Source: an uncultured Flavobacteriales bacterium (GTDB lineage Bacteria; Bacteroidota; Bacteroidia; Flavobacteriales_E; Vicingaceae). Taken from it: DNA of 64,000 bases. Where the stretch lies: positions 1 to 64,000 of the forward strand of contig CAJQON010000003.1 in the NCBI GenBank assembly GCA_905479995.1. The letters run 5' to 3'. Below are positions 1 through 64,000 of this stretch, in pieces. Positions within the stretch are counted from its first letter, which is position 1. The number at the start of each line of letters is the position of its first letter. The notes under the pieces were generated by a model that worked only from the letters and a program-made list of their open reading frames with translations, ran no database searches and had not been told where the DNA came from. Both the position numbers and the translations under genes were made by a program.

Positions 1-1
1 T

Positions 2-370
2 AACCCCAACCATACTTTTGGTTTTCCTGGTATTTATGTAGTGAGTTTAAAAGCCAATCAAAGTAGTGCATGTTTCAACAGTTATAGCAAAACAATAACC
101 GTTCAAAATGCGCTCGTTGGAACTAATCAATTGAACGAAGATAAAATAAAAACTTGGGTGAGTAAAGATCGTTTGTCAATCATTTTAGATGGCCAAAAAT
201 TTAAAGCCTTAGAAGTAACTTCAATTTTAGGCCAATCAATTTATAATCGAACCATTAACAGAGACCTTATTAACGTTAATCTAAGTCAATACAGTGCTGG
301 CATTTACATTCTTAACCTTAGTGACAATAACGGAAATATAAGCTCCTTTAAAATTGCTTACCAAAAGTAA
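2..370 (+). CDS. C-terminal end of a secreted PKD-domain protein with T9SS type A sorting domain (partial)
   Basis: The frame is open to the left edge, so this is the 3' end of a longer gene; the GTG at 41 is only an internal codon. The first ~34 residues look like the end of a PKD domain (HTFGFPGIYVVSLKA, then a Cys and a KTITV strand). The last ~75 residues match the type IX secretion C-terminal sorting domain: VTSILGQSIYN, an LSQYSAGIYIL strand and a short basic end. Such domains are cleaved after export across the outer membrane and the protein is anchored or released. The cargo function lies outside the window. Confident on the sorting domain, not on the protein's role. Confidence 0.85.
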   Translation, partial: NPNHTFGFPGIYVVSLKANQSSACFNSYSKTITVQNALVGTNQLNEDKIKTWVSKDRLSIILDGQKFKALEVTSILGQSIYNRTINRDLINVNLSQYSAGIYILNLSDNNGNISSFKIAYQK

Positions 371-428
371 TCCCAGTCATTCTTCTTTCTAAGTTCAGAG
401 TTTGGTATAATAATAAATCAAATAATGA

Positions 429-448
429 TTAGTTTAGCCACAAACTAA
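429..448 (+). other. Small inverted repeat just upstream of the orphan gene
   Basis: TTAGTTT and AAACTAA form a perfect 7-bp inverted repeat around a 6-base loop, ending four bases before the ATG at 453. It could be a leader hairpin or operator; it is short and AT-rich, so it may be chance. Confidence 0.25.
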
Positions 449-452
449 ACAC

Positions 453-821
453 ATGAATGGACATTCAACACAAATCACTTACAAAAATGGAAATACTAAC
501 AGCTTAATGTGTGATAGTTTAATTCTAACCCATAATGATATTGCTGTTACAGCAGAAATAACCTACGTTAACAGTTATAAGCTTGAAACAAATAGTGATG
601 ATCTTAAAAAGGATTTTCAATACCTATTGGAAAATGAAGATGACATTAAGTTTGTTAGCTGTAATAGTGTTGAAAAACACATTAGAGAAGTTGTAGACCA
701 TTTAGGAGGTAACTATAGAAATTTAAAGCACTATTGTTTAATTAAAATTGATGGAAAAGAGTTTCATTTCCTATGCAAATTTAGCTTAAAAGATTATCGA
801 TATAGAATTACAAAAAAATAA
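453..821 (+). CDS. Hypothetical protein, 122 aa
   Basis: I do not recognise this family. The protein has no signal peptide or membrane segment. It is mixed charged/polar with an acidic stretch (ENEDDIKF) near the middle, Cys residues scattered through it and a basic C-terminus (YRYRITKK). The predicted pattern is alternating strands and helices, so a small cytoplasmic alpha/beta protein is plausible. It stands alone: the upstream neighbour is the end of a surface protein and the downstream region has no plus-strand gene. ATG start, stop TAA. Coding is supported by length and reasonable composition only. Confidence 0.6.
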   Translation: MNGHSTQITYKNGNTNSLMCDSLILTHNDIAVTAEITYVNSYKLETNSDDLKKDFQYLLENEDDIKFVSCNSVEKHIREVVDHLGGNYRNLKHYCLIKIDGKEFHFLCKFSLKDYRYRITKK

Positions 822-897
822 GGACGTTTAAGATTCTGTATGTATCTACGTTATTAACTTACATATTAAACTATCTAATAGGCACTATAAAAGTCGC

Positions 898-1020
898 TTA
901 CCAGAAGTAAAGCTCCAAACTCTTCTTACCCTTATTTCCATCTTTAAAGTAAAAATGAAAATATCGCTTATATTTTTTGTTTTTGAATACCAGTATAGAT
1001 TCTTCAGGTATAACCAAAAA
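898..1020 (-). pseudogene. Possible gene remnant (40-codon open frame without start)
   Basis: The 288-base gap between 821 and 1110 holds a minus-strand frame of 40 codons that ends in TAA at 898-900 and is preceded by an in-frame TGA at 1021-1023. The translation has coding-like character (VIPEESILVFKNKKYKRYF, then FKDGNKGKKSLELYFW). There is no ATG, GTG or TTG that would give a sensible protein. It may be the decayed 3' end of a gene, or chance in AT-rich DNA. Nothing else is seen in this gap. Confidence 0.25.
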
Positions 1021-1109
1021 TCAACTATAAATAAATTGTTTGATTTAGAGAGTTGCCTCATAATTAGACATTATGCTATCGCTCGATAAAATAGATTGTT
1101 ATTCCGAAA

Positions 1110-3173
1110 CTATTCAGCAATAAGTTCTTTGGCTTTGCTAACTGGTATTAGCTCTTCTTTGTGTGTAGCAATTATAAATGCTCCACCAATTCCAGAATCA
1201 ATTACCGTTTGCTTGTATTTTTCTGCCTCTTCGTAACTCGTAAAGTTACCTGCAGAATAACGTGTTAATCCATTTTCAATAGATGCTTGATCTACATCTT
1301 GTAATTCCATAAACTTACTAAGCACTTCTGTAGGTAATTGGTTTTTATACGTCCCTATTTGAATTTTAAATTTAATCTCCGCTTTATCATACGTTTTTTC
1401 TGGAGCATTTTTAATATCCTCCTTAACCATTACTTCAACTCCTGCAGACTCTAATGCAATACGTTTACCTCCCTTATAAGCTACCACAAAGGCATCTTTA
1501 ACACCGTAATCTAAAGCTAAGCCAATTCTAGTGTTAGAAGCGTCCTCTACCGTTTTAAATGATTTAGAATACAAGTACTTATACAATCCATCGGTTCCTT
1601 TAATTTCCATTACATTCTTTAAACCATGAAGGTCTTTTTCTGTAAGCTTAGTCGCAAATGCACCTAATTGAACTCTAAATACCACTTCATTGGTAATAGG
1701 ATGAGTTCCAGCTTCACTGTCAACTGTCATATTGTTTGCAGCATCACCAACAGATTTAAACGTACCATCTTTTTCTTCCTCAACTACAATTGCAGCATCA
1801 AAACCTTGCTCAGTTAAATCAACTTTACGTTTTACTGCATCAGGCAAGTTATCGTATTCACCAACTGCAATAACAGTTAAATCACCTACTGTTTTAATTT
1901 CAACATCTGGAATACTTAAAAACTTATCAACCAAGGCTGCATCTATTGCACCAGAAAATTCTCCTACTTGTACTCTGTATTTCTTTTTCGTTTTTGGCAT
2001 TTCAGCAGCAATAATTCTTGTTTCCGTTTCAGCAAACATTCCTGTAGAATCCATGTAACGTTGGTAGGCTTCAAAAATCATGTCATCAGTCATTTCAACT
2101 CCTGTTCTATTTACTGGAGCGCCATCTCTAGTTTCCAGTTCATCATCTTTATAATTCGGAACAAAATCTTTATCCTTATCTAATGGACAACCATTTTTAT
2201 CTACTTCAACTCCTGCAGGAGTCCAAGGACATTCATCAATAAAATCGCCAACACCATCTCCATCCTCATCTTCATCATCAAATGCTAAGTAATCAATTTC
2301 TTCTTCAAACTCATTAATTGATTCCCCTTTTTTATGCTTTAAGAAATTATAACTCAATGAAAAAGAAGTCATTAAAAACTTATCGTTTCCACCATTTCCT
2401 ACTTGAGTTCCAATTCTATCGCCATCACTTTCATTCGTAATATTGTCTATAAAGTCTGTAAAAGTAAAATGCATAGTAGAACCCAGTGTAAAGTCAATGT
2501 TTTTTGTCATGTGAGTAACAAAACCTACTCCTAACGGAACCGACCATGTTCTTTCTGCATATTTTCCATATCCATCAGCATTTAGCTCTCTCATGTCCGT
2601 TTCGTAAACATAATCGCGTTGAATAACTGTTGCAGCAGCAGCATTAGGATCGGTCTCAGCTAAATCTCTAATAGATCCATCTGACCAATAGTTGTATTCA
2701 CTACCAAACTGGTCGTACAAATCTGTTTTAGAAAGAAATTCAACAGACTCAAAGCCCAATGATATAAAAGGATTAACTGTTCTCTTTTTAGGTAAAAAAT
2801 GATCGAAATTATACATTAAAGAAAATCCTCCTGCTCTAAGTTCAGATTCGAAATTTAAATTCCGTTCAGTTGATCGCTCATTGGCACTAACTTTTCCAAA
2901 AAGCACATAAAACTTTATTTTTAAGTAAGAATTTAACTGTTGTTTAATGTGTAGGTCGTAACCTATATTACTAACAAATGGATTCCCATAATTGGCATCT
3001 AAAATATCACCATAAAACTTCAACATTCCTACACCTAAACCAATGGTAGGACCATAAAACATTTCTTTGGGTGTGGGTTCTTTTTCTTTTGGAATAGAAT
3101 CATTATCATCTTTGGCAAATACAGCTGCCGAAAACAATAATGTAAGCATTAATACAACTAGTTGTTTAAACAT
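1110..3173 (-). CDS. Outer-membrane beta-barrel protein with TSP3 repeats and three SPOR domains
   Basis: 687 aa. A signal peptide (first ~20 residues, ending FSAAVFA) is followed by a ~260-residue region of alternating aromatic strands typical of an outer-membrane barrel. Next is a thrombospondin-type-3 acidic linker (DEDGDGVGDFIDECPWTPAG, ~300-345), then three SPOR-like repeats starting near 395 (YRVQVGEFSG), 497 (FRVQLGAFAT) and 605 (FKIQIGTYKN). SPOR domains in other bacteria bind denuded peptidoglycan, so the protein may link outer membrane and cell wall. The N-terminal half resembles the gene at 4614-5927 (YWSDGS and FTFTDFIDN match YHWSDGS and LTFTDYIDN). It is last of three same-strand genes, 49 bases after the previous one. 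Exact role unknown. Confidence 0.8.
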   Translation of the reverse strand: MFKQLVVLMLTLLFSAAVFAKDDNDSIPKEKEPTPKEMFYGPTIGLGVGMLKFYGDILDANYGNPFVSNIGYDLHIKQQLNSYLKIKFYVLFGKVSANERSTERNLNFESELRAGGFSLMYNFDHFLPKKRTVNPFISLGFESVEFLSKTDLYDQFGSEYNYWSDGSIRDLAETDPNAAAATVIQRDYVYETDMRELNADGYGKYAERTWSVPLGVGFVTHMTKNIDFTLGSTMHFTFTDFIDNITNESDGDRIGTQVGNGGNDKFLMTSFSLSYNFLKHKKGESINEFEEEIDYLAFDDEDEDGDGVGDFIDECPWTPAGVEVDKNGCPLDKDKDFVPNYKDDELETRDGAPVNRTGVEMTDDMIFEAYQRYMDSTGMFAETETRIIAAEMPKTKKKYRVQVGEFSGAIDAALVDKFLSIPDVEIKTVGDLTVIAVGEYDNLPDAVKRKVDLTEQGFDAAIVVEEEKDGTFKSVGDAANNMTVDSEAGTHPITNEVVFRVQLGAFATKLTEKDLHGLKNVMEIKGTDGLYKYLYSKSFKTVEDASNTRIGLALDYGVKDAFVVAYKGGKRIALESAGVEVMVKEDIKNAPEKTYDKAEIKFKIQIGTYKNQLPTEVLSKFMELQDVDQASIENGLTRYSAGNFTSYEEAEKYKQTVIDSGIGGAFIIATHKEELIPVSKAKELIAE

Positions 3174-3222
3174 AACCCCCTTATTCTATCCCTAATACGA
3201 TTTATTCTGGCTAAAGATACAA

Positions 3223-4596
3223 TTATTTAAACCATTTTTGGTTCGAAATCATAAGAGCTTCTTGTACCGTAATTCTTGTACCTGAATTATAGGCTGTTAC
3301 AAATGCTCTTTTTACATTATTTCTCACTACATTTCTTTTATCTCTAGCCTCTTTATAGCTTGGGTAAGATCCAACTAAATACTTAATCCAACCTTCATGA
3401 TTTTCTGTACTTACATTGTCTTTTAAGTTAAAAGTAACAGCAAAATAGTTGTTTGCTACTTTTTTATGACCTGCTGCAACTTGAACCTTGTAAGAAACTC
3501 CATTTTCTGGCGAAGGAATAGTACTAACTGTATTCACAACTGGAGTAGTTACTTCAGGCTCTTCTATAATTGGATCCTCAACAACTGGTTCTTCTACAAC
3601 TGGATCCTCAACAACTGGATCCTCAACAACTGGATCAGGAACTAAAGCTAAATGCTCTACTTCTACTGCTTTAATATTAAGAGTTAACGTTGAAACATCA
3701 ATGGTTTGCTTTGCAGTAACATCGTTTTCTAAATAGGCAAAAGCTCCTTTAATATCGTAATCTTGATTTGGGGCAGTTTCAGCAACTAATTGGTAAGAGA
3801 CAAGGATATCTTCAGATTTGGGAACTGCCATCCATAATACTTTAGCAACACCATCTTTAAAAGAAAAAATACCACCAGCACTTTCTCCTTCTTTAGCAAC
3901 AAAACCAGCTGGAATTTCATCGCTAAATTTTGCAAAGCCTTCAACTCCTTGCTTATTCACTTTTACAGTTACTTTATAATTACCATCACCTTCATCTTCA
4001 ATTGTTCTTTCAGCACTTACAGTTACTTTCTCTTGTGTTTCATTCTCTACTACGACAACTGGATCTTCTACAACTGGATCTACTACTTCAGGCTCCTCAA
4101 CCACAGGTTCTTCTAAAACCGGATCTTCAACTACTGGCTCCTCTTCAGTTGTATTTACACTAAGCAATTCATCAGAAACAGAAAATTTAGCTGCTGGAAT
4201 CTCAATGTTTTTACGTTCGCTATCTGCTATAAACGAAAACTTACCTTCTAGGCTAAATTCCCCACTTACACCTTCATTTGGCTTTATTTTATATTTAATA
4301 GAAAATTGTTCCTCAACAGGTAGCGACATCCAAATAAACTTCACTCTATTGTCTTTGTAAGAAAACGTAGCTCCTTTTGTTTCAATAGCTTCTACTGTAA
4401 AACCTTCAGGAATATCTTGTTGCACTTTTGCAAATCCTGTAACATCACTTTTGTTTATTGTAATTTCAACGAATGATTCGGTACCGACCTGTATCGTTTC
4501 AGGCACTTTTTGAGAGACAGAGATGTCACCAGTTAATATTAATTGATAAAAAAACAATCCAACTAATTGGATCAGTAACATAAACTGTTTAACCAT
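3223..4596 (-). CDS. SPOR-domain protein with two related beta domains and Pro/Val/Glu repeats
   Basis: 457 aa. The N-terminus is hydrophobic (FMLLIQLVGLFFYQLI), a signal peptide or anchor. Two homologous ~115-residue beta domains follow: the first (~25-140) contains GFAKVQQDIPEGF and FIWMSLP, the second (~195-305) GFAKFSDEIPAGF and VLWMAVP. Each is followed by an acidic linker of VVEDP/VVEEP pentapeptides. The C-terminus (~370-455) is a SPOR-like module (YKVQVAAGHKK, then YPSYKEARDKR). The linkers probably span the periplasm. It lies between the two barrel genes, 17 bases after one and 49 before the other, so it is probably co-expressed with them. Function unknown; SPOR call moderately sure. 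Confidence 0.7.
   Translation of the reverse strand: MVKQFMLLIQLVGLFFYQLILTGDISVSQKVPETIQVGTESFVEITINKSDVTGFAKVQQDIPEGFTVEAIETKGATFSYKDNRVKFIWMSLPVEEQFSIKYKIKPNEGVSGEFSLEGKFSFIADSERKNIEIPAAKFSVSDELLSVNTTEEEPVVEDPVLEEPVVEEPEVVDPVVEDPVVVVENETQEKVTVSAERTIEDEGDGNYKVTVKVNKQGVEGFAKFSDEIPAGFVAKEGESAGGIFSFKDGVAKVLWMAVPKSEDILVSYQLVAETAPNQDYDIKGAFAYLENDVTAKQTIDVSTLTLNIKAVEVEHLALVPDPVVEDPVVEDPVVEEPVVEDPIIEEPEVTTPVVNTVSTIPSPENGVSYKVQVAAGHKKVANNYFAVTFNLKDNVSTENHEGWIKYLVGSYPSYKEARDKRNVVRNNVKRAFVTAYNSGTRITVQEALMISNQKWFK
3557..3635 (-). repeat. 15-bp tandem repeat coding VVEDP/VVEEP linker (second block)
   Basis: Units of 15 bases (variants of ggatcctcaacaact) repeat about five times and encode alternating P-V-V-E-D and P-V-V-E-E. 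Units are multiples of three, so copy changes keep the reading frame and only alter linker length. Confidence 0.75.
4055..4146 (-). repeat. 15-bp degenerate tandem repeat coding acidic Pro/Val/Glu linker (first block)
   Basis: A second, more diverged block of the same pentapeptide repeat lies between the two beta domains of the SPOR protein. It encodes EEPVVEDPVLEEPVVEEP-like sequence. Confidence 0.65.
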
Positions 4597-4613
4597 TTCT
4601 CATTTGTTTACAG

Positions 4614-5927
4614 CTATTGATCGAAGTAATAATCAATGAGCTCATTTAAATTTTTTGCTGTTAAGTTATTTTCTCCTTCAAAAAAGCCATCAATAGCACC
4701 AGTAACTTCTTTTGCAGATATAAATTTATCTCCATCAATATCTAGTGCTTTAAATATTTCTGGTATTTTTTGTTCGGTGTTGCTTGAAGCATTGTTTGCT
4801 TCCATGTATTGCTTCTGAATTTCATCAATTTCATCTTTTGATAACTCTTCGGCAGTAAACACCTTATATTCTGTTACTACAGAGTCTTTCATTTTTTCTT
4901 GAAGCGCAATCATTTCATCAGTTAAAGTAACACCTTCCTCATTAACTATCGTCCCTCCAGGAGTATCCAGTTCTTTATCTAAATAATCTGCTACTCCATC
5001 TCCATCTCCATCAAGAGGACATCCTTTGTTATCTACTCCAACTCCTTTTGGCGTTCCCTGACATAAATCTTTACGATCAATTACTCCATCGCCATCAAAA
5101 TCACTGTCATCAATAGTAGAAAAATCAAAGTCTTTATACTTGTCATCAGGTTTAGTTGAAGAATGAGAGCCAAAGTTATACTGTAAACTTATGTTCGTAC
5201 TAAACAATCTATCGTTAGCTCCTCCCGCAACATTATCTATATAATCGGTAAAAGTTAACATGTATGCTGCCGACATTCTCAACCCAAGATTATCTGTTAC
5301 TTTAAATTTAAATCCTACTCTAAGTGGAATAAAAAATGAATTTTTAGCGTAATCAACAAGACTATCTTGTAGTTCTGATTCGTAATGATAGTCTCTTTTA
5401 ATTTCTACAGAAGAAGTGTCAGAACCAAGCATTGTTTGAGATTGATCATGTAAGGATCCATCAGACCAATGGTAATATGTATTTCCATTACCCATTAAAT
5501 CTCCTTTAGAATTAAAGGTTAAATAACCGACCCCAACGGAAATAAAAGGCACAACAGCCGTTTCTTTTTTGAAAATTAATCCATTATCAAAATCAAACAA
5601 AGCATTTAAATCAAAGGCCATTATATCAGACTCAAAATTTAAAAACACGTTCTCATCCAATTGACTTTTAGATACTTTTCCAAAAGTACCATTCATGGAA
5701 ATGCCGAAAACATTGCCTATTTTCTTTTCTAAGTAAAAACCATAGCCTACTTTCCAATCGGTAAGTGCTGATCCGTTTTTAGACCCAGCAATGTCACCTA
5801 TATAAGATAAGGTACCAATATGACCACCAATTGATGGCATATTTCTTAATCCGTTTGATTTTTTTTGACCATAACTACCTCCTGTAATAATTAGAAGTAT
5901 TGGGAATATTAGGGCAACTTTTTTCAT
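4614..5927 (-). CDS. Outer-membrane beta-barrel protein with TSP3 repeats and C-terminal EF-hand
   Basis: 437 aa. A signal peptide (first ~20 residues, ending GGSYG) is followed by a ~245-residue barrel-like region with a conserved NTYYHWSDGS and LTFTDYIDN. Then come TSP3-type acidic repeats (DSDFDGDGVIDRKDLC, DGDGDGVADYLD). Near residue 395 is a canonical 12-residue EF-hand loop, DIDGDKFISAKE, followed by a helix. It is a paralogue of the 1110-3173 gene in the barrel but lacks SPOR domains. It is first of the three-gene minus-strand set. Calcium binding is inferred from motif spacing; overall function unknown. Confidence 0.75.
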   Translation of the reverse strand: MKKVALIFPILLIITGGSYGQKKSNGLRNMPSIGGHIGTLSYIGDIAGSKNGSALTDWKVGYGFYLEKKIGNVFGISMNGTFGKVSKSQLDENVFLNFESDIMAFDLNALFDFDNGLIFKKETAVVPFISVGVGYLTFNSKGDLMGNGNTYYHWSDGSLHDQSQTMLGSDTSSVEIKRDYHYESELQDSLVDYAKNSFFIPLRVGFKFKVTDNLGLRMSAAYMLTFTDYIDNVAGGANDRLFSTNISLQYNFGSHSSTKPDDKYKDFDFSTIDDSDFDGDGVIDRKDLCQGTPKGVGVDNKGCPLDGDGDGVADYLDKELDTPGGTIVNEEGVTLTDEMIALQEKMKDSVVTEYKVFTAEELSKDEIDEIQKQYMEANNASSNTEQKIPEIFKALDIDGDKFISAKEVTGAIDGFFEGENNLTAKNLNELIDYYFDQ

Positions 5928-5936
5928 ATCGTTAGT

Positions 5937-5984
5937 TTATTGCGTTTATGCAATAAAAATAAAACAAATATTCGGAATACCGAA
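5937..5984 (-). promoter_or_regulatory. Two inverted repeats in the leader of the barrel/SPOR operon
   Basis: TTATTGC/GCAATAA (5937-5943 and 5950-5956, six-base loop) ends about nine bases upstream of the ATG at 5927. TTCGG/CCGAA (5971-5975 and 5980-5984, four-base loop) lies just above it. They could be leader hairpins or protein-binding sites. A near match to the -7 element, AATATTTG, overlaps the second repeat. Function is inference. Confidence 0.3.
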
Positions 5985-6104
5985 CAAGTAAAAAGGCTAG
6001 CTAACAAAATGTTAACGAAGCATTACTATAACAAATCTAAAAATATAGAGGGGTTCTAACGGAAATGTCGCAAGTCAATTATAAACGACTAATTGTTAAT
6101 AAGC

Positions 6105-6809
6105 CTAAAAGTTAGGTTTCAATAAATAGTTATTATAGAAGTCATCAATGCACTTAACGGCACCATCTACATCATCTACAATAGAAAAAAGGTCGAGATC
6201 CTTTTCACTTATATTATGTTCAACTTCTAACATTGTTGATTTTATCCAGGAAAATAATCCTTCCCAATATTTTTTCCCAACCAAAACAATTGGAAAACGG
6301 CCAATTTTACCTGTTTGTATCAACGTCATTGCTTCAAATAGTTCATCTAATGTTCCAAATCCACCAGGCATTACAACAAAACCCTGAGAATATTTTACAA
6401 ACATTACTTTTCTTACAAAAAAGTAATCAAAGTTGATGAATTTATCTGAATCGATATAGGGATTTTCATGCTGCTCAAAAGGTAAATCAATATTCAATCC
6501 AACCGACTTTCCTCCTACAGAGTGAGCACCTTTATTACCTGCTTCCATAATACCTGGACCACCTCCAGTAATAACTCCGTACCCTTTTTCAGCTAATTTT
6601 CTTCCAATTTCTTCAGCCATACCGAAGTATTTGTTATCGTGCTTTGTTCTGGCCGATCCAAAAATAGAAACGCAAGGTCCAATTTTGGCCATTTTTTCAA
6701 AACCTTCAACAAGTTCTGCCATTATTTTAAATATAGACCAAGAATCGTTTGACTTTATCTCGTTCCACCCCTTACTCTCAAATTTTCTCTTAATCTTATC
6801 TTCACTCAT
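6105..6809 (-). CDS. LOG-family (TIGR00730) Rossmann-fold protein, putative nucleoside 5'-monophosphate phosphoribohydrolase
   Basis: 234 aa. The two family signatures are present: GGGPGIMEA at residues 82-90 and PGGFGTLDE at 148-156. These form the nucleotide-binding and catalytic site of the lysine-decarboxylase-like (LOG) fold, which in characterised members cleaves the ribose-phosphate from cytokinin-type or other nucleoside monophosphates. The N-terminal ~35 residues are an extension before the fold. It lies 11 bases downstream of uvrA and is probably the last gene of that transcript. The physiological substrate in this organism cannot be told from sequence. Confidence 0.85.
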   Translation of the reverse strand: MSEDKIKRKFESKGWNEIKSNDSWSIFKIMAELVEGFEKMAKIGPCVSIFGSARTKHDNKYFGMAEEIGRKLAEKGYGVITGGGPGIMEAGNKGAHSVGGKSVGLNIDLPFEQHENPYIDSDKFINFDYFFVRKVMFVKYSQGFVVMPGGFGTLDELFEAMTLIQTGKIGRFPIVLVGKKYWEGLFSWIKSTMLEVEHNISEKDLDLFSIVDDVDGAVKCIDDFYNNYLLKPNF

Positions 6810-6820
6810 AAATCTGTAAT

Positions 6821-9646
6821 TTAAATTTCTTCGGCTAAATACTTCGCTGTATGGCTTTTCTTATTACGTAAAATTTGCTTAAGGGTTCCTTCTACTACAA
6901 TTTCGCCACCATCATTACCAGCCTCTGGACCAATATCCACAATATGATCAGCTACTTTTATTATATCCATATTATGTTCAATAATCAACACCGTGTTACC
7001 TAAATCAACTAATTTATTTATTACTCCTAACAATACTTTTATGTCACTAAAATGAAGTCCCGTAGAAGGTTCATCTAAAATATAAAATGTTTTTCCTGTT
7101 TGTTTTTTCGATAATTCTGCGGCTAATTTTACCCTCTGAGCCTCTCCTCCAGATAATGTTGTTGATGGTTGTCCTAAATGGACATAGCCCAACCCAACGT
7201 CTTGTAAGGTTCTTATTTTAATAATGATTTGCGGTATATTTTCAAAAAATTCAACCGCATCATTAATCGTCAATTTAAGTACTTCACTAATCGACTTTCC
7301 TTTATACCTCACCTCCAGAGTTTCTCTATTAAAACGCTTTCCATTGCACTCGCTACACTCTACATAAACGTCAGGCAAAAAGTTCATTTCTATGGTTTTT
7401 AAACCTGCACCCTTACATGTTTCGCAACGGCCTCCTTTTACATTAAATGAAAATCGACCAGGTTTATAACCTCTAATTTTAGCTTCGGGCAAATTGCTAA
7501 ACAATGCTCTTATTTCAGTAAGAACTCCAGTATAAGTAGCAGGATTTGAACGTGGTGTTCTTCCAATTGGAGACTGATCAATATCAATAACTTTGTCTAT
7601 GTTTTCTAACCCAAGAATAGATTTATACTCCAATGGTTTCTTAACTGCCTTATAGACAAAATGGTTCAAAATTGGATATAGTGTTTCGTTAATTAGTGTG
7701 GATTTACCACTACCAGAGACTCCTGTCACACAAATCAATTTACCCAACGGAATTTTTAAGTTAACATTTTTAAGGTTGTTTCCCGATGCTCCTTTTAATT
7801 CTATGAATTGACCATTCCCTTCTCTCTCTTTTTTAGGGATCTCAATTTTAAACTTTCCGTTCAAAAATTTTGCCGTTTCGGAGGAGTCTTTTAAAAATTC
7901 TTTAGGACTTCCTTCAGAAACGACTTTACCACCGTTAATACCAGCTTTAGGGCCAATATCTATAATATGATCTGAAGCCATCATAATTTCTTTATCATGC
8001 TCTACCACTATTACAGAATTACCAATATCTCTCAACTCCTTTAGTGAAGTTATTAATTTATCATTATCTCTAGAATGCAGCCCTATACTCGGTTCATCTA
8101 AAATATACAATACATTTACCAACTGTGAGCCAATTTGAGTGGCCAATCGTATTCGTTGTGCTTCACCTCCCGAAAGCGTTCTAGAGCTCCTGTTGAGCGA
8201 CAAATAAGTCAACCCAACATCCAACAAAAATTTTACTCGAGTGTTAATTTCTTTAAGCACTTCTTTGGCAATAACTTGCTGATTTTTAGATAATTTATCA
8301 TAAAGTGTATTGGTCCAATTACTAAGAGTCAACAAGTCCATTTCTGCAATTTCTGAAATGGATTTATTGTCTACCAAAAAATACAATGACTCTTTTTTCA
8401 ATCTACTACCATTACAAGTTGAACATTTTACCTTATTCATAAAACTGGTAGCCCAACGACTAACTGTTTTACTTTTATTTTCTTCAAATTGTTTAACGAT
8501 AATGTTTACAATTCCTTCAAATTGAATGTCATAATTTGTAGTTGTTCCAGCAACTTCTTGGGTTAAATGAATGGTGTCGGATGATCCATTCAATAACACT
8601 TGGATAGCTTCTTCAGAAATATCGCTTATTGGCGTATTTAAATTAAAATTAAACTTTGCACCAATTGCTTCTATCTGCTTAAATGTCCAATTATTTTTAT
8701 ATTCTCCTAAAGGAATAATTCCTCCTTTTTTAATGGAGAGCTTATCGTTTGGGATTATTTTGTTTAAGTCTATTTCTGAAACCAATCCTAAACCACCACA
8801 ATTGCTGCATGCGCCATAGGGTGAATTAAATGAAAATAAATTAGGAGCTGGATCATCATAAGAAATACCAGTTGTAGGACACATTAGGTTTTTACTAAGT
8901 ATTGAAATTTTGTTGGCTTCTACATCATAAACCATTACGGAACCACTACTGTGTTTAACTGCAGTATTAACCGAATCTGAAATTCGTTTTTTATCTTCTT
9001 CTTTTACTTTTATTTGGTCAATTACAATTTCAATGTTATGGGTTTTGTATCTGTCTACCCGCATACCTTGAGTAATATTTGTCAACTCCCCATCTATCCT
9101 AACTTTTAAAAATCCTTGCTTTAAAATCTGCGTAAATAAATCTTGATAATGTCCTTTCCTTCCACGAACAACTGGAGCTAAAAGCATTAGCTTCTTATTA
9201 GCATATTCAGCTATAATTTGGTTGGTAATTTGGTCTGTGGTGTATTTTACCATCTTTTCTCCAGTGTTGTATGAAAAAGCCTCTGAAGCTCTTGCAAACA
9301 ATAAACGAAAGAAATCATAAACTTCGGTAATGGTACCTACTGTAGATCTTGGGTTTTTACTGATGGTTTTTTGCTCTATGGCAATAACTGGACTAAGGCC
9401 ACTAATCTTATCCACATCGGGTCGCTCCATGTTTCCCAGAAACTGACGAGCATAAGCCGAGAAAGTTTCTAAATAACGTCTTTGACCTTCGGCATAAATG
9501 GTGTCAAATGCCAATGAAGATTTTCCACTTCCGCTAACTCCGGTAATAACTACTAATTTATTTCTAGGAATGTCAACAGAGATGTCTTTAAGATTATGAA
9601 CCCTAGACCCTATAACTTCTATAAATTCATCCTTACTAATATCCAT
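6821..9646 (-). CDS. uvrA: Excinuclease ABC subunit UvrA
   Basis: 941 aa, the usual length. UvrA is the damage-recognising ATPase of nucleotide excision repair. Two ABC modules are visible: Walker A GVSGSGKSS at 36-44 with signature LSGGEAQRIRLA, and a second GVSGSGKST with LSGGEAQRVKLAAE. The C-terminal zinc module (CETCKGAG, then CSECNGKRF) is intact. The first zinc motif reads CPTTG before GACSNCGG, so one Cys of the usual CxxC pair is Thr; I believe this is common in Bacteroidota but cannot check. The gene starts 6 bases after the WecA-like gene stops, so it sits in the polysaccharide transcript. Confidence 0.97.
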   Translation of the reverse strand: MDISKDEFIEVIGSRVHNLKDISVDIPRNKLVVITGVSGSGKSSLAFDTIYAEGQRRYLETFSAYARQFLGNMERPDVDKISGLSPVIAIEQKTISKNPRSTVGTITEVYDFFRLLFARASEAFSYNTGEKMVKYTTDQITNQIIAEYANKKLMLLAPVVRGRKGHYQDLFTQILKQGFLKVRIDGELTNITQGMRVDRYKTHNIEIVIDQIKVKEEDKKRISDSVNTAVKHSSGSVMVYDVEANKISILSKNLMCPTTGISYDDPAPNLFSFNSPYGACSNCGGLGLVSEIDLNKIIPNDKLSIKKGGIIPLGEYKNNWTFKQIEAIGAKFNFNLNTPISDISEEAIQVLLNGSSDTIHLTQEVAGTTTNYDIQFEGIVNIIVKQFEENKSKTVSRWATSFMNKVKCSTCNGSRLKKESLYFLVDNKSISEIAEMDLLTLSNWTNTLYDKLSKNQQVIAKEVLKEINTRVKFLLDVGLTYLSLNRSSRTLSGGEAQRIRLATQIGSQLVNVLYILDEPSIGLHSRDNDKLITSLKELRDIGNSVIVVEHDKEIMMASDHIIDIGPKAGINGGKVVSEGSPKEFLKDSSETAKFLNGKFKIEIPKKEREGNGQFIELKGASGNNLKNVNLKIPLGKLICVTGVSGSGKSTLINETLYPILNHFVYKAVKKPLEYKSILGLENIDKVIDIDQSPIGRTPRSNPATYTGVLTEIRALFSNLPEAKIRGYKPGRFSFNVKGGRCETCKGAGLKTIEMNFLPDVYVECSECNGKRFNRETLEVRYKGKSISEVLKLTINDAVEFFENIPQIIIKIRTLQDVGLGYVHLGQPSTTLSGGEAQRVKLAAELSKKQTGKTFYILDEPSTGLHFSDIKVLLGVINKLVDLGNTVLIIEHNMDIIKVADHIVDIGPEAGNDGGEIVVEGTLKQILRNKKSHTAKYLAEEI

Positions 9647-9652
9647 ATCTAT

Positions 9653-10714
9653 TTACTCATCTTTAGGATTGTTTTTTAAAGCAATTGTAAATAAAACTCC
9701 AAAAACCAACAAAAAATAACCGATAAACAGCGCACTGTATAAATGGTTCCATTCCTTAACGCTAGAGATCACGTAAATTACTATTACCGAAGAAACAATT
9801 CCAATTAATGCTATAATTGCACCAACTTGTTTTTCGGAAAATCCGAGATAAGATAGGTGATGTGTTGTATGATCTTTTCCTCCAACAAAAGGTGAATTTC
9901 CTTTTCTTAATCTCTTAATTGTAACAGTTGTAGTATCTACTATAGGAATAATAAATGAAATTATTGGAATTAAAATTTGCCGCGAAACTACAAATTCACT
10001 TGTTGTAACAGGGTTCCATAAATAGTTTACACTTAATGCTGCCAACAATACGCCCAAATATTGACTACCGGTGTCGCCCATATACATTTTAGATGGATGC
10101 CAATTAAAGTATAAAAAGCCAAGTAATGAAGCTATAAGTCCTAATAGCATAGTCATTCCAATGGTATCAACCTCACCATTTAGCAACAATAAAAACATCA
10201 TGGTAAATGCAATAATTAAAGATACTGTTGTAGTAATTCCATCCATGTTATCTAACATGTTTATAGAATTCATCATTCCAACTACCCACACCATTGTAAG
10301 TCCATAATTTAATAAGTCGTGTTCAAAAAGATTAATATATGTTCCTGAGTAAATTAAAATAGCACCACACAGTAATTGTGTCAAGAATTTTAAAACAGGT
10401 CTTGTATTGTAAGCATCGTCTGCTAAGCCCATTAAAAATCCTAAAGAAGTTGCTCCAATTATTCCGGTAAATCTTAAATCCACCACAGTACCTTCATATG
10501 AAAAGATAAAGGAATGTAGGCTAATGGATAATAAAAAAACGATATAAAACCCCAATCCTCCAACAGCAGGCTTAACTTGATCACTCCATCTTATTGTTGT
10601 CTCATCTTGGTTTCTTATTCCAAGGTTCTTAACAAACCTCAACATTATGCTGTTGATTAGAATGGAAAAAAACAAAGCTCCACAGAAAAATAATATATGT
10701 TTTAACGAAAACAT
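9653..10714 (-). CDS. WecA/MraY-family undecaprenyl-phosphate sugar-1-phosphate transferase
   Basis: 353 aa, about ten membrane segments. It would start glycan assembly by moving a sugar-1-phosphate from a UDP-sugar to undecaprenyl phosphate at the inner membrane. Family motifs are visible: GLADDAYN (Mg-binding Asp pair), NSINMLDNMDGI, MYMGDTGSQ and PIVDTTTV, followed by the HxxH-type GGKDHTTHHLSYLG. The HTTHH loop favours the WecA/TagO branch over the murein enzyme MraY. It is 3 bases downstream of the 3,5-epimerase and 6 bases upstream of uvrA. It is the likely initiating enzyme for the polymer encoded nearby; the sugar transferred is unknown. Confidence 0.88.
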   Translation of the reverse strand: MFSLKHILFFCGALFFSILINSIMLRFVKNLGIRNQDETTIRWSDQVKPAVGGLGFYIVFLLSISLHSFIFSYEGTVVDLRFTGIIGATSLGFLMGLADDAYNTRPVLKFLTQLLCGAILIYSGTYINLFEHDLLNYGLTMVWVVGMMNSINMLDNMDGITTTVSLIIAFTMMFLLLLNGEVDTIGMTMLLGLIASLLGFLYFNWHPSKMYMGDTGSQYLGVLLAALSVNYLWNPVTTSEFVVSRQILIPIISFIIPIVDTTTVTIKRLRKGNSPFVGGKDHTTHHLSYLGFSEKQVGAIIALIGIVSSVIVIYVISSVKEWNHLYSALFIGYFLLVFGVLFTIALKNNPKDE

Positions 10715-10717
10715 TTT

Positions 10718-11260
10718 TTAAAATGGGGATTTAAATTGATTAAAACTTATTGCTATATTATCTTTATTAGAAATTACTGGAGCATCTATTCCCCAATCAA
10801 TATCCAATTCATTGTCTTTCCAAGACAAACAGTCTTCAGCGTTTTTTTCATAAAAGTTTGAACACTTATAAGAAAACACCGTATTTTCTTCCAATGCTAA
10901 AAAACCATGTGCAAACCCTTCGGGAACATAAAACATTTTACCGTTATTATCTGACAATAAAATAGAATAATGTTGGCCATAAGTTTTCGAGTCCTTTCTA
11001 ATATCAACTGCAACATCAAGTACACTTCCGCTTAAAACCCTAACAAGTTTTGCTTGAGCATATGGCGGTTTTTGAAAATGAAGTCCTCGTAATACGTTTT
11101 TATGGGAAACCGATTGATTGTCTTGAACAAACTTAGTAGATATCCCATTTTTTTCAAATAATTGCTCATTATATGATTCAAAGAAATGACCTCTCTCATC
11201 CGTAAAAACAACTGGTTCAACAACTACTAACCCTTCAATATCTGTCTTTAAAAACCTCAT
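10718..11260 (-). CDS. rfbC: dTDP-4-dehydrorhamnose 3,5-epimerase family protein (RfbC-like)
   Basis: 180 aa, full length for the cupin-fold RmlC family. The catalytic His is in LRGLHFQ (His61), and VLDVAVDIRKDSKTYG and FYVPEGFAHGFLAL are family blocks. It epimerises C3 and C5 of a 4-keto-6-deoxy sugar nucleotide. The start codon overlaps the wzc stop by one base (TAATG), indicating translational coupling. No rfbA, rfbB or rfbD is in the window, so a dTDP-rhamnose product is not proven; the other enzymes may be elsewhere, or the substrate may be a related sugar. Confidence 0.88.
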   Translation of the reverse strand: MRFLKTDIEGLVVVEPVVFTDERGHFFESYNEQLFEKNGISTKFVQDNQSVSHKNVLRGLHFQKPPYAQAKLVRVLSGSVLDVAVDIRKDSKTYGQHYSILLSDNNGKMFYVPEGFAHGFLALEENTVFSYKCSNFYEKNAEDCLSWKDNELDIDWGIDAPVISNKDNIAISFNQFKSPF

Positions 11261-13692
11261 TACCTATTGAATATTTTACTTAACCTACTTTTTTCTACGT
11301 CTGGACCATCATCATAGTAGCCTCCATAACCATAGCCATAACCATAACCATAACCACCACCATAACCATAACCATAACCGCCTCCATAAGATTTACTTCC
11401 AACTTCAACACTATTTAAAATAAGCGATAATTTTTTAATTCCATTATCTAAAACTAATCGATCAACATTTGATACAAAGTATTTTTTTGAATATTCATTT
11501 TTGAAAACATAGATAGGGAAATCTGCTTTTTTCAAAACCTCCATAGCATCAGAAACTAGACCAATTGGTGGATTATCGATAATTACAAAATCATACACCT
11601 GCTTTAATTCCTCAATAATTATATCAAGCTTCCCATTTATAATTAACTCTGATGGATTGGGAGGAACAGGTCCTGAAGTGATAAAGTCCAATCCTTCTTG
11701 CTCACTATTTTTAATACAATCATCAATTTTTGCTTCATCTATAAGCAAAGTACTCATCCCAACATTATTCTCTACACCAAAGCCTAAGTGAATTTTAGGT
11801 TTTCGCATATCTAAATCTAAGATTACTACCTTTTTTCCTGAGAAAGCAACTATTCCTGCAATATTAATGGCACAGAATGTTTTTCCTTCACCAGATATAG
11901 TTGAAGTAACAGCTAATATTTTCTTCCCTGGTTCATTTGATATAAATTGCATATTTGAACGTATGGCACGAAAAGACTCAGCTATAATAGATTTAGGGTT
12001 TTTATTAACAACAAGTTGAGATACAGGTATATTTTTCTTGTATCGTGGTACAATTCCTAAAATAGTTACCTCTGAATATGCCATCCAGATGATGTCGTCA
12101 ATAGATGAAATTGTATTCTTTAGTAAATATATTACTAACAACATTATAAGACTAAGTACCAATCCTGCCATTACTCCAAATAATATGAACAGTTTTTTGT
12201 TTGGATATATTGATAAGGATGGCACTACTGCTTCAGATAAAACTGTATGCTGGGAAACAAAACCTGCATCAGAAATGGAGTATTCTGTTCGTTTTTCCAT
12301 TAAAAGTGTAAAAAACTTTTCGTCAATTGATAGAATACGCTGCAATCTAGCATATTCTAATTCTTGAATAGGAACGCCTAAGAATTCTTTCTCCAAGCTC
12401 TCAACCTTAACAAGTAAGTCATTTCTTTTAGCAATTAACTTATTAGTTGAAGAAGCTATACTTTCGACCAATATTTTTTTCTGTACTTCAATTTTATGGT
12501 CTAGCAATTTAATCGTTTCACTATCTTTTGTAACATTGTACCTCATGTTCTCTTTAATAACTAAAAGCTCTTTAAGGTTTGTTATTAAAGACATAATCCC
12601 TACGGCATAATCTGTACCAGCCAATATTGGAAGTAGATCATATACATCTATATCTTCCGAATCTAGAGAAATTTTCTTAGTTACTTCAGAGAGTACTGAA
12701 ATCTGTAAATCCAAATCAATCAATTCATTTTCAAGCTTATTATTTCTATCAAAATAAACTGTAGATCTATCAATATTTGAAAATTTATTATCTTTTTGAA
12801 AATCTTGAATAGAGTTTTCAGACTTCTTTACTTTGTTATAGTATTTATCTAATTGATCATCTATAAAGCCTAAGGCTTTTTTAGAACTCTTTCTTCTCTC
12901 TTCAATGTCATAAACAATATATTCTTCTGCAACTGCACTAGCTACATCTGCACATTTTTCAGGGTTATTGTCTTGAAAAGAAATGTTTATCGTTTTTGCA
13001 CTCGGATTACTTGAAAAAACAGAGAGTCTATCAATATAAGAATTAGTCAAGTCATCTATATTGTTAAAAACAAAATACATTTCCTTTTCATTAATCAAAA
13101 CATCTTTATCAAAACTCCCTAATTGAATCACTTTAAACTTCGCCTTATTTATAATCACATCCTCACCAAATTTATATTCTCCTTTACTTTTGGTGTTTTG
13201 CATCAGGCTAAATCGGTTATCACCTAAAAATTTGATAAAAAAGACTTTACCGAATAGCGAATGATCAGTATTGGCGTATTCAATCTTTATCGGAGAGGAT
13301 TTATACATTTCATGGTCCAAAATTTCCCCTTTATTAAAGTAGGTAACCTCTAAAGGAAGTCTTTGTAAAGCTCTTCTAAACAAAAGCTTAGACTTCAATA
13401 CTTCTATGTCTTTAGCCAAATCATTAGATTCATGAAAATCATTCATATTCAATACCTGATTAGCAGTATTGACTGACCCTACTTGAAATGTTAAGCTAGA
13501 CTCATATACAGGTTCAGTATACCTAAGGTAAACAAGTACTGAAGAAACAGTTATAGCAATAATAGCAATAAACCAAAGTAAATTTCTCCTTAATAAATGA
13601 AGGAATAAAATTGGATCAGATTCTGTATTAAAATTTGATCTTTTACGTGATTTTTCGTCTTTTATTTTCTGAACTGTAGAACTTTCTTCCAT
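11260..13692 (-). CDS. Wzc-type polysaccharide co-polymerase with tyrosine autokinase domain (first copy)
   Basis: 810 aa. A Wzz-type periplasmic domain lies between membrane segments near 34-52 and 505-527 and contains long coiled-coil helices. A cytoplasmic BY-kinase follows, with Walker A STISGEGKT near 597, VVILDLDMRKP as Walker A', and FVIIDNPPIGLVSDA as Walker B. The C-terminus is a Tyr/Gly cluster (SYGGGYGYGYGGGYGYG region, ~764-794), the usual autophosphorylation tail. Such proteins control chain length and export of capsule or exopolysaccharide with Wza. It starts 9 bases after the wza stop. A related kinase lies at 27927-30341. Confidence 0.93.
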   Translation of the reverse strand: MEESSTVQKIKDEKSRKRSNFNTESDPILFLHLLRRNLLWFIAIIAITVSSVLVYLRYTEPVYESSLTFQVGSVNTANQVLNMNDFHESNDLAKDIEVLKSKLLFRRALQRLPLEVTYFNKGEILDHEMYKSSPIKIEYANTDHSLFGKVFFIKFLGDNRFSLMQNTKSKGEYKFGEDVIINKAKFKVIQLGSFDKDVLINEKEMYFVFNNIDDLTNSYIDRLSVFSSNPSAKTINISFQDNNPEKCADVASAVAEEYIVYDIEERRKSSKKALGFIDDQLDKYYNKVKKSENSIQDFQKDNKFSNIDRSTVYFDRNNKLENELIDLDLQISVLSEVTKKISLDSEDIDVYDLLPILAGTDYAVGIMSLITNLKELLVIKENMRYNVTKDSETIKLLDHKIEVQKKILVESIASSTNKLIAKRNDLLVKVESLEKEFLGVPIQELEYARLQRILSIDEKFFTLLMEKRTEYSISDAGFVSQHTVLSEAVVPSLSIYPNKKLFILFGVMAGLVLSLIMLLVIYLLKNTISSIDDIIWMAYSEVTILGIVPRYKKNIPVSQLVVNKNPKSIIAESFRAIRSNMQFISNEPGKKILAVTSTISGEGKTFCAINIAGIVAFSGKKVVILDLDMRKPKIHLGFGVENNVGMSTLLIDEAKIDDCIKNSEQEGLDFITSGPVPPNPSELIINGKLDIIIEELKQVYDFVIIDNPPIGLVSDAMEVLKKADFPIYVFKNEYSKKYFVSNVDRLVLDNGIKKLSLILNSVEVGSKSYGGGYGYGYGGGYGYGYGYGYGGYYDDGPDVEKSRLSKIFNR

Positions 13693-13701
13693 TAAAAAAG
13701 T

Positions 13702-14475
13702 TTATGGGTTTTGAGTATTACGAATCACAACGATTAATGTTATCGAACTAGCTACAAGACTTATCACAGGAGCAATATCTCTAATTAATTCTTGAAGATA
13801 ATCAGAACGTGGTTCAATGTAAATTATATCATTTGCCTGCAATACAAAATCTGATTTTGTTAATCCATTAATTGTACTAAAATCAAATAAAAACACTTGA
13901 GGATCTTTCAAATCCCCTCTAATTAGTTTAATTCTTTTAGCTTTTGCCAATTTGGTAAGTCCTCCAACAGCACCCAAAGCTTCAATTAACCTCATATTAC
14001 TATTGGCTAATGGTACAATTTGGGCTGCACCACTTCCTCCTGGGAAAACAGTAACTCTTTTATTTGTTACTAATGCCTTTACAAAAGGCTTTATGTAATA
14101 TTTAGCATAAAGTTCTTCTAACATAGCTTCCAGCTCTCTTATTGTTTTTCCTTTCACTTCAGTTTCACCTATAATGGGAAATCTAGCTATTCCGTTAAAA
14201 TCAACTAAGTACTGAACTGGAGCATTAGGTGAAAACCTAGAAGATTGCTCTGTAATTGCAGTTAAATCAACCAAGACACTCCCACTATTAGTATAAAGGC
14301 TAAATTCTATTATATCACTATTTGATATGATATATTCAACTTCTGTTTCTTTAGGAGGTTCATCAAATTGATAATTATTTGGTGTTCTCATCATAACACT
14401 AGAGTTATACTTACATGAAAACAGTGAAACAAGAATTAGAAGTATTCCTATTTGTTTTAGTTTATTAATTGTCAT
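13702..14475 (-). CDS. Wza-family polysaccharide export lipoprotein
   Basis: 257 aa. The signal peptide ends in a lipobox, VSLFSC, with the lipidated Cys at 21. A poly-export domain follows (EYIISNSDIIEFSLYTN, then VDFNGIARFPIIGETEVKGK) and a SLBB-like segment (PGGSGAAQIVPLANSN). A hydrophobic stretch at the C-terminus (SLVASSITLIVVI) would form the outer-membrane helix. It forms the export channel working with Wzc. It is shorter than E. coli Wza, as is common in Bacteroidota. It is 57 bases after the upstream glycosyltransferase, the widest gap in this run, and a -7-like TAGATTTG lies upstream at 14501-14508. Confidence 0.9.
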   Translation of the reverse strand: MTINKLKQIGILLILVSLFSCKYNSSVMMRTPNNYQFDEPPKETEVEYIISNSDIIEFSLYTNSGSVLVDLTAITEQSSRFSPNAPVQYLVDFNGIARFPIIGETEVKGKTIRELEAMLEELYAKYYIKPFVKALVTNKRVTVFPGGSGAAQIVPLANSNMRLIEALGAVGGLTKLAKAKRIKLIRGDLKDPQVFLFDFSTINGLTKSDFVLQANDIIYIEPRSDYLQELIRDIAPVISLVASSITLIVVIRNTQNP

Positions 14476-14500
14476 TATCTTTTATACTTGTTAATTGCAG

Positions 14501-14508
14501 CAAATCTA
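14501..14508 (-). promoter_or_regulatory. Possible internal -7 promoter element upstream of wza
   Basis: TAGATTTG on the minus strand matches the Bacteroidota -7 consensus TANNTTTG, about 25 bases before the wza ATG. No TTG is found at the expected -33 spacing, so support is weak. Confidence 0.25.
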
Positions 14509-14532
14509 TCAAAATTAAGTAAATACTGCCAC

Positions 14533-15735
14533 TTAATTGTTAATTAATAAGCGTTTATATAATTCTTCAACATCTCTCACCAGCCTAATATAACTAAACC
14601 TGTTTTCAACAAAAGGGTATCCTCTATTTCCCATCTCTTCTCTTAAGCTTTTATCCTCAATTAATTTTAGCAATAAGGCTGAGAACTTAATCTCTTCACC
14701 CACTTCGGTTATAAATGCTGTTTGATTTTCTATAGTTACGTTTTTCACCCCACCAACGTTGGTGGTAACTATTGGTTTATTACATGCTTGTGCTTCTATA
14801 AGACTAACTGGAGTACCTTCATTTAAGGAGGTTAAACTAATTACATCCAATCCAGCATTAGCCCAATCTATATTTTTTATCCAAGAAGTAAAGGTAACAT
14901 GGCACTTCTTTTTGTTTTTATTCCATTCTGTAGATTCCAGATCTAACTCATCACAAAGTTGTTTTAACCTATCTTTTTCTTCACCATCTCCAATAATAAA
15001 AAAACGAACATTTTGTGTTGTTTCTTTTAGCACTTTAGAAACTACATTTAAAAACATTTGATGATTTTTAATATCAACCAAACGACCAATTATCCCAATA
15101 GCAACTTCATCTTCATCCAACTGATATTCTGCTCTAAATGAGGACCTCTTCCCCTCCATATCCTCCTGAAATCTAGACAAATCGAAACCCAGTGGTACTA
15201 CTTCAATTTTATCTTTATCGCATATTTTATGCGTAAGCGATAATTCATCTTTCTGAATTTCGCTGATCGCAATAATTTTAGTTGATTTTTTTGATAAATA
15301 CCGTTCTAAGTTTTTGTAAAATTTAGTTTTAAGCGCGCCAAAATAAGAGTGAAAAACATGGCCATGAAAAGTATGAACAACAACTGGAACATTCATTTTT
15401 TTGGCAGCCATACGTCCTAAAAAACCAGCTTTTGAAGCATGAGTATGAACAATGTCGGGTTTAAATTCAGCTATTATTTTTTTAATTTTTTTATAAGCTA
15501 TCGTATCATTTTTACGATTTATACTCCGTTGCATTTCCGGAATCACAATTGCTTCTAAACCCAGTTTATCTAATATAAATTCCGAACTTTCTTCTTCTTC
15601 GTATTTAGCTCCACCTACTAGTAAGGTTTCAAAATCATCCGACAAGTACCTAGTAAGGTAGGCCGCATTATAAGTTGGTCCACCTATATTAAATCGGTTG
15701 ATTATTCTTAATACTTTTATTTTTTTAACTTCCAC
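14533..15735 (-). CDS. Glycosyltransferase family 4
   Basis: About 400 aa. It is a GT-B enzyme with N-terminal NRFNIGGPTYNAAYLTRYL, the acceptor-side HTHASKAGFLGRMAAKK and HTFHGHVFHSYFG, and the C-terminal EX7E donor motif in NEGTPVSLIEAQA. It transfers a sugar from a nucleotide donor to the growing lipid-linked chain. The frame stays open to a TTG at 15762, but I prefer the GTG at 15733-15735, which overlaps the asnB stop by one base (TAGTG) just as the next gene pair does. Sugar specificity cannot be read from sequence. Confidence 0.9.
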   Translation of the reverse strand: MEVKKIKVLRIINRFNIGGPTYNAAYLTRYLSDDFETLLVGGAKYEEEESSEFILDKLGLEAIVIPEMQRSINRKNDTIAYKKIKKIIAEFKPDIVHTHASKAGFLGRMAAKKMNVPVVVHTFHGHVFHSYFGALKTKFYKNLERYLSKKSTKIIAISEIQKDELSLTHKICDKDKIEVVPLGFDLSRFQEDMEGKRSSFRAEYQLDEDEVAIGIIGRLVDIKNHQMFLNVVSKVLKETTQNVRFFIIGDGEEKDRLKQLCDELDLESTEWNKNKKKCHVTFTSWIKNIDWANAGLDVISLTSLNEGTPVSLIEAQACNKPIVTTNVGGVKNVTIENQTAFITEVGEEIKFSALLLKLIEDKSLREEMGNRGYPFVENRFSYIRLVRDVEELYKRLLINN

Positions 15736-17663
15736 TACTCTTTTATATATTTTTTCCACCAACTGTTAAATACAATTAGGGACCAAACTGTTGCTTGTGC
15801 ATCTTCTGGGTTATTTGAAAACAATTCTTGTTTTAAAGTTTGAACTGCTAAAGGATTAAAAATACCTTGTTCTTCTATTAATTCTGCACTTAATAAATCG
15901 TTTTCAATTTTTGCTCTTAATTCATTTTGAAACCAACTTAATAAAGGAACTTCAAAACCATGCTTTGGTCTTTTATAAATTTCTTGCGGCAATTCAGCTT
16001 TAAAAGCATCTTGCAATATCTTCTTCTTCATATTAGCATTAATCTTAAATGCTCGAGGCAAATTAAATGCAAAATTTACTACGTTGTGATCTAAAAACGG
16101 AGTACGAACCTCTAAACTATTTGCCATACTCATGCTATCTACTTTACGTAACATATCATTGGTTAAAACCATATTCATATCGGTATAAAGTACATCGTTT
16201 AAATCACCTTCTTTTCTTATAAATCGCAACAATTCATCTTTCCTCTTTTTATAGGTAAAAGCGGTATCGCTAATTCGTTGAGGATTAAAAATAAGCTCTT
16301 CTTTCAACAAATAATTTGCCTTTTCTTCATTGATTATTGAGGCCCACCTCCAATAACGATCTTTATTTGATAAGTTGGCACCTAAACTAAATTTATAAAG
16401 CTGTCTATTAATATTAGAGAGCGATGAATTTCTTGATTTTGGTAATTTCTTCCACAACGGAAATCCAGACTTTACTAATAACTCTTTAATGCCAGGATGC
16501 CTAGCTTTGTACTCAGCCATATGCTTGTTATAGCCACTAAACATCTCATCGGCACCGTCTCCTGAAAGAGCAACCGTTACATGTTCTTTCGTATATTTAC
16601 TTAATAAATAAACTGCAATTGCAGAAGAGTCAGCAAAAGGCTCGTCAATATAATCTAAAATATCATCGAGATTTTCAAAGAGTTCATTATTGGTTAATTT
16701 AAACTCATGATGATTGCTCCCTATCTTTTTAGCTACAGCGCTTGCATACTTAGTTTCATCATAAAAGGGCTCATCTGCATAACCAACACTAAAAGTATTT
16801 AAATCTGGCTTATGCTGTTTTGCTAATATGCTAATAATTGATGAATCTACACCTCCGCTTAAAAATGTACCCACAGGAACATCAGACACCAGCCTTTTCT
16901 GAACAGATTCATCAAGCAAATCCCTTAACATTTCTTTCGATTTGTCGTAATTAAAAGCGCTACTCTGAATGGTTTCTTTTTCTAAAAATGGTATTTCATA
17001 ATATTTCTCTTCTTCTATTTTCTCTAATTGAGAAATGCTTTTGATGAAAATAAAATGACCTGGTAATAATTTTTTAACTTTTTCTAATATAGAATTACTA
17101 GTTGGAATGTAGTTAAACTGCAAATAGTTAAACAGGCTCACCTGATCAATTTCTTTGTTTATTTTAAACTTAAACAAGGCTTTTAATTCTGAAGCAAAGA
17201 TAAAGTCTGTCCCATCAAAATAATAAAGTAAAGGCTTAATCCCCATTCTATCTCGTGCAATAAAGAGACTATTTTCTTGTGTATCGTAAATGGCAAATGC
17301 AAAAAAACCATTGAGGTGGTCAACACACTTTTTACGATAGTGTATAAATAAGTTTAATAAAACTTCTGTATCTGAATTAGTTGAAAACTCAAAACCTTCT
17401 TTAACCAATTCACTTTTTAGTTCTTGATAATTGTAAATTTCACCATTAAAAATAATAGTATAGCGTCCAGAAGGATCTGTAAAAGGCTGGTTTGCCGAAA
17501 CAGATGTATCAATAATAGAAAGTCTGGCATGACCAAATGCCAAGTTTTTAAAAGAGGTTGTTTCCTGGTGATCTGGACCTCGCTTAGCTAATGTTTGGGT
17601 AGCAGAATCTATATGAGCTAATTGCTCTTTATTTTTAGATATTATCCCTACTATTCCACACAT
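15735..17663 (-). CDS. asnB: Asparagine synthase (glutamine-hydrolysing)
   Basis: 642 aa. The N-terminal glutaminase starts MCGIVGI, with the catalytic Cys2. The synthetase domain has the pyrophosphate loop SGGVDSS at 269-275 and GDGADEMFSGYNKH. It makes asparagine from aspartate, glutamine and ATP; in polysaccharide loci, members of this family sometimes amidate uronic acids or other acidic groups. It is the first gene of the minus-strand run through uvrA and overlaps the next gene by one base. Whether it serves amino-acid supply or glycan amidation is open; the genomic position favours the second. Confidence 0.9.
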   Translation of the reverse strand: MCGIVGIISKNKEQLAHIDSATQTLAKRGPDHQETTSFKNLAFGHARLSIIDTSVSANQPFTDPSGRYTIIFNGEIYNYQELKSELVKEGFEFSTNSDTEVLLNLFIHYRKKCVDHLNGFFAFAIYDTQENSLFIARDRMGIKPLLYYFDGTDFIFASELKALFKFKINKEIDQVSLFNYLQFNYIPTSNSILEKVKKLLPGHFIFIKSISQLEKIEEEKYYEIPFLEKETIQSSAFNYDKSKEMLRDLLDESVQKRLVSDVPVGTFLSGGVDSSIISILAKQHKPDLNTFSVGYADEPFYDETKYASAVAKKIGSNHHEFKLTNNELFENLDDILDYIDEPFADSSAIAVYLLSKYTKEHVTVALSGDGADEMFSGYNKHMAEYKARHPGIKELLVKSGFPLWKKLPKSRNSSLSNINRQLYKFSLGANLSNKDRYWRWASIINEEKANYLLKEELIFNPQRISDTAFTYKKRKDELLRFIRKEGDLNDVLYTDMNMVLTNDMLRKVDSMSMANSLEVRTPFLDHNVVNFAFNLPRAFKINANMKKKILQDAFKAELPQEIYKRPKHGFEVPLLSWFQNELRAKIENDLLSAELIEEQGIFNPLAVQTLKQELFSNNPEDAQATVWSLIVFNSWWKKYIKE

Positions 17664-17704
17664 ATAATTGGTATTTACGTAAATATAGTTTTTTTGTTAG
17701 CAAT

Positions 17705-17737
17705 AAAAAATCCCGCTCTTTCGAACGGGATTTTTTT
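17705..17737 (-). terminator. Rho-independent terminator after lpdA
   Basis: A-rich arm plus TCCCG, ten-base loop, CGGGA and a T-run: the stem is continuous with the A/T tracts and would work in either direction. It lies 17 bases past the lpdA stop and separates that gene from asnB. Confidence 0.85.
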
Positions 17738-17753
17738 ATACTTTAAATATATT

Positions 17754-19142
17754 CTATAGATGAATCACTTCATCATAAGCGGCAGCTGCAGCTTCCATAA
17801 TAGCCTCACTCATTGTTGGATGAGGGTGAACTGTTTTAATCAATTCATGACCAGTTGTTTCTAATTTTCTAATGGCAACAATTTCTGCAATCATTTCGGT
17901 TACGTTAGCACCAATCATATGGCCACCAAGAATTTCTCCGTATTTAGCATCAAAAATTAACTTAATAAATCCATCACTATGCCCAGCAGCTTTTGCTTTA
18001 CCAGATGCTGAGAATGGAAATTTACCTACTTTAATATCGAAACCTGCCTCTTTAGCCGCTTTTTCAGTCATTCCTACCGAAGCAACTTCTGGAGCACAAT
18101 ACGTACACCCTGGAATGTTTCCATAATCTAATGCTTCCACATCCATTCCTGAAATTTTTTCTACACAAATAATACCTTCAGCAGAAGCAACGTGCGCCAA
18201 TGCTGGACCTTTAGCCACATCTCCAATCGCATAATAACCAGGAATATTTGTTTGGTAAAAATCATTGGTAATAATAATGTCTTTATCTGTTGCAATACCA
18301 ACTTCTTCTAATCCAATATTTTCTATGTTACGTTTAATACCAACAGCAGAAAGAACTACATCACATTCAATGATTTCTTCCCCTTTTTTGGTTTTAACCT
18401 TAACCTTACAACCTGCTCCTGCTGTATCAACACTTTCCACAGCAGAATCAGTCATTATTTTAATTCCTGATTTTTTAAATGATCGACCCAATTGTTTCGA
18501 TACATCTTCATCTTCTACAGGAACAATAGTAGACATGTACTCCACTATCGTTACCTCAACACCCATTGCATTGTAAAAGTAAGCGAACTCAACACCAATT
18601 GCTCCAGAACCAACTACAACCATTTTCTTAGGTAATTTTGGCATTACCAAAGCTTCTCTATATCCAATAACCTTAGTTCCATCTTGAGGCAAGTTTGGCA
18701 ATTCTCTTGATCTTGCTCCTGTTGCAATAATAATATTGTTTGCAGCATATTCTGTTACTTTACCTTTATCGTCAGTAACATCCACTTTTTTACCAGCTTT
18801 CACTTTAGCCATTCCAGCAATAACATCAATTTTATTCTTTTTCATTAAAAACTGAACTCCATTACTCATCCCTGCAGCAACATCTCTACTTCTCTTTACA
18901 ATTGCAGGAAAATCAGCTTTAGCATCTTTAATGGTTATCCCATAATCTGCTGCATGGTTAATGTATTCAAATACATTAGCACTTTTTAACAATGCTTTTG
19001 TTGGAATACATCCCCAATTTAAACAAATACCTCCTAATTCCGCTTTTTCAACAACGGCAACCTTCAATCCTAACTGAGAAGCTCTAATAGCAGCAACGTA
19101 ACCACCAGGACCTGTTCCAACAACAATAATATCGTAACTCAT
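17754..19142 (-). CDS. lpdA: Dihydrolipoyl dehydrogenase (E3)
   Basis: 462 aa. FAD-binding GTGPGG begins at residue 9 and the redox disulfide is GGICLNWGCIPTK (Cys40 and Cys45). An NAD-binding VVGSGAIGVEFA and the C-terminal HPHPTMSEA with the catalytic His are present. It reoxidises the lipoamide of 2-oxoacid dehydrogenase complexes or the glycine cleavage system. It is monocistronic: its own terminator follows and a 243-base gap precedes it. No E1 or E2 genes are nearby, which is common for Bacteroidota lpdA genes. Confidence 0.96.
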   Translation of the reverse strand: MSYDIIVVGTGPGGYVAAIRASQLGLKVAVVEKAELGGICLNWGCIPTKALLKSANVFEYINHAADYGITIKDAKADFPAIVKRSRDVAAGMSNGVQFLMKKNKIDVIAGMAKVKAGKKVDVTDDKGKVTEYAANNIIIATGARSRELPNLPQDGTKVIGYREALVMPKLPKKMVVVGSGAIGVEFAYFYNAMGVEVTIVEYMSTIVPVEDEDVSKQLGRSFKKSGIKIMTDSAVESVDTAGAGCKVKVKTKKGEEIIECDVVLSAVGIKRNIENIGLEEVGIATDKDIIITNDFYQTNIPGYYAIGDVAKGPALAHVASAEGIICVEKISGMDVEALDYGNIPGCTYCAPEVASVGMTEKAAKEAGFDIKVGKFPFSASGKAKAAGHSDGFIKLIFDAKYGEILGGHMIGANVTEMIAEIVAIRKLETTGHELIKTVHPHPTMSEAIMEAAAAAYDEVIHL

Positions 19143-19190
19143 ATCTATAGTATTTTAATTTTTATATCATTAAGTAGACTGCGAATTTAA

Positions 19191-19221
19191 TAAAAGTAGA
19201 TTAAAACTGTTAGCGTTTCAA
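19191..19221 (-). promoter_or_regulatory. Candidate promoter for lpdA
   Basis: On the minus strand TTG is followed after 20 bases by TACTTTTA, a one-mismatch version of TANNTTTG, about 50 bases upstream of the lpdA ATG. Weak to moderate support. Confidence 0.3.
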
Positions 19222-19311
19222 CTAATTATTCATTACCAACATTATAATGCAATTAATTTTCGACTACTAACAAATAACAAGTGATTGTTAATAAGATTAC
19301 TTCGACAAAAC

Positions 19312-19342
19312 TTGCTTCGTTTAAATAATGTGGCTATTATTG
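19312..19342 (+). promoter_or_regulatory. Candidate promoter for the 19387 membrane-protein gene
   Basis: TTG at 19312 is followed after 20 bases by TATTATTG, one mismatch from TANNTTTG, about 45 bases upstream of the ATG at 19387. Weak to moderate support. Confidence 0.3.
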
Positions 19343-19386
19343 TTATTCAAACTAATTAATTTAACGTTTAACTAAAATTTAAAACT

Positions 19387-19833
19387 ATGAGTGAAGAAAC
19401 TACACAATCAACTGAAACTGCAGCAGCAGAGCCTGCAAAAAGACCAGTGTTTTTAACGGTACTATGTATCTTATCATTTATCGCAGCTGGATTTGGAATT
19501 ATAACATTTGTTGGAATGATTACAGCAATGGGAGCAGCTACAGCAATGGTTGGAAGCGTGGAAGGTTTAGAAGGTGTTTCAGCAGCAGCATCAATGGGAC
19601 CTAGTGCAGGAATGACTTGGGCTTACTTTGTTGTTGGATTACTTACAACTATCGTAGGTTTAATTGGTGTACTTAAAATGTGGAAATTAAAAAAACAAGG
19701 TTTCATGCTTTACGCTGGAGCTAATGTTGCTGGTATGATTATGGGGTCAATCTATATGTTTAGCATTGGAGCATTAATTATGCCTATCGTATTTATTGTA
19801 CTTTATTACTTAAATGTAAAGCACATGAGCTAA
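19387..19833 (+). CDS. Small integral membrane protein, 148 aa, unknown function
   Basis: After a ~20-residue polar, Ala/Glu-rich N-terminus there are about four hydrophobic segments: VFLTVLCILSFIAAGFGI, a region around AYFVVGLLTTIVGLIGVL, GFMLYAGANVAGMIMGSIY, and ALIMPIVFIVLYYL. A basic LKMWKLKKQG loop separates the second and third. There is no catalytic motif that I recognise. A near-perfect hairpin terminator follows, so it is transcribed alone. Such proteins are frequent in Flavobacteriales and usually unnamed. ATG start with an A-rich leader. Confidence 0.75.
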   Translation: MSEETTQSTETAAAEPAKRPVFLTVLCILSFIAAGFGIITFVGMITAMGAATAMVGSVEGLEGVSAAASMGPSAGMTWAYFVVGLLTTIVGLIGVLKMWKLKKQGFMLYAGANVAGMIMGSIYMFSIGALIMPIVFIVLYYLNVKHMS

Positions 19834-19853
19834 TACTTAATTTAGCACTTAAT

Positions 19854-19888
19854 AAAAAAACTCCAATACATGTATTGGAGTTTTTTTT
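19854..19888 (+). terminator. Strong palindromic terminator
   Basis: A-tract, ACTCCAATACA and its exact complement TGTATTGGAGT, then a T-tract: a perfect self-complementary palindrome 20 bases after the stop at 19833. Confidence 0.9.
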
Positions 19889-19988
19889 ATGCTTGCACTT
19901 TTATTTATATCCAAAATAAATTTTCACCAAGTATTCCTTAACCATTTAAATATCCTATATTTAAATCTTTAAAAATTAAAACTCAATT

Positions 19989-20336
19989 ATGGAAATTCAA
20001 GAAGGAACACCACAAATCAACCAACAATCTTTACCAAATGCTACAGGCGTTTTAGTTTTAGGGATACTGTCTATTGTATTTTGCTTTTGCTATGGCTTTG
20101 TAGGTGCTATATTGGGTATTATTGCAATAGTTTTAGCAGGTAAAGCAAACAAATTATATCAAGCCAATCCAGATTCCTACACGCTTAGTTCATTTAAAAA
20201 CATGAAAGCAGGAAGAATTTGTGGAATTATTGGCTTAAGCTTATCAAGCCTTTATTTAATTTATTTCATTATCGTTATTGCATTTTATGGAACATTACTA
20301 AGCAGTATGCCATGGGAAGAAATGATGAATCAATAA
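19989..20336 (+). CDS. CCC-motif / DUF4190-like membrane protein (first of tandem pair)
   Basis: 115 aa with two or three membrane segments. LPNATGVLVLGILSIVFCFC and YGFVGAILGIIAIVLA flank a Cys-rich turn (CFC), and MKAGRICGIIGLSLSSLYLI forms the next segment. The LPN-A, AGRICGIIG and Cys cluster features fit the Bacteroidota CCC-motif membrane family, whose function is unknown. Eight bases separate its stop from the homologous downstream gene, so the two are a tandem duplication in one transcript. Confidence 0.8.
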   Translation: MEIQEGTPQINQQSLPNATGVLVLGILSIVFCFCYGFVGAILGIIAIVLAGKANKLYQANPDSYTLSSFKNMKAGRICGIIGLSLSSLYLIYFIIVIAFYGTLLSSMPWEEMMNQ

Positions 20337-20344
20337 AAAAAAGT

Positions 20345-20671
20345 ATGGAAAACAATGAAATTGCTGAAAAGCAGGCTTTACCAAATTCTACTACAATTTT
20401 GGTGTTAGGAATTTGCTCTATAGCAACGTGCTGGTGCACCGGATTGGTGGGATTAGGTCTAGGAATAACGGCATTAGTTATGTCAAAAAAAGCTAGAATT
20501 ACAAAGGAAGCTTATCCAGATAGCTTTACAGAAGCTTCATGCAACAACATGAATGCTGGTAAAATTTGTGGAATAATTGGTGTTTCCCTTTCTGCTATAG
20601 CACTTATTTATTTTGTTATTTATGCACTAGTTTTAGGAGTATTTTATTCTTCTGCCAATATGAATTGGTAA
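20345..20671 (+). CDS. CCC-motif / DUF4190-like membrane protein (second of tandem pair)
   Basis: 108 aa. The ATG at 20345 gives a protein aligned end to end with its neighbour: LPNSTTILVLGICSIATCWC against LPNATGVLVLGILSIVFCFC, and MNAGKICGIIGVSLSAIALI against MKAGRICGIIGLSLSSLYLI. The frame is open further upstream to 20219, but that part lies inside the first gene and reads unlike the family. A strong terminator follows directly. Function unknown. Confidence 0.82.
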   Translation: MENNEIAEKQALPNSTTILVLGICSIATCWCTGLVGLGLGITALVMSKKARITKEAYPDSFTEASCNNMNAGKICGIIGVSLSAIALIYFVIYALVLGVFYSSANMNW

Positions 20672-20678
20672 AGTATTT

Positions 20679-20729
20679 TATAGCATAAAAAAAAGTCATG
20701 CATTTTACAGGACTTTTTTTTATGCTATA
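20679..20729. terminator. Bidirectional terminator between convergent genes
   Basis: A perfect 19-bp inverted repeat (20679-20697 and 20711-20729) with A and T tracts inside the stem and a 13-base loop. It can stop both the plus-strand CCC pair and the minus-strand fahA/glyA transcript. Confidence 0.88.
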
Positions 20730-20739
20730 TATTGATCAA

Positions 20740-21996
20740 TTATTTTGAAGGCAACACTTTGGTAGAAACTTCACCAAAACCAACTCTTACGTCATCATTT
20801 TGTGAATACCCCCTCATAATTACAGTATCGTTATCTGCAATAAATTTACGTTCAGAGCCATCTGCCATTTTAACCGATTTGGTTCCTTTCCAACTAATTT
20901 CTAGCATAGAACCATAAGCTGTTTCATCGTTTCCAGAAATAGTTCCAGAAGCCATCATATCTCCAGCATTTATGTCACACCCATTTATAGTATGATGCGC
21001 CAATTGTTGGTTCATATTCCAGTACATGTATTTATAATTAGAGTTTGACACTACTTTCTCTTCAGTTCCTTCAGGTTGAATGGCTACCTCTAAATTAATA
21101 TCAACATGTTTGTTTCCTTCAAATTCTAAGTATTCAAAAACTTTAGGGTCTTGTACTGAACCATTTGTTCTAAAAGGTTCCAATGCATCTAAAGTAACAA
21201 TCCAAGGCGCCATGCTTGATGCAAAGTTCTTAGCCAAGAATGGCCCTAATGGTACGTATTCCCACTTTTGAATGTCTCTGGCACTCCAATCATTAAACAA
21301 GCACATTCCAAAAATATACTCGTCTGCTTCTTTGGTAGAAATTGAATCTCCCAAAGCTTTACCTTGATAGGTAACAAAAGCCATTTCCAATTCAAAATCC
21401 AATAATTTACAAGGACCAAAAACAGGTGGCTCATCATCTTTAGGCTTTTGTTGTCCTTTTGGTCGATGAATAGGTGTACCTGAAACTATAATTGAAGATG
21501 CTCTTCCATGATAACCAACAGGAATATGTTTCCAGTTTGGTAATAATGCATTGTTAGGATCTCTAAACATACAACCTACATTATATGCATGTTGCTCGCT
21601 TGAATAAAAATCGGTGTAATCACCAACTTCTAATGGCATTAACATTTCTACTGCATCAGCATCAATTAAAAGCGCTTTTAATTCTTGTTTATTTTGAGCA
21701 GTTTCATTTTGAGCGTTAAAGATATTAGAAATTTCATTTCTTACATCTCGAGTTACTTGTTTGCCTAACAACATGAAGTCATTTAATCGAGAAGTGTTAA
21801 ACACTTCATCATCAATGTTAAAATGACCTAATTTCGCTACTCCATATAGGTTCACGACAGTATTTCCAATTCTTGTAGCTACAAAAACATTCCCATTGTG
21901 CTTTACTACACCAAAAGGTATATTTTGTATAGAGAAATCAGAATTATCAGGTATTTCTATCCAGCTTTTTATTGTTATATCATTTGCTCTTATCAT
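20740..21996 (-). CDS. fahA: Fumarylacetoacetase
   Basis: 418 aa, full length. This enzyme hydrolyses fumarylacetoacetate to fumarate and acetoacetate in the last step of tyrosine degradation. Family blocks are clear: N-terminal IQNIPFGVVKHNG, the active-site GYHGRASSIIVSGTPI, the metal-binding LLDFELEMAFV and FNDWSARDIQKWEYVPLGP, and the C-terminal ASGTISGNDETAYGSMLE. It starts ten bases after the glyA stop, so the two are probably co-transcribed. No other tyrosine-degradation genes are in the window. Confidence 0.96.
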   Translation of the reverse strand: MIRANDITIKSWIEIPDNSDFSIQNIPFGVVKHNGNVFVATRIGNTVVNLYGVAKLGHFNIDDEVFNTSRLNDFMLLGKQVTRDVRNEISNIFNAQNETAQNKQELKALLIDADAVEMLMPLEVGDYTDFYSSEQHAYNVGCMFRDPNNALLPNWKHIPVGYHGRASSIIVSGTPIHRPKGQQKPKDDEPPVFGPCKLLDFELEMAFVTYQGKALGDSISTKEADEYIFGMCLFNDWSARDIQKWEYVPLGPFLAKNFASSMAPWIVTLDALEPFRTNGSVQDPKVFEYLEFEGNKHVDINLEVAIQPEGTEEKVVSNSNYKYMYWNMNQQLAHHTINGCDINAGDMMASGTISGNDETAYGSMLEISWKGTKSVKMADGSERKFIADNDTVIMRGYSQNDDVRVGFGEVSTKVLPSK

Positions 21997-22006
21997 TCTA
22001 TTCAGT

Positions 22007-23299
22007 TTAATTCATTACTAATTCACCCATTTCAAACAATGGAAATTTACCCATCAATTCATTTACTTCAGTTCTCACTTCAGAGATCACAGCTTCGTTG
22101 TCTTTATTGGTAATTACCTTATCCATTAATTCAACAATCTTAACAATATCAGTTTCTTTTACTCCTCTTGTAGTAATCGCTGCAGTTCCAACTCTAATAC
22201 CAGAAGTTACAAAAGGTGATTTATCATCAAATGGAACCATATTTTTATTTACGGTAATATCTGCTTCTACTAAAAGATTCTCTGCTTCTTTTCCGGTAAT
22301 GTCTTTACTTCTTAAATCTATTAACATACAATGGTTTTCTGTGCCTCCAGAAATAACACCATACCCTCTTTTTACTAACTCATCTGCCATTACTTTGGCG
22401 TTCTTCATTAACTGAACACAGTAGTTCATAAAATCATCAGACAATGCTTCTTTAAAAGCAACAGCCTTAGCTGCTATAACGTGTTCTAAAGGGCCTCCTT
22501 GAGTTCCTGGAAAAACAGCAGCATCTAATAGTTGACTCATCATTTTAACATTTCCTTTTGGAGTTGTTAATCCCCAAGGGTTTTCAAAGTCTTTTCCCAT
22601 CATAATCATCCCTCCTCTTGGTCCTCTTAATGTTTTATGGGTTGTAGTTGTAACAACATGACAATGTGGAAGAGGGTCGTTTAATAAACCTCTTGCAATA
22701 AGTCCAGCAGGATGCGCAATATCAGCCATTAGTAAGGCTCCAACTTTATCAGCTATATTTCTCATTTTTTCGTAATCCCAATCTCTACTGTAAGCTGATG
22801 CTCCAGCAATAATTAATTGAGGCTTCTCGGTTAGTGCTGTTTCTTCTATAATACTATAATCTATTAAACCTGTTTCTTGGTTAACACCATAAAAACTAGT
22901 TTCGTATAATTTTCCAGAGAAGTTAACAGGTGATCCGTGCGTTAAATGTCCACCGTGTGAGAGATCAAAACCTAAAATCTTTTCTCCAGGTTTTAAGATA
23001 GCCAACATTACTGCTGCATTGGCTTGAGAGCCAGAATGCGGCTGAACATTTACCCACTCAGCATTAAATAATTCTTTAGCTCTATCTCTAGCAATGTCTT
23101 CAATTTCATCTACAACTTCACACCCACCGTAATATCTTTTGTAAGGCAAACCTTCTGCATACTTATTTGTTAGTATACTTCCCATGGCTTTAATTACGTT
23201 TTCACTTACATAATTCTCAGAAGCTATGAGCTCTACTCCTTCTTTTTGACGGTTGTATTCATCATTTATTAATTCGAAAATTTCGTTATCGTTATTCAT
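22007..23299 (-). CDS. glyA: Serine hydroxymethyltransferase
   Basis: 430 aa. This PLP enzyme interconverts serine and glycine and feeds one-carbon units to tetrahydrofolate. The N-terminal [30 protein letters not shown] and the PLP-lysine segment [16 protein letters not shown] are diagnostic. I chose the ATG at 23299 ([10 protein letters not shown]); the frame continues to an upstream ATG at 23329, but that start would overlap the putative -7 element at 23327-23334 and adds residues not typical of the family. It probably forms an operon with fahA. Confidence 0.96.
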
Positions 23300-23326
23300 T
23301 TCAATACGTGTAAGATTAGAAAAAAA

Positions 23327-23334
23327 CAAAGGTA
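23327..23334 (-). promoter_or_regulatory. -7 promoter element for glyA
   Basis: TACCTTTG on the minus strand matches TANNTTTG and lies 27 bases before the chosen glyA ATG. There is no clear TTG at -33. It argues against the longer glyA start. Confidence 0.35.
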
Positions 23335-23356
23335 GGACAAATCCATTTTATTCCAT

Positions 23357-23391
23357 AAAAAAAAGGCTGAAGATTATTCAGCCTTTTTTTT
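23357..23391 (-). terminator. Terminator overlapping the 3' end of the mini exosortase-substrate gene
   Basis: A-tract with GGCTGAA, a short loop, TTCAGCC and a T-tract. The last codons of the minus-strand gene (Lys-Lys-Lys-Ala-Glu) form the upstream arm and its TAA (23374-23376) sits in the loop region. Confidence 0.85.
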
Positions 23392-23613
23392 ATCTTTTGA
23401 AATATCATGAATTTTTTTTCCTCCGTAAGCAACCCCTGCTATAAGCAAGAAGCTAATCCCACCATCTATTGGTACACAAGGAGGAGGCCAACAAGGAGGT
23501 CCACCACCGCCACCACCGCGAGGACCGGGAGGGCCAGCTGCAAAAGCATTATTAACAATGCTCATCGCAACAATAAAGATAGTAGTAAATATAAATCGTT
23601 TCAAGTTTTGCAT
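23374..23613 (-). CDS. 79-residue secreted protein with PID-CTERM-like exosortase sorting signal
   Basis: Residues 1-25 are a signal peptide ending NAFAA. The mature part is only about 20 residues, Gly/Pro-rich with two Cys (GPPGPRGGGGGGPPCWPPPC). Then comes a tripartite sorting tail: PID at 48-50, a hydrophobic helix (GGISFLLIAGVAYG) and a basic end starting KK at 66. This is the layout of PEP-CTERM-like exosortase substrates, and PID is the form I recall from Bacteroidota. The exosortase at 27284-27820 is the obvious processing enzyme. A full promoter lies upstream and a terminator overlaps its end, so it is its own transcription unit. Role of the mature peptide is unknown. Confidence 0.75.
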   Translation of the reverse strand: MQNLKRFIFTTIFIVAMSIVNNAFAAGPPGPRGGGGGGPPCWPPPCVPIDGGISFLLIAGVAYGGKKIHDISKDKKKAE

Positions 23614-23630
23614 AGGTATATCAACGGTGG

Positions 23631-23660
23631 CAAATTTAGGATTATTTTTCTTTTATACAA
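23631..23660 (-). promoter_or_regulatory. Consensus Bacteroidota promoter for the mini substrate gene
   Basis: On the minus strand TTG (23658-23660) is followed by exactly 19 bases and TAAATTTG (23631-23638), an exact match to the TTG-N19-TANNTTTG pattern of the primary sigma factor in Bacteroidota. It is 17 bases upstream of the ATG. Confidence 0.7.
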
Positions 23661-23690
23661 CTAATACGTTTTAGCTAAATAAAAGGTTGA

Positions 23691-26600
23691 TTAATAATTA
23701 AATTTTTTCGTTACGATTCCTGATTGTGATTCAACTCTAATCATCATAATTCCTTTAGGGAACTTACTGTTAGCTATCTCCAACATACCTTCTCCGTTAT
23801 AAGGCATGTCCTCAACAACCTTTTGCCCAAGAGCATTAAAAACTGAAATTATATAATTATCAGGTGTATTAAAGTTAAATACTGTAGTTCCGATAGAATT
23901 TTTATATATCTCAATGTTATCAGATAAAATAGCTCCTGCGCCATTTCCAATATTAGAAAGCCTCAATTGAAATCTTTCTGACTCATCATTAGCATCAATC
24001 TCAAACTTCATTCCTTCTAAAGCAATATTTTTAAGGTCAAATACTCTTCCCGTATGCTTAGCTTTTAATTCTATAAATTCAAAATCTCCACTTAATTCTT
24101 GAAAATTTTCTGCTAGAATAGTATATTTTCCAGTAATACCAACATTAACTTTTACCGGAATAATTACCTCTTCACTATAATTAAATGAATTAATCGCTAA
24201 CTCTTTATTAGAGTTATTCGCAAAACTTGTAATACTTGGTGCTTCAGTTAATGGACTCTTCAAAAATGAACCATCAAACTCATCGCGTTCTTCTAAGGCT
24301 AAATTATTCATTCTAAGTAATAATTCATGTGAGTATGAATTAACATCACTATTCACAATTAATTTTACTTCAGTAAAATCAATAAGCTCTGTAGTTCTAT
24401 AGAATGTACTAGATCCTGTACTATTTTTCGCTGATTCCGTAAAGATCAAAGTACCAGCTCCAACACTTTCAACCCAAAACCCCTGTTGTGGAGGTATAGT
24501 TCCTGAAGTCCTTGCAGAATAGTTACCATTGTTTGTATTCCATATATAATAAGTATTATTCAATGTTGGCTTTGTTAAAGAACCCCATTGCACCCATGCT
24601 TGATATGGATTACCCACTAAGTTAAAATCGTTTGCCACAGAAACTGCTACGTTACCAAAATTTGGTGTCCCGTAGATATCAATAGTTTTTGCATTGAAGG
24701 TAGTAAAATCATCTCCTAACCAAATTTCAAGACCTTCACCAGGAGTCATTACAAAATTAGTATCGGTTACCTCCGCATATGCTTGCGTACCTGCATCAAA
24801 TTCATAAACAGAATAAAAATCACCAGGGTTTCCAACTCGACCATCAATCCCATTAACATCAGACATAAAAAGCTCAGTAACAGTATTAGTATTATCTGAA
24901 TCCCATTGTCCCAAAGTTGCACTTGTTACAGGCATACTTAAATCTCCCCAGTTAGCATTTCTTGTCGTGAAATTTCTCTCAAATATGAAATTACCAAAAA
25001 ATCCAAAACCACCACTTTCTAATATTACCGCTGTTCTCGAAGCTGTTGATTTAAAAGTAAAAACAGCACCGGTATTAATCAATGTTCCTGTAGTTACCTT
25101 AACACTATTTGAAACTTCAAAATCTCCGCTCGCAAGATTAACATCATTAACAGATTCTATATATAGTTTGTTAAAATCGATTACTGTGGCCGAGTTATTA
25201 TTTACAAATTGACTGGTTAAAGCACCTCCGTTAAATGTAATAACTTTATGAGTAGCAACACCAGAAGCACTTACAGTATAATCTCCTGCGACATTAAAGC
25301 CTGGGTTATCATCAGTATCTAAATTTCCATCAACCACAATATCATTTATAGATTCTATCGCTCTAGTTGTTACCTTATCTCCAGCACTAATCGTTACATT
25401 ATCAACTGAACCTGGAATACAGTTACAACTCCAAGTGGAAGCATCATCCCAAAAACCATTTTTTACAGAAAAAATAGAGCTAGGCACACTTGATGCAATA
25501 GTATAGTAGTCACCATCACTTAAAGTAACTCCTGTAAACGTGGCAATACCGCCAACATCAACAACAGGACCATAATCTACAACTCCACCATCGTTAAAAA
25601 CACCATTACCTGTCTCTACCATCAAATAATAAGACCCTGAAGCTAATGGTAATGAAGATACATCAACTGCTACCGTAACTGTTCCTGGTGAACCTGTCAC
25701 TCCAGCCCTCCACTTTCTTCTAACTCTAGATCCTCCAGAAATTGTACCTGAAACATCATTATTGGTTAAAGCTATTGAACTTCCATTATGCCCAGAAAGA
25801 ATATAATCACCAGCACCAAGCGTAGATGCATTACTAATTTCAATAATTCCTGTACCTTGAGCTGTAGTATTGTTCCCATCCACTTCTTCTCCTATTCCAA
25901 ACAATTCCTCTCCTTCAGTCGCATCATAAGCATATAAATCTGTTGCTATAACAATACCATGCTTGGTAGATAAATAATTTTCGACTATTCTTCTTTCTGC
26001 ACTATTTAACACTTTAGAATAGCTAATAATTTCTGCTATATCTCCATTAAATTTATTACTACCATTTGTTGCAGAACCTACTCTATTTTTAAAATTTCCT
26101 GTTGCTGTATTTCCGGCATTTGTTGTTGTTCCCAAGTCATTACCATCTCTAAAAGCCTGTATTTCTTGTGCTCCAACTCCATCCCAAGTGCTCGTCCATA
26201 TTTGAGTATTGGTGGAATGCGCATCATCAATTTTAATTGAACTTGCAGCACTATTTTTTACCCAACTTCTCATTAATCCCCCACTTGTTCTAAAGGTTTG
26301 CAATAATGAGTTATGCTCAGAATAAGCAGATGCCCATAAAATTCCATAGTGATTCGCACTAGTACTTTCAAAAACAATAAATTGAGTTTGAGTATTTGTA
26401 TTAAGGCCTGCAATTCCAGAATTTTTCATGAAATCATTTGCTCCATCAAACCTCAAAATCGGGGTAGTATAATTGTACCATTTTGGTTGCAAACTAGTTG
26501 AACCTTGTGTGAAATCATTTCCATTTCCTGATTTATCAGACCAAGTCGAAATACTAATACCATTAGAATTACCTATAAAATCTGCGGCATCAAGCCATAG

Positions 26601-26696
26601 AGGGTTATTTGAAGAACTTCCTACTCCAGCTGGCCCATCTTGCCCGAAGGATGCAGTAGCTATTAAAATTAACAAGGAAAATAATATTGTTTTCAT
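23691..26696 (-). CDS. Large secreted protein with LamG-like domain and T9SS sorting domain
   Basis: 1001 aa. A signal peptide (ending ATASFGQ) is followed by a LamG/concanavalin-like region (~30-250: NPLWLDAADF, STWSDKSGNGNDF, AERRIVENYLSTKHGI). A DUF8202-like segment follows (ELFGIGEEVDGNN, GDYILSGHNGS). The central part (~405-560) holds FWDDASTWSCNCIPGSVDNV, a beta-solenoid-like start common in surface proteins. The last ~80 residues form a type A T9SS sorting domain (ISVFNALGQKVVED, KFPKGIMMIRV). It is probably a surface adhesin or matrix protein. It sits between the exosortase genes and the mini substrate, but itself uses the T9SS signal. Confidence 0.82.
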   Translation of the reverse strand: MKTILFSLLILIATASFGQDGPAGVGSSSNNPLWLDAADFIGNSNGISISTWSDKSGNGNDFTQGSTSLQPKWYNYTTPILRFDGANDFMKNSGIAGLNTNTQTQFIVFESTSANHYGILWASAYSEHNSLLQTFRTSGGLMRSWVKNSAASSIKIDDAHSTNTQIWTSTWDGVGAQEIQAFRDGNDLGTTTNAGNTATGNFKNRVGSATNGSNKFNGDIAEIISYSKVLNSAERRIVENYLSTKHGIVIATDLYAYDATEGEELFGIGEEVDGNNTTAQGTGIIEISNASTLGAGDYILSGHNGSSIALTNNDVSGTISGGSRVRRKWRAGVTGSPGTVTVAVDVSSLPLASGSYYLMVETGNGVFNDGGVVDYGPVVDVGGIATFTGVTLSDGDYYTIASSVPSSIFSVKNGFWDDASTWSCNCIPGSVDNVTISAGDKVTTRAIESINDIVVDGNLDTDDNPGFNVAGDYTVSASGVATHKVITFNGGALTSQFVNNNSATVIDFNKLYIESVNDVNLASGDFEVSNSVKVTTGTLINTGAVFTFKSTASRTAVILESGGFGFFGNFIFERNFTTRNANWGDLSMPVTSATLGQWDSDNTNTVTELFMSDVNGIDGRVGNPGDFYSVYEFDAGTQAYAEVTDTNFVMTPGEGLEIWLGDDFTTFNAKTIDIYGTPNFGNVAVSVANDFNLVGNPYQAWVQWGSLTKPTLNNTYYIWNTNNGNYSARTSGTIPPQQGFWVESVGAGTLIFTESAKNSTGSSTFYRTTELIDFTEVKLIVNSDVNSYSHELLLRMNNLALEERDEFDGSFLKSPLTEAPSITSFANNSNKELAINSFNYSEEVIIPVKVNVGITGKYTILAENFQELSGDFEFIELKAKHTGRVFDLKNIALEGMKFEIDANDESERFQLRLSNIGNGAGAILSDNIEIYKNSIGTTVFNFNTPDNYIISVFNALGQKVVEDMPYNGEGMLEIANSKFPKGIMMIRVESQSGIVTKKFNY

Positions 26697-26801
26697 AACA
26701 AAAAAATTAGGTTCTGTAATAAGAACGTAAATCTAATAAAAAAGGTTCGTTTAAGAAAAATTAAGTTTTTCCCAATTATGCGGCTATTAATTTGTTCTTA
26801 C

Positions 26802-27287
26802 CTAATTGGACAGTGTTTTATCTACTTCATATTTTTCATAAAAATAAAAAACAACAAAAAGAATGAGAATTGTTAGTGGAGATTGTGCTAAACCCATGAA
26901 AAATCTAGCAATAGGGTAAATAGAATTTACTTCACCAATAACATATCCCATTGAAATAAAAATAAGAGACACAGAAAAGAAAATCCCATAGATTAAAAGA
27001 GTATATGCATACAATCGTTTCTGAGTAAAGTATATTTTAATCAACCAAAGTAACATCCCCATAAATGCTAATGAAAATAAAACTGTTAAAGCCCATTTCA
27101 ACCCTACCAAATAATCAATTGAACAATCATATATAAAATTTGGTGGAGTTACATATGATCTATTATAGGGAAAATCATATTGATACAAAACACTATTTAT
27201 TACTAAGAATATAGTTTCTCTAACATAGCCCATTAAAAAGATAAGAAGGAATAACAAAAATAATATGAACCTATTACCTTTCCTCAC
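26802..27287 (-). CDS. Exosortase-associated integral membrane protein
   Basis: About 161 aa with four predicted membrane helices: RFILFLLFLLIFLMGYV at the N-terminus, then LKWALTVLFSLAFMGMLLWL, YTLLIYGIFFSVSLIFIS, and SPLTILILFVVFYFY. An extracytoplasmic loop holds RETIFLVINSVLYQYD and SYVTPPNF. Position directly after an exosortase and this layout fit the XrtX/XrtF-associated membrane proteins of Bacteroidota. The frame extends back to an ATG at 27332, but I chose the GTG at 27287, which overlaps the exosortase stop (GTGA) and puts a helix at the N-terminus. Biochemical role unknown. Confidence 0.7.
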   Translation of the reverse strand: MRKGNRFILFLLFLLIFLMGYVRETIFLVINSVLYQYDFPYNRSYVTPPNFIYDCSIDYLVGLKWALTVLFSLAFMGMLLWLIKIYFTQKRLYAYTLLIYGIFFSVSLIFISMGYVIGEVNSIYPIARFFMGLAQSPLTILILFVVFYFYEKYEVDKTLSN

Positions 27288-27820
27288 TTTTCCTTTGAAA
27301 TACCAGAATATTTTTTCACCCACATAACCCACATTAAAAAGATGCAGAAATAGACAAAAATTGTAAAAGTGTATTTATGGTTGAATTGAAGACTGTCTGG
27401 ATAATAAACTACGACCAATGCCAAGGCAACTAACCTCACTATATTTAAACAGTGAATTACTAATAATCCTATTGGAATAAAAACAAGCTTATTTTTTATT
27501 TTTCCAGGAAATGCAATAATAAATCCAGCAAATAATGCAAAAAGATCCATTCCGTTACATGGGGCCCCTATTAAAACTCCATGAGTACCGTCCACACCAA
27601 CAGCATCAGCATATGAAAAGGTATCGAAACCAAACAGATTTAGAACATTTTGTGTTGAACTTACTAAGTGGTTAATTAAAAAATGATCTACAAAACCATC
27701 CTCTAACAGCCACTTTTCGTATAGAACGTACCAAACAATATAAATTAAGCCCGCTTTTAATATAAAACTGGCCAAAAATTTATCTTGGGGACCTATATGT
27801 TTGAATATATTTTTAATCAA
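27284..27820 (-). CDS. Exosortase/archaeosortase-family transpeptidase
   Basis: 178 aa with about five or six membrane helices. The three residues proposed as catalytic are present in order: Cys88 in GAPCNGMDL, Arg129 in NIVRLVAL and His148 in FNHKYTF. Exosortases cut the C-terminal PEP-CTERM-like tail of exported proteins at the inner membrane, and are genetically tied to exopolysaccharide production. Here it is divergent from the polysaccharide operon with 106 bases between, and 3.7 kb from a short protein bearing a PID tail. The subfamily (XrtX or similar) is my guess. Confidence 0.85.
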   Translation of the reverse strand: MIKNIFKHIGPQDKFLASFILKAGLIYIVWYVLYEKWLLEDGFVDHFLINHLVSSTQNVLNLFGFDTFSYADAVGVDGTHGVLIGAPCNGMDLFALFAGFIIAFPGKIKNKLVFIPIGLLVIHCLNIVRLVALALVVVYYPDSLQFNHKYTFTIFVYFCIFLMWVMWVKKYSGISKEK

Positions 27821-27899
27821 TGAGAATAAGAAAAAACGAAGTTATTAATATTATTTAAAGCATTAGTAAAAGTTATTTATATAAATACGAATAAAAAGC

Positions 27900-27907
27900 T
27901 ATTTTTG
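27900..27907 (+). promoter_or_regulatory. -7 element for the polysaccharide operon
   Basis: TATTTTTG matches TANNTTTG, 19 bases before the ATG at 27927. No TTG is present at -33, so only half a promoter is seen. Confidence 0.3.
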
Positions 27908-27926
27908 TTGGCTGTAGTAAAAAATT

Positions 27927-30341
27927 ATGGAGAAAAAGAATCAACAAAACATAATTGAAAATTTTGATTTTAAGGCTTTTGGCTCTAGGATAATTAAATA
28001 TTGGTACTTGTTTGCAATTTGCTTAATTATTGCAGGCGTTGCTAGTTTTTATAAGGTAAGGTACAGCGTTTCTGAATATAGTACTTATGGTAAGTTAATT
28101 TTAAAGGATGAATACTCCTCTTGGAGGCAAGAGTCTTTTATTAAAGGAATGGAACTTGTAAGCACACAAAACAGACTGTCCAATGAGGTCGGGATATTGA
28201 ATTCGTATTCTCTAAATAGAAAGGTTTTAGACAAATTAGATTTTGATGTTTTTTATTACAGTATAGGAAATATTAAAACAACTGAGCTTTATAAAGACTC
28301 ACCGTTTAGGGTAGTTATAGATACAACTGAAGAATTTGCAAGCTATCCCAGTTTTCATTTAAAATTTATTGATAAAAAGAAATTCCATGTCTCTAGGAAT
28401 CCTGAAAAGATTGAAGAAGGAGATATAAAACAATTCGGTAAACCCTTTAAATTAAGAGGTAAAAAAATTACTATTAATATTACTGAACACTATGCAAAAG
28501 GAAGAACCGAAAAGAATATATTTAAATTTAAAATTAATGATTTAAATTCTCTGGCTAAGGTATACCAGTTAAGTGTGTTTGCCGAGACTGAACCATCTGA
28601 GTCGTCAATTCTAAAACTGACAATGCACGGGGTAAGGATTGACAAACAAATTGATTATCTGAACGAAATAATGAACAGCTACATTTTAGATGGTTTAGAA
28701 GAAAATAATCAAACCACTACAAGTACTTTAAAATTTATAAATAATCAGTTAAATGAAGTTGCTGACACTTTAGTATTGGTTGAAATGAAGTTAGAAGATT
28801 TTAAAAAATCTATCAATACTGAAAAATTAGAGATTAATACAACCAAACTTATTCCAAATTCGACCGAGTTGGAAAGGCAATTAATTGAAGCAAAATTTAA
28901 CATAAAGTATTTTAAGAATACACTTGACTACTTAGAAAAAACTTCAGATCATGAACAAGTTTTAATCCCAACGATTTTGGGAGTTACTGTCCAGGACCCA
29001 ATTCATCGCACCATATCTGAACTTTCAGAATTATATTCTAAAAAAGCATCATTAAAGTTCTCTATTGAAGATAGTAGTCTAACTACTTCAAAGTTAATTC
29101 AACAGATTAAAATTAAACGAGAAATTCTAATTGAAAATTTAAGAGCAAGATTAAGTAAGAATGAATTTCAAATTGAACAACTAAATGAACAACTCCAACT
29201 GAATGAATCTAAGTTAGGCCAGCAACCAAATGCTGAGTCTGAGTATGTTAGAATTCAACGATTATATAAACTTAATAATGATTTTTATAATTATTTACTA
29301 GAAAAAAGAGGTGAAGCATCCCTAGCACAGGCATCCAACGTTCCTAAGGCAAAAATAATTGAAAATGCAAGTGAATATACTGTATCATACACAGGGCCTT
29401 TCCCTAAAAACATTTACCTTTTAAATTTTGGTATAGCATTATTTCTTCCCTTATTGTTTACATTATTAAAATTTCTAATAAATTCAAAAATAATTGAAAA
29501 ATCAGACATCGAAGCTCAAACTGACATTCCAATTATTGGTAGCATTGGTCACATAAAAAATACTGGAAACTTAGTTCTTGTGAATAAGCCTAAATCAATT
29601 GTTGCTGAATCTTTTAGAGCAATTAGGACAAATATAAATTACCTAACAAAACAGAAAAAAACATTCTGCATCTTAATTACCTCCTCTATTAGTGGTGAGG
29701 GTAAAACCTTTACCAGTATTAACCTAGCTCTAGCATATGCCATTTCGGGTAAAAAGACATTACTTATTGGTGCAGATTTAAGGAAGCCTAAAATCTTTAA
29801 TGATTTTAAATTAAATAATACTATAGGCCTTACTAATTTCTTAATTGGTGGAAACACATTTGATGAAGTAGTTCAAAACACGAGTACTGATAACCTTGAC
29901 CTTATTTCTTCTGGTCCAACACCACCAAACCCATCTGAGTTAATAGACTCAGAAAAAATGAAAGAATTTATGGAACAAGCAAAATCACTCTACGATATTA
30001 TTATAATTGATTCGCCACCGGTTGGCTTGGTAACTGACGCCATGATATTGGCTAAGTTCTCGGATGTGAACCTATACTTAGTAAGGCAAAACTATACCTT
30101 AAAAAATCACTTAAGTTTAATAAATGATTTATTCGTAAATGATAAGATCACAGATTTAGGAATAATTGTTAATGATATAAAAGAACAAAGTTTAGGCTAC
30201 GGAAAGTATAGTTACGGCTACGGATATGGCTACGGATATGGCTACGGATATGGTTATGGTTATGGTTATGGTTATGGTTACGGGTATTATGGTGATACTC
30301 AGAAAAAAAAATCCATCCTCTCGGTATTTAAACGGACATAA
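27927..30341 (+). CDS. Wzc-type polysaccharide co-polymerase with tyrosine autokinase domain (second copy)
   Basis: 804 aa. First membrane helix near 25-42 (YWYLFAICLIIAGVASFY), a long periplasmic Wzz-like part with coiled coils (~260-460), a second helix near 495-515, then a BY-kinase. The kinase has Walker A SSISGEGKT near 587, LLIGADLRKP as Walker A', and IIIIDSPPVGLVTDA as Walker B. The C-terminal ~35 residues are almost pure Tyr-Gly repeats, the phosphorylation tail. It opens the plus-strand polysaccharide operon and shares only moderate similarity with the copy at 11260-13692 outside the kinase core. No wza homologue accompanies it. Confidence 0.92.
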   Translation: MEKKNQQNIIENFDFKAFGSRIIKYWYLFAICLIIAGVASFYKVRYSVSEYSTYGKLILKDEYSSWRQESFIKGMELVSTQNRLSNEVGILNSYSLNRKVLDKLDFDVFYYSIGNIKTTELYKDSPFRVVIDTTEEFASYPSFHLKFIDKKKFHVSRNPEKIEEGDIKQFGKPFKLRGKKITINITEHYAKGRTEKNIFKFKINDLNSLAKVYQLSVFAETEPSESSILKLTMHGVRIDKQIDYLNEIMNSYILDGLEENNQTTTSTLKFINNQLNEVADTLVLVEMKLEDFKKSINTEKLEINTTKLIPNSTELERQLIEAKFNIKYFKNTLDYLEKTSDHEQVLIPTILGVTVQDPIHRTISELSELYSKKASLKFSIEDSSLTTSKLIQQIKIKREILIENLRARLSKNEFQIEQLNEQLQLNESKLGQQPNAESEYVRIQRLYKLNNDFYNYLLEKRGEASLAQASNVPKAKIIENASEYTVSYTGPFPKNIYLLNFGIALFLPLLFTLLKFLINSKIIEKSDIEAQTDIPIIGSIGHIKNTGNLVLVNKPKSIVAESFRAIRTNINYLTKQKKTFCILITSSISGEGKTFTSINLALAYAISGKKTLLIGADLRKPKIFNDFKLNNTIGLTNFLIGGNTFDEVVQNTSTDNLDLISSGPTPPNPSELIDSEKMKEFMEQAKSLYDIIIIDSPPVGLVTDAMILAKFSDVNLYLVRQNYTLKNHLSLINDLFVNDKITDLGIIVNDIKEQSLGYGKYSYGYGYGYGYGYGYGYGYGYGYGYGYYGDTQKKKSILSVFKRT
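30216..30287 (+). repeat. In-frame hexanucleotide tandem repeat coding (Tyr-Gly)n
   Basis: Three exact copies of ggctacggatat are followed by four ggttat and two near copies. All units are six bases or twelve, so gain or loss changes the number of Tyr-Gly pairs without a frameshift. It lies in the phosphorylation tail of the second Wzc. Confidence 0.9.
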
Positions 30342-30375
30342 CATTTTTTATCTAATTTGGAAACTTTGCTAAGTA

Positions 30376-31836
30376 TTGACTAATTTAAAATCAAAAAGTA
30401 TTAATGCCTTCATATGGGACTTTTTAGGTAAAATTTCCAACCAGGCAATCTCTTTCTTAGTTTCTATTATCTTAGCAAGAATTCTTCTACCAGATGAATT
30501 CGGTCTTATTGCCATAATTAATGTGATTTTTATGTTTGCCAACATCTTCATGGATGTTGGACTTGGAGCTTCATTGATTCAAAGGAAAAGATTATTACCG
30601 ATACACTTTTCGTCTGTATTTTATTTCAACATTACAGTAGGGCTAATCCTTACCATCATTACTTTGTTTGTAGCGAAATATATTGCAGAATTTTATCAGA
30701 TTCCTGAGTTAGAAAACTTAGCAAAAACAATGTCACTTTCATTCGTTATTAGTTCATTTGGAATTGTCCAAAATGTTAAATTAAAAAAACAATTAAATTT
30801 TAAAAAAATAACTAGTTTACAAATAGTTGGAGTTGTAATTAGTGGTGGAATAGGTATAATAATGGCTAAAAACGGATTTGGAGTTTGGAGTTTATTAACT
30901 CAGATTTTATCAAATCGTTTCATTTATACGCTTTTGGTTTGGATAACTGTGGATTGGACTCCAGGATTTAATTTCTCTTTAAAAGCACTAAAACAATTGT
31001 GGGGTTTTGGATTTAAAATATTTTTAGCTAATTTTTTAAACATCCTATTTAATCAATTAGATGTAATAATTATTGGTAAAATATTCCCTGTAAGTAGTTT
31101 AGGGTTTCTGCAACGAGGGAAATCACTTACTCAAATGGTGTACAAATTAACATCAACAAGTTTGTCACAAGTATTATTTCCAGTTTTTAGTAGTATTCAA
31201 GATGAAACAGCTCGATTAAAATCTATTCTAAATAGAGCCACTCATCTACTAAGTCTCGTAGTATTTGTAATTACGGGAGCTTTATATCTGTGTGCAGATG
31301 AAATTATTATTATTTTGTTTACGAAAAAATGGTACGAGTCTATTGAATATTTCAAACTTCTCCTATTAAGCGGTTTTGTTATGCCATTTAATTCATTGTT
31401 TATAAATATTATAAGCAGTAGAGGTAACTCTACAAACTATCTCAAACTTAATATGATAAAAAAGATACCTAAAGGACTAGTACTTTGCTTCGGGTTTTAT
31501 TTTGGAATTACAGGCTTTTTATATGGCTTAATATTATCCTCCATCATTAACACATTTATTAATATACTGTTTGTAAATAGAGAATTAGGCACAAATTACT
31601 GGCTGTTACTAAAACCAATAACCACCAACCTAGCAACATCATCATTATTAGTTTTAGGAATAACGAGTTTGATAAACAGACTAGATTTCGAGAACCTATA
31701 CCTGCTATTACTGATAAAATTTTTTACCTTTATTGTATCTTATTCTATATTGGCGATTCTATTCAAATTTGATGGACTAAAAACTATTCAATTAACAATT
31801 TCTGACAGAAAGAAACGAACACCAACTAATGAGTAG
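30376..31836 (+). CDS. Wzx-like oligosaccharide flippase (MOP/polysaccharide transporter superfamily)
   Basis: 486 aa with about 12-14 membrane helices. It starts with the family-typical SINAFIWDFLGKISNQAISF and LVSIILARILLPDEFGLIAI, and contains IDVIIIGKIFPVSSLGFLQR-type loop sequence (QLDVIIIGKIF). It flips undecaprenyl-linked repeat units to the periplasm. The start is a TTG at 30376, 34 bases after the kinase gene; no nearby ATG gives a complete first helix. It pairs functionally with the Wzy-like protein at 42945-44264. Confidence 0.9.
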   Translation: MTNLKSKSINAFIWDFLGKISNQAISFLVSIILARILLPDEFGLIAIINVIFMFANIFMDVGLGASLIQRKRLLPIHFSSVFYFNITVGLILTIITLFVAKYIAEFYQIPELENLAKTMSLSFVISSFGIVQNVKLKKQLNFKKITSLQIVGVVISGGIGIIMAKNGFGVWSLLTQILSNRFIYTLLVWITVDWTPGFNFSLKALKQLWGFGFKIFLANFLNILFNQLDVIIIGKIFPVSSLGFLQRGKSLTQMVYKLTSTSLSQVLFPVFSSIQDETARLKSILNRATHLLSLVVFVITGALYLCADEIIIILFTKKWYESIEYFKLLLLSGFVMPFNSLFINIISSRGNSTNYLKLNMIKKIPKGLVLCFGFYFGITGFLYGLILSSIINTFINILFVNRELGTNYWLLLKPITTNLATSSLLVLGITSLINRLDFENLYLLLLIKFFTFIVSYSILAILFKFDGLKTIQLTISDRKKRTPTNE

Positions 31837-31873
31837 TTAAATTCGTATTTACTAGTAAATTAAATAATTAGCC

Positions 31874-32716
31874 ATAATTTTTTTAAAAAATAGAAATATT
31901 AAAATTGTAGATACTCTCATAATTGGAGCTCAAAAGTCTGCTACGACCTCTTTATTCCATTATTTGAATATGCACCCACAAATTGTTGGTTCTTCACCTA
32001 AGGAAATCCATTATTTTGATAATGACGAAAATTATAAAAAAGGAAATTCTTGGTATCTAAATCATTTTGAAAAAAAGAAGTCAGGCAAACTTTTAGAAGC
32101 CACTCCAAGATACCTTTATCCAGAATATGTGCCCAAAAGAGTTTTTGATTACAATCCAAATATCAAATTAATTATTATTTTAAGAAATCCTACCGAAAGA
32201 GCATTTTCTGCATGGAACATGTATAGCCAAATGGTTAAAGAAGATCAAAAGGTTAATAGATGGAAAAAACAATCGGAATTAGATTCTTCTCATAAAATGT
32301 ATGAAATTTACGTTAAAAATGGTTTCACTTCATTCGAAGAGGCAATCTCAGCGGAGTTAGATTACTTTGATAAAAAGAAAAACCTAATCGAACCAAGCTT
32401 AGTGAAGCGGGGATTATACAAACAACAAATAGAAAATTGGTTAAAACTCTTCCCTAAAAATCAATTCTATATCACAAGCACTTCTAGCTTAAAAAATAAC
32501 CTTGAAGAAAACCTTCAACTTCTTTTAAAGTTTATTGGGGTAGATGAATATCAATGGGAATCACACCAGCTAAATCCTCATCATAAAAGAAATTACGAAT
32601 CTTCCATTAATATTGAATTCCAAGAAAAACTTAACGACTTTTACACGAAACAAAATAAAGGGCTAGAAGATCTAATAAAAAACATGTATCAACCTAAGGG
32701 ATTATGTTTAGAGTAA
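31874..32716 (+). CDS. Sulfotransferase, without a recognisable canonical start codon
   Basis: The PAPS 5'-phosphosulfate loop IIGAQKSATTSLFHYL lies upstream of the first TTG (31964) and ATG (31970), so a start there would remove the cofactor site. The frame is open back to a TAA at 31865-31867, and has no ATG, GTG or TTG in between; ATA at 31874 or ATT at 31877 are the only sensible positions, so the 5' end is approximate. The 3'-phosphate motif is IIILRNPTERAFSAWNMY. The protein would be ~280 aa and move sulfate from PAPS to a sugar hydroxyl. It overlaps the next sulfotransferase by 13 bases. A non-canonical start, a point mutation of ATG, or a sequencing error are all possible. Confidence 0.75.
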   Translation: MIFLKNRNIKIVDTLIIGAQKSATTSLFHYLNMHPQIVGSSPKEIHYFDNDENYKKGNSWYLNHFEKKKSGKLLEATPRYLYPEYVPKRVFDYNPNIKLIIILRNPTERAFSAWNMYSQMVKEDQKVNRWKKQSELDSSHKMYEIYVKNGFTSFEEAISAELDYFDKKKNLIEPSLVKRGLYKQQIENWLKLFPKNQFYITSTSSLKNNLEENLQLLLKFIGVDEYQWESHQLNPHHKRNYESSINIEFQEKLNDFYTKQNKGLEDLIKNMYQPKGLCLE

Positions 32717-33339
32717 AAAATAAAAAAATATTTTGCATTGGTGCTAACAAAACTGGAACGACTTCTGTTGAGCGCGCTTTAATTGATCATGGGTTTAAAA
32801 TGGGGAATCAAAGAAATGCTCAAGACCTTATAGAAAGCTATAAAAACAGGGATTTTAATACTATTATTAAATTCTGTAAAACAGCTGAAGCATTTCAAGA
32901 TGCCCCTTTTAGCTGGCATAATACTTTTATGTTTTTAGACCAAGCATTTAATGATGCTAAATTTATTCTTACTGTCAGAGATTCTGCTGAAATATGGTAT
33001 GAATCATTTGTTAATTTTCATTCAAAAAGATTTGGAACAGATGGAAAAAAACCTACAGAACTTGAATTGAAGAATGCTAAACGAACCTCTAAGAGAACAG
33101 TTTGGGATAATTTAAATATTAGACATAATCTTGAAAATAATGGTCCTTATGAGAAAAAGATGCTAATTCAATACTATAATGATCATAATAGAATTGTTAA
33201 GGATTATTTTAGATTTAAAGATAATTTATTGATTATTAATCTAAAAAATAAAGATGCTTATGAAAAATATTGTGAATTTTTAGGAGTCGAACAATTGTAT
33301 GAAAATTTTCCATGGGAGAATAAAACTGAAGATATATGA
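32704..33339 (+). CDS. Sulfotransferase-family protein, 211 aa
   Basis: The 5'-PAPS loop is FCIGANKTGTTSVERAL near residue 10 and the 3'-phosphate motif FILTVRDSAEIWYESF near 100. It is short for the family but has both cofactor motifs. It overlaps the sulfotransferase before it by 13 bases and the one after by 4 bases (ATGA), so the three are translated together. The acceptor is probably a sugar in the polymer made by this locus, which is inference. Confidence 0.82.
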   Translation: MFRVKNKKIFCIGANKTGTTSVERALIDHGFKMGNQRNAQDLIESYKNRDFNTIIKFCKTAEAFQDAPFSWHNTFMFLDQAFNDAKFILTVRDSAEIWYESFVNFHSKRFGTDGKKPTELELKNAKRTSKRTVWDNLNIRHNLENNGPYEKKMLIQYYNDHNRIVKDYFRFKDNLLIINLKNKDAYEKYCEFLGVEQLYENFPWENKTEDI

Positions 33340-34325
33340 AAAAAATAATTATTCTGGCATCGGAAAGATCTGGAACAAATTTACTGAGAACACTACTGGG
33401 TAATCATAAACATATTTGTGCACCTGTTGCACCGCATTTCTTTGATGCTTTCAGACCTAACATTCATTTATATGGTGATTTGAATAAAGCAACAAATGCA
33501 GAAAAATTGTTAGACCATATGATTAGATTGTCAAACCATAAATATAATGATTGGCAACTAGATTCTAATGCAAGTTCAATTAGAGAAAAATTCAATGTAA
33601 ACTCATTACAATCTGCATTTGATGCTCTTTATGCTATTAAAACAGAATCTGAGAGCAGCAAGCATTATGCCTGTAAGGATAACCACATGTTTAACCACGC
33701 ATTTTTACTAGAGACCTTAAATAAAGGTGATGAGATACACTACATTTATTTATATAGAGATCCTAGGGACCACATAGCATCATGGCTCCGAACCCCTTTA
33801 TTTATGCACACTCCAATAGCGATTGCAAGAAAATGGAACAGGGAGCAGCAAAAAATAATAGCATTAGAGAAATCATATGGGCTTCACTTGAGTTACCTTA
33901 AATATGAAGACCTTATTGATAACCCTCAAGAGTCGATGACGAAACTCTTAAATGATCTGAACCTTGAAGTTGATGAAAATTGTTTTAACACAGATAATAA
34001 AAACATTGAGTCTAAGAGAAATGAATTTTGGAAAAACCTCTCTAAGCCTATAATGAAATCTAATACAAAGAAATATGAAAAGTACTTGAAAGGACAGGAT
34101 TTACTAATCGTTGAATCTGTATGTAAAAAATATATGTCATATCTTGGTTACGATTTAGATACTGCTGCAAATTGGGTATGGAAAAAAAATAGAGGTTATG
34201 GTACTCGCCTAAAAATTAGAGCAGCTATTTCCAGAAAAAAGAACAAAGATCTTTTTGATAAAAAGATGGCGGATTTAAAAGATAAATTAAACCTTTTGGA
34301 CAGTTTTAAAAAAGAACTTAAATGA
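33336..34325 (+). CDS. Sulfotransferase, 329 aa
   Basis: The N-terminus carries the 5'-PAPS loop at once, KKIIILASERSGTNLLRTLL. The 3'-phosphate motif is IYLYRDPRDHIASWLRTP near residue 145. The C-terminal third is rich in Lys and Arg (RAAISRKKNKDLFDKKM). It overlaps both neighbours by four bases. It is the third of four sulfotransferases in the locus; each shows different surroundings of the PAPS loop, suggesting different acceptors rather than recent duplication. Confidence 0.86.
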   Translation: MKKIIILASERSGTNLLRTLLGNHKHICAPVAPHFFDAFRPNIHLYGDLNKATNAEKLLDHMIRLSNHKYNDWQLDSNASSIREKFNVNSLQSAFDALYAIKTESESSKHYACKDNHMFNHAFLLETLNKGDEIHYIYLYRDPRDHIASWLRTPLFMHTPIAIARKWNREQQKIIALEKSYGLHLSYLKYEDLIDNPQESMTKLLNDLNLEVDENCFNTDNKNIESKRNEFWKNLSKPIMKSNTKKYEKYLKGQDLLIVESVCKKYMSYLGYDLDTAANWVWKKNRGYGTRLKIRAAISRKKNKDLFDKKMADLKDKLNLLDSFKKELK

Positions 34326-35425
34326 TAAAAGTTACACAACCTTTTCTCCCTCCCCTCGAAGAATATCAAAAATATCTCGAACAAATATGGGAAGAAAAAT
34401 GGATTACTAATGGTGGCCGATTTCATCAAGAACTTGAGCATAAAATGTCTCAATATCTAGGTGTTGAACACCTATCTTTATTTTCTAATGGAACATTGGC
34501 ACTAATGGTTGCTTTACAAGTTTTAAAAATTGAGGGAGAAGTAATTACTACCCCTTATAGTTTCGTAGCCACCTCACACTCATTATGGTGGAATGGAATT
34601 ACACCTGTATTTGTTGATGTTAACCCGGTAGATTGTAATTTAAACCCTGATTTAATTGAAGCCGCTATTACTGATAAAACAACCGCTATTATGCCCGTTC
34701 ATGTATACGGAAACCCGTGCGACACTGAAAAAATCGATGCTATTGCCAAAAAGTATAACTTAAAAGTAATTTACGATGCCGCACATGCCTTCAATGTTAA
34801 GCAGGATAACAAAACAATTTTAAATTCTGGCGACCTATCAATCTTAAGTTTCCATGCTACGAAGGTATTCAACACAGTTGAAGGAGGCGCAATTATTAGC
34901 CCGGATGCAGAAACAAAAAAAATGATTGATTACCTTAAAAATTTTGGTTTCGAGAACGAAACTACAGTAGTGGCTCCGGGTATAAATTCTAAAATGAATG
35001 AATTACAATCAGCATATGGTTTACTTCAACTAAAATTTATCGATAATAACATCAGTAAAAGAAAATCGCTAACTGAATTATATAAGTCCAGGCTAGAGAA
35101 AATTGATGGGGTTGAATTAATTAATTCTAACGATAACATAACATACAACTATAGTTATATGCCTGTTTTCATTAAGGAAAGCTATAAAAAATCTAGAAAT
35201 GATCTTTATGATTATTTAAAGTCTAAAGACATCTTATCAAGGAGGTATTTTTATCCATTAATTACAGAATTTCCGGTATATAACGATTTACCCACTGCTT
35301 CTAAACGGAATTTACCGATAGCCAACATGAAGGCCGAGGAAGTACTATGTTTACCCTTGTATGAAGAATTAACCGAAAAACAAGTGAACCTTATTTGTGA
35401 TTTAATTAGAGATTTTAATAGTTAA
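34322..35425 (+). CDS. DegT/DnrJ/EryC1/StrS-family aminotransferase
   Basis: 367 aa, full length. A PLP enzyme that usually aminates a keto-sugar nucleotide. The PLP lysine is Lys181 in SFHATKVFNTVEGGAI; Asp152 in IYDAAHAFN is the pyridine partner. FSNGTLALMVALQ near 55 is the cofactor-phosphate region. It overlaps the preceding sulfotransferase by four bases and is 13 bases before a WbqC gene. It implies an amino-sugar in the polymer, with the keto-sugar made by genes elsewhere. Confidence 0.92.
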   Translation: MIKVTQPFLPPLEEYQKYLEQIWEEKWITNGGRFHQELEHKMSQYLGVEHLSLFSNGTLALMVALQVLKIEGEVITTPYSFVATSHSLWWNGITPVFVDVNPVDCNLNPDLIEAAITDKTTAIMPVHVYGNPCDTEKIDAIAKKYNLKVIYDAAHAFNVKQDNKTILNSGDLSILSFHATKVFNTVEGGAIISPDAETKKMIDYLKNFGFENETTVVAPGINSKMNELQSAYGLLQLKFIDNNISKRKSLTELYKSRLEKIDGVELINSNDNITYNYSYMPVFIKESYKKSRNDLYDYLKSKDILSRRYFYPLITEFPVYNDLPTASKRNLPIANMKAEEVLCLPLYEELTEKQVNLICDLIRDFNS

Positions 35426-35438
35426 TGTTTTTGAAAGT

Positions 35439-36146
35439 ATGAAAGTAGCTATAATGCAACCTTATTTTTTTCCTTATATAGGTTATTTCTCATTGATTAA
35501 ACATACTGATTTATTTATCCTGTTTGATACGCCTCAATTTATTCGTCATGGATGGATTGAAAGAAATCGAATTCTAAAGGCAAATGGAGAACCTCTTTAC
35601 GTAAAAGTTCCATTAAAAAAACATCCAAGAGAAACCGCAATTAAAGATGTCGAAATTAACTATTCTGAAAATTGGAAAAATAAAATTCTAGCTCAATTGG
35701 TACCGTATAAAAAAATTGCCCCTAATTATTGGGCAATTTTAAAACTTGTTAATGAAATATTTGAGTTAGAAACCACCAGTATTGTTGAGTTAAACGGACA
35801 CGCTTTGCAAAAAATTTGCGACTACTTAAAGATAAATACACCCATTAAAATATGGTCGAAAATGAATCAACCCATAGGAGAGGTTAATGCTCCAGATGAA
35901 TGGGCACTAGAAATTTGCAAGGCTACGAATGCGAGTTCTTATTACAATCCAATTGGTGGAAAATCTTTCTTTGATAAAACTAAATATGAAAATAACAATA
36001 TAGAACTTTTCTTCATGGAAAGTGAGTCAATTGAATACAGCCAGTTTGGGAATGCATTTGAACCTTTTTTATCAATTCTTGATGTTATGTTATTTAATTC
36101 AACGGAGCAAGTTCAATTAATGTTAGATAAATTTAAACTACAGTGA
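35439..36146 (+). CDS. WbqC-family protein
   Basis: 235 aa. The family signature is clear: KVAIMQPYFFPYIGYFSLI at the N-terminus, then FDTPQFIRHGWIERNRIL, and near the C-terminus NPIGGKSFFDKTKY. WbqC proteins occur in O-antigen and other surface glycan clusters; their reaction is not established, though links with DegT aminotransferases and amide-type sugar modification are repeatedly seen. Here it sits between two DegT-like proteins, and its TGA overlaps the next GTG start. Confidence 0.9.
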   Translation: MKVAIMQPYFFPYIGYFSLIKHTDLFILFDTPQFIRHGWIERNRILKANGEPLYVKVPLKKHPRETAIKDVEINYSENWKNKILAQLVPYKKIAPNYWAILKLVNEIFELETTSIVELNGHALQKICDYLKINTPIKIWSKMNQPIGEVNAPDEWALEICKATNASSYYNPIGGKSFFDKTKYENNNIELFFMESESIEYSQFGNAFEPFLSILDVMLFNSTEQVQLMLDKFKLQ

Positions 36147-37108
36147 AAGTAATTGGAGGTTATTTTGAAGAAGAAAGATTAATATTAGCAAGTTCTGATA
36201 ATCAATACCACGATGATTCATATCATCTGAATTCATGTAGAAATGCTCTATTATTGATTATTATAAAACGTGAATATAGTACCGTCTATATCCCCTATTT
36301 TACTTGCAATGTTGTTGCTCAAGTTCTGAAATCTAATAATGTTAAAGTTGAGTATTATCACATAAATCAGCATCTCGAACCTCTTATTTCAGATATCCCA
36401 GCTGATGCAGGATTAATTTATACTAATTATTTTGGATTGAAAGATGAATATATTCAGCAAATACTAAAAAAGTACAAAAACCTCATTATTGATAATGCTC
36501 AATCTTTTTATTCCAAGTCTATACCAGGGGTAGACACTGTATATTCTCCTAGAAAATTTTTTGGTCTTCCAGATGGAGGGTTATTATCCACAGATTTAAT
36601 GATTGATTTAACGGAGTATTCCCAAGATCATTCTCAGGATAGATGTTCACATTTAATTCTGAGAAAAAAATATGGTGCAGAAAAAGGTTACTCTGAATTT
36701 CTTAAGAATGATGCAAAATTGATTAATTTGCCGATCATGGAAATGTCGAATTATACAAAGTCGGCCATGGGTAAAATAGATTATGAAGGATCTAAAAAGA
36801 AAAGAAAAGAAAATTTTAATTATTTGCATAACAAGTTAAATCATTTAAATGAATTCGAAATTCCATTAAACGATAATAATTCTCCTTTAGTTTACCCACT
36901 TTTAGTTTCAAATGGAGACCAATTGAAATCGCACCTCATTTCAATGAAAATTTTTGTTGCAACCTATTGGCCCGAGGTAAAGAGTTTAGTTAACAAAGAC
37001 TGTTACGAATATTATTTAACGAACAATCTAATAAATATCCCTATTGATCAGAGATATAATATTGAGGATATGAAGCTTATTGTAAAGAAAATCTTGAATT
37101 ATGGATAA
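36143..37108 (+). CDS. Divergent DegT-like PLP-dependent protein
   Basis: 321 aa, shorter than the family. It keeps a DegT-like core: YIPYFTCNVVAQVL, IIDNAQSFYS with Asp117, and VYSPRKFFGLPDGGLL, in which Lys138 matches the PLP lysine position. Cofactor binding is therefore plausible but the N-terminal region is reduced. The start is GTG at 36143, overlapping the WbqC stop (GTGA). It may form a complex with, or act after, the other two products. Substrate unknown. Confidence 0.72.
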   Translation: MKVIGGYFEEERLILASSDNQYHDDSYHLNSCRNALLLIIIKREYSTVYIPYFTCNVVAQVLKSNNVKVEYYHINQHLEPLISDIPADAGLIYTNYFGLKDEYIQQILKKYKNLIIDNAQSFYSKSIPGVDTVYSPRKFFGLPDGGLLSTDLMIDLTEYSQDHSQDRCSHLILRKKYGAEKGYSEFLKNDAKLINLPIMEMSNYTKSAMGKIDYEGSKKKRKENFNYLHNKLNHLNEFEIPLNDNNSPLVYPLLVSNGDQLKSHLISMKIFVATYWPEVKSLVNKDCYEYYLTNNLINIPIDQRYNIEDMKLIVKKILNYG

Positions 37109-38078
37109 AGATGCAATGTACGACAACTCGAAGCGATCAATTCATCATAAAAAAGATGAGTCATTAGAATTAATTTTAAAAAAATTAAATACTCTAATTG
37201 AACCTCAGCATTCCGATAAGTTAACACCTAAAATGCCAATAGTATTAATAATGGGCTGCCCCAGATCTGGTTCAACTTTAATGATGCAGTACCTCGCTTC
37301 TCAGAATATCTTTTCATACCCTTCAAATCTCATTGCAAGGTATTACAAAAACCCAGAAATAGGAATACTTTCGCAATTAGCGTTAAAAGACTTAATAAAT
37401 TCGAATGAGTTTACATATAACTCCAACTTAGGCAAAACAAAGGGAATATTGGCACCAAGTGAATTTTGGTATTTCTGGCGGGAACATTTTCAATTTTCTA
37501 AATACAATTATTTAACTGATAAAGAAATAAAGTCTATCAATACCTCAGTATTTACCAACCAACTTGCATCTTTTGAAATTCATACTGGGCTTCCGCTTTT
37601 GATGAAAGGAATGATTTTAAACTGGAATATTCCTTTTCTTCATAAAATTTACCCCAAATTTATTTTTATAAATCTAAAGCGAGATACAATTGCGAATGCT
37701 CAATCTTTATTGCAAGCTAGGAAATCCTTCTTTAATAATGAAAACAATTGGTATTCGTTCAAACCTCTGGAATTTGAAAATTTAAAGGAATTATCGCCTA
37801 TTGAACAAGTTGTTGGTCAAGTACATTATACACAAAGGGCTATTGAAAATGGCCTGAACAACATTCCTCATCCTAATCAGATTAACATTAATTATGAAGA
37901 TTTTTGTGAAAATCCCTATCAATTATTAGAACTGATTCAAAGTAAATATGAAGCTCTTGGTTTTAAAATGGACATTCCAGAAAACAAGAATGAAAAATTT
38001 ACCGCAAAAAGTACTGCAAATAATTTCAATGAGTCCGAATTAAATAAATTTACAACTGCTCTATTAAAATATGATTGA
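37101..38078 (+). CDS. Sulfotransferase, 325 aa (fourth in locus)
   Basis: After a ~45-residue polar N-terminus comes the PAPS loop MPIVLIMGCPRSGSTLMM, and the 3'-phosphate motif is FIFINLKRDTIANAQSLL. It overlaps the previous gene by eight bases and the next by eight, so it is in the same translationally coupled string but separated from the other three sulfotransferases by the DegT/WbqC group. The acceptor is unknown. Confidence 0.85.
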   Translation: MDKDAMYDNSKRSIHHKKDESLELILKKLNTLIEPQHSDKLTPKMPIVLIMGCPRSGSTLMMQYLASQNIFSYPSNLIARYYKNPEIGILSQLALKDLINSNEFTYNSNLGKTKGILAPSEFWYFWREHFQFSKYNYLTDKEIKSINTSVFTNQLASFEIHTGLPLLMKGMILNWNIPFLHKIYPKFIFINLKRDTIANAQSLLQARKSFFNNENNWYSFKPLEFENLKELSPIEQVVGQVHYTQRAIENGLNNIPHPNQININYEDFCENPYQLLELIQSKYEALGFKMDIPENKNEKFTAKSTANNFNESELNKFTTALLKYD

Positions 38079-38991
38079 ACTAAAGGGTAAAGAAAAAATA
38101 GAGTTGTTTCCAAATCATGTTGGAAAATCACAAGTTGTTAGTGTTTGTGTTCAGGCTTACATGCACGAAAACTTTATTCATCAGTGTCTCGACAGCATCA
38201 TTGAACAGGAAACGAATTTTGATTTTGAAATTCTAATTGGAGAAGATAATTCTTCCGATAGAACACGTGAAATCTGTATGGAATACGCCACAAAATACCC
38301 AAACAAAATTCGTTTATTTTTACATGATCGAAGTAACGTAATTTACATAAATGATAAACCCACCGGACGATATAACTTTTTATTTAACCTCAAAGAAGCT
38401 AATGGAAAATATATTGCCTTTTGTGAAGGTGATGATTATTGGATTGATAAACAAAAACTGCAAAAGCAATTTGACTTATTAGAAAAGAACAATAAAATGT
38501 CCTCTTGCACTCATAATGTTTATCAGGTGTTTAGCAAAAACGACTATAGTTTTTCAGAAAAGAAAATATATTGCCAATTGAATTTTAAAAAACTCTATTT
38601 AGAAGATTTATTAGCCAATAGGTATTCTTTATTTCATACCTCATCCTTTATGTTTAGAACTGAATTACTTAGTTTTCCTAACCTATTAATGGAAGCTATA
38701 AGTGGGGATATGACAATTTTCAACATAATTGCCCAACATGGAGCTATTGGAGTTATACCTGAGTTCATGAGTGTATATAGGGATCACTCAGGTGGAATAA
38801 CTAAAACGCAAGAGCATATGCAATACTTAGCAAAGAACAAAATTCATATTCTACAATTATTTGATAAATATTTTGACTACAAGTACACTAAAGTTATAAA
38901 AAAAACGATCAGGGCATATGAAATTAATTCACCAGTGCGGCTATCTTTGGCGTTTAGAATTAAAATGAAAATCAAACATAACTTTTCATGA
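38071..38991 (+). CDS. Glycosyltransferase family 2
   Basis: 306 aa. GT-A fold: VVSVCVQAYMHENFIHQCLD, the UDP-binding ILIGEDNSSDRT, and the DXD-like FCEGDDYW near 113. It adds one sugar to the repeat unit on the cytoplasmic side. It overlaps both neighbours (8 and 4 bases). Sugar specificity cannot be told. Confidence 0.9.
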   Translation: MIELKGKEKIELFPNHVGKSQVVSVCVQAYMHENFIHQCLDSIIEQETNFDFEILIGEDNSSDRTREICMEYATKYPNKIRLFLHDRSNVIYINDKPTGRYNFLFNLKEANGKYIAFCEGDDYWIDKQKLQKQFDLLEKNNKMSSCTHNVYQVFSKNDYSFSEKKIYCQLNFKKLYLEDLLANRYSLFHTSSFMFRTELLSFPNLLMEAISGDMTIFNIIAQHGAIGVIPEFMSVYRDHSGGITKTQEHMQYLAKNKIHILQLFDKYFDYKYTKVIKKTIRAYEINSPVRLSLAFRIKMKIKHNFS

Positions 38992-40091
38992 AAAGAAAGA
39001 ACCTAGCCATAATATCGCCAGCTCAAAATGCTTATTCTGAAACGTTTATTCAGGCACATAAAAACTTAATAAATGCTAATGTTAGCTATTATTATGGTGG
39101 CTCTATACCAAGTAATTTAGATGGTAAAGGAAACATAAACCCTATATTTAAAAAAGGTGTAAACAAGCTTATAGGTAACCAAAAAAACGATAATGAATGG
39201 GATATTAAGAAAGCCCTTAAAGATTCACTTAAGAAAGAAAATATTGAAATAGTTTTAGCAGAATATGGAACTGCTGGGAATAGAATTTTTCCTATTTGCC
39301 AAGAATTGAATCTACCTTTAATAGTTCATTTCCATGGTTACGATGCAACCACCTATGAAATACTCAAGAACAACAATAATTATAAAGAAATGTTTGCCTA
39401 TGCAAGCAAAATAATTGCAGTTTCTAAAGCAATGTACAAACAACTCCTATCCATAGGTTGTCCTGAAGAAAAACTCATTTTGAACACATATGGACCGAAT
39501 GATGAATTCAATAAACTCCAATCTTCCTGTGAAGAAGAATTATTTATAGGTATAGGAAGATTTACTGATAAAAAAGCACCGTATTATACAATTTTAGCTT
39601 TTAAAGAAGTTGTCAAAAAATTTCCAAATGCGCAGTTAAAATTAGCTGGTGATGGTGCTTTAAAAAACACTTGTGAAAACCTTATTAAGCTTTACAGCCT
39701 AGATAAGAACGTTCAGCTCTTAGGTGTAATTACACCTGAAGAATATCGTAATTACCTGTTAAAAGCAAGAGCTTTTGTTCAACACTCAGTAACTGCTGCA
39801 GATGGAGATATGGAAGGCACTCCATTAGCCGTATTGGAAGCTAGTAGCGCAGGCGTACCGGTAATTTCTACTAACCATGCTGGGATACCTGATGTAATTA
39901 TACACGAAAAATCTGGTCTTCTGGTTAATGAACATGATGTTGATGGAATGGCAAAAAACATGCTTAGATTTCTTGAGGATAAAACACTAGCTAAAGAGAT
40001 GGGGAAATATGGAAAAGAAAATATACTGGCTAATTTTTCAATGACCAAACACATTGAAACCTTAAACAAAATTATTATTGATACTGTTTAA
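38988..40091 (+). CDS. Glycosyltransferase family 4
   Basis: 367 aa. GT-B enzyme with LIVHFHGYDATTYEI in the middle, IGIGRFTDKKAPYYTI starting the donor domain, and the EX7E motif in EGTPLAVLEASSAGVPVI. It resembles colanic-acid-type WcaL/AmsK glycosyltransferases. It overlaps the preceding gene by four bases (ATGA) and is followed by a 63-base gap, one of the few breaks in the operon. Confidence 0.9.
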   Translation: MKRKNLAIISPAQNAYSETFIQAHKNLINANVSYYYGGSIPSNLDGKGNINPIFKKGVNKLIGNQKNDNEWDIKKALKDSLKKENIEIVLAEYGTAGNRIFPICQELNLPLIVHFHGYDATTYEILKNNNNYKEMFAYASKIIAVSKAMYKQLLSIGCPEEKLILNTYGPNDEFNKLQSSCEEELFIGIGRFTDKKAPYYTILAFKEVVKKFPNAQLKLAGDGALKNTCENLIKLYSLDKNVQLLGVITPEEYRNYLLKARAFVQHSVTAADGDMEGTPLAVLEASSAGVPVISTNHAGIPDVIIHEKSGLLVNEHDVDGMAKNMLRFLEDKTLAKEMGKYGKENILANFSMTKHIETLNKIIIDTV

Positions 40092-40154
40092 TTTTACTTA
40101 TTTATAACTTAAACGTATTACTATATATTAACTTATAAGGAATTTGAATAGAGA

Positions 40155-41054
40155 ATGAATGAAAGTTTAATAAAATTTTTCGCTAAGACACTGCGAGGTC
40201 TACCTCACTTTAAAGGAAAATATAGAATAGGAAAATTCTTGCAAAACGTTTTGATGAAAAAAAATGTTTGGCAAAACCCAGAGTTCTTTGTAAAACTGAA
40301 GAATGGCGTTGACTTATATATTGATGCAAGATCAAATACACATAAAGTTCCATTTTGGACAGGTATGCGAGATGAATCCATTATAAAGCTAATTAAAAAG
40401 AATATTAGTCCAGATGCAGTTTTCTTTGATGTCGGTGCAAACATTGGTTATTATGCTATCCCAATTGCTGAACATGTAAAATCTTCAGGAGGAAAAGTAC
40501 ACGCTTTTGAACCCGTAGAATCTAACTTTAATAGCCTTATGAAAGGCATTGAAAAAAACCAACTTATTAATATCTCTTCCAACAAATTTGCTCTAGGAAA
40601 CTCTATTGGAAATATAGAAATTATTAAAACAGAAGTTGGGAACTCTAGTAATGCAGTTTTGTCTTTTGAAGGAAATGACTATGCAGAAAACACTAAAGAA
40701 ATCATACCAATTACAACATTAGATCAATACATGATTGATTGTAACTTAAACAAATGTGACTTTATCAAAATAGATATCGAAGGGGCTGAAATATTCTTTA
40801 TTCAAGGAGGAACTGAATTTTTGAAAAAATATACTCCTATAATATATGGAGAATTTAATTCCTATTTTATGAGTAAATTTGGATTTACTTTTATGGATAT
40901 ATGGGAAGTAATTGAACCATTAGGATATGAAGTTTACCAAGAAGAAAAAAGGAATAAAGGTGGATTTAAAAAAGTAGAAAAGGTTAAAGCAGGATTAAAC
41001 GATTTATTGTTAATTCCAAAATCAACTAAAAATATTCAAAACTGGTTGAATTAG
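40155..41054 (+). CDS. FkbM-family methyltransferase
   Basis: 299 aa. The SAM-binding site is FFDVGANIGYYAIPIAEH, with acidic VHAFEPVESNF and the family mark FIKIDIEGAEIFFIQGG. FkbM enzymes put a methyl group on sugar hydroxyls, so this gene suggests an O-methyl sugar in the polymer. It stands between a GT4 and a GT2 gene, with 17 bases to the latter. Confidence 0.9.
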   Translation: MNESLIKFFAKTLRGLPHFKGKYRIGKFLQNVLMKKNVWQNPEFFVKLKNGVDLYIDARSNTHKVPFWTGMRDESIIKLIKKNISPDAVFFDVGANIGYYAIPIAEHVKSSGGKVHAFEPVESNFNSLMKGIEKNQLINISSNKFALGNSIGNIEIIKTEVGNSSNAVLSFEGNDYAENTKEIIPITTLDQYMIDCNLNKCDFIKIDIEGAEIFFIQGGTEFLKKYTPIIYGEFNSYFMSKFGFTFMDIWEVIEPLGYEVYQEEKRNKGGFKKVEKVKAGLNDLLLIPKSTKNIQNWLN

Positions 41055-41071
41055 ATTCTTAAACTAAAAAA

Positions 41072-42013
41072 ATGACCTCAAGTCCTTTAGTATCTATAAT
41101 AATTCCTCTATATAATTCAGAAGATTATATTTTCGAGACCATAAATAGTGCTCTAGAACAAACACACACTAACATTGAAATAATTGTTGTTGATGATTTT
41201 TCTACAGACTCATCCTATCAATTAGTCGAATCAATTAATAATCCAAAAATATTCCTTCATAAAAATCTAAAAAAAGGAGCTTGTGCTGCCAGAAATAGAG
41301 GTTTTGAGCTAAGCAAAGGTGAATACATCCAATATTTAGATGCTGATGACTTACTATCTAAAACTAAGATTGAAAAACAACTCAAGCTCTTAACAAAAGA
41401 AGATTCAATTGCGAATTGCGGATGGAATTTTTTTAAAGACAATGATTTAGCAAAAAACTATATTAAACAAGCTATTAATAAAAATTATGACAACCCAGGT
41501 TATTGGCTTATTGACTCTTTTTTAGGTAATGGGATGGGTATAATATCAGCTTGGTTAACACCAAAAAACATTATACAGAAAGCAGGTGTATGGAATGAAA
41601 AATTACTTATAAATCAAGATGGAGAATTTTTCTGTAGAGTTATATTAAACTCAAGTAGTATCGTTTTTATTCCTGAGTTGTTGGCTCATTATAGAAGAAA
41701 CGATAGTAGTATTACTCAATCAAAAAGATCAATTGAAAAAATCGAATCACAACTGCTGTCATATAAGCTTTGTGAAGAACATTTATTACTTAAAACTTCA
41801 AAAATTGAAGCAATAAAGGCCATTGGAAACTTATATTTAAAGTTCATTTATCACAATGATAGAATTAGTAAAAAACTGTCGGATCGAGCTTGGGAATATT
41901 TTTATAATTTAAACATTGGAAATCCATGGGTTGTAGGAGGTGGAAAATTTAAAAAAATGGCTTCGATAATAGGTTTTAAGAATGCCTTAAAAATAATTAA
42001 ATTGCTCAATTAA
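41072..42013 (+). CDS. Glycosyltransferase family 2
   Basis: 313 aa. GT-A signature VSIIIPLYNSEDYIFETIN, IIVVDDFSTDSS, and acidic YLDADDLLSKTK. The acceptor-side NQDGEFFCRVIL is also seen. It is followed after 31 bases by another GT2. It is probably one of the sugar-adding steps of the repeat unit. Confidence 0.9.
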   Translation: MTSSPLVSIIIPLYNSEDYIFETINSALEQTHTNIEIIVVDDFSTDSSYQLVESINNPKIFLHKNLKKGACAARNRGFELSKGEYIQYLDADDLLSKTKIEKQLKLLTKEDSIANCGWNFFKDNDLAKNYIKQAINKNYDNPGYWLIDSFLGNGMGIISAWLTPKNIIQKAGVWNEKLLINQDGEFFCRVILNSSSIVFIPELLAHYRRNDSSITQSKRSIEKIESQLLSYKLCEEHLLLKTSKIEAIKAIGNLYLKFIYHNDRISKKLSDRAWEYFYNLNIGNPWVVGGGKFKKMASIIGFKNALKIIKLLN

Positions 42014-42044
42014 GTTAGTTACTTTTGAATTCAATTGATTAATA

Positions 42045-42935
42045 ATGAGTGTAGAAATAAGCATAGTAATCCCTACAATTAACAGGTACAATGACTTGTA
42101 TAATACATTGAACGATTTAAAAAATCAGGAATTTCAGAATTACGAAATTCTAATTATTGATCAGACAAACAAAGACCAAGCTGAGAATGTTGTTTTTCCA
42201 AAAACTAGGTATTTTTGGAAAGATTTTAAAAGTGCCTCCAAGGCAAGGAATGTGGCATTAATGGAAGCATCCTCCCCAATTATATTATACCTAGATGATG
42301 ATGTAATAATTAAGGATAAAAATTTCCTTGATAATCATTTAAAACACTTCGAAGACCCAAAAACATCAGGAGTATCTGGAGCTATATTAAACTTGGATGA
42401 AAAATGGTCTACAAAATTACCACAAAAAGCGAGTAAAAAATACCTTGGCTGGATTTATTTTCCTAGAAATTATAATAAAAAGAATAAAATTTGTGATGGT
42501 GGAGCTGGGAATTTAGCCGTTAGAAAAGATTGGGCAATAGAAGTTGGTGGAATGGATGAAAATTATGATAAAGGTGCCTATAGAGAAGAATCAGATTTTT
42601 GTTTACGTTACACCGGAAAATACGGTTTGTTAGCATATGATCCGTCAGCATATTTAGTTCATATAGGAAACCCTACAGGGGGAACTCGTTCATGGAAAAA
42701 CAGTTCAGGAGTTATACATGCACCTCAACATATGTTTGGAGCCTGGTACTTTATGTTTCGGCAATTACCTAAATCTGTTTGGTTGGAATATTCATATTTA
42801 ACGACAAGAAGATTTATATTACATAAGAAACTATTGTCGCGTTTCTATTTATTACCACAAGCAATGTATCGATTTTGTGCTGCGTTTTTTAAAGCCATTA
42901 AACTTTCTGGGAAGCCTAAATACCTTTGTAGTTAA
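42045..42935 (+). CDS. Glycosyltransferase family 2
   Basis: 296 aa. ISIVIPTINRYNDLYNTLN, ILIIDQTNKDQ, then the DXD motif in ILYLDDDVIIKD. A second acidic block, YREESDFCLRY, and NLAVRKDWAIEVGGMDE belong to the acceptor region. Several Trp/Tyr-rich segments near the end could touch the membrane. It lies nine bases before the Wzy-like gene. Confidence 0.9.
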   Translation: MSVEISIVIPTINRYNDLYNTLNDLKNQEFQNYEILIIDQTNKDQAENVVFPKTRYFWKDFKSASKARNVALMEASSPIILYLDDDVIIKDKNFLDNHLKHFEDPKTSGVSGAILNLDEKWSTKLPQKASKKYLGWIYFPRNYNKKNKICDGGAGNLAVRKDWAIEVGGMDENYDKGAYREESDFCLRYTGKYGLLAYDPSAYLVHIGNPTGGTRSWKNSSGVIHAPQHMFGAWYFMFRQLPKSVWLEYSYLTTRRFILHKKLLSRFYLLPQAMYRFCAAFFKAIKLSGKPKYLCS

Positions 42936-42944
42936 TTCCATAAA

Positions 42945-44264
42945 ATGGTTCTTAATTTAAATAAAATAATAAATAGACTACTAATCGTTTCCCTGATTTG
43001 GTTACTACTTGAAGGTGTTTTTAGGAAATGGCTATTGCCATCATTAACGGTTCAGTTGTTTGCTGTAAAATACGCATTATTCGGCCTACTCTACTTCACA
43101 TATTTTCTATATAAACCAACATTAAAAAAAGCCAAACACCCCTTCCAGTTGTTAATCCTCGTCTTTATATTATGGTGTCTCTTTCAACTTGTAAACAATC
43201 CTTTAAAAGCACCATTATTAGTAACCGTTTTTGGGTATATTAATTACCTGTTTTTTATCCCCGTTTTTATGATTATCCCTCATTACTTCACCTCCTTTAA
43301 TCAAATTGAGAAACTGATAAACCTGGTAGCATGGTTATCATTAGCCATTTTCATTTTAGGAATAGTACAGTATTATTTACCGCCAGATCATTTCTTAAAT
43401 AAACTGGCAAATGATGAGCAAGGGTTCGCGAAAGTAACGACCTTTATTAGATCTAATTCTATATTCACATTTGTTAAAAATTATAACTCTTACCTACTAC
43501 TAATTGTCCCTCTTTTCATTACATATGTATTCTATAGAATTAGGCATAATAAAAGTATATTAGGGTATGCCCTTCTTATTCTGTTAGGAATGTTAAATAT
43601 GTTTATTACAGCATCAAGACTGCCAATTTTTCTTTCTGGTATATTTATCGTTATTATTTTTATATATATACTTTTTCAAATTTCTCAACTTCGAAAAAGT
43701 ATAATTATTATCTCACTTTTTTCTTTAACCTCTATAACGTTGTTGTATTCCATAAGTAGTACGTTTCAACAATCGGTAGATGGCTTTATATATAGGGTTA
43801 ATATGACGGAACATATAGCCGATCAAGGTGTAGAAGGATATAGTGCGGAAGACAGGATAACTGATAGATTAACAATATTCAAATTTTCAGAGGAGGCTGG
43901 ATGGCTTGGATTTGGTATCGGAACGACCTACCAAGGAACTGGTTTCTTTTTATCCTCTAAACGAAGTGATATAAAGTTTGAAGAAGAAGGTGAACGAATA
44001 ATCTTAGAATTAGGGGTAATTGGCGGTATTATTGTTTTGTTAATGCGTTTATTCATATTTCTCTATGGATTATCTTGTCTTATTAAGTCAAAATCGGTTA
44101 ACTCGGCACTATTACAACTACCTTTTGCATTGCAATTAATGGTACCTTTATTCTTTTTAAATAGTATTACTTTTAGTTATATAGATAATTTTATTTATTG
44201 GTTTTCTCTGGGTATAGTTATCGCAATTAGCAATATTGAAGAAAAAACTCAAATTGAATCATGA
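42945..44264 (+). CDS. Wzy-like polysaccharide polymerase / O-antigen ligase family protein
   Basis: 439 aa with about ten to twelve membrane helices and a large periplasmic loop around residues 270-350 (contains DRLTIFKFSEEAGWLGFGIG, a common WaaL/Wzy segment). It would polymerise flipped repeat units in the periplasm, with length set by the Wzc protein. The ATG is nine bases after the GT2 stop and the TGA overlaps the next ATG. A ligase role cannot be excluded on sequence alone, but with Wzx and Wzc in the same operon polymerase is favoured. Confidence 0.82.
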   Translation: MVLNLNKIINRLLIVSLIWLLLEGVFRKWLLPSLTVQLFAVKYALFGLLYFTYFLYKPTLKKAKHPFQLLILVFILWCLFQLVNNPLKAPLLVTVFGYINYLFFIPVFMIIPHYFTSFNQIEKLINLVAWLSLAIFILGIVQYYLPPDHFLNKLANDEQGFAKVTTFIRSNSIFTFVKNYNSYLLLIVPLFITYVFYRIRHNKSILGYALLILLGMLNMFITASRLPIFLSGIFIVIIFIYILFQISQLRKSIIIISLFSLTSITLLYSISSTFQQSVDGFIYRVNMTEHIADQGVEGYSAEDRITDRLTIFKFSEEAGWLGFGIGTTYQGTGFFLSSKRSDIKFEEEGERIILELGVIGGIIVLLMRLFIFLYGLSCLIKSKSVNSALLQLPFALQLMVPLFFLNSITFSYIDNFIYWFSLGIVIAISNIEEKTQIES

Positions 44265-45256
44265 AAATTCTCTTTATAAATAGAGCCAAAAGCAAGGGTA
44301 GATTCAGTTTTGAAGAACTTTTTTCGAATATAAAAAAAAGTCTGACTAGTTGTACCTATGAAGATTTTTACGACAAATCTTACCCTAGTTTTATAGCTAA
44401 TATTAAAGCTGTTAGAAAAATTCAAAAAAGTGCTGATATTTTACATTTAACTGGTGGGCTAGGTTACTATTCAGTCTTTCTACCTAAGAAAAAAACAATC
44501 CTAACCATACACGATACTAATCATTATGAGCATGACCTAACCGGATTAAAAAAATGGATTTTTAGCTACTTATTTTATAAGTTACCTTATAAAAATACTA
44601 TTTACTTAACTACCGTTTCAGAACATACAAAATCAAGACTAATTGAGCTTTTTGGTTTTAAACCTTCAAAAATAAAGGTAGTTCCGAATTGTTATCCTTC
44701 TGATTTCAGTCCTTCTTCTAAAGAAGAACTAAACCCAATTCCAAAAATTTTACAAATAGGAACAAAAAGGAATAAAAACATTATCCGTTTGGTTGAAGCC
44801 ATAAAAAACATACCAATTGAATTAACAATAATAGGTAAACTAAATACTGATCAAGAAACAGCCTTGAAAGATAGCGGAGTTAATTTTATTAATAAAACAA
44901 ATCTTACCCATTCAGAAATTTATAATGAATATGTAAACTGTGATATCGTGTCATTTGTTTCCCTACACGAAGGTTTTGGATTACCAATAGTAGAAGCAAA
45001 TATTATTGGAAGAGCGATAATTACATCTTCAATATCATCAATGCCTGAGGTTGCAAACAATGCAGCTCACATGGTTAACCCCAATAATGTTGATGATATC
45101 AAAGGTGGGATATTGAAATTAATCGAGAATAACACCTATAGGAACACGCTTATAAGTAATGGTTTTGAAAATGTAAAGCAATTTTCACCACAAAAAATAG
45201 CATCTTTATACGAAGAATTATATACAAACATTAAAACACCAAGTCATGGAAATTGA
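44261..45256 (+). CDS. Glycosyltransferase family 4
   Basis: 331 aa. Donor-domain motif EGFGLPIVEANIIGRAIITS with the EX7E pair, preceded by ILQIGTKRNKNIIRLVEAI. The N-terminal half has LHLTGGLGYYSVF and TIHDTNHYEHDL. It overlaps the polymerase gene by four bases and the following acetyltransferase by eleven. Confidence 0.9.
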   Translation: MKILFINRAKSKGRFSFEELFSNIKKSLTSCTYEDFYDKSYPSFIANIKAVRKIQKSADILHLTGGLGYYSVFLPKKKTILTIHDTNHYEHDLTGLKKWIFSYLFYKLPYKNTIYLTTVSEHTKSRLIELFGFKPSKIKVVPNCYPSDFSPSSKEELNPIPKILQIGTKRNKNIIRLVEAIKNIPIELTIIGKLNTDQETALKDSGVNFINKTNLTHSEIYNEYVNCDIVSFVSLHEGFGLPIVEANIIGRAIITSSISSMPEVANNAAHMVNPNNVDDIKGGILKLIENNTYRNTLISNGFENVKQFSPQKIASLYEELYTNIKTPSHGN

Positions 45257-46208
45257 AACACTCGTATATACCCATGAAAATAGAGAACAAGTGATGGATC
45301 TTATTTGTCAGGAGTACAATAGAGATAAATCGAAATACGCTAAGTTTTTTGAAAATTTTTATGAGCATGAATACCAAAAGGATGCAATAAAAACAGTTGC
45401 TATAGAAAAATCATCGGGTAAAGTTGTTGGGTTTTTTGCACTATTTACTTGGCCTTATTTTTATGAAGGTAAAAAATTGTATTCGTACAAGGGTGTAAAC
45501 GCCATTGTTGACCCAAATTATAGAGGTAAAGGAATCTTCAATAACATATTAAATCTTGCTGATGAAACTTTAAAAAACAAAGAAGCAGACTTTCTAATTG
45601 CTACTCCTTTAGATGCTGCCTTTTATGGTTTTCTAAAGAATGGCTGGAAACATTTGATTGATTTAGACTGGAATATAAAAAATATTAATCCGATGGCTTT
45701 TTTACACTCATTAAGTACTAAAAAAATCAAGCAATTTATACCTGAAGAGAAGACTCCTAATATAATTAACCTTTTAAAGAATAATTTTCAATTAAGTGAT
45801 GAGCCTGATTTTGTTCAATGGAGAAAAAACTTCTATAGAACAGAAAAGTTTTACATCTCCTATAAAAAGGGTGAAAAGACTATTCAGTTTGGCCTAAAAC
45901 TGAATGTGAGAAAAAAGATAATTAGAGAACTAATTATTGGTGAAATAAGCACCAATTCAGACGACTCGCAATTTATTAAAGAAGGTTTTGAGATGTTATT
46001 GAAAAAAGTAAAACAACTCAAATCAATTACCATTGTTTCGATTGCCGTAAACCCAAAGAATAAGAGAATGGTTGATAACATTTCAAATTTAGGTTTTCGA
46101 CTAATCAAAAATAAAATCCATATTGTAGTTAAAGATCTATCTGAAAACAACACATTAATGAATCCTGAAAAATGGACATTATTTAGAGCTGATTTAGACT
46201 CTTGGTAA
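45246..46208 (+). CDS. GNAT-family N-acyltransferase
   Basis: 320 aa. The N-terminal half carries the acetyl-CoA motif: VVGFFALFTWPYFYEG, then VNAIVDPNYRGKGIFNNIL (R-x-K-G-x-F variant of the R/QxxGxG/A loop), and DAAFYGFLKNGWKHL. The C-terminal half looks like a second, degenerate GNAT fold, as in Eis-type enzymes. It probably acylates an amino-sugar or other amine, consistent with the DegT aminotransferases in the locus. Confidence 0.8.
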   Translation: MEIETLVYTHENREQVMDLICQEYNRDKSKYAKFFENFYEHEYQKDAIKTVAIEKSSGKVVGFFALFTWPYFYEGKKLYSYKGVNAIVDPNYRGKGIFNNILNLADETLKNKEADFLIATPLDAAFYGFLKNGWKHLIDLDWNIKNINPMAFLHSLSTKKIKQFIPEEKTPNIINLLKNNFQLSDEPDFVQWRKNFYRTEKFYISYKKGEKTIQFGLKLNVRKKIIRELIIGEISTNSDDSQFIKEGFEMLLKKVKQLKSITIVSIAVNPKNKRMVDNISNLGFRLIKNKIHIVVKDLSENNTLMNPEKWTLFRADLDSW

Positions 46209-46233
46209 TAAATACGCACGTAACAAAATCTAA

Positions 46234-47373
46234 TTGACCACTAAAAAAAAGAACATATTAATATTTATTGATTGGTTTTTACCAGGCTATAAGGCTGGAG
46301 GACCTATTAAATCAGTATCCAATATTGTATCTTCTCTTCATGATAGTTTTAATTTTCACATTATTACTTCTGATAGAGATATTGGTGATTCTAAACCTTA
46401 TCCATCTGAGGAACTAAACAAATGGGTAAAAAAAGATAATTACAACATCGCATTTTTAACCGAAGAAAGTCGTAAAAATTTTATTACTAAAGCCATAAGT
46501 ACTGGTGACTTTGATTCATATTACTTCAATAGTTTATACTCGAAGAACTACACTATAGAACCCTTTCGTATTATTAAAAAATTAAAAACAAACCCAAGAA
46601 TAGTAATTGCTCCTAGAGGGATGTTAGGGAAAGGTGCACTTAAAATTAAACCTTTAAAAAAGAAATTATTTTTAAAGGCTACCAAAACAACTGGGTTCTT
46701 CAAAAATGTTATCTGGCATGCCACAGACAAGGAGGAAGTCAATGACATTAATCTCATTTTCGGAAATAATGTAAAGACATTTCAGGTCCCAAATATATCG
46801 ATCATAAAAATTGAAAAATTTGAGTTGAGTAAAGAGAAAAATGAATTAAAACTTGTTTTCTTTTCACGAATATCTCCTAAAAAGAATTTGTTTTATGCCC
46901 TTGAAATTCTAAGTACATTAAATAACCCAAACGTTTCAATGGACATTTATGGAACAGTTGAGGATGCTGAGTATTGGGATAAATGTCAAAAGCACATCTC
47001 TAATCATGGCATTAAGGTTAATTATATTGGACAGCTTAATCCAACTAATGTTCAAGAGACTTTATCAAAATACCATTTTTGCTTTTTCCCTACCCTTCAC
47101 GAAAACTTTGGGCATGTAATAGTTGAGGCACTTACTGCTGGTTGTGGATTAATTATTAGTACAAATACACCTTGGCGCAATTTAAATCGTAGTAGTATAG
47201 GCTGGGACATTGATTTAAACAATAAAGAGGCATTTATTGATGCTATTAATACTTGTTTGGCAATGAGTCAAGAAGAGTATGATACTTATAGAAATAATTC
47301 TTATCAGTTTATAATTAATGAAACGAATAAGCAAAATGCTATTGATTTAACAAAGAAAATGTTTTTAGAGTGA
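46234..47373 (+). CDS. Glycosyltransferase family 4
   Basis: 379 aa. The start IFIDWFLPGYKAGGPIKSV and IAPRGMLGKGALKIKPLKKK are typical of this GT4 group in Bacteroidota capsule loci, and the donor motif is HENFGHVIVEALTAGCGLII. The start is TTG at 46234, with no better ATG before the first beta strand. It is 25 bases after the GNAT gene. Confidence 0.88.
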   Translation: MTTKKKNILIFIDWFLPGYKAGGPIKSVSNIVSSLHDSFNFHIITSDRDIGDSKPYPSEELNKWVKKDNYNIAFLTEESRKNFITKAISTGDFDSYYFNSLYSKNYTIEPFRIIKKLKTNPRIVIAPRGMLGKGALKIKPLKKKLFLKATKTTGFFKNVIWHATDKEEVNDINLIFGNNVKTFQVPNISIIKIEKFELSKEKNELKLVFFSRISPKKNLFYALEILSTLNNPNVSMDIYGTVEDAEYWDKCQKHISNHGIKVNYIGQLNPTNVQETLSKYHFCFFPTLHENFGHVIVEALTAGCGLIISTNTPWRNLNRSSIGWDIDLNNKEAFIDAINTCLAMSQEEYDTYRNNSYQFIINETNKQNAIDLTKKMFLE

Positions 47374-47430
47374 ATTTATACTTTCACCTAACGTATTGAA
47401 TTCATAATTTAGACCATTCAAAATATAAAT

Positions 47431-49152
47431 ATGTACATATTAGGAATAAACGCATATCATGGAGATTCATCAGCTTGTATAATGCATAACGATGAAATTA
47501 TTGCTGCATCTGAAGAGGAAAGATTTAGAAGAATTAAGCATTGGGCAGGTTTCCCAACAGAAGCTATAAAGTTCTGTTTAGGGGAGGCGAATATTGACAT
47601 TACACAGGTTGATTACATCACAATATCACGTGATCCTTCTGCCAACTTACATAAAAAGATTATCCATTCAGTTAAGAACTTAGTATCAGTTAAAGCGTTG
47701 AAAGATCGTTTAGCCAACTCTAAAAAAGTAGTTAGTGTTAAAGGAGAATTAGCAAAAGCATTTAACATTGATGAAGAAAGTATTAAGGCTGAAGTAAAAA
47801 ACATTGAACACCACAGAACTCACCTTGCTAGTGCTTTTTTCGCATCTCCTTTTGAAGAGTCTGCAATCCTTTCCATAGATGGTTTTGGAGATTTTACATC
47901 TACAATGATTGCTACAGGAAAAGATAAAAAAATTGAAGTACTCGATCAGGTAATTTATCCGCATTCTGCAGGTATTTTCTATACATCATTAACTCAATAC
48001 TTAGGTTTCCCTCATTATGGTGATGAGTATAAAGTAATGGGCTTGGCTCCATATGGCGAACCCAAATATGTAGATCAATTAAAACAAATAATCCTATTTA
48101 AAGACAATGGTTTATTTGAACTAGATACAAAGTATTTTACTCACGCTAAAGAAGGTGTTAGTATGAGTTGGGAAAATGGTGATCCGTTTATCGAATCGAT
48201 TTTCTCAAAAGAATTAGAAAGCCTGCTTGGCCCTGCTCGACAAAAAGGAGATGAGCTGACACAGAAGCATAAAGATATTGCTACATCAGTTCAAAGAGTA
48301 ACTGAAGAGTTAATTTTTCATATTCTAAATCATTTACAAAAAAGAACTGGATTAGATAATATTTGTATTGCTGGAGGTGTAGCACAAAACTCTGTTGCCA
48401 ACGGAAAAATATTAGAACGAACTACATTTAAAAATGTATATATTCCTTCAGCTGGTCATGATGCTGGAACTGCACTTGGAGGAGCATTATGGCTATACAA
48501 TCATATTTTAGAAAAAGATAGACTTCCTGCAATTTACAATGCTTACACAGGAGCAAAAGCAAGTAACGAAAGTATAGAATCTTGCCTAAAGGAAGAAGGT
48601 GTTGAATACACTCGATATGATGATAACGAATTGATTGAAAAAGTTTCTGATGCCTTAATCGATGGTAAAGTTATTGGATGGTTTCAAGGAAGAGCTGAGT
48701 TTGGTCCTAGAGCTTTAGGTCACCGTTCTATTATTGTTGATCCAAGAAGAACAGATGCTAAAGAATTATTAAACTCCAAAATAAAACGTAGGGAAAGTTT
48801 TAGACCTTTTGCACCATCTATATTGGAAGAATATGTTTCTGAGTACTTCGAAAAAACAGACAAAGTTCCGTTTATGGAAAAAGTTTATCCTATTAGAAAG
48901 GAAAAACATGCCGAAATTCCTGCTGTAACACATGTGGATGGTACAGGCCGTTTGCAAACTGTTGAAAAAGGTGATCGATATTATGATTTGATTGAACGTT
49001 TCAGACAAAAAAGTGGAACTCCAATTTTACTAAACACTTCCTTTAATGAAAATGAGCCTATTGTTAATACTCCAAAAGAAGCGCTTGCGTGTTACCTAAG
49101 AACAGATATGGATATGCTAGTATTAGAAAACTGCGTAGTATCCAGAAAATAA
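47431..49152 (+). CDS. Carbamoyltransferase (NodU/CmcH family)
   Basis: 573 aa, full length. The N-terminal Kae1-like part has YILGINAYHGDSSACIM, IEHHRTHLASAFFASPF and ILSIDGFGDF; the C-terminal YrdC-like part has GRAEFGPRALGHRSII and LLNTSFNENEPIV. It makes carbamoyl-AMP from carbamoyl phosphate and ATP and moves the carbamoyl group to a hydroxyl, here probably on a sugar. It is 57 bases after a GT4 and 3 bases before the SGNH-like gene. Confidence 0.94.
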   Translation: MYILGINAYHGDSSACIMHNDEIIAASEEERFRRIKHWAGFPTEAIKFCLGEANIDITQVDYITISRDPSANLHKKIIHSVKNLVSVKALKDRLANSKKVVSVKGELAKAFNIDEESIKAEVKNIEHHRTHLASAFFASPFEESAILSIDGFGDFTSTMIATGKDKKIEVLDQVIYPHSAGIFYTSLTQYLGFPHYGDEYKVMGLAPYGEPKYVDQLKQIILFKDNGLFELDTKYFTHAKEGVSMSWENGDPFIESIFSKELESLLGPARQKGDELTQKHKDIATSVQRVTEELIFHILNHLQKRTGLDNICIAGGVAQNSVANGKILERTTFKNVYIPSAGHDAGTALGGALWLYNHILEKDRLPAIYNAYTGAKASNESIESCLKEEGVEYTRYDDNELIEKVSDALIDGKVIGWFQGRAEFGPRALGHRSIIVDPRRTDAKELLNSKIKRRESFRPFAPSILEEYVSEYFEKTDKVPFMEKVYPIRKEKHAEIPAVTHVDGTGRLQTVEKGDRYYDLIERFRQKSGTPILLNTSFNENEPIVNTPKEALACYLRTDMDMLVLENCVVSRK

Positions 49153-49155
49153 CTT

Positions 49156-50292
49156 ATGAAAAGTAAAAACGAAATATTCGTTTTCCTATCCATTCTCATT
49201 GGAATTTCCCTTGGGATTATTTTTATGGGCAACCAAAAGGCTACTGGTAATTTTGAAGATGCAGCTTTAGGTAAAGCTACTGTATCTCACTATGCAACTG
49301 ATGTTTTAGGTAAAAAAATCCACTTTTTACCTAAAAGAAACCCTGCCAATTTTATTGCAGATATTCAACCTCATTTAGAAAATCCTTCTATACTTTTTTT
49401 AGGAAACTCTCAATCGCATAGTATTAATCAAAAAAAGGATACCGATAACACAATGTCTGGCTTCCTTTTTAATGAATTAATTAAGGACAGCATCACGTTT
49501 ATTACGGCAAGCATTCCAAATGCAAACATGCAAGAACACCATGTTCTTTTTGATTACTTCAGCAAAAACATACCGAACTTAAAAGTTCTTCTTATTCCAA
49601 TGTTTATGGATGACTTAAGAGAGACTGGTATTCGTGAAAACTATTTCAAAAACTTTAGCGATAGTAGCTTTCATATTTCTGGAGAAAACAAACTTCAAAT
49701 TGAAATCAATAAAAAATTGGCTTCGTTTGGAAAATCTTCATCAGACTCAACAAAAACTAATTCGGATTTTAAAGCTCTAGAAAAAACAACTCAAGAAATT
49801 GTTGAATATTCAATTAACAATTTTCTAAATAAAAAATTCTCTTTTTGGAGTAATAGAAAACAAATTAGAGGTGACTATTTCACTGTACTATATCGGGGCA
49901 GAAACTCTATGCTAAACATATCTTCTCAAACCACAAGAAAGATGATTAAAAGCAGGTATAAAAAGAATTTTAAAGCACTTAAACTTACCATTGAAAAAGC
50001 AAACAGTAAAGGCATTAAGACCATCCTATTGATTCCACCAATAAGACAAGACATTAAATTCCCATACGACCTTAACGAATACAAAGTCTTTAAAACAGAG
50101 CTTTCTGAGTTAGCTGCAACTCAAAATTGCACATTAATAGACATTGACAACATCATTGAAGGTAAATTTTGGGGACACTCTGCACCTACCCAACTCTTTA
50201 AAGATAAAGATTACGATTTTATGCATTTCCAATCAGAAGCTCATAAAATTATGGCCGACACATTAAAACCTCATATACTTGAAGCTTTATGA
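49156..50292 (+). CDS. Membrane-anchored SGNH/GDSL-like protein (AlgX/DltD-type partner of MBOAT)
   Basis: 378 aa. A membrane anchor near 7-25 (IFVFLSILIGISLGIIFMG) exports the domain. Residues 83-88, GNSQSH, match block I of SGNH hydrolases with Asn for Asp, and 354-357, DFMH, match the C-terminal DxxH. It overlaps the MBOAT gene by four bases (ATGA). Such pairs O-acetylate exopolysaccharides in the periplasm: the MBOAT protein brings the acyl group across the membrane and the SGNH partner moves it to the sugar. Confidence 0.75.
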   Translation: MKSKNEIFVFLSILIGISLGIIFMGNQKATGNFEDAALGKATVSHYATDVLGKKIHFLPKRNPANFIADIQPHLENPSILFLGNSQSHSINQKKDTDNTMSGFLFNELIKDSITFITASIPNANMQEHHVLFDYFSKNIPNLKVLLIPMFMDDLRETGIRENYFKNFSDSSFHISGENKLQIEINKKLASFGKSSSDSTKTNSDFKALEKTTQEIVEYSINNFLNKKFSFWSNRKQIRGDYFTVLYRGRNSMLNISSQTTRKMIKSRYKKNFKALKLTIEKANSKGIKTILLIPPIRQDIKFPYDLNEYKVFKTELSELAATQNCTLIDIDNIIEGKFWGHSAPTQLFKDKDYDFMHFQSEAHKIMADTLKPHILEAL

Positions 50293-51740
50293 TATTTAAT
50301 TCGGTCACCTTCATATTGTTTCTATTTGTTGTTGTAATACTTTATTGGGTATTGTCGGCCAAACCTAGACAACTACTGTTATTTGTATCTAGTTTAGTTT
50401 TTTATGGTTTTTGGAGATATGAATACACCCTACTAATGCTATTTTCTGCTGTAGTAGATTATGTAGTGTCAAATCAAATTGCCAAAACAGAAGATAAGCG
50501 AAAGAAAAAACACCTGTTAATTGTTAGCTTAACAGTAAACTTAGGCCTACTGTTCTACTTTAAATATCTACTCTTTTTTGCTCAAAACGGAATAGGTTTG
50601 CTTAACTTGTTTGGTCTTGATTTACCTCCACCGGAGTTCTCTATTATTTTACCACTTGGAATTAGTTTCTATACATTTCAAACAATATCTTACAGTGTAG
50701 ATGTCTATCGTGGGTTTGTAAAACCTTATAAAAACTTTATTCTTTATGGTAGTTATGTAACGTTTTTTCCACAACTGGTTGCTGGTCCTATTTTAAGAGC
50801 ACCTGAAGTAATTGAACAATTAAAAACTCGAGCCAAGTTTTCTATCAAATTTATAAATGATGGGATTATAAGAATATTATTCGGTCTATTTCTTAAGGTT
50901 GTTATTGCCGATAATATTTCACCAATAGTTGATCAAATATATTCCGTGCCGATTGAAGGGCTGTCAGCAATTGATGTTTGGACTAAAGCATTTATGTTTG
51001 GTTTTCAAATTTATTTTGATTTTTCAGCTTATTCACACATTGCTATTGGTGCTGCCCTTTTAATGGGTATCACATTTCCAGAAAATTTTAATTATCCTTA
51101 CTTAGCCAAATCCTTCAAATCGTTTTGGAAAAGATGGCATATCTCCCTCTCAAGTTGGATCCGAGATTACTTGTACTTACCCTTAATGGGAGAAAAAGTA
51201 ATGGATAAAAGTACAGGTGGTTTATCTACCGAAAAACCAAAATCCAATAGAGCCAACACGGCATTATTCTTAACCTGGGCCATTATGGGTCTCTGGCATG
51301 GAGCAAGCTGGGCCTTTGTATTCTGGGGAGTGTATCATGCTTCTCTAGTTTTTACTGAGCGTTATGTTTCTAAACTCACTAAGGGAATTAATGCTAACAT
51401 TCGCTCCTTTTTTGGTTGGGGGATTACACTTCCATTGGCAATGTTAAGTTGGTTACCTTTTAGAGACAACTCACTATCCAATGTTTTTCTAATGCTAAAA
51501 AAAGTAATTCTTTTTGAAAATTTTACACAAAGAACATTCAGTGAAAATACTTATTTGATTGCCCTAACCCTTATGCTTTTAACTATATTTTCTTATCTAA
51601 TTCATAGGTATTTGTTGGTTAGCATTAAGAAAAACATATTTGTTTATTGTATAATTATAATTTCAATAGTAACTCTATTAACTATACTCGACCTCACTTT
51701 TTTACGACCTATAAGTCAATTTATATACTTCCAATTTTAA
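50289..51740 (+). CDS. MBOAT-family membrane O-acyltransferase
   Basis: 483 aa with about ten helices. Catalytic-type His337 is in MGLWHGASWAFVFWG, and KSFWKRWHISLSSWIRDY (His284) is the other conserved block, along with LPLGISFYTFQTISYSVDVY and FFPQLVAGPILR. This is the AlgI/DltB-like group. It would take acetyl or a similar acyl group from CoA and pass it to the exported polymer with the preceding SGNH protein. It ends one base before the next GT2 start. Confidence 0.93.
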   Translation: MIFNSVTFILFLFVVVILYWVLSAKPRQLLLFVSSLVFYGFWRYEYTLLMLFSAVVDYVVSNQIAKTEDKRKKKHLLIVSLTVNLGLLFYFKYLLFFAQNGIGLLNLFGLDLPPPEFSIILPLGISFYTFQTISYSVDVYRGFVKPYKNFILYGSYVTFFPQLVAGPILRAPEVIEQLKTRAKFSIKFINDGIIRILFGLFLKVVIADNISPIVDQIYSVPIEGLSAIDVWTKAFMFGFQIYFDFSAYSHIAIGAALLMGITFPENFNYPYLAKSFKSFWKRWHISLSSWIRDYLYLPLMGEKVMDKSTGGLSTEKPKSNRANTALFLTWAIMGLWHGASWAFVFWGVYHASLVFTERYVSKLTKGINANIRSFFGWGITLPLAMLSWLPFRDNSLSNVFLMLKKVILFENFTQRTFSENTYLIALTLMLLTIFSYLIHRYLLVSIKKNIFVYCIIIISIVTLLTILDLTFLRPISQFIYFQF

Positions 51741-52496
51741 ATGAACACAAAAATTACCATAATAACCGTTTGCTACAATAGCGCTAAAACTATTGAAGAT
51801 ACGATTCAATCTGTTATTAATCAGACTTATGATAATATTGAATATATTATTGTTGATGGACTTTCTACGGATAATACTTTAGATATAGTTGACAAGTACA
51901 AAGACAAAATCACTAAAATAGTTTCTGAAAAAGATGCTGGTTTATACGATGCAATAAACAAAGGCATTGGATTAGCAACAGGTGATATTATTGCCAACCT
52001 CAACTCAGATGATTTTTACATTGACAACAATGTAATTACTGATGTTATGGCTAAAATGCTAGAAGAGAAAAGCGATACTCTTTATGCTGATTTATATTAT
52101 GTAGATGCTGTTGACACCAACAAAGTAACTCGTAACTGGGTGTCTGGAGCATACAAAAAAGGCCTATTCTTTAAAGGATGGATGCCACCCCACCCTACTT
52201 TTTTTGTTCGAAAATCAGTTTACGATAGCTATGGTAAATTTAACTTAGAACTAAAATCTGCAGCAGATTATGAAATTATGCTACGATTTATCCATAAACA
52301 CGAATGTAGTATTAGTTATTTACCTCGTGTAACTGTAAAAATGCGCGTTGGTGGCGTTAGTAATTCAAGTATTAAAAACCGATTAAAAGCTAACCGAGAA
52401 GATAAACGTGCCTGGGAAATAAATGGGTTAAAACCTAAGCCTTTTACATTGATTTTTAAGCCTCTTTCTAAAGTGTTGCAGTTTGTGAAGAAATAG
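51741..52496 (+). CDS. Glycosyltransferase family 2
   Basis: 251 aa. KITIITVCYNSAKTIEDTI, IEYIIVDGLSTDNT, and the acidic ANLNSDDFY are GT2 features; MPPHPTFFVRKSVYD is the WcaA-type C-terminal block. It is the last gene of the plus-strand polysaccharide operon. A diverged copy of its last ~90 bases lies at about 52900-52996. Confidence 0.92.
   Translation: MNTKITIITVCYNSAKTIEDTIQSVINQTYDNIEYIIVDGLSTDNTLDIVDKYKDKITKIVSEKDAGLYDAINKGIGLATGDIIANLNSDDFYIDNNVITDVMAKMLEEKSDTLYADLYYVDAVDTNKVTRNWVSGAYKKGLFFKGWMPPHPTFFVRKSVYDSYGKFNLELKSAADYEIMLRFIHKHECSISYLPRVTVKMRVGGVSNSSIKNRLKANREDKRAWEINGLKPKPFTLIFKPLSKVLQFVKK
52480..52495 (+). repeat. 16-bp direct repeat, left copy (end of glycosyltransferase gene)
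   Basis: agtttgtgaagaaata is repeated exactly at 52981-52996. The left copy is the end of the GT2 coding region. Confidence 0.7.
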
Positions 52497-52504
52497 TTTT
52501 CACT

Positions 52505-52543
52505 TTCCTTACGAAGCGTCAGCGGAGATAAAGAATCCCAGAA
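52505..52543 (+). repeat. Imperfect repeat flanking the GIY-YIG gene, left copy
   Basis: The sequence around ccttacgaagcgtcagcgga matches the one at 52855-52893 at about 85%. These repeats recall the intergenic elements that often border small GIY-YIG genes in Bacteroidota. Confidence 0.6.
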
Positions 52544-52561
52544 GTTCATTAAATTTACTCT

Positions 52562-52849
52562 ATGAACAAATACTACATTTATATACTTGCAAGCCAAAGA
52601 AACGGAACTTTATATACTGGACTAACCAATGACTTAGAAAGACGAATTTTAGAACATAAGCAGAAAGTAGTCAAGGGGTTTACTGCAAAATACAATGTAA
52701 ATCTATTAGTCTATTTTGAAGAGCATGAATCTGTTCATGAAGCAGCCATAAGAGAAAAAAGAATTAAGAAATGGAAACGTTCTTGGAAATTAGAATTAAT
52801 TGAAAAAGACAATCCTAATTGGAACGATCTAGCCGTGGATTGGTATTAA
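52562..52849 (+). CDS. GIY-YIG-domain protein, 95 aa
   Basis: The protein is a single GIY-YIG domain: YYIYILASQRNGTLYTGLTN, then DLERRILEHKQ with the conserved Arg, and a C-terminal basic segment (RIKKWKRSWKLELIEKDN). This is the small endonuclease-like family (YhbQ/UPF0213-type) common in Bacteroidota, often in several copies per genome. It is flanked by two related repeats and lies between the polysaccharide operon and the convergent gmd/fcl genes. Its role is unknown. Confidence 0.88.
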   Translation: MNKYYIYILASQRNGTLYTGLTNDLERRILEHKQKVVKGFTAKYNVNLLVYFEEHESVHEAAIREKRIKKWKRSWKLELIEKDNPNWNDLAVDWY

Positions 52850-52854
52850 TTTAT

Positions 52855-52893
52855 TTCCTTGCGAAGCGTCAACGAAGACAAGAAATCCAGAAA
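52855..52893 (+). repeat. Imperfect repeat flanking the GIY-YIG gene, right copy
   Basis: The sequence around ccttgcgaagcgtcaacgaa matches the left copy at 52505-52543. Same orientation. Confidence 0.6.
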
Positions 52894-52899
52894 ACTAGT

Positions 52900-52996
52900 C
52901 ACGAATAAATGGAACCCTAATCTCCATTGCATTACGTCAGGGAAAAAGCGTAGTTTAAATATTCTTACTAAGCCTATTGGAGTTTGTGAAGAAATA
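52900..52996 (+). pseudogene. Diverged duplicate of the glycosyltransferase 3' end
   Basis: The stretch begins with aataaatgg, carries taagcct and ends with the exact 16-bp agtttgtgaagaaata found at the end of the GT2 gene (52411-52496). Between taagcct and the 16-mer the spacing differs by 11 bases, so the copy is out of frame. It may be the remnant of a second glycosyltransferase or of a duplication made when the GIY-YIG segment arrived. No intact gene is present in this 150-base gap. Confidence 0.4.
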
Positions 52997-52999
52997 ATG

Positions 53000-53929
53000 C
53001 TAAAACTCCATCTCCTTCACATCCTCAAACACCATTTCAACACCTTCTTTCAAGGCTATTTTTGCTTTCCACCCTAGAGATTCTAACTTAGAAACATCCA
53101 TTAATTTCCGAGGAGTTCCGTTGGGTTTAGATGCATCAAATTTGTAACTTCCTTTAAAGCCACTTGCCTCACGCATTGCTTCAGCTAATTCTAACACGGT
53201 AACATCTGTTCCTGTTCCAATGTTAAATATTTCCTCTCCATCGAAGTTTTCCATTAAGAAAACACAAGCATCTGCCATATCATCTACATGCAAAAACTCT
53301 CGCATTGGTGATCCATCTCCCCAAATTTCTATTTCTTGTAGATTGTCTCTTTTCGCTAATGAGAACTTTCTTATAAACGAAGCAAACAAATGAGAGCTTT
53401 CCGGATCATAATTATCATTAGGACCATAAAGGTTAGTAGGCATTACAGAAATAAAATTATCTCCGTATTGTCTTCTATAAGATTCACACAACTTAATTCC
53501 GGCAATCTTAGCAATGGCATAAGGCTCGTTGGTTGGTTCTAATTCTCCAGTCAGTAAATACTCTTCCTTTAAAGGTTGTGGCGCCAATTTAGGATAAATA
53601 CAAGATGACCCTAAAAACAACATCTTCTTTACTTTTGAAGTATGACAAGCATGAATGACATTCAGTTCAATCATTAAATTATCGTAAATGAATTCTGCTC
53701 TATAAATATTGTTGGCTAAAATACCTCCAACTTTAGCAGCACTCATAAAAACATAATCAGGTTTTTCGGCTACAAAAAAATCGTTTACAGCTTGTTGACT
53801 TCTTAAATCTAGTTCTTTGGAAGTACGTGTAATAATATTGGTAAAACCGTCTTTACGTAGTTTCCGTTCAATAGCAGAGCCAACCATTCCTCGATGGCCA
53901 GCAATGTAAATTTTAGCTGTTTTATTCAT
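53000..53929 (-). CDS. fcl: GDP-L-fucose synthase
   Basis: 309 aa. An SDR-fold epimerase/reductase that turns GDP-4-keto-6-deoxymannose into GDP-L-fucose. N-terminal [16 protein letters not shown] binds NADP; the catalytic tyrosine motif is [16 protein letters not shown], and [15 protein letters not shown] and [14 protein letters not shown] are family blocks. It overlaps gmd by eight bases. It runs toward the plus-strand polysaccharide operon and supplies a likely sugar for it. Confidence 0.96.
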
Positions 53930-55010
53930 GCTGATTTAATATATCGTGTCCACCTTCTTTTAAATATTGATCTCTTCTAAATATGGCTAAATCTGACTTC
54001 ACCATATCGCTACATAAACTAGCTAAATCGTGTGTTGGCTCCCAACCCAATTCTGTTTTTGCTTTAGTTGGATCTCCAATTAACAAATCAACTTCTGTTG
54101 GTCTAAAATACTTTGGATCAATCTCAACTACCACTTCTCCATTTGCTTTATTAATTCCTTGTTCGTCTATTCCTTCTCCCTTCCATTCTACTTCAATTTC
54201 TGCTTCTTTAAACGACATGGTAACGAAATCTCTAACTGTTGTGGTAACTCCAGTTGCTAATACAAAATCATCAGGAGTTTCTTGTTGCAACATTCGCCAC
54301 ATTCCCTCCACATAATCCTTTGCATGACCCCAATCTCTTTTGGCTGATATATTTCCTAAGTATATTTTTTGCTGTAAGCCTAATTTTATCTTAGCAACTC
54401 CTCTTGTAATTTTTCTAGTTACAAAAGTTTCTCCTCTTAAAGGACTTTCATGGTTGAATAAGATACCATTACAAGCATACATTCCATAGGCTTCTCGGTA
54501 ATTTTTTACGATCCAATAAGCATATAGTTTTGCAACTGCATAAGGACTTCTTGGATAAAATGGTGTCGTTTCCGTTTGAGGAACTTCCATTACTTTACCG
54601 TACAATTCAGAAGTTGAGGCTTGATAAAATTTTGTTTTCTTTTCTAACCCTAAAATTCTAATTGCTTCCAACAATCTTAATGTTCCAGTTGCATCTGCAT
54701 TTGCCGTATATTCTGGAGTATCAAAAGATACCTGAACATGTGACATTGCTGCCAAATTGTAAATTTCATCTGGCTTAACTTCTTGTACAATTCGAATCAA
54801 ATTGGTAGAATCGGTCATGTCACCATAATGTAATTTAAACTTTACATCATTCTCGTGTAAATCTTGGTATAAATGATCAATCCGTGCAGTATTAAACAAC
54901 GAACTTCTTCGTTTTATTCCGTGCACTTCATAACCTTTTTCTAACAACAATTCAGCTAAATAAGCTCCATCTTGTCCGGTTACTCCTGTTATTAATGCTA
55001 CTTTTTTCAT
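53922..55010 (-). CDS. gmd: GDP-mannose 4,6-dehydratase
   Basis: 362 aa. First step from GDP-mannose to GDP-L-fucose. [20 protein letters not shown] binds [24 protein letters not shown] has the YxxxK pair; [20 protein letters not shown] is highly conserved. It overlaps fcl. No GDP-mannose synthesis genes are in the window, so they must lie elsewhere. Confidence 0.97.
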
Positions 55011-55054
55011 AATGTAATGTTGTATGCAAGTTTAAACAATTAATAGCGCTAATA

Positions 55055-55525
55055 CTATTGATGATGATATTTCTCTCCTTTCAAAATAGTAAAAGCACGA
55101 TAGATTTGTTCTATAAAAAATAATCTTACCATTTGGTGCGAAAATGTTAGTTGAGACAAGGCAATTTTAGCATTTGCTCTTTCATATATACGATTAGAAA
55201 ATCCAAAAGGACCACCAATCACAAAAACAATATCTAAACCAGTATTCATTCTCTTTTGCATGTATTGAGCAAAGCCAACAGAATTAAACTCTTTTCCATT
55301 TTCATCTAATAAAACTAAAAAGTCGTTGGGTGCTAATTTCGATAAAATCAAATCTCCTTCAGCTGTCTTTTGAACCTCTTTAGAAGTTTTATTACCAACT
55401 TTTACATCGTTAATTACAAGCATTTCAAAACTCACATAATGCTTCAATCGTTGCAAAAATTTTTCAATTCCTTCTTTTAAATATGCATCATCTGTCTTTC
55501 CTATCGCTATTAACTTAATCTTCAT
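55055..55525 (-). CDS. rlmH: 23S rRNA (pseudouridine1915-N3)-methyltransferase RlmH
   Basis: 156 aa, the usual SPOUT methyltransferase size. The knot region VFVIGGPFGFSNRIYERA and the C-terminal FSHQMVRLFFIEQIYRAF, ending ILKGEKYHHQ, are diagnostic. It methylates the pseudouridine in helix 69 of 23S rRNA. It is divergent from the DUF4783 gene, 99 bases away. Confidence 0.96.
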   Translation of the reverse strand: MKIKLIAIGKTDDAYLKEGIEKFLQRLKHYVSFEMLVINDVKVGNKTSKEVQKTAEGDLILSKLAPNDFLVLLDENGKEFNSVGFAQYMQKRMNTGLDIVFVIGGPFGFSNRIYERANAKIALSQLTFSHQMVRLFFIEQIYRAFTILKGEKYHHQ

Positions 55526-55624
55526 GTTGCTAAATTAAAAATTATTATTTTTGACACATCATAACTACTCAATTTTAACTATTTATTGGCGTGATAGTTG
55601 TGATGTTCGCACAAAACTAAATGA

Positions 55625-56008
55625 ATGAGTACCTTTTTAATTAACATCTCTTTTATATTTGCGCTGCTATTTGGCTCGCCTAATATTTCTAGCGATTTAT
55701 CTGCTGCAATAAAAACGGGTAATGCCCAAAAAATTTCGACCTATTTTGGAACTTCCGTTGACCTGAGCATCCCAAACAATGAAGGAGTATATAGTAAAAT
55801 TCAGGCAAAATTAATTTTAAAGACCTTTTTCTTAAAGCATAAGCCTTCTAATTTTAAAGTGGTTCATAATGGTGATTCTAAAAACGATTCGCATTATTCT
55901 ATTGGTAATTTAAACACACATAAAGGAACATTTCGAGTTTATATTCTATACCAAGAACAAGCAGGGAAAACACTGATCCTTGAGCTTAAAATAGAATCTG
56001 ACGAATAA
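55625..56008 (+). CDS. DUF4783-domain protein, 127 aa
   Basis: A hydrophobic start (FLINISFIFALLFG) is a signal peptide. The rest reads as an NTF2-like alpha-beta fold: ISSDLSAAIKTGNAQKISTY, VDLSIPNNEGVYSKIQAK, LKTFFLKHKPSNFKVV and GTFRVYILYQ. This is the Bacteroidota DUF4783 family, usually next to nadC, as here (54 bases). Function unknown. An ATG at 55621 is out of frame. Confidence 0.85.
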   Translation: MSTFLINISFIFALLFGSPNISSDLSAAIKTGNAQKISTYFGTSVDLSIPNNEGVYSKIQAKLILKTFFLKHKPSNFKVVHNGDSKNDSHYSIGNLNTHKGTFRVYILYQEQAGKTLILELKIESDE

Positions 56009-56033
56009 TATTCGTTTTCCTTTCCCTATTACT

Positions 56034-56041
56034 TATTTTTG
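56034..56041 (+). promoter_or_regulatory. -7 element for nadC
   Basis: TATTTTTG matches TANNTTTG, with TTC (one mismatch from TTG) 20 bases upstream at 56011-56013. It lies 21 bases before the ATG at 56063 and would overlap a TTG start at 56039. Confidence 0.35.
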
Positions 56042-56062
56042 CCATCAACGTATTGCTATTTT

Positions 56063-56899
56063 ATGGATTATATTGATGAGTTAATTGACATTGCAATTAA
56101 AGAAGATATTGGTGACGGAGATCATACTTCTATGAGTTGCATACCGAATACTGCAACAGGTAAGGCCCAATTATTGGTAAAAGAAAATGGAATTTTGGCT
56201 GGAATGGAATTGGCCGAAAAAATATTTTCAAAAATTGATGCCAACCTTATTTTCATCCCTCTTTTAAAAAATGGAGAATCGGTAAAAACTGGCAACATTG
56301 CCTTTACTATTGAAGGGAATAACAGGTCTATATTACAAGCAGAAAGATTGGTTTTAAACTTTATGCAGCGTATGAGCGGAATTGCTACTGCTACCAATTA
56401 CTATGTTAATTTATTAACTGGACTACCAACAAAAGTGCTCGACACCCGAAAAACTACTCCAGGCTTAAGAATGATAGAAAAGAAAGCGGTTAAAATTGGA
56501 GGTGGAGAAAATCATAGAATTGGCTTGTACGACATGGTAATGATTAAAGACAATCATATTGATTATGCTGGAGGAATTAAAAATGCCATTGAAGCGACTA
56601 AACAATACCTTTCTAAAGAAGGTAAATACTTAAAAATTGAAATTGAAGCAAGAAACTTAAATGAGCTTAACGAAATTTTAAGTGCTGGTGGGATAGATAG
56701 AATTATGCTCGATAATTTTAATTATGACGATTTAAAAACTGCCGTAAAGTTAATTGATGGAAAATATGAGACTGAAGCATCTGGAGGAATAACAGATAAA
56801 ACCATACGTAATTATGCCGAATGTGGCGTAGATTATATTTCTGTTGGAGCATTGACACATCAGATTAAAAGTTTAGATTTAAGTTTGAAAGCAATCTAA
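56063..56899 (+). CDS. nadC: Nicotinate-nucleotide pyrophosphorylase (carboxylating)
   Basis: 278 aa from the ATG at 56063. Quinolinate phosphoribosyltransferase of de novo NAD synthesis. AIKEDIGDGDHTSMS, ERLVLNFMQRMSGIAT, VLDTRKTTPGLRMIEKKAV and GGGENHRIGLYDMVMIKDNH are family signatures. The frame extends to a TTG at 56039 that lies in the putative promoter, so the ATG is preferred. It is followed immediately by a YihY-family gene. Confidence 0.95.
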   Translation: MDYIDELIDIAIKEDIGDGDHTSMSCIPNTATGKAQLLVKENGILAGMELAEKIFSKIDANLIFIPLLKNGESVKTGNIAFTIEGNNRSILQAERLVLNFMQRMSGIATATNYYVNLLTGLPTKVLDTRKTTPGLRMIEKKAVKIGGGENHRIGLYDMVMIKDNHIDYAGGIKNAIEATKQYLSKEGKYLKIEIEARNLNELNEILSAGGIDRIMLDNFNYDDLKTAVKLIDGKYETEASGGITDKTIRNYAECGVDYISVGALTHQIKSLDLSLKAI

Positions 56900-56902
56900 T
56901 TG

Positions 56903-57847
56903 ATGAACAAATACATCGAAAAAATATACAACACAAAACTTGTTCAAGCTCCAATAAGCTTATCCAAAAAAATTATTATTCCTGGATTTGATGGCTTGCC
57001 ACTTTACGATGTACTTCACTTTTTTATTACCGGAATTCAAAAAAACTCTTTAACAACAAGAGCATCTTCATTGGCTTTTCGTTTCTTTTTAGCATTATTC
57101 CCTTTCATTATCTTTTTAGTCTCTATTATTCCATATGTCCCTATTGATAATTTTCATGATCAATTGATGGGTTTGATGCACCAATTTTTACCCGGAAATG
57201 CCTACGATATGGCTGAAGAAACGATTAATGATTTGGTAAATAAAAAACACAACACCTTACTCTCTTTTGGGTTTATTTTTGCTTTCTACTTAGCTAGCGA
57301 TGGTGTTAATTCTATGATAATTGCCTTTAATGAATCATACCACTCCATTAAGAAAAGCAGTTTTATAGAAAATCATTTGAGGGCTTTACTCATTTTAGTT
57401 ATTCTCACCTCGTTAATGTTCGTGGCAATTGGACTTTCTATTTTTAGCGGAACCATAATGGATTATTTTATCGCTGAAGGTTATTTGGAGGATGGAATTA
57501 TGATATTCTTACTCAAAATTCTAAAATTCACATTGCTCTTAGTTCTTTTCTTCTTAGGAATTTCTTCATTGTATTACTTTGGTAATGCAAAACAGAATAA
57601 GTTTAGGTTTATTTCGGCAGGCTCTACTTTAGCCACTTTATTGTCAATTCTTCTATCTACTGGGTTTGCTTTCTACGTCAACAATTTCGCCTCATACAAC
57701 AAGCTTTATGGCTCTATAGGAACACTAATTGTGGTAATGCTTTGGCTGTACTTTAATTCGCTTGTTCTATTAATTGGGTTTGAGCTCAATGCAAGTATAC
57801 TTCATGCAAAATCGTCCAAACAAAAAGATAAATTAGATACGAACTAA
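56903..57847 (+). CDS. YihY/BrkB-family inner-membrane protein
   Basis: 314 aa from the ATG at 56903. About six helices with SLAFRFFLALFPFIIFLVSI, LSFGFIFAFYLASDGVNSM and YNKLYGSIGTLIVVMLWLYF, the YihY/virulence-factor-BrkB pattern. The family was once called RNase BN by mistake; its function is not known, with transport proposed. The start is three bases after the nadC stop, so the two are co-transcribed. Confidence 0.92.
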   Translation: MNKYIEKIYNTKLVQAPISLSKKIIIPGFDGLPLYDVLHFFITGIQKNSLTTRASSLAFRFFLALFPFIIFLVSIIPYVPIDNFHDQLMGLMHQFLPGNAYDMAEETINDLVNKKHNTLLSFGFIFAFYLASDGVNSMIIAFNESYHSIKKSSFIENHLRALLILVILTSLMFVAIGLSIFSGTIMDYFIAEGYLEDGIMIFLLKILKFTLLLVLFFLGISSLYYFGNAKQNKFRFISAGSTLATLLSILLSTGFAFYVNNFASYNKLYGSIGTLIVVMLWLYFNSLVLLIGFELNASILHAKSSKQKDKLDTN

Positions 57848-57849
57848 GC

Positions 57850-58590
57850 TTATTTCCTCCTTAACTCTCCCCTCCCGGAATTAACACTAACAGTAATGAT
57901 AGGGCTTCCATAGTAATCTATATTTCCCAAAGAAGTTAACTCAACCAATAAAGAATTAGATACGGCAGTTGTAATATCACCAGAACCTGCATTACTTACA
58001 TGAACATCATTTGCTAACAATCCATCAAAATACATCCAGCCTATTCCTCCTGCATAAAAATAAGCCTTATTGGTGTTTCCTGTTAGTGTAATATCAGATG
58101 GTCCTGTATGCTGTTGAACTGAGATATTATTAGAAGACAACTCCAAGTTTACACTACCAGTTCCCATTCTGGTTTCAAAATTAAAATTTGGAAAGTAAAG
58201 TTTATTTGTACTGGTAATATTTCCTTGGCCAAGGTATTCAATATGATTGAGGTTAGGAATAGTTAAATAAGCAGTTATTGGCCTGTTGTAATTTCTAAAA
58301 AACCCACATCTATTGTCTGAAGAAATTCTTAATTCATTTCCTGAAATATCAGTATTAATATAAGGCAATAAATTCTCTCCTCCTTCAATTGTTAAACTAG
58401 CCACACTATCTTGTGTAATAACCAAATCAATTCCATCCTCTAAATAAACAACCTCAACATCATTGTCAATAGTTCTTAACTCAGAAACATCGGTTCCACT
58501 TCCTTTAAAACAAGCAGATTCTTTTCCGCAAGAGCTGAGAATTACCATTATTAATGATAAGGTAAGTAGATATGGTTTACGCTTAATCAT
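57850..58590 (-). CDS. GIN-domain (DUF2807) lipoprotein
   Basis: 246 aa. The lipobox VILSSC puts the lipid on Cys21. The rest is a beta-rich, right-handed-helix-like GIN domain (LTIEGGENLLPYINTDISGN, YLTIPNLNHIEYLGQGNI, VNLELSSNNISVQQHTG), found in outer-membrane or surface lipoproteins of Bacteroidota. It overlaps the upstream PagL-like gene by four bases and converges with the YihY gene with a gap of two bases. Confidence 0.87.
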   Translation of the reverse strand: MIKRKPYLLTLSLIMVILSSCGKESACFKGSGTDVSELRTIDNDVEVVYLEDGIDLVITQDSVASLTIEGGENLLPYINTDISGNELRISSDNRCGFFRNYNRPITAYLTIPNLNHIEYLGQGNITSTNKLYFPNFNFETRMGTGSVNLELSSNNISVQQHTGPSDITLTGNTNKAYFYAGGIGWMYFDGLLANDVHVSNAGSGDITTAVSNSLLVELTSLGNIDYYGSPIITVSVNSGRGELRRK

Positions 58591-59687
58591 TTTCCAATAT
58601 TAATTCCTATTCCTGCTTCAACAAAATCAGCAACTGCATAATGGGTTTTTAAACCTAAATTTAAAAACACTTTATCCGATACATTAAAGCGAGAGGTAAA
58701 TCGATTATAAATAAATCCTTGTTCTTCATATTTTGTGTAGAGGTAACCACCTATTTCCAAAAGCAGTGATATTTTGCCAAAATCAAAACTATAAATACCT
58801 ATTACTCCCAACCTAAAGTTGTCGCTCTCCTTCGTTTGAGCCAACTCATCTCCTCTTAAAATAGTACTCTGAAGAGATGCATCGTAAAATAAATCGGCTC
58901 CAAAACCATAAGAACTTTTGTCTCTTTTTAATTTAATCATGTTAAACGAGTATGTATTGACAAAATATTTTGGTCCATCTACTGGCGGAGTTTCTTTAAC
59001 ACCAAAACCAACCATCAATTGCTTTGTCCATTTCTTTTCCCTTGAAACAATCTCTGTTGTTAATGGAGTTATTTTGTTTCCAAATTCATAACTAAGCCCA
59101 GTTGATATCGAAGCAATATTTACCCCTAAGTTTGGCCTTTCAAAAGAGCCATTAGAAAAATGGATTATAGACAACCCTGAAGACAGCTTAACCCTTTGGG
59201 ATAAGGGAAGCCTTACTCCTAAATTTAAATATATTAAGGCATTAAAAAAAGAACCTATAACTACATTTTTATAATTATTTACTCGATCGAAAGGTTTGGA
59301 AATGTAACCTATACCATAACCTACTTTAAAATTTAACTGAATTTTTCGTTGATTTAAAGGCAATTCTATAAACGGAAAAACCCCAATAGATTCACCTAAT
59401 TCAGTAGGGTTTCCAAAATTAACGTACAAAGCAGAAACGCCTAATCTAGGATAGTTATACTGCTGTTGCCAGTTGTTTTTACCAGAAGTCGCTTTATAAA
59501 AAGACACTTCTGAAGCAAAAGTATGTCCTTCTATTACTTCATTTACAATTTGCCGATGTGGTAATATTGCTCCAAAATGATTGGTTTGTTTTAAGCCTAA
59601 AGAACGGATAGAGTCTTGTGCAAAACCGTTAATAAAATTAAGCGTCAAGCAAAATAATAACCCATATATATGATGTACTTTTATCAC
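58587..59687 (-). CDS. PagL-like acyloxyacyl hydrolase / lipid A 3-O-deacylase family outer-membrane protein
   Basis: 366 aa. Signal peptide (ending NFINGFA), then an eight-strand-type barrel. IIHFSNGSFERPNLGVNI has the His-Ser pair and Asn-rich loop that mark PagL-type enzymes, which remove a 3-O-acyl chain from lipid A. The C-terminal ~150 residues form further strands (YGFGADLFYDASLQS), so the protein is larger than classic PagL. It is coupled to the GIN lipoprotein gene. Confidence 0.8.
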   Translation of the reverse strand: MIKVHHIYGLLFCLTLNFINGFAQDSIRSLGLKQTNHFGAILPHRQIVNEVIEGHTFASEVSFYKATSGKNNWQQQYNYPRLGVSALYVNFGNPTELGESIGVFPFIELPLNQRKIQLNFKVGYGIGYISKPFDRVNNYKNVVIGSFFNALIYLNLGVRLPLSQRVKLSSGLSIIHFSNGSFERPNLGVNIASISTGLSYEFGNKITPLTTEIVSREKKWTKQLMVGFGVKETPPVDGPKYFVNTYSFNMIKLKRDKSSYGFGADLFYDASLQSTILRGDELAQTKESDNFRLGVIGIYSFDFGKISLLLEIGGYLYTKYEEQGFIYNRFTSRFNVSDKVFLNLGLKTHYAVADFVEAGIGINIGK

Positions 59688-59725
59688 TTAACAATTTTAA
59701 TTTAAGTCAAAAATACTCTTTTAAA

Positions 59726-60487
59726 ATGAAGGAAAAATTAGCAGCTTTTGAACGGTTATTAATCATAATGGATGAATTAAGGGAAAAATGCCCTTGGGAC
59801 AAAAAACAAACGATGCAAAGTTTAAGACATTTAACCATTGAGGAAACGTATGAGTTAACTGATGCTATTCTTGAAAATGACTTGAATGAAGTTAAAAACG
59901 AATTAGGCGATTTAATGCTTCACTTGGTTTTTTATGCCAAAATAGGTTCCGAAACAAACGATTTTGATATGTCCGATGTGCTTAATGGAGTTTGCGAAAA
60001 GTTAATACATCGTCATCCGCATATATATGGAGATGTGGAAGTAGCTGATGAAGAGGAAGTGAAAGCCAATTGGGAAAAATTAAAATTGAAAGAAGGAAAA
60101 ATCTCTGTTTTAGAAGGTGTTCCTAAATCTTTACCGGCCTTAGTTAAAGCAGTAAGAATTCAGGACAAAGCTCGAGGAATTGGCTTTGATTGGGAAAACA
60201 AAGATCAAGTTTGGGAAAAAGTAGAAGAGGAAATTGGTGAGTTTAAGGCTGAAGTAAAAGATAATAGTGATCAAATAGAAGATGAATTTGGTGATGTCCT
60301 TTTCTCTTTAATTAATTACGGTAGGTTTTTAAATATTAATCCTGAAGATGCGTTGGAGAAAACAAATAAAAAATTTATTAAACGTTTCCAGTATATGGAA
60401 AATGAAACAAAAAAAGAAGGGAAAACACTAAGCGATATGAGCTTAGAAGAAATGGATGTTTACTGGAACAAAGCCAAAACTTTATAA
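59726..60487 (+). CDS. mazG: Nucleoside triphosphate pyrophosphohydrolase MazG
   Basis: 253 aa with two MazG repeats: CPWDKKQTMQSLRHLTIEET with EELxx-type Glu residues and GDLMLHLVFYA, then VEEEIGEFKAEVKD with DEFGDVLFSLINYGRF. It hydrolyses NTPs, including damaged ones, to NMP and pyrophosphate. It is divergent from the PagL-like gene and nearly abuts the convergent porP/sprF gene. Confidence 0.95.
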   Translation: MKEKLAAFERLLIIMDELREKCPWDKKQTMQSLRHLTIEETYELTDAILENDLNEVKNELGDLMLHLVFYAKIGSETNDFDMSDVLNGVCEKLIHRHPHIYGDVEVADEEEVKANWEKLKLKEGKISVLEGVPKSLPALVKAVRIQDKARGIGFDWENKDQVWEKVEEEIGEFKAEVKDNSDQIEDEFGDVLFSLINYGRFLNINPEDALEKTNKKFIKRFQYMENETKKEGKTLSDMSLEEMDVYWNKAKTL

Positions 60488-60488
60488 T

Positions 60489-61502
60489 TTAAAACTTAGC
60501 ACAAGGAACAAAAAAGCGCTTACCGCGTCTCTTTTTTTGTTTACTTGCTATTTCGTAAATAATAGAAATTTCATGAGATCCTCCAGAATTAAATGCTAAT
60601 CTGGAAATTGTCACATCGTAACTATAACCTAAGTTTAGGTTGTATTCTGTAAACTTATACCCCAACAAAACTGCTAATGCATCATTGTTTAATGTATTTT
60701 CATAGGACTTTATACCAGGTAAACCTCGGTACCAAAAACCGAAAACAAAAGGGTCTCTTGTGTAATACATCCCTAAGTCCAATTGATCAAATTTTTGCTG
60801 AGATTTATAATGAAAGGCCAAATTAAAGTATGAAGTATTCAGGCTCTTTCTTCCTCCTTCAGACAAGTCAAACTTATACCCACCATGCGCTGAAAACTTC
60901 ATATACAAAGGACTCTCTCCGTTTATTAAACTTTGGTTGGGTTCATTCATATGGCTAAAAGATACACCTGCCCAATATGTTTCGGAAAAAACCAAAAGAC
61001 CAGCTGTAAGATCCATATAATTAACATTGTTAATTTCAATATTATCGGCAGTAGTTGAAGCACCTCCACGAGCAAGTTGATCGTTAAATATGAGATTTGA
61101 AAAATCAACTCCTCTGGTTACATAATTAAATTTAATACCAGGCTGAATGAATATTTTTTTGTCAATTTGAAAATGATAAGAATAAAGCAAACCTAATTCT
61201 GTTGTTCCCATTTTTCCAGTCCCAGCTTGTTCTTTAGCAAACAATAAACCTAGTCCACTATTAAACTCCGACAAATTGTAATCATAAGCAAAGGCATAAT
61301 TTACAAAATGACCGGGTATTGCACTCCATTGATTTCTGTAGCTACTGGCAAACCGATGCTCCATGGTAGCCCCAGCAAATCCGGGGTTAAGGTAAAGTGG
61401 GGCGGCATTAAATTGGGTAAACTGCATGTCCTGGCAATTGCTTTCAATAATTAAAGAAAGCATACTTATTAGGAGTATGGCTTTCAGTTTATTTATCCCC
61501 AC
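60489..61502 (-). CDS. PorP/SprF-family type IX secretion outer-membrane protein
   Basis: 337 aa. MQFTQFNAAPLYLNPGFAG after the signal peptide is the family mark, along with ASSYRNQWSAIPGHFVNYAF and GLGLLFAKEQAGTGKMGTTE. The rest is a beta-barrel; in gliding bacteria this family helps secrete or anchor a partner protein with a gliding-type C-terminal domain. The gene starts with GTG at 61502 and overlaps the previous gene by 14 bases. The large PKD protein upstream is the likely partner. Confidence 0.93.
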   Translation of the reverse strand: MGINKLKAILLISMLSLIIESNCQDMQFTQFNAAPLYLNPGFAGATMEHRFASSYRNQWSAIPGHFVNYAFAYDYNLSEFNSGLGLLFAKEQAGTGKMGTTELGLLYSYHFQIDKKIFIQPGIKFNYVTRGVDFSNLIFNDQLARGGASTTADNIEINNVNYMDLTAGLLVFSETYWAGVSFSHMNEPNQSLINGESPLYMKFSAHGGYKFDLSEGGRKSLNTSYFNLAFHYKSQQKFDQLDLGMYYTRDPFVFGFWYRGLPGIKSYENTLNNDALAVLLGYKFTEYNLNLGYSYDVTISRLAFNSGGSHEISIIYEIASKQKKRRGKRFFVPCAKF

Positions 61503-63033
61503 TTTTCTTTTCTAGTTTATATTCTATAAGATCTTTACTATGTACATCAAAGTTAAGTTCTCCAGTATAAGAATGGTATTCTCTGGATTCAACAATAATG
61601 TTGTACGATTTTTCTGGATCAACTAACATTATAAACTTACCTGTGTTTTCATTGGATTTATAAACTCCATTTACTTTTTTTGATTCATTGTCTATTACCG
61701 TAATTTTAGCCCCTAATGGAGTTTTTCCACCACTAGTTTTAACTAGTGCTTTTAATACATGCTGTTTAAAAAATTCATCTTTTAAAACTACTTTATAAAT
61801 ATCTTGTCCACCATAGCCACCATCTCTTGATGAAGAATAATAGCCCACTTTTCCATTTCCAGAGAGCACGTAAAAAATATCATCTCTAACCGTATTAATA
61901 GGGTATTTTAAATTGGTTGGTTCACTCCATTTCCCGTTTTCCTTTACTGTTTTAAACACATCGTAACCACCCATATTTTGATGCCCTTTTGAGCTAAAAT
62001 AAAGTGTTTTTTTATCAGTATAAATAAAAGGTGCATCTTCATCTTCTTTGGTATTTATTGTTGGTCCCATGTTCATGGCCTTACTCCATTTTCCATTTGG
62101 CAACCTTAACGCCCTATAAATATCTTTACCTCCAAAACCACCCGGACGATCGCTCGAAAAGTAGAGCACTTTATCATCTAAAGTAATCGAGGCACTCGCT
62201 TCAATATATTCTGTATTAATGTCTGATCCCAACTTAACTGGATTTTCCCAATCATCTAATCCCATTCTACTTTCATAAATATCGCCCGACCTTAAATCTT
62301 CACTGGGTTTAAATATAAAAAGTATCTGTCCATCGGGCGATAATCCTACACAAGCATCATTTCCTACAGAATTTATACCTTCTCTTAATTTTTTTGGAGT
62401 TGTCCAAGAATTTGAACTTTTCTCCGCAACATAAATGTCTTCATAAGGAATACCATTTGGGTCTAAAAATCCACCGGGACTACTTGGTCGCCTAGAGGTA
62501 AAAAATAATTGTGCATCATCTGCCGAAATTAGCGGAACATATTCTTGATGTTCAGTATTAACACTTGGCCCTAAATTTTGTACCAAAACATTCCGTTTAT
62601 CTTTTAAAGCCGTTTCGGCATACTTTGTTTTTTGAATCAGACTATTTACTGTTTCATTGTCCCAATCTTTTTTCCCAGCAATTAATTTATAAGCATTGTA
62701 GTAATTAATGGCTTTTTTAAATTTCATGCTAATATGGGCTATAGAAGCTTTGTATCGAAACAACTCTAAACTTACACTACTACTACTTTTTAAAAAATGC
62801 TTTTCTGCTGTTTTATATTTTGTTAGATTATAGTTACAAACTCCCAACTTAAAATTTAACGTTATATCTGTACTATCTTGAGTATAAAGATTTTCATATA
62901 GTTTTAGTGCTCCATAATAATCTCCATTGTCAAATTTCTTATTAGCCAAATTAAACGATTTAGAATCCAGTTGAGCAAAAGCACTCATGGAAGTACCAAA
63001 AACCAGTAGTATTATCAATAATCTATTTACCAT
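61489..63033 (-). CDS. TPR and PD40 (WD40-like) repeat protein, T9SS-associated
   Basis: 514 aa. A signal peptide (ending MSAFAQL) and TPR-like helices (~20-130: FDNGDYYGALKLYENLY, LGVCNYNLTKYKTAEKHFLK) precede PD40 beta-propeller blades (~165-410: LISADDAQLFFTSRRPS, VGLSPDGQILFIFKPS, ITLDDKVLYFSSDRPGGFGG). A C-terminal carboxypeptidase-regulatory-like segment (KTPLGAKITVIDNES) ends it. Related Bacteroidota proteins carry an OmpA domain after this; here none is present. The middle position between porP/sprF and a PKD protein suggests a shared secretion or anchoring job. Confidence 0.87.
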   Translation of the reverse strand: MVNRLLIILLVFGTSMSAFAQLDSKSFNLANKKFDNGDYYGALKLYENLYTQDSTDITLNFKLGVCNYNLTKYKTAEKHFLKSSSSVSLELFRYKASIAHISMKFKKAINYYNAYKLIAGKKDWDNETVNSLIQKTKYAETALKDKRNVLVQNLGPSVNTEHQEYVPLISADDAQLFFTSRRPSSPGGFLDPNGIPYEDIYVAEKSSNSWTTPKKLREGINSVGNDACVGLSPDGQILFIFKPSEDLRSGDIYESRMGLDDWENPVKLGSDINTEYIEASASITLDDKVLYFSSDRPGGFGGKDIYRALRLPNGKWSKAMNMGPTINTKEDEDAPFIYTDKKTLYFSSKGHQNMGGYDVFKTVKENGKWSEPTNLKYPINTVRDDIFYVLSGNGKVGYYSSSRDGGYGGQDIYKVVLKDEFFKQHVLKALVKTSGGKTPLGAKITVIDNESKKVNGVYKSNENTGKFIMLVDPEKSYNIIVESREYHSYTGELNFDVHSKDLIEYKLEKKSGDK

Positions 63034-63038
63034 AACCT

Positions 63039-64000
63039 TTATCTTAGTAACGTTATATCTCCTAAAAACGACTCTGACGTTCCGTTTATATAGGTTACTT
63101 TTATTTTATATACGTAAACATCTTGTTTACTTAATTCATTTCTGTAATAACCATCCCATCCAATGTTTACATCTGTACTAATAAACAGTAACTCACCCCA
63201 TTTATTAAAAATGTTCAACTCATATTCTTCTGCTCCAATAATTATTGGATGAAACACATCGTTGTCGGCACTATTCGGATCATAAACCCCACCACTAGAT
63301 CCATTAGGACTAGGTGTAAAGGCATTTGGAATTTTAATTCCTCCCTCCGACAAAGCCTCAACTCCTGCCGACAGTATAAATGTATCAATACAATTGTTTA
63401 CAGTTGTAGCAATTAACATAATGTCATAAACACCTACTTGTGTATAAAAGTGTTGCGGATATTCATCAATGGAAGTGTTGCCATCGCCAAAATCCCAAAA
63501 ATATGACGAGGCAAAATTGGATAGGTTAAAAAATGCTACAGGTTCATTGGGTATAAATACCGTTGTTGGACTAACCGTGAAGAAAGCACTTGGCATTTGG
63601 TATACCTCAATAATTAATTGTTGTACTTGAGTATCTTGCCCTCCAGATCCAAATACTGTTAAAGTAACAGTGTAAACTCCAGGGTTAAAATAAGTGTAAC
63701 TCGGTTCAAATTGTGTTGAAGTACCTCCATCTCCAAAATCCCAAAGATAAGTATCGGCAAATTGAGAGTTGTTTGTAAAATCAACAGCAAGTGGACGACA
63801 ACCTTGAGCCGGACCAGTAAAATCAGCTACCGGAATAGGAGCTACAATTTCTATATTATTTACAGCTGTATCCGCGCAATTGACATTACTTACAATTAAA
63901 GTAATTGGATAAATTCCCCAAGTAGCATACACATGAGCCAATGGATTTTGATTGACATCCAAAGGTGTTCCATCTCCAAAATTCCATGAATATTGCCAAG
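63039..64000 (-). CDS. PKD-repeat surface protein with gliding-motility-associated C-terminal domain (partial)
   Basis: The minus-strand frame is open to the right edge; the TTG at 63962 is internal. At least three PKD-type repeats are visible (WNFGDGTP at the edge, YLWDFGDGGTSTQFEPSYTY, YFWDFGDGNTSIDEYPQHFY). The last ~95 residues match the gliding-motility-associated, type B T9SS domain: IPNAFTPSPNGSSGG, then YELNIFNKWGELLFIS and GWDGYYRN. It is 5 bases upstream of the TPR/PD40 gene. Such proteins are usually very large, so most lies outside the window. Confidence 0.92.
   Translation of the reverse strand, partial: WQYSWNFGDGTPLDVNQNPLAHVYATWGIYPITLIVSNVNCADTAVNNIEIVAPIPVADFTGPAQGCRPLAVDFTNNSQFADTYLWDFGDGGTSTQFEPSYTYFNPGVYTVTLTVFGSGGQDTQVQQLIIEVYQMPSAFFTVSPTTVFIPNEPVAFFNLSNFASSYFWDFGDGNTSIDEYPQHFYTQVGVYDIMLIATTVNNCIDTFILSAGVEALSEGGIKIPNAFTPSPNGSSGGVYDPNSADNDVFHPIIIGAEEYELNIFNKWGELLFISTDVNIGWDGYYRNELSKQDVYVYKIKVTYINGTSESFLGDITLLR

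Follow-up and report, generated by a model that had tools for sequence, protein, structure and literature searches.

The locus analysed here raises the question of what a Bacteroidota exosortase does when its single predicted substrate is a protein of only 79 residues. It lies in the window, the whole stretch of 64,000 nucleotides from an uncultured Flavobacteriales bacterium of the Vicingaceae. The interval 23374–27820 is composed of four genes, all on the minus strand, which encode a mini PID-CTERM protein, a 1001-residue T9SS cargo, a membrane partner protein and the exosortase XrtX. The first-pass annotation had placed the exosortase, the partner and the mini protein correctly but omitted the 1001-residue open reading frame (23691–26696), and this T9SS type A cargo is the key to the locus. 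Its description of an exosortase system with a mini substrate stands, whereas the tie to the upstream T9SS adhesin gene had gone unseen. We interpret the locus as an exosortase X system with one predicted substrate, the mini PID-CTERM protein, which would be dedicated to the RemA-like T9SS adhesin encoded upstream, and assign this reading a probability of roughly 0.6. Two surface-protein export systems would then seem to cooperate on one adhesin, and the two major surface-sorting routes of the phylum may meet on one product. The pairing of cargo and mini protein makes the purpose and substrates of Bacteroidota exosortases a testable question.

The xrtX gene (27284–27820, minus strand) begins with a TTG codon and encodes a protein of 178 residues, which matches the exosortase X model NF046081 with 207.6 bits (cut-off 170) and the XrtF model TIGR04128 with 90.3 bits (cut-off 90). 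The residues Cys88, Arg129 and His148, already pointed out in the first-pass annotation, are conserved among homologues: across 26 aligned XrtX proteins, Cys88 and Arg129 never vary and His148 is retained in at least 90%. The genome contains a cognate PID-CTERM protein, with one match over the cut-off. The nearest XrtX is 71% identical and comes from a metagenome-assembled genome of Vicingus serpentipes; no solved structural relative of XrtX was found. The membrane partner (26802–27332, minus strand) overlaps the end of xrtX and reaches 61.3 bits against NF046082, below the cut-off of 75, and may be classed as a divergent member of that family at best. Its homologue adjoins xrtX in all of the closest relatives (L187–L194, 42–47% identity). 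NCBI already lists XrtX, PID-CTERM and the partner under family names (NF046081, NF046080 and NF046082), and the triad is not new. The window locus shares with the NCBIfam exosortase X/PID-CTERM system its gene set, with exosortase and tail over the curated cut-offs, and differs in the low-scoring partner and in the tie to a RemA-like cargo.

The mini protein (23374–23613, minus strand) scores 45.5 bits against the PID_CTERM model NF046080 (cut-off 26). It begins with a 25-residue signal peptide (MQNLKRFIFTTIFIVAMSIVNNAFA), followed by a predicted mature peptide of about 22 residues (AGPPGPRGGGGGGPPCWPPPCV, 23473–23538) that carries a conserved Cys pair. The PID-CTERM sorting signal (23407–23475, residues 47–69 in the NF046080 match) contains PIDGG and a hydrophobic stretch, and is followed by the basic tail KDKKKAE. 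The NF046080 match and the KKK tail bear out the earlier description of a tiny secreted protein with a PID motif, a hydrophobic segment and a basic tail, and the predicted mature length agrees with the estimate of about 20 residues of Gly, Pro and two Cys. A profile search of the source genome detected this PID-CTERM gene as the only one. Its small size had been regarded as a peculiarity, but among 138 listed PID-CTERM places over the NF046080 cut-off in 296 genomes of the phylum-level group, the median open frame is 79.5 residues; mini substrates are the norm for the family, and size is rejected as a special feature. In the 171 genes with a guessable signal-peptide end, the part before PID is rich in Pro (28%) and Gly (16%) and has a median length of 14 residues. 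The motif CWPP(P/SA/ST)C before PID is common to the close relatives of the window protein, while the Cys residues are absent in most other clades. The mature part of the window protein contains no Ser, Thr, Asn or Lys that could bear a sugar. O-glycosylation of this peptide is rejected because Ser and Thr are missing, a double absence found in only 32 of the 171 minis. No mini gene was found on plasmids. In Hymenobacter relatives, PID tails are also found on large proteins, one of them VIT-like by eye (L287) and others on open frames of about 960–1008 residues (G305, G309, G315 and G318). PID is thus a portable signal that is not limited to minis.

PID-CTERM proteins and exosortases co-occur almost perfectly. 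All 48 PID genomes contain an exosortase match (E ≤ 1e-3), compared with 43 of the 248 others; the Fisher value of 3e-30 for the 296 genomes overstates the evidence because the genomes are mutually related, and the PID genomes span many families. Two observations would have refuted the first-pass annotation, namely PID homologues in genomes free of exosortases and loss of the PID motif and helix in homologues. Neither is observed, since none of the 48 PID genomes lacks an exosortase and motif and helix are kept in more than 100 homologues. The converse check, that the tail accompanies the exosortase, holds for 39 of the 40 genomes whose XrtX is strong (at least 165 bits). Another 24 XrtX genomes mostly lack PID in the stretch around xrtX; 18 of them carry a PID gene over the cut-off somewhere. 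The mini gene immediately precedes xrtX in 40 loci. An apparent absence of PID in the near relative Vicingus serpentipes is rejected as a true loss, as the contig ends inside a mini gene located behind the orthologous cargo. Comparative genomics strongly supports the prediction that the mini protein is a substrate of XrtX.

The cargo (23691–26696, minus strand) carries a T9SS type A sorting domain at residues 930–999 (23700–23909), which matches TIGR04183 with 24.9 bits (cut-off 23); against Pfam PF18962 it reaches 24.8 bits, under the cut-off of 27. Ahead of this tail lies a conserved module (residues 561–930, 23907–25016). An iterated profile of the C-terminal part of the cargo detected the module, about 350 residues and mostly full length, in 143 of the 156 upstream neighbours that share the strand of their PID gene. 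The regions outside the module vary among cargos and include G8, PKD, NHL, SprB repeats, cadherin-like and Ig-like segments. A profile built from 13 cargo modules, with most of the tail excluded, matches RemA (E 1.7e-31) and RemZ (E 1.9e-26) of Flavobacterium johnsoniae (PDB 8gl6 and 8gl8), in each case in the stretch that immediately precedes the protein's sorting tail. The window cargo sequence alone yields neither RemA nor RemZ nor any other match in the PDB, so that the link depends on the profile. By virtue of this homologous pre-tail module the cargo is classed as a RemA/RemZ-like adhesin, and its role in gliding or as a lectin is only predicted. The AlphaFold model of the module has moderate confidence (pLDDT 66), and it gave no fold match in the PDB. 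The module occurs in 99 of the 296 genomes, among them 47 of the 48 with PID and 75 of the 91 with an exosortase. It also occurs in 24 of 205 genomes without an XrtX-like exosortase match, indicating that it is distributed more widely than the system.

The association between mini and cargo genes extends beyond the window. With PID genes identified by the PID profile alone, regardless of xrtX context, a T9SS type A tail is present on 91 of 107 distinct upstream neighbours, and downstream on at most 6 of 96, where it is not among the families listed. Homologues of the 1001-residue cargo gene immediately precede PID genes in Vicingaceae, in relatives of Hymenobacter, Pontibacter and Rufibacter, and in locus L190, where the pair stays together on the opposite strand from xrtX at a distance of about 4.5 kb or more. 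The eight genomes searched contain 18–150 T9SS tails each, from which we estimate a chance adjacency of a few per cent. The source genome has about 140 such tails but only a single module gene, which lies next to its only PID gene. All 20 PID genes of four other genomes (G139, G143, G163 and G191) follow a module gene. Of the 44 module genes in these genomes, 20 are paired with a PID gene and more than half are not, which means that some cargos do without a mini protein. Cargo and mini identities within genomes are correlated (rho 0.23, 107 pairs; 2 of 1000 permutations as high). On the cargo tree, partner status needs 5 changes, compared with 13.5 in shuffles; one gene scored as lacking PID (L325) is the same as one scored with PID (L138), and the number of changes is therefore probably 4.

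These comparative data strongly support the mini gene and the RemA-like cargo as a predicted evolutionary unit, which looks like a cassette of a RemA-like T9SS adhesin and a cognate mini exosortase substrate. At the level of single genes, this class of mini substrates goes with one RemA/RemZ-related T9SS adhesin family, and it is likely that the mini protein is the dedicated partner of the cargo upstream of it.

A sequence of four steps can be proposed for the pair. The mini protein would be exported by Sec, signal peptidase would leave the Gly/Pro-rich peptide of about 22 residues with its two Cys, and the hydrophobic stretch would keep the protein in the inner membrane. XrtX would then cut near PID and link the new C-terminus to an envelope compound, in keeping with the exosortase theory (Haft 2006 and 2012, in the summary given in PMC7468200), which holds that cleavage occurs near the motif and that the C-terminus is transferred to a compound. 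The acceptor may be a lipid or a glycan supplied by the polysaccharide pathway encoded nearby. We consider export and XrtX processing very probable. The cargo would pass the outer membrane through the T9SS by means of its own tail. Finally, the processed peptide may contact its own adhesin at the conserved module ahead of the tail and help in surface anchoring or assembly; a module that stays constant among variable heads would suit a base in contact with an equally invariant partner. We offer this final step, with the peptide as anchor or assembly partner, tentatively. The general form of the idea is equally speculative: RemA-like adhesins of Bacteroidota and related groups may widely use a split anchor, in which a separate gene supplies a peptide of 10–30 residues that, once processed by the exosortase, holds the T9SS adhesin at the surface or assembles it there.

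The genes next to xrtX allow another role for the peptide. The first-pass annotation had noted that the exosortase genes face away from a polysaccharide operon, and this operon indeed starts with a divergent gene for a Wzc-like polysaccharide co-polymerase/tyrosine kinase (27927–30341, plus strand; TIGR01007, 183 bits). The window has a second Wzc-like kinase at 11260–13692 (minus strand); both end in long (Gly-Tyr)n tails, which are perhaps autophosphorylation sites. The peptide could be a small carrier or primer that receives an envelope polymer from XrtX, with the adhesin binding the polymer. In line with this, xrtX has a Wzc homologue as its head-to-head neighbour in about 22 of 80 related loci, Wza-like polysaccharide export proteins account for 9 of 73 scanned xrtX neighbours, and RemA is, according to reference 28 in PMC10994853, a lectin that moves on the cell surface. 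The recurrence of the head-to-head arrangement supports the suggested polysaccharide link for this clade, but the link is clade-limited, and the majority of PID genes are distant from xrtX, with no polysaccharide genes seen beside them. We regard the carrier role as doubtful, though it is hard to separate from an anchor by genomics alone. The matrix-anchored peptide proposed earlier is possible.

Adjacency may also come about without joint action. The mini protein could be a general XrtX substrate whose gene came to lie behind adhesin genes through shared regulation or cassette spread, and conserved adjacency can reflect co-expression instead of contact. The gap of 77 nt between the cargo stop and the mini start contains a putative Bacteroidota-type promoter, TTG-N19-TAAATTTG (23631–23660, minus strand), which ends 18 nt before the mini start codon, so the mini gene may be expressed apart from the cargo. 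The pattern has 10 matches on both strands of the whole window, and such a promoter is rejected as a general rule, being found in 5 of 116 regions (0.7 expected). Module cargos without minis exist, and of the 40 minis directly before xrtX only 13 have a module cargo upstream and 27 do not. Set against this, the 20 minis of the four genomes and the only mini of the source genome all follow one cargo family among some 60–140 T9SS tails per genome, and cargo and mini co-vary, with few changes of partner status on the tree. We therefore consider mere neighbourhood unlikely. At the other end of the gene, a terminator-like hairpin with a T run (23357–23391, minus strand) overlaps the mini stop codon, and its core folds at -10.0 kcal/mol. 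It is absent from the output of a generic terminator scanner, probably because the stem runs into A/T runs. An Rfam search of 20000–31000 gave no match.

The small mature part would also suit a secreted signal, with XrtX releasing a short Pro/Gly peptide which, as a pheromone or regulator, would control how adhesin and polysaccharide genes are expressed and would be encoded next to the genes it targets. Mature peptides are near-identical within clades (for example QPGLPSAPSQAP), but many genomes encode several near-identical copies, with one following each adhesin gene, a pattern not expected of a signal. Moreover, no receptor or regulator family is prominent among the upstream or downstream neighbours, leaving the regulator mentioned in the first-pass annotation without support, and exosortases are associated with surface sorting. 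A signalling role is accordingly improbable. Least plausible is an unprocessed peptide whose tail is a plain transmembrane anchor with XrtX uninvolved, for although cleavage of the mini protein by XrtX is a prediction, this reading conflicts with the near-perfect co-occurrence across the 296 genomes and with the joint absence of PID and exosortase in seven members of family f24 that retain the cargo module.

The preferred reading, a mini exosortase substrate dedicated to a RemA-like adhesin, can be compared with known systems. The coupling of XrtX/PID to a RemA-like T9SS cargo is absent from NCBIfam model names and from the freely accessible literature searched, and the term PID-CTERM was not found in that literature. 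The available passages of PMC7468200 and PMC10936215 do not describe a cargo–mini cassette. The exosortase A/PEP-CTERM system (Haft 2006, 2012; cited in PMC10936215) likewise combines a motif, a hydrophobic stretch and a basic tail, with the exosortase near polysaccharide genes; the window system differs in having PID instead of PEP, nearly all mini substrates and the T9SS cargo tie. A related exosortase with a membrane partner is XrtF of F. johnsoniae. According to PMC10936215, this bacterium depends on xrtF and the adjacent gene to colonise surfaces and form biofilm, and that study leaves the XrtF substrates to future research. In XrtF-like genomes, mini PID-like genes adjoin riboflavin synthase and do not lie behind a cargo gene. 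Three such genes (L298 near 3010, L299 near 2988 and L300:3016-3235) encode small, Pro-rich signal-peptide proteins with a PID-like tail, which are candidate XrtF substrates. RemA, a gliding adhesin, and RemZ are T9SS type A substrates with the homologous module before the type A tail; the parts of the literature available make no mention of a mini partner of either.

The source genome harbors a second exosortase system on contig C2 near 105662 (L006:11-2385), where exosortase N (341.7 bits) adjoins an XrtN-system VIT-domain protein with a PEP-type tail. Variant pairs are found in other genomes. On the minus strand of L333, from a genome without PID over the cut-off, a mini gene with IPLTG replacing PIDGG is located directly behind a 1055-residue cargo that has no clear T9SS type A tail and ends in a dockerin-like (D-C-D-G) sequence. 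In L301 (7175-10498), a PISG mini gene directly follows a 1014-residue frame, about 5 kb from a diverged XrtX (109.8 bits).

A T9SS cargo with a dedicated neighbour product is also found in SprB/SprF, where a type B cargo is paired with a PorP/SprF-like partner encoded by the neighbouring gene. In that case an outer-membrane protein acts as the partner, and the cargo ends in a type B tail. The window may contain a set of this kind at 60489–63962 (minus strand), where a cluster resembles, by eye, a large PKD-rich surface protein with an OmpA/PD40-like protein and a PorP/SprF-like protein, the classic type B T9SS pairing.
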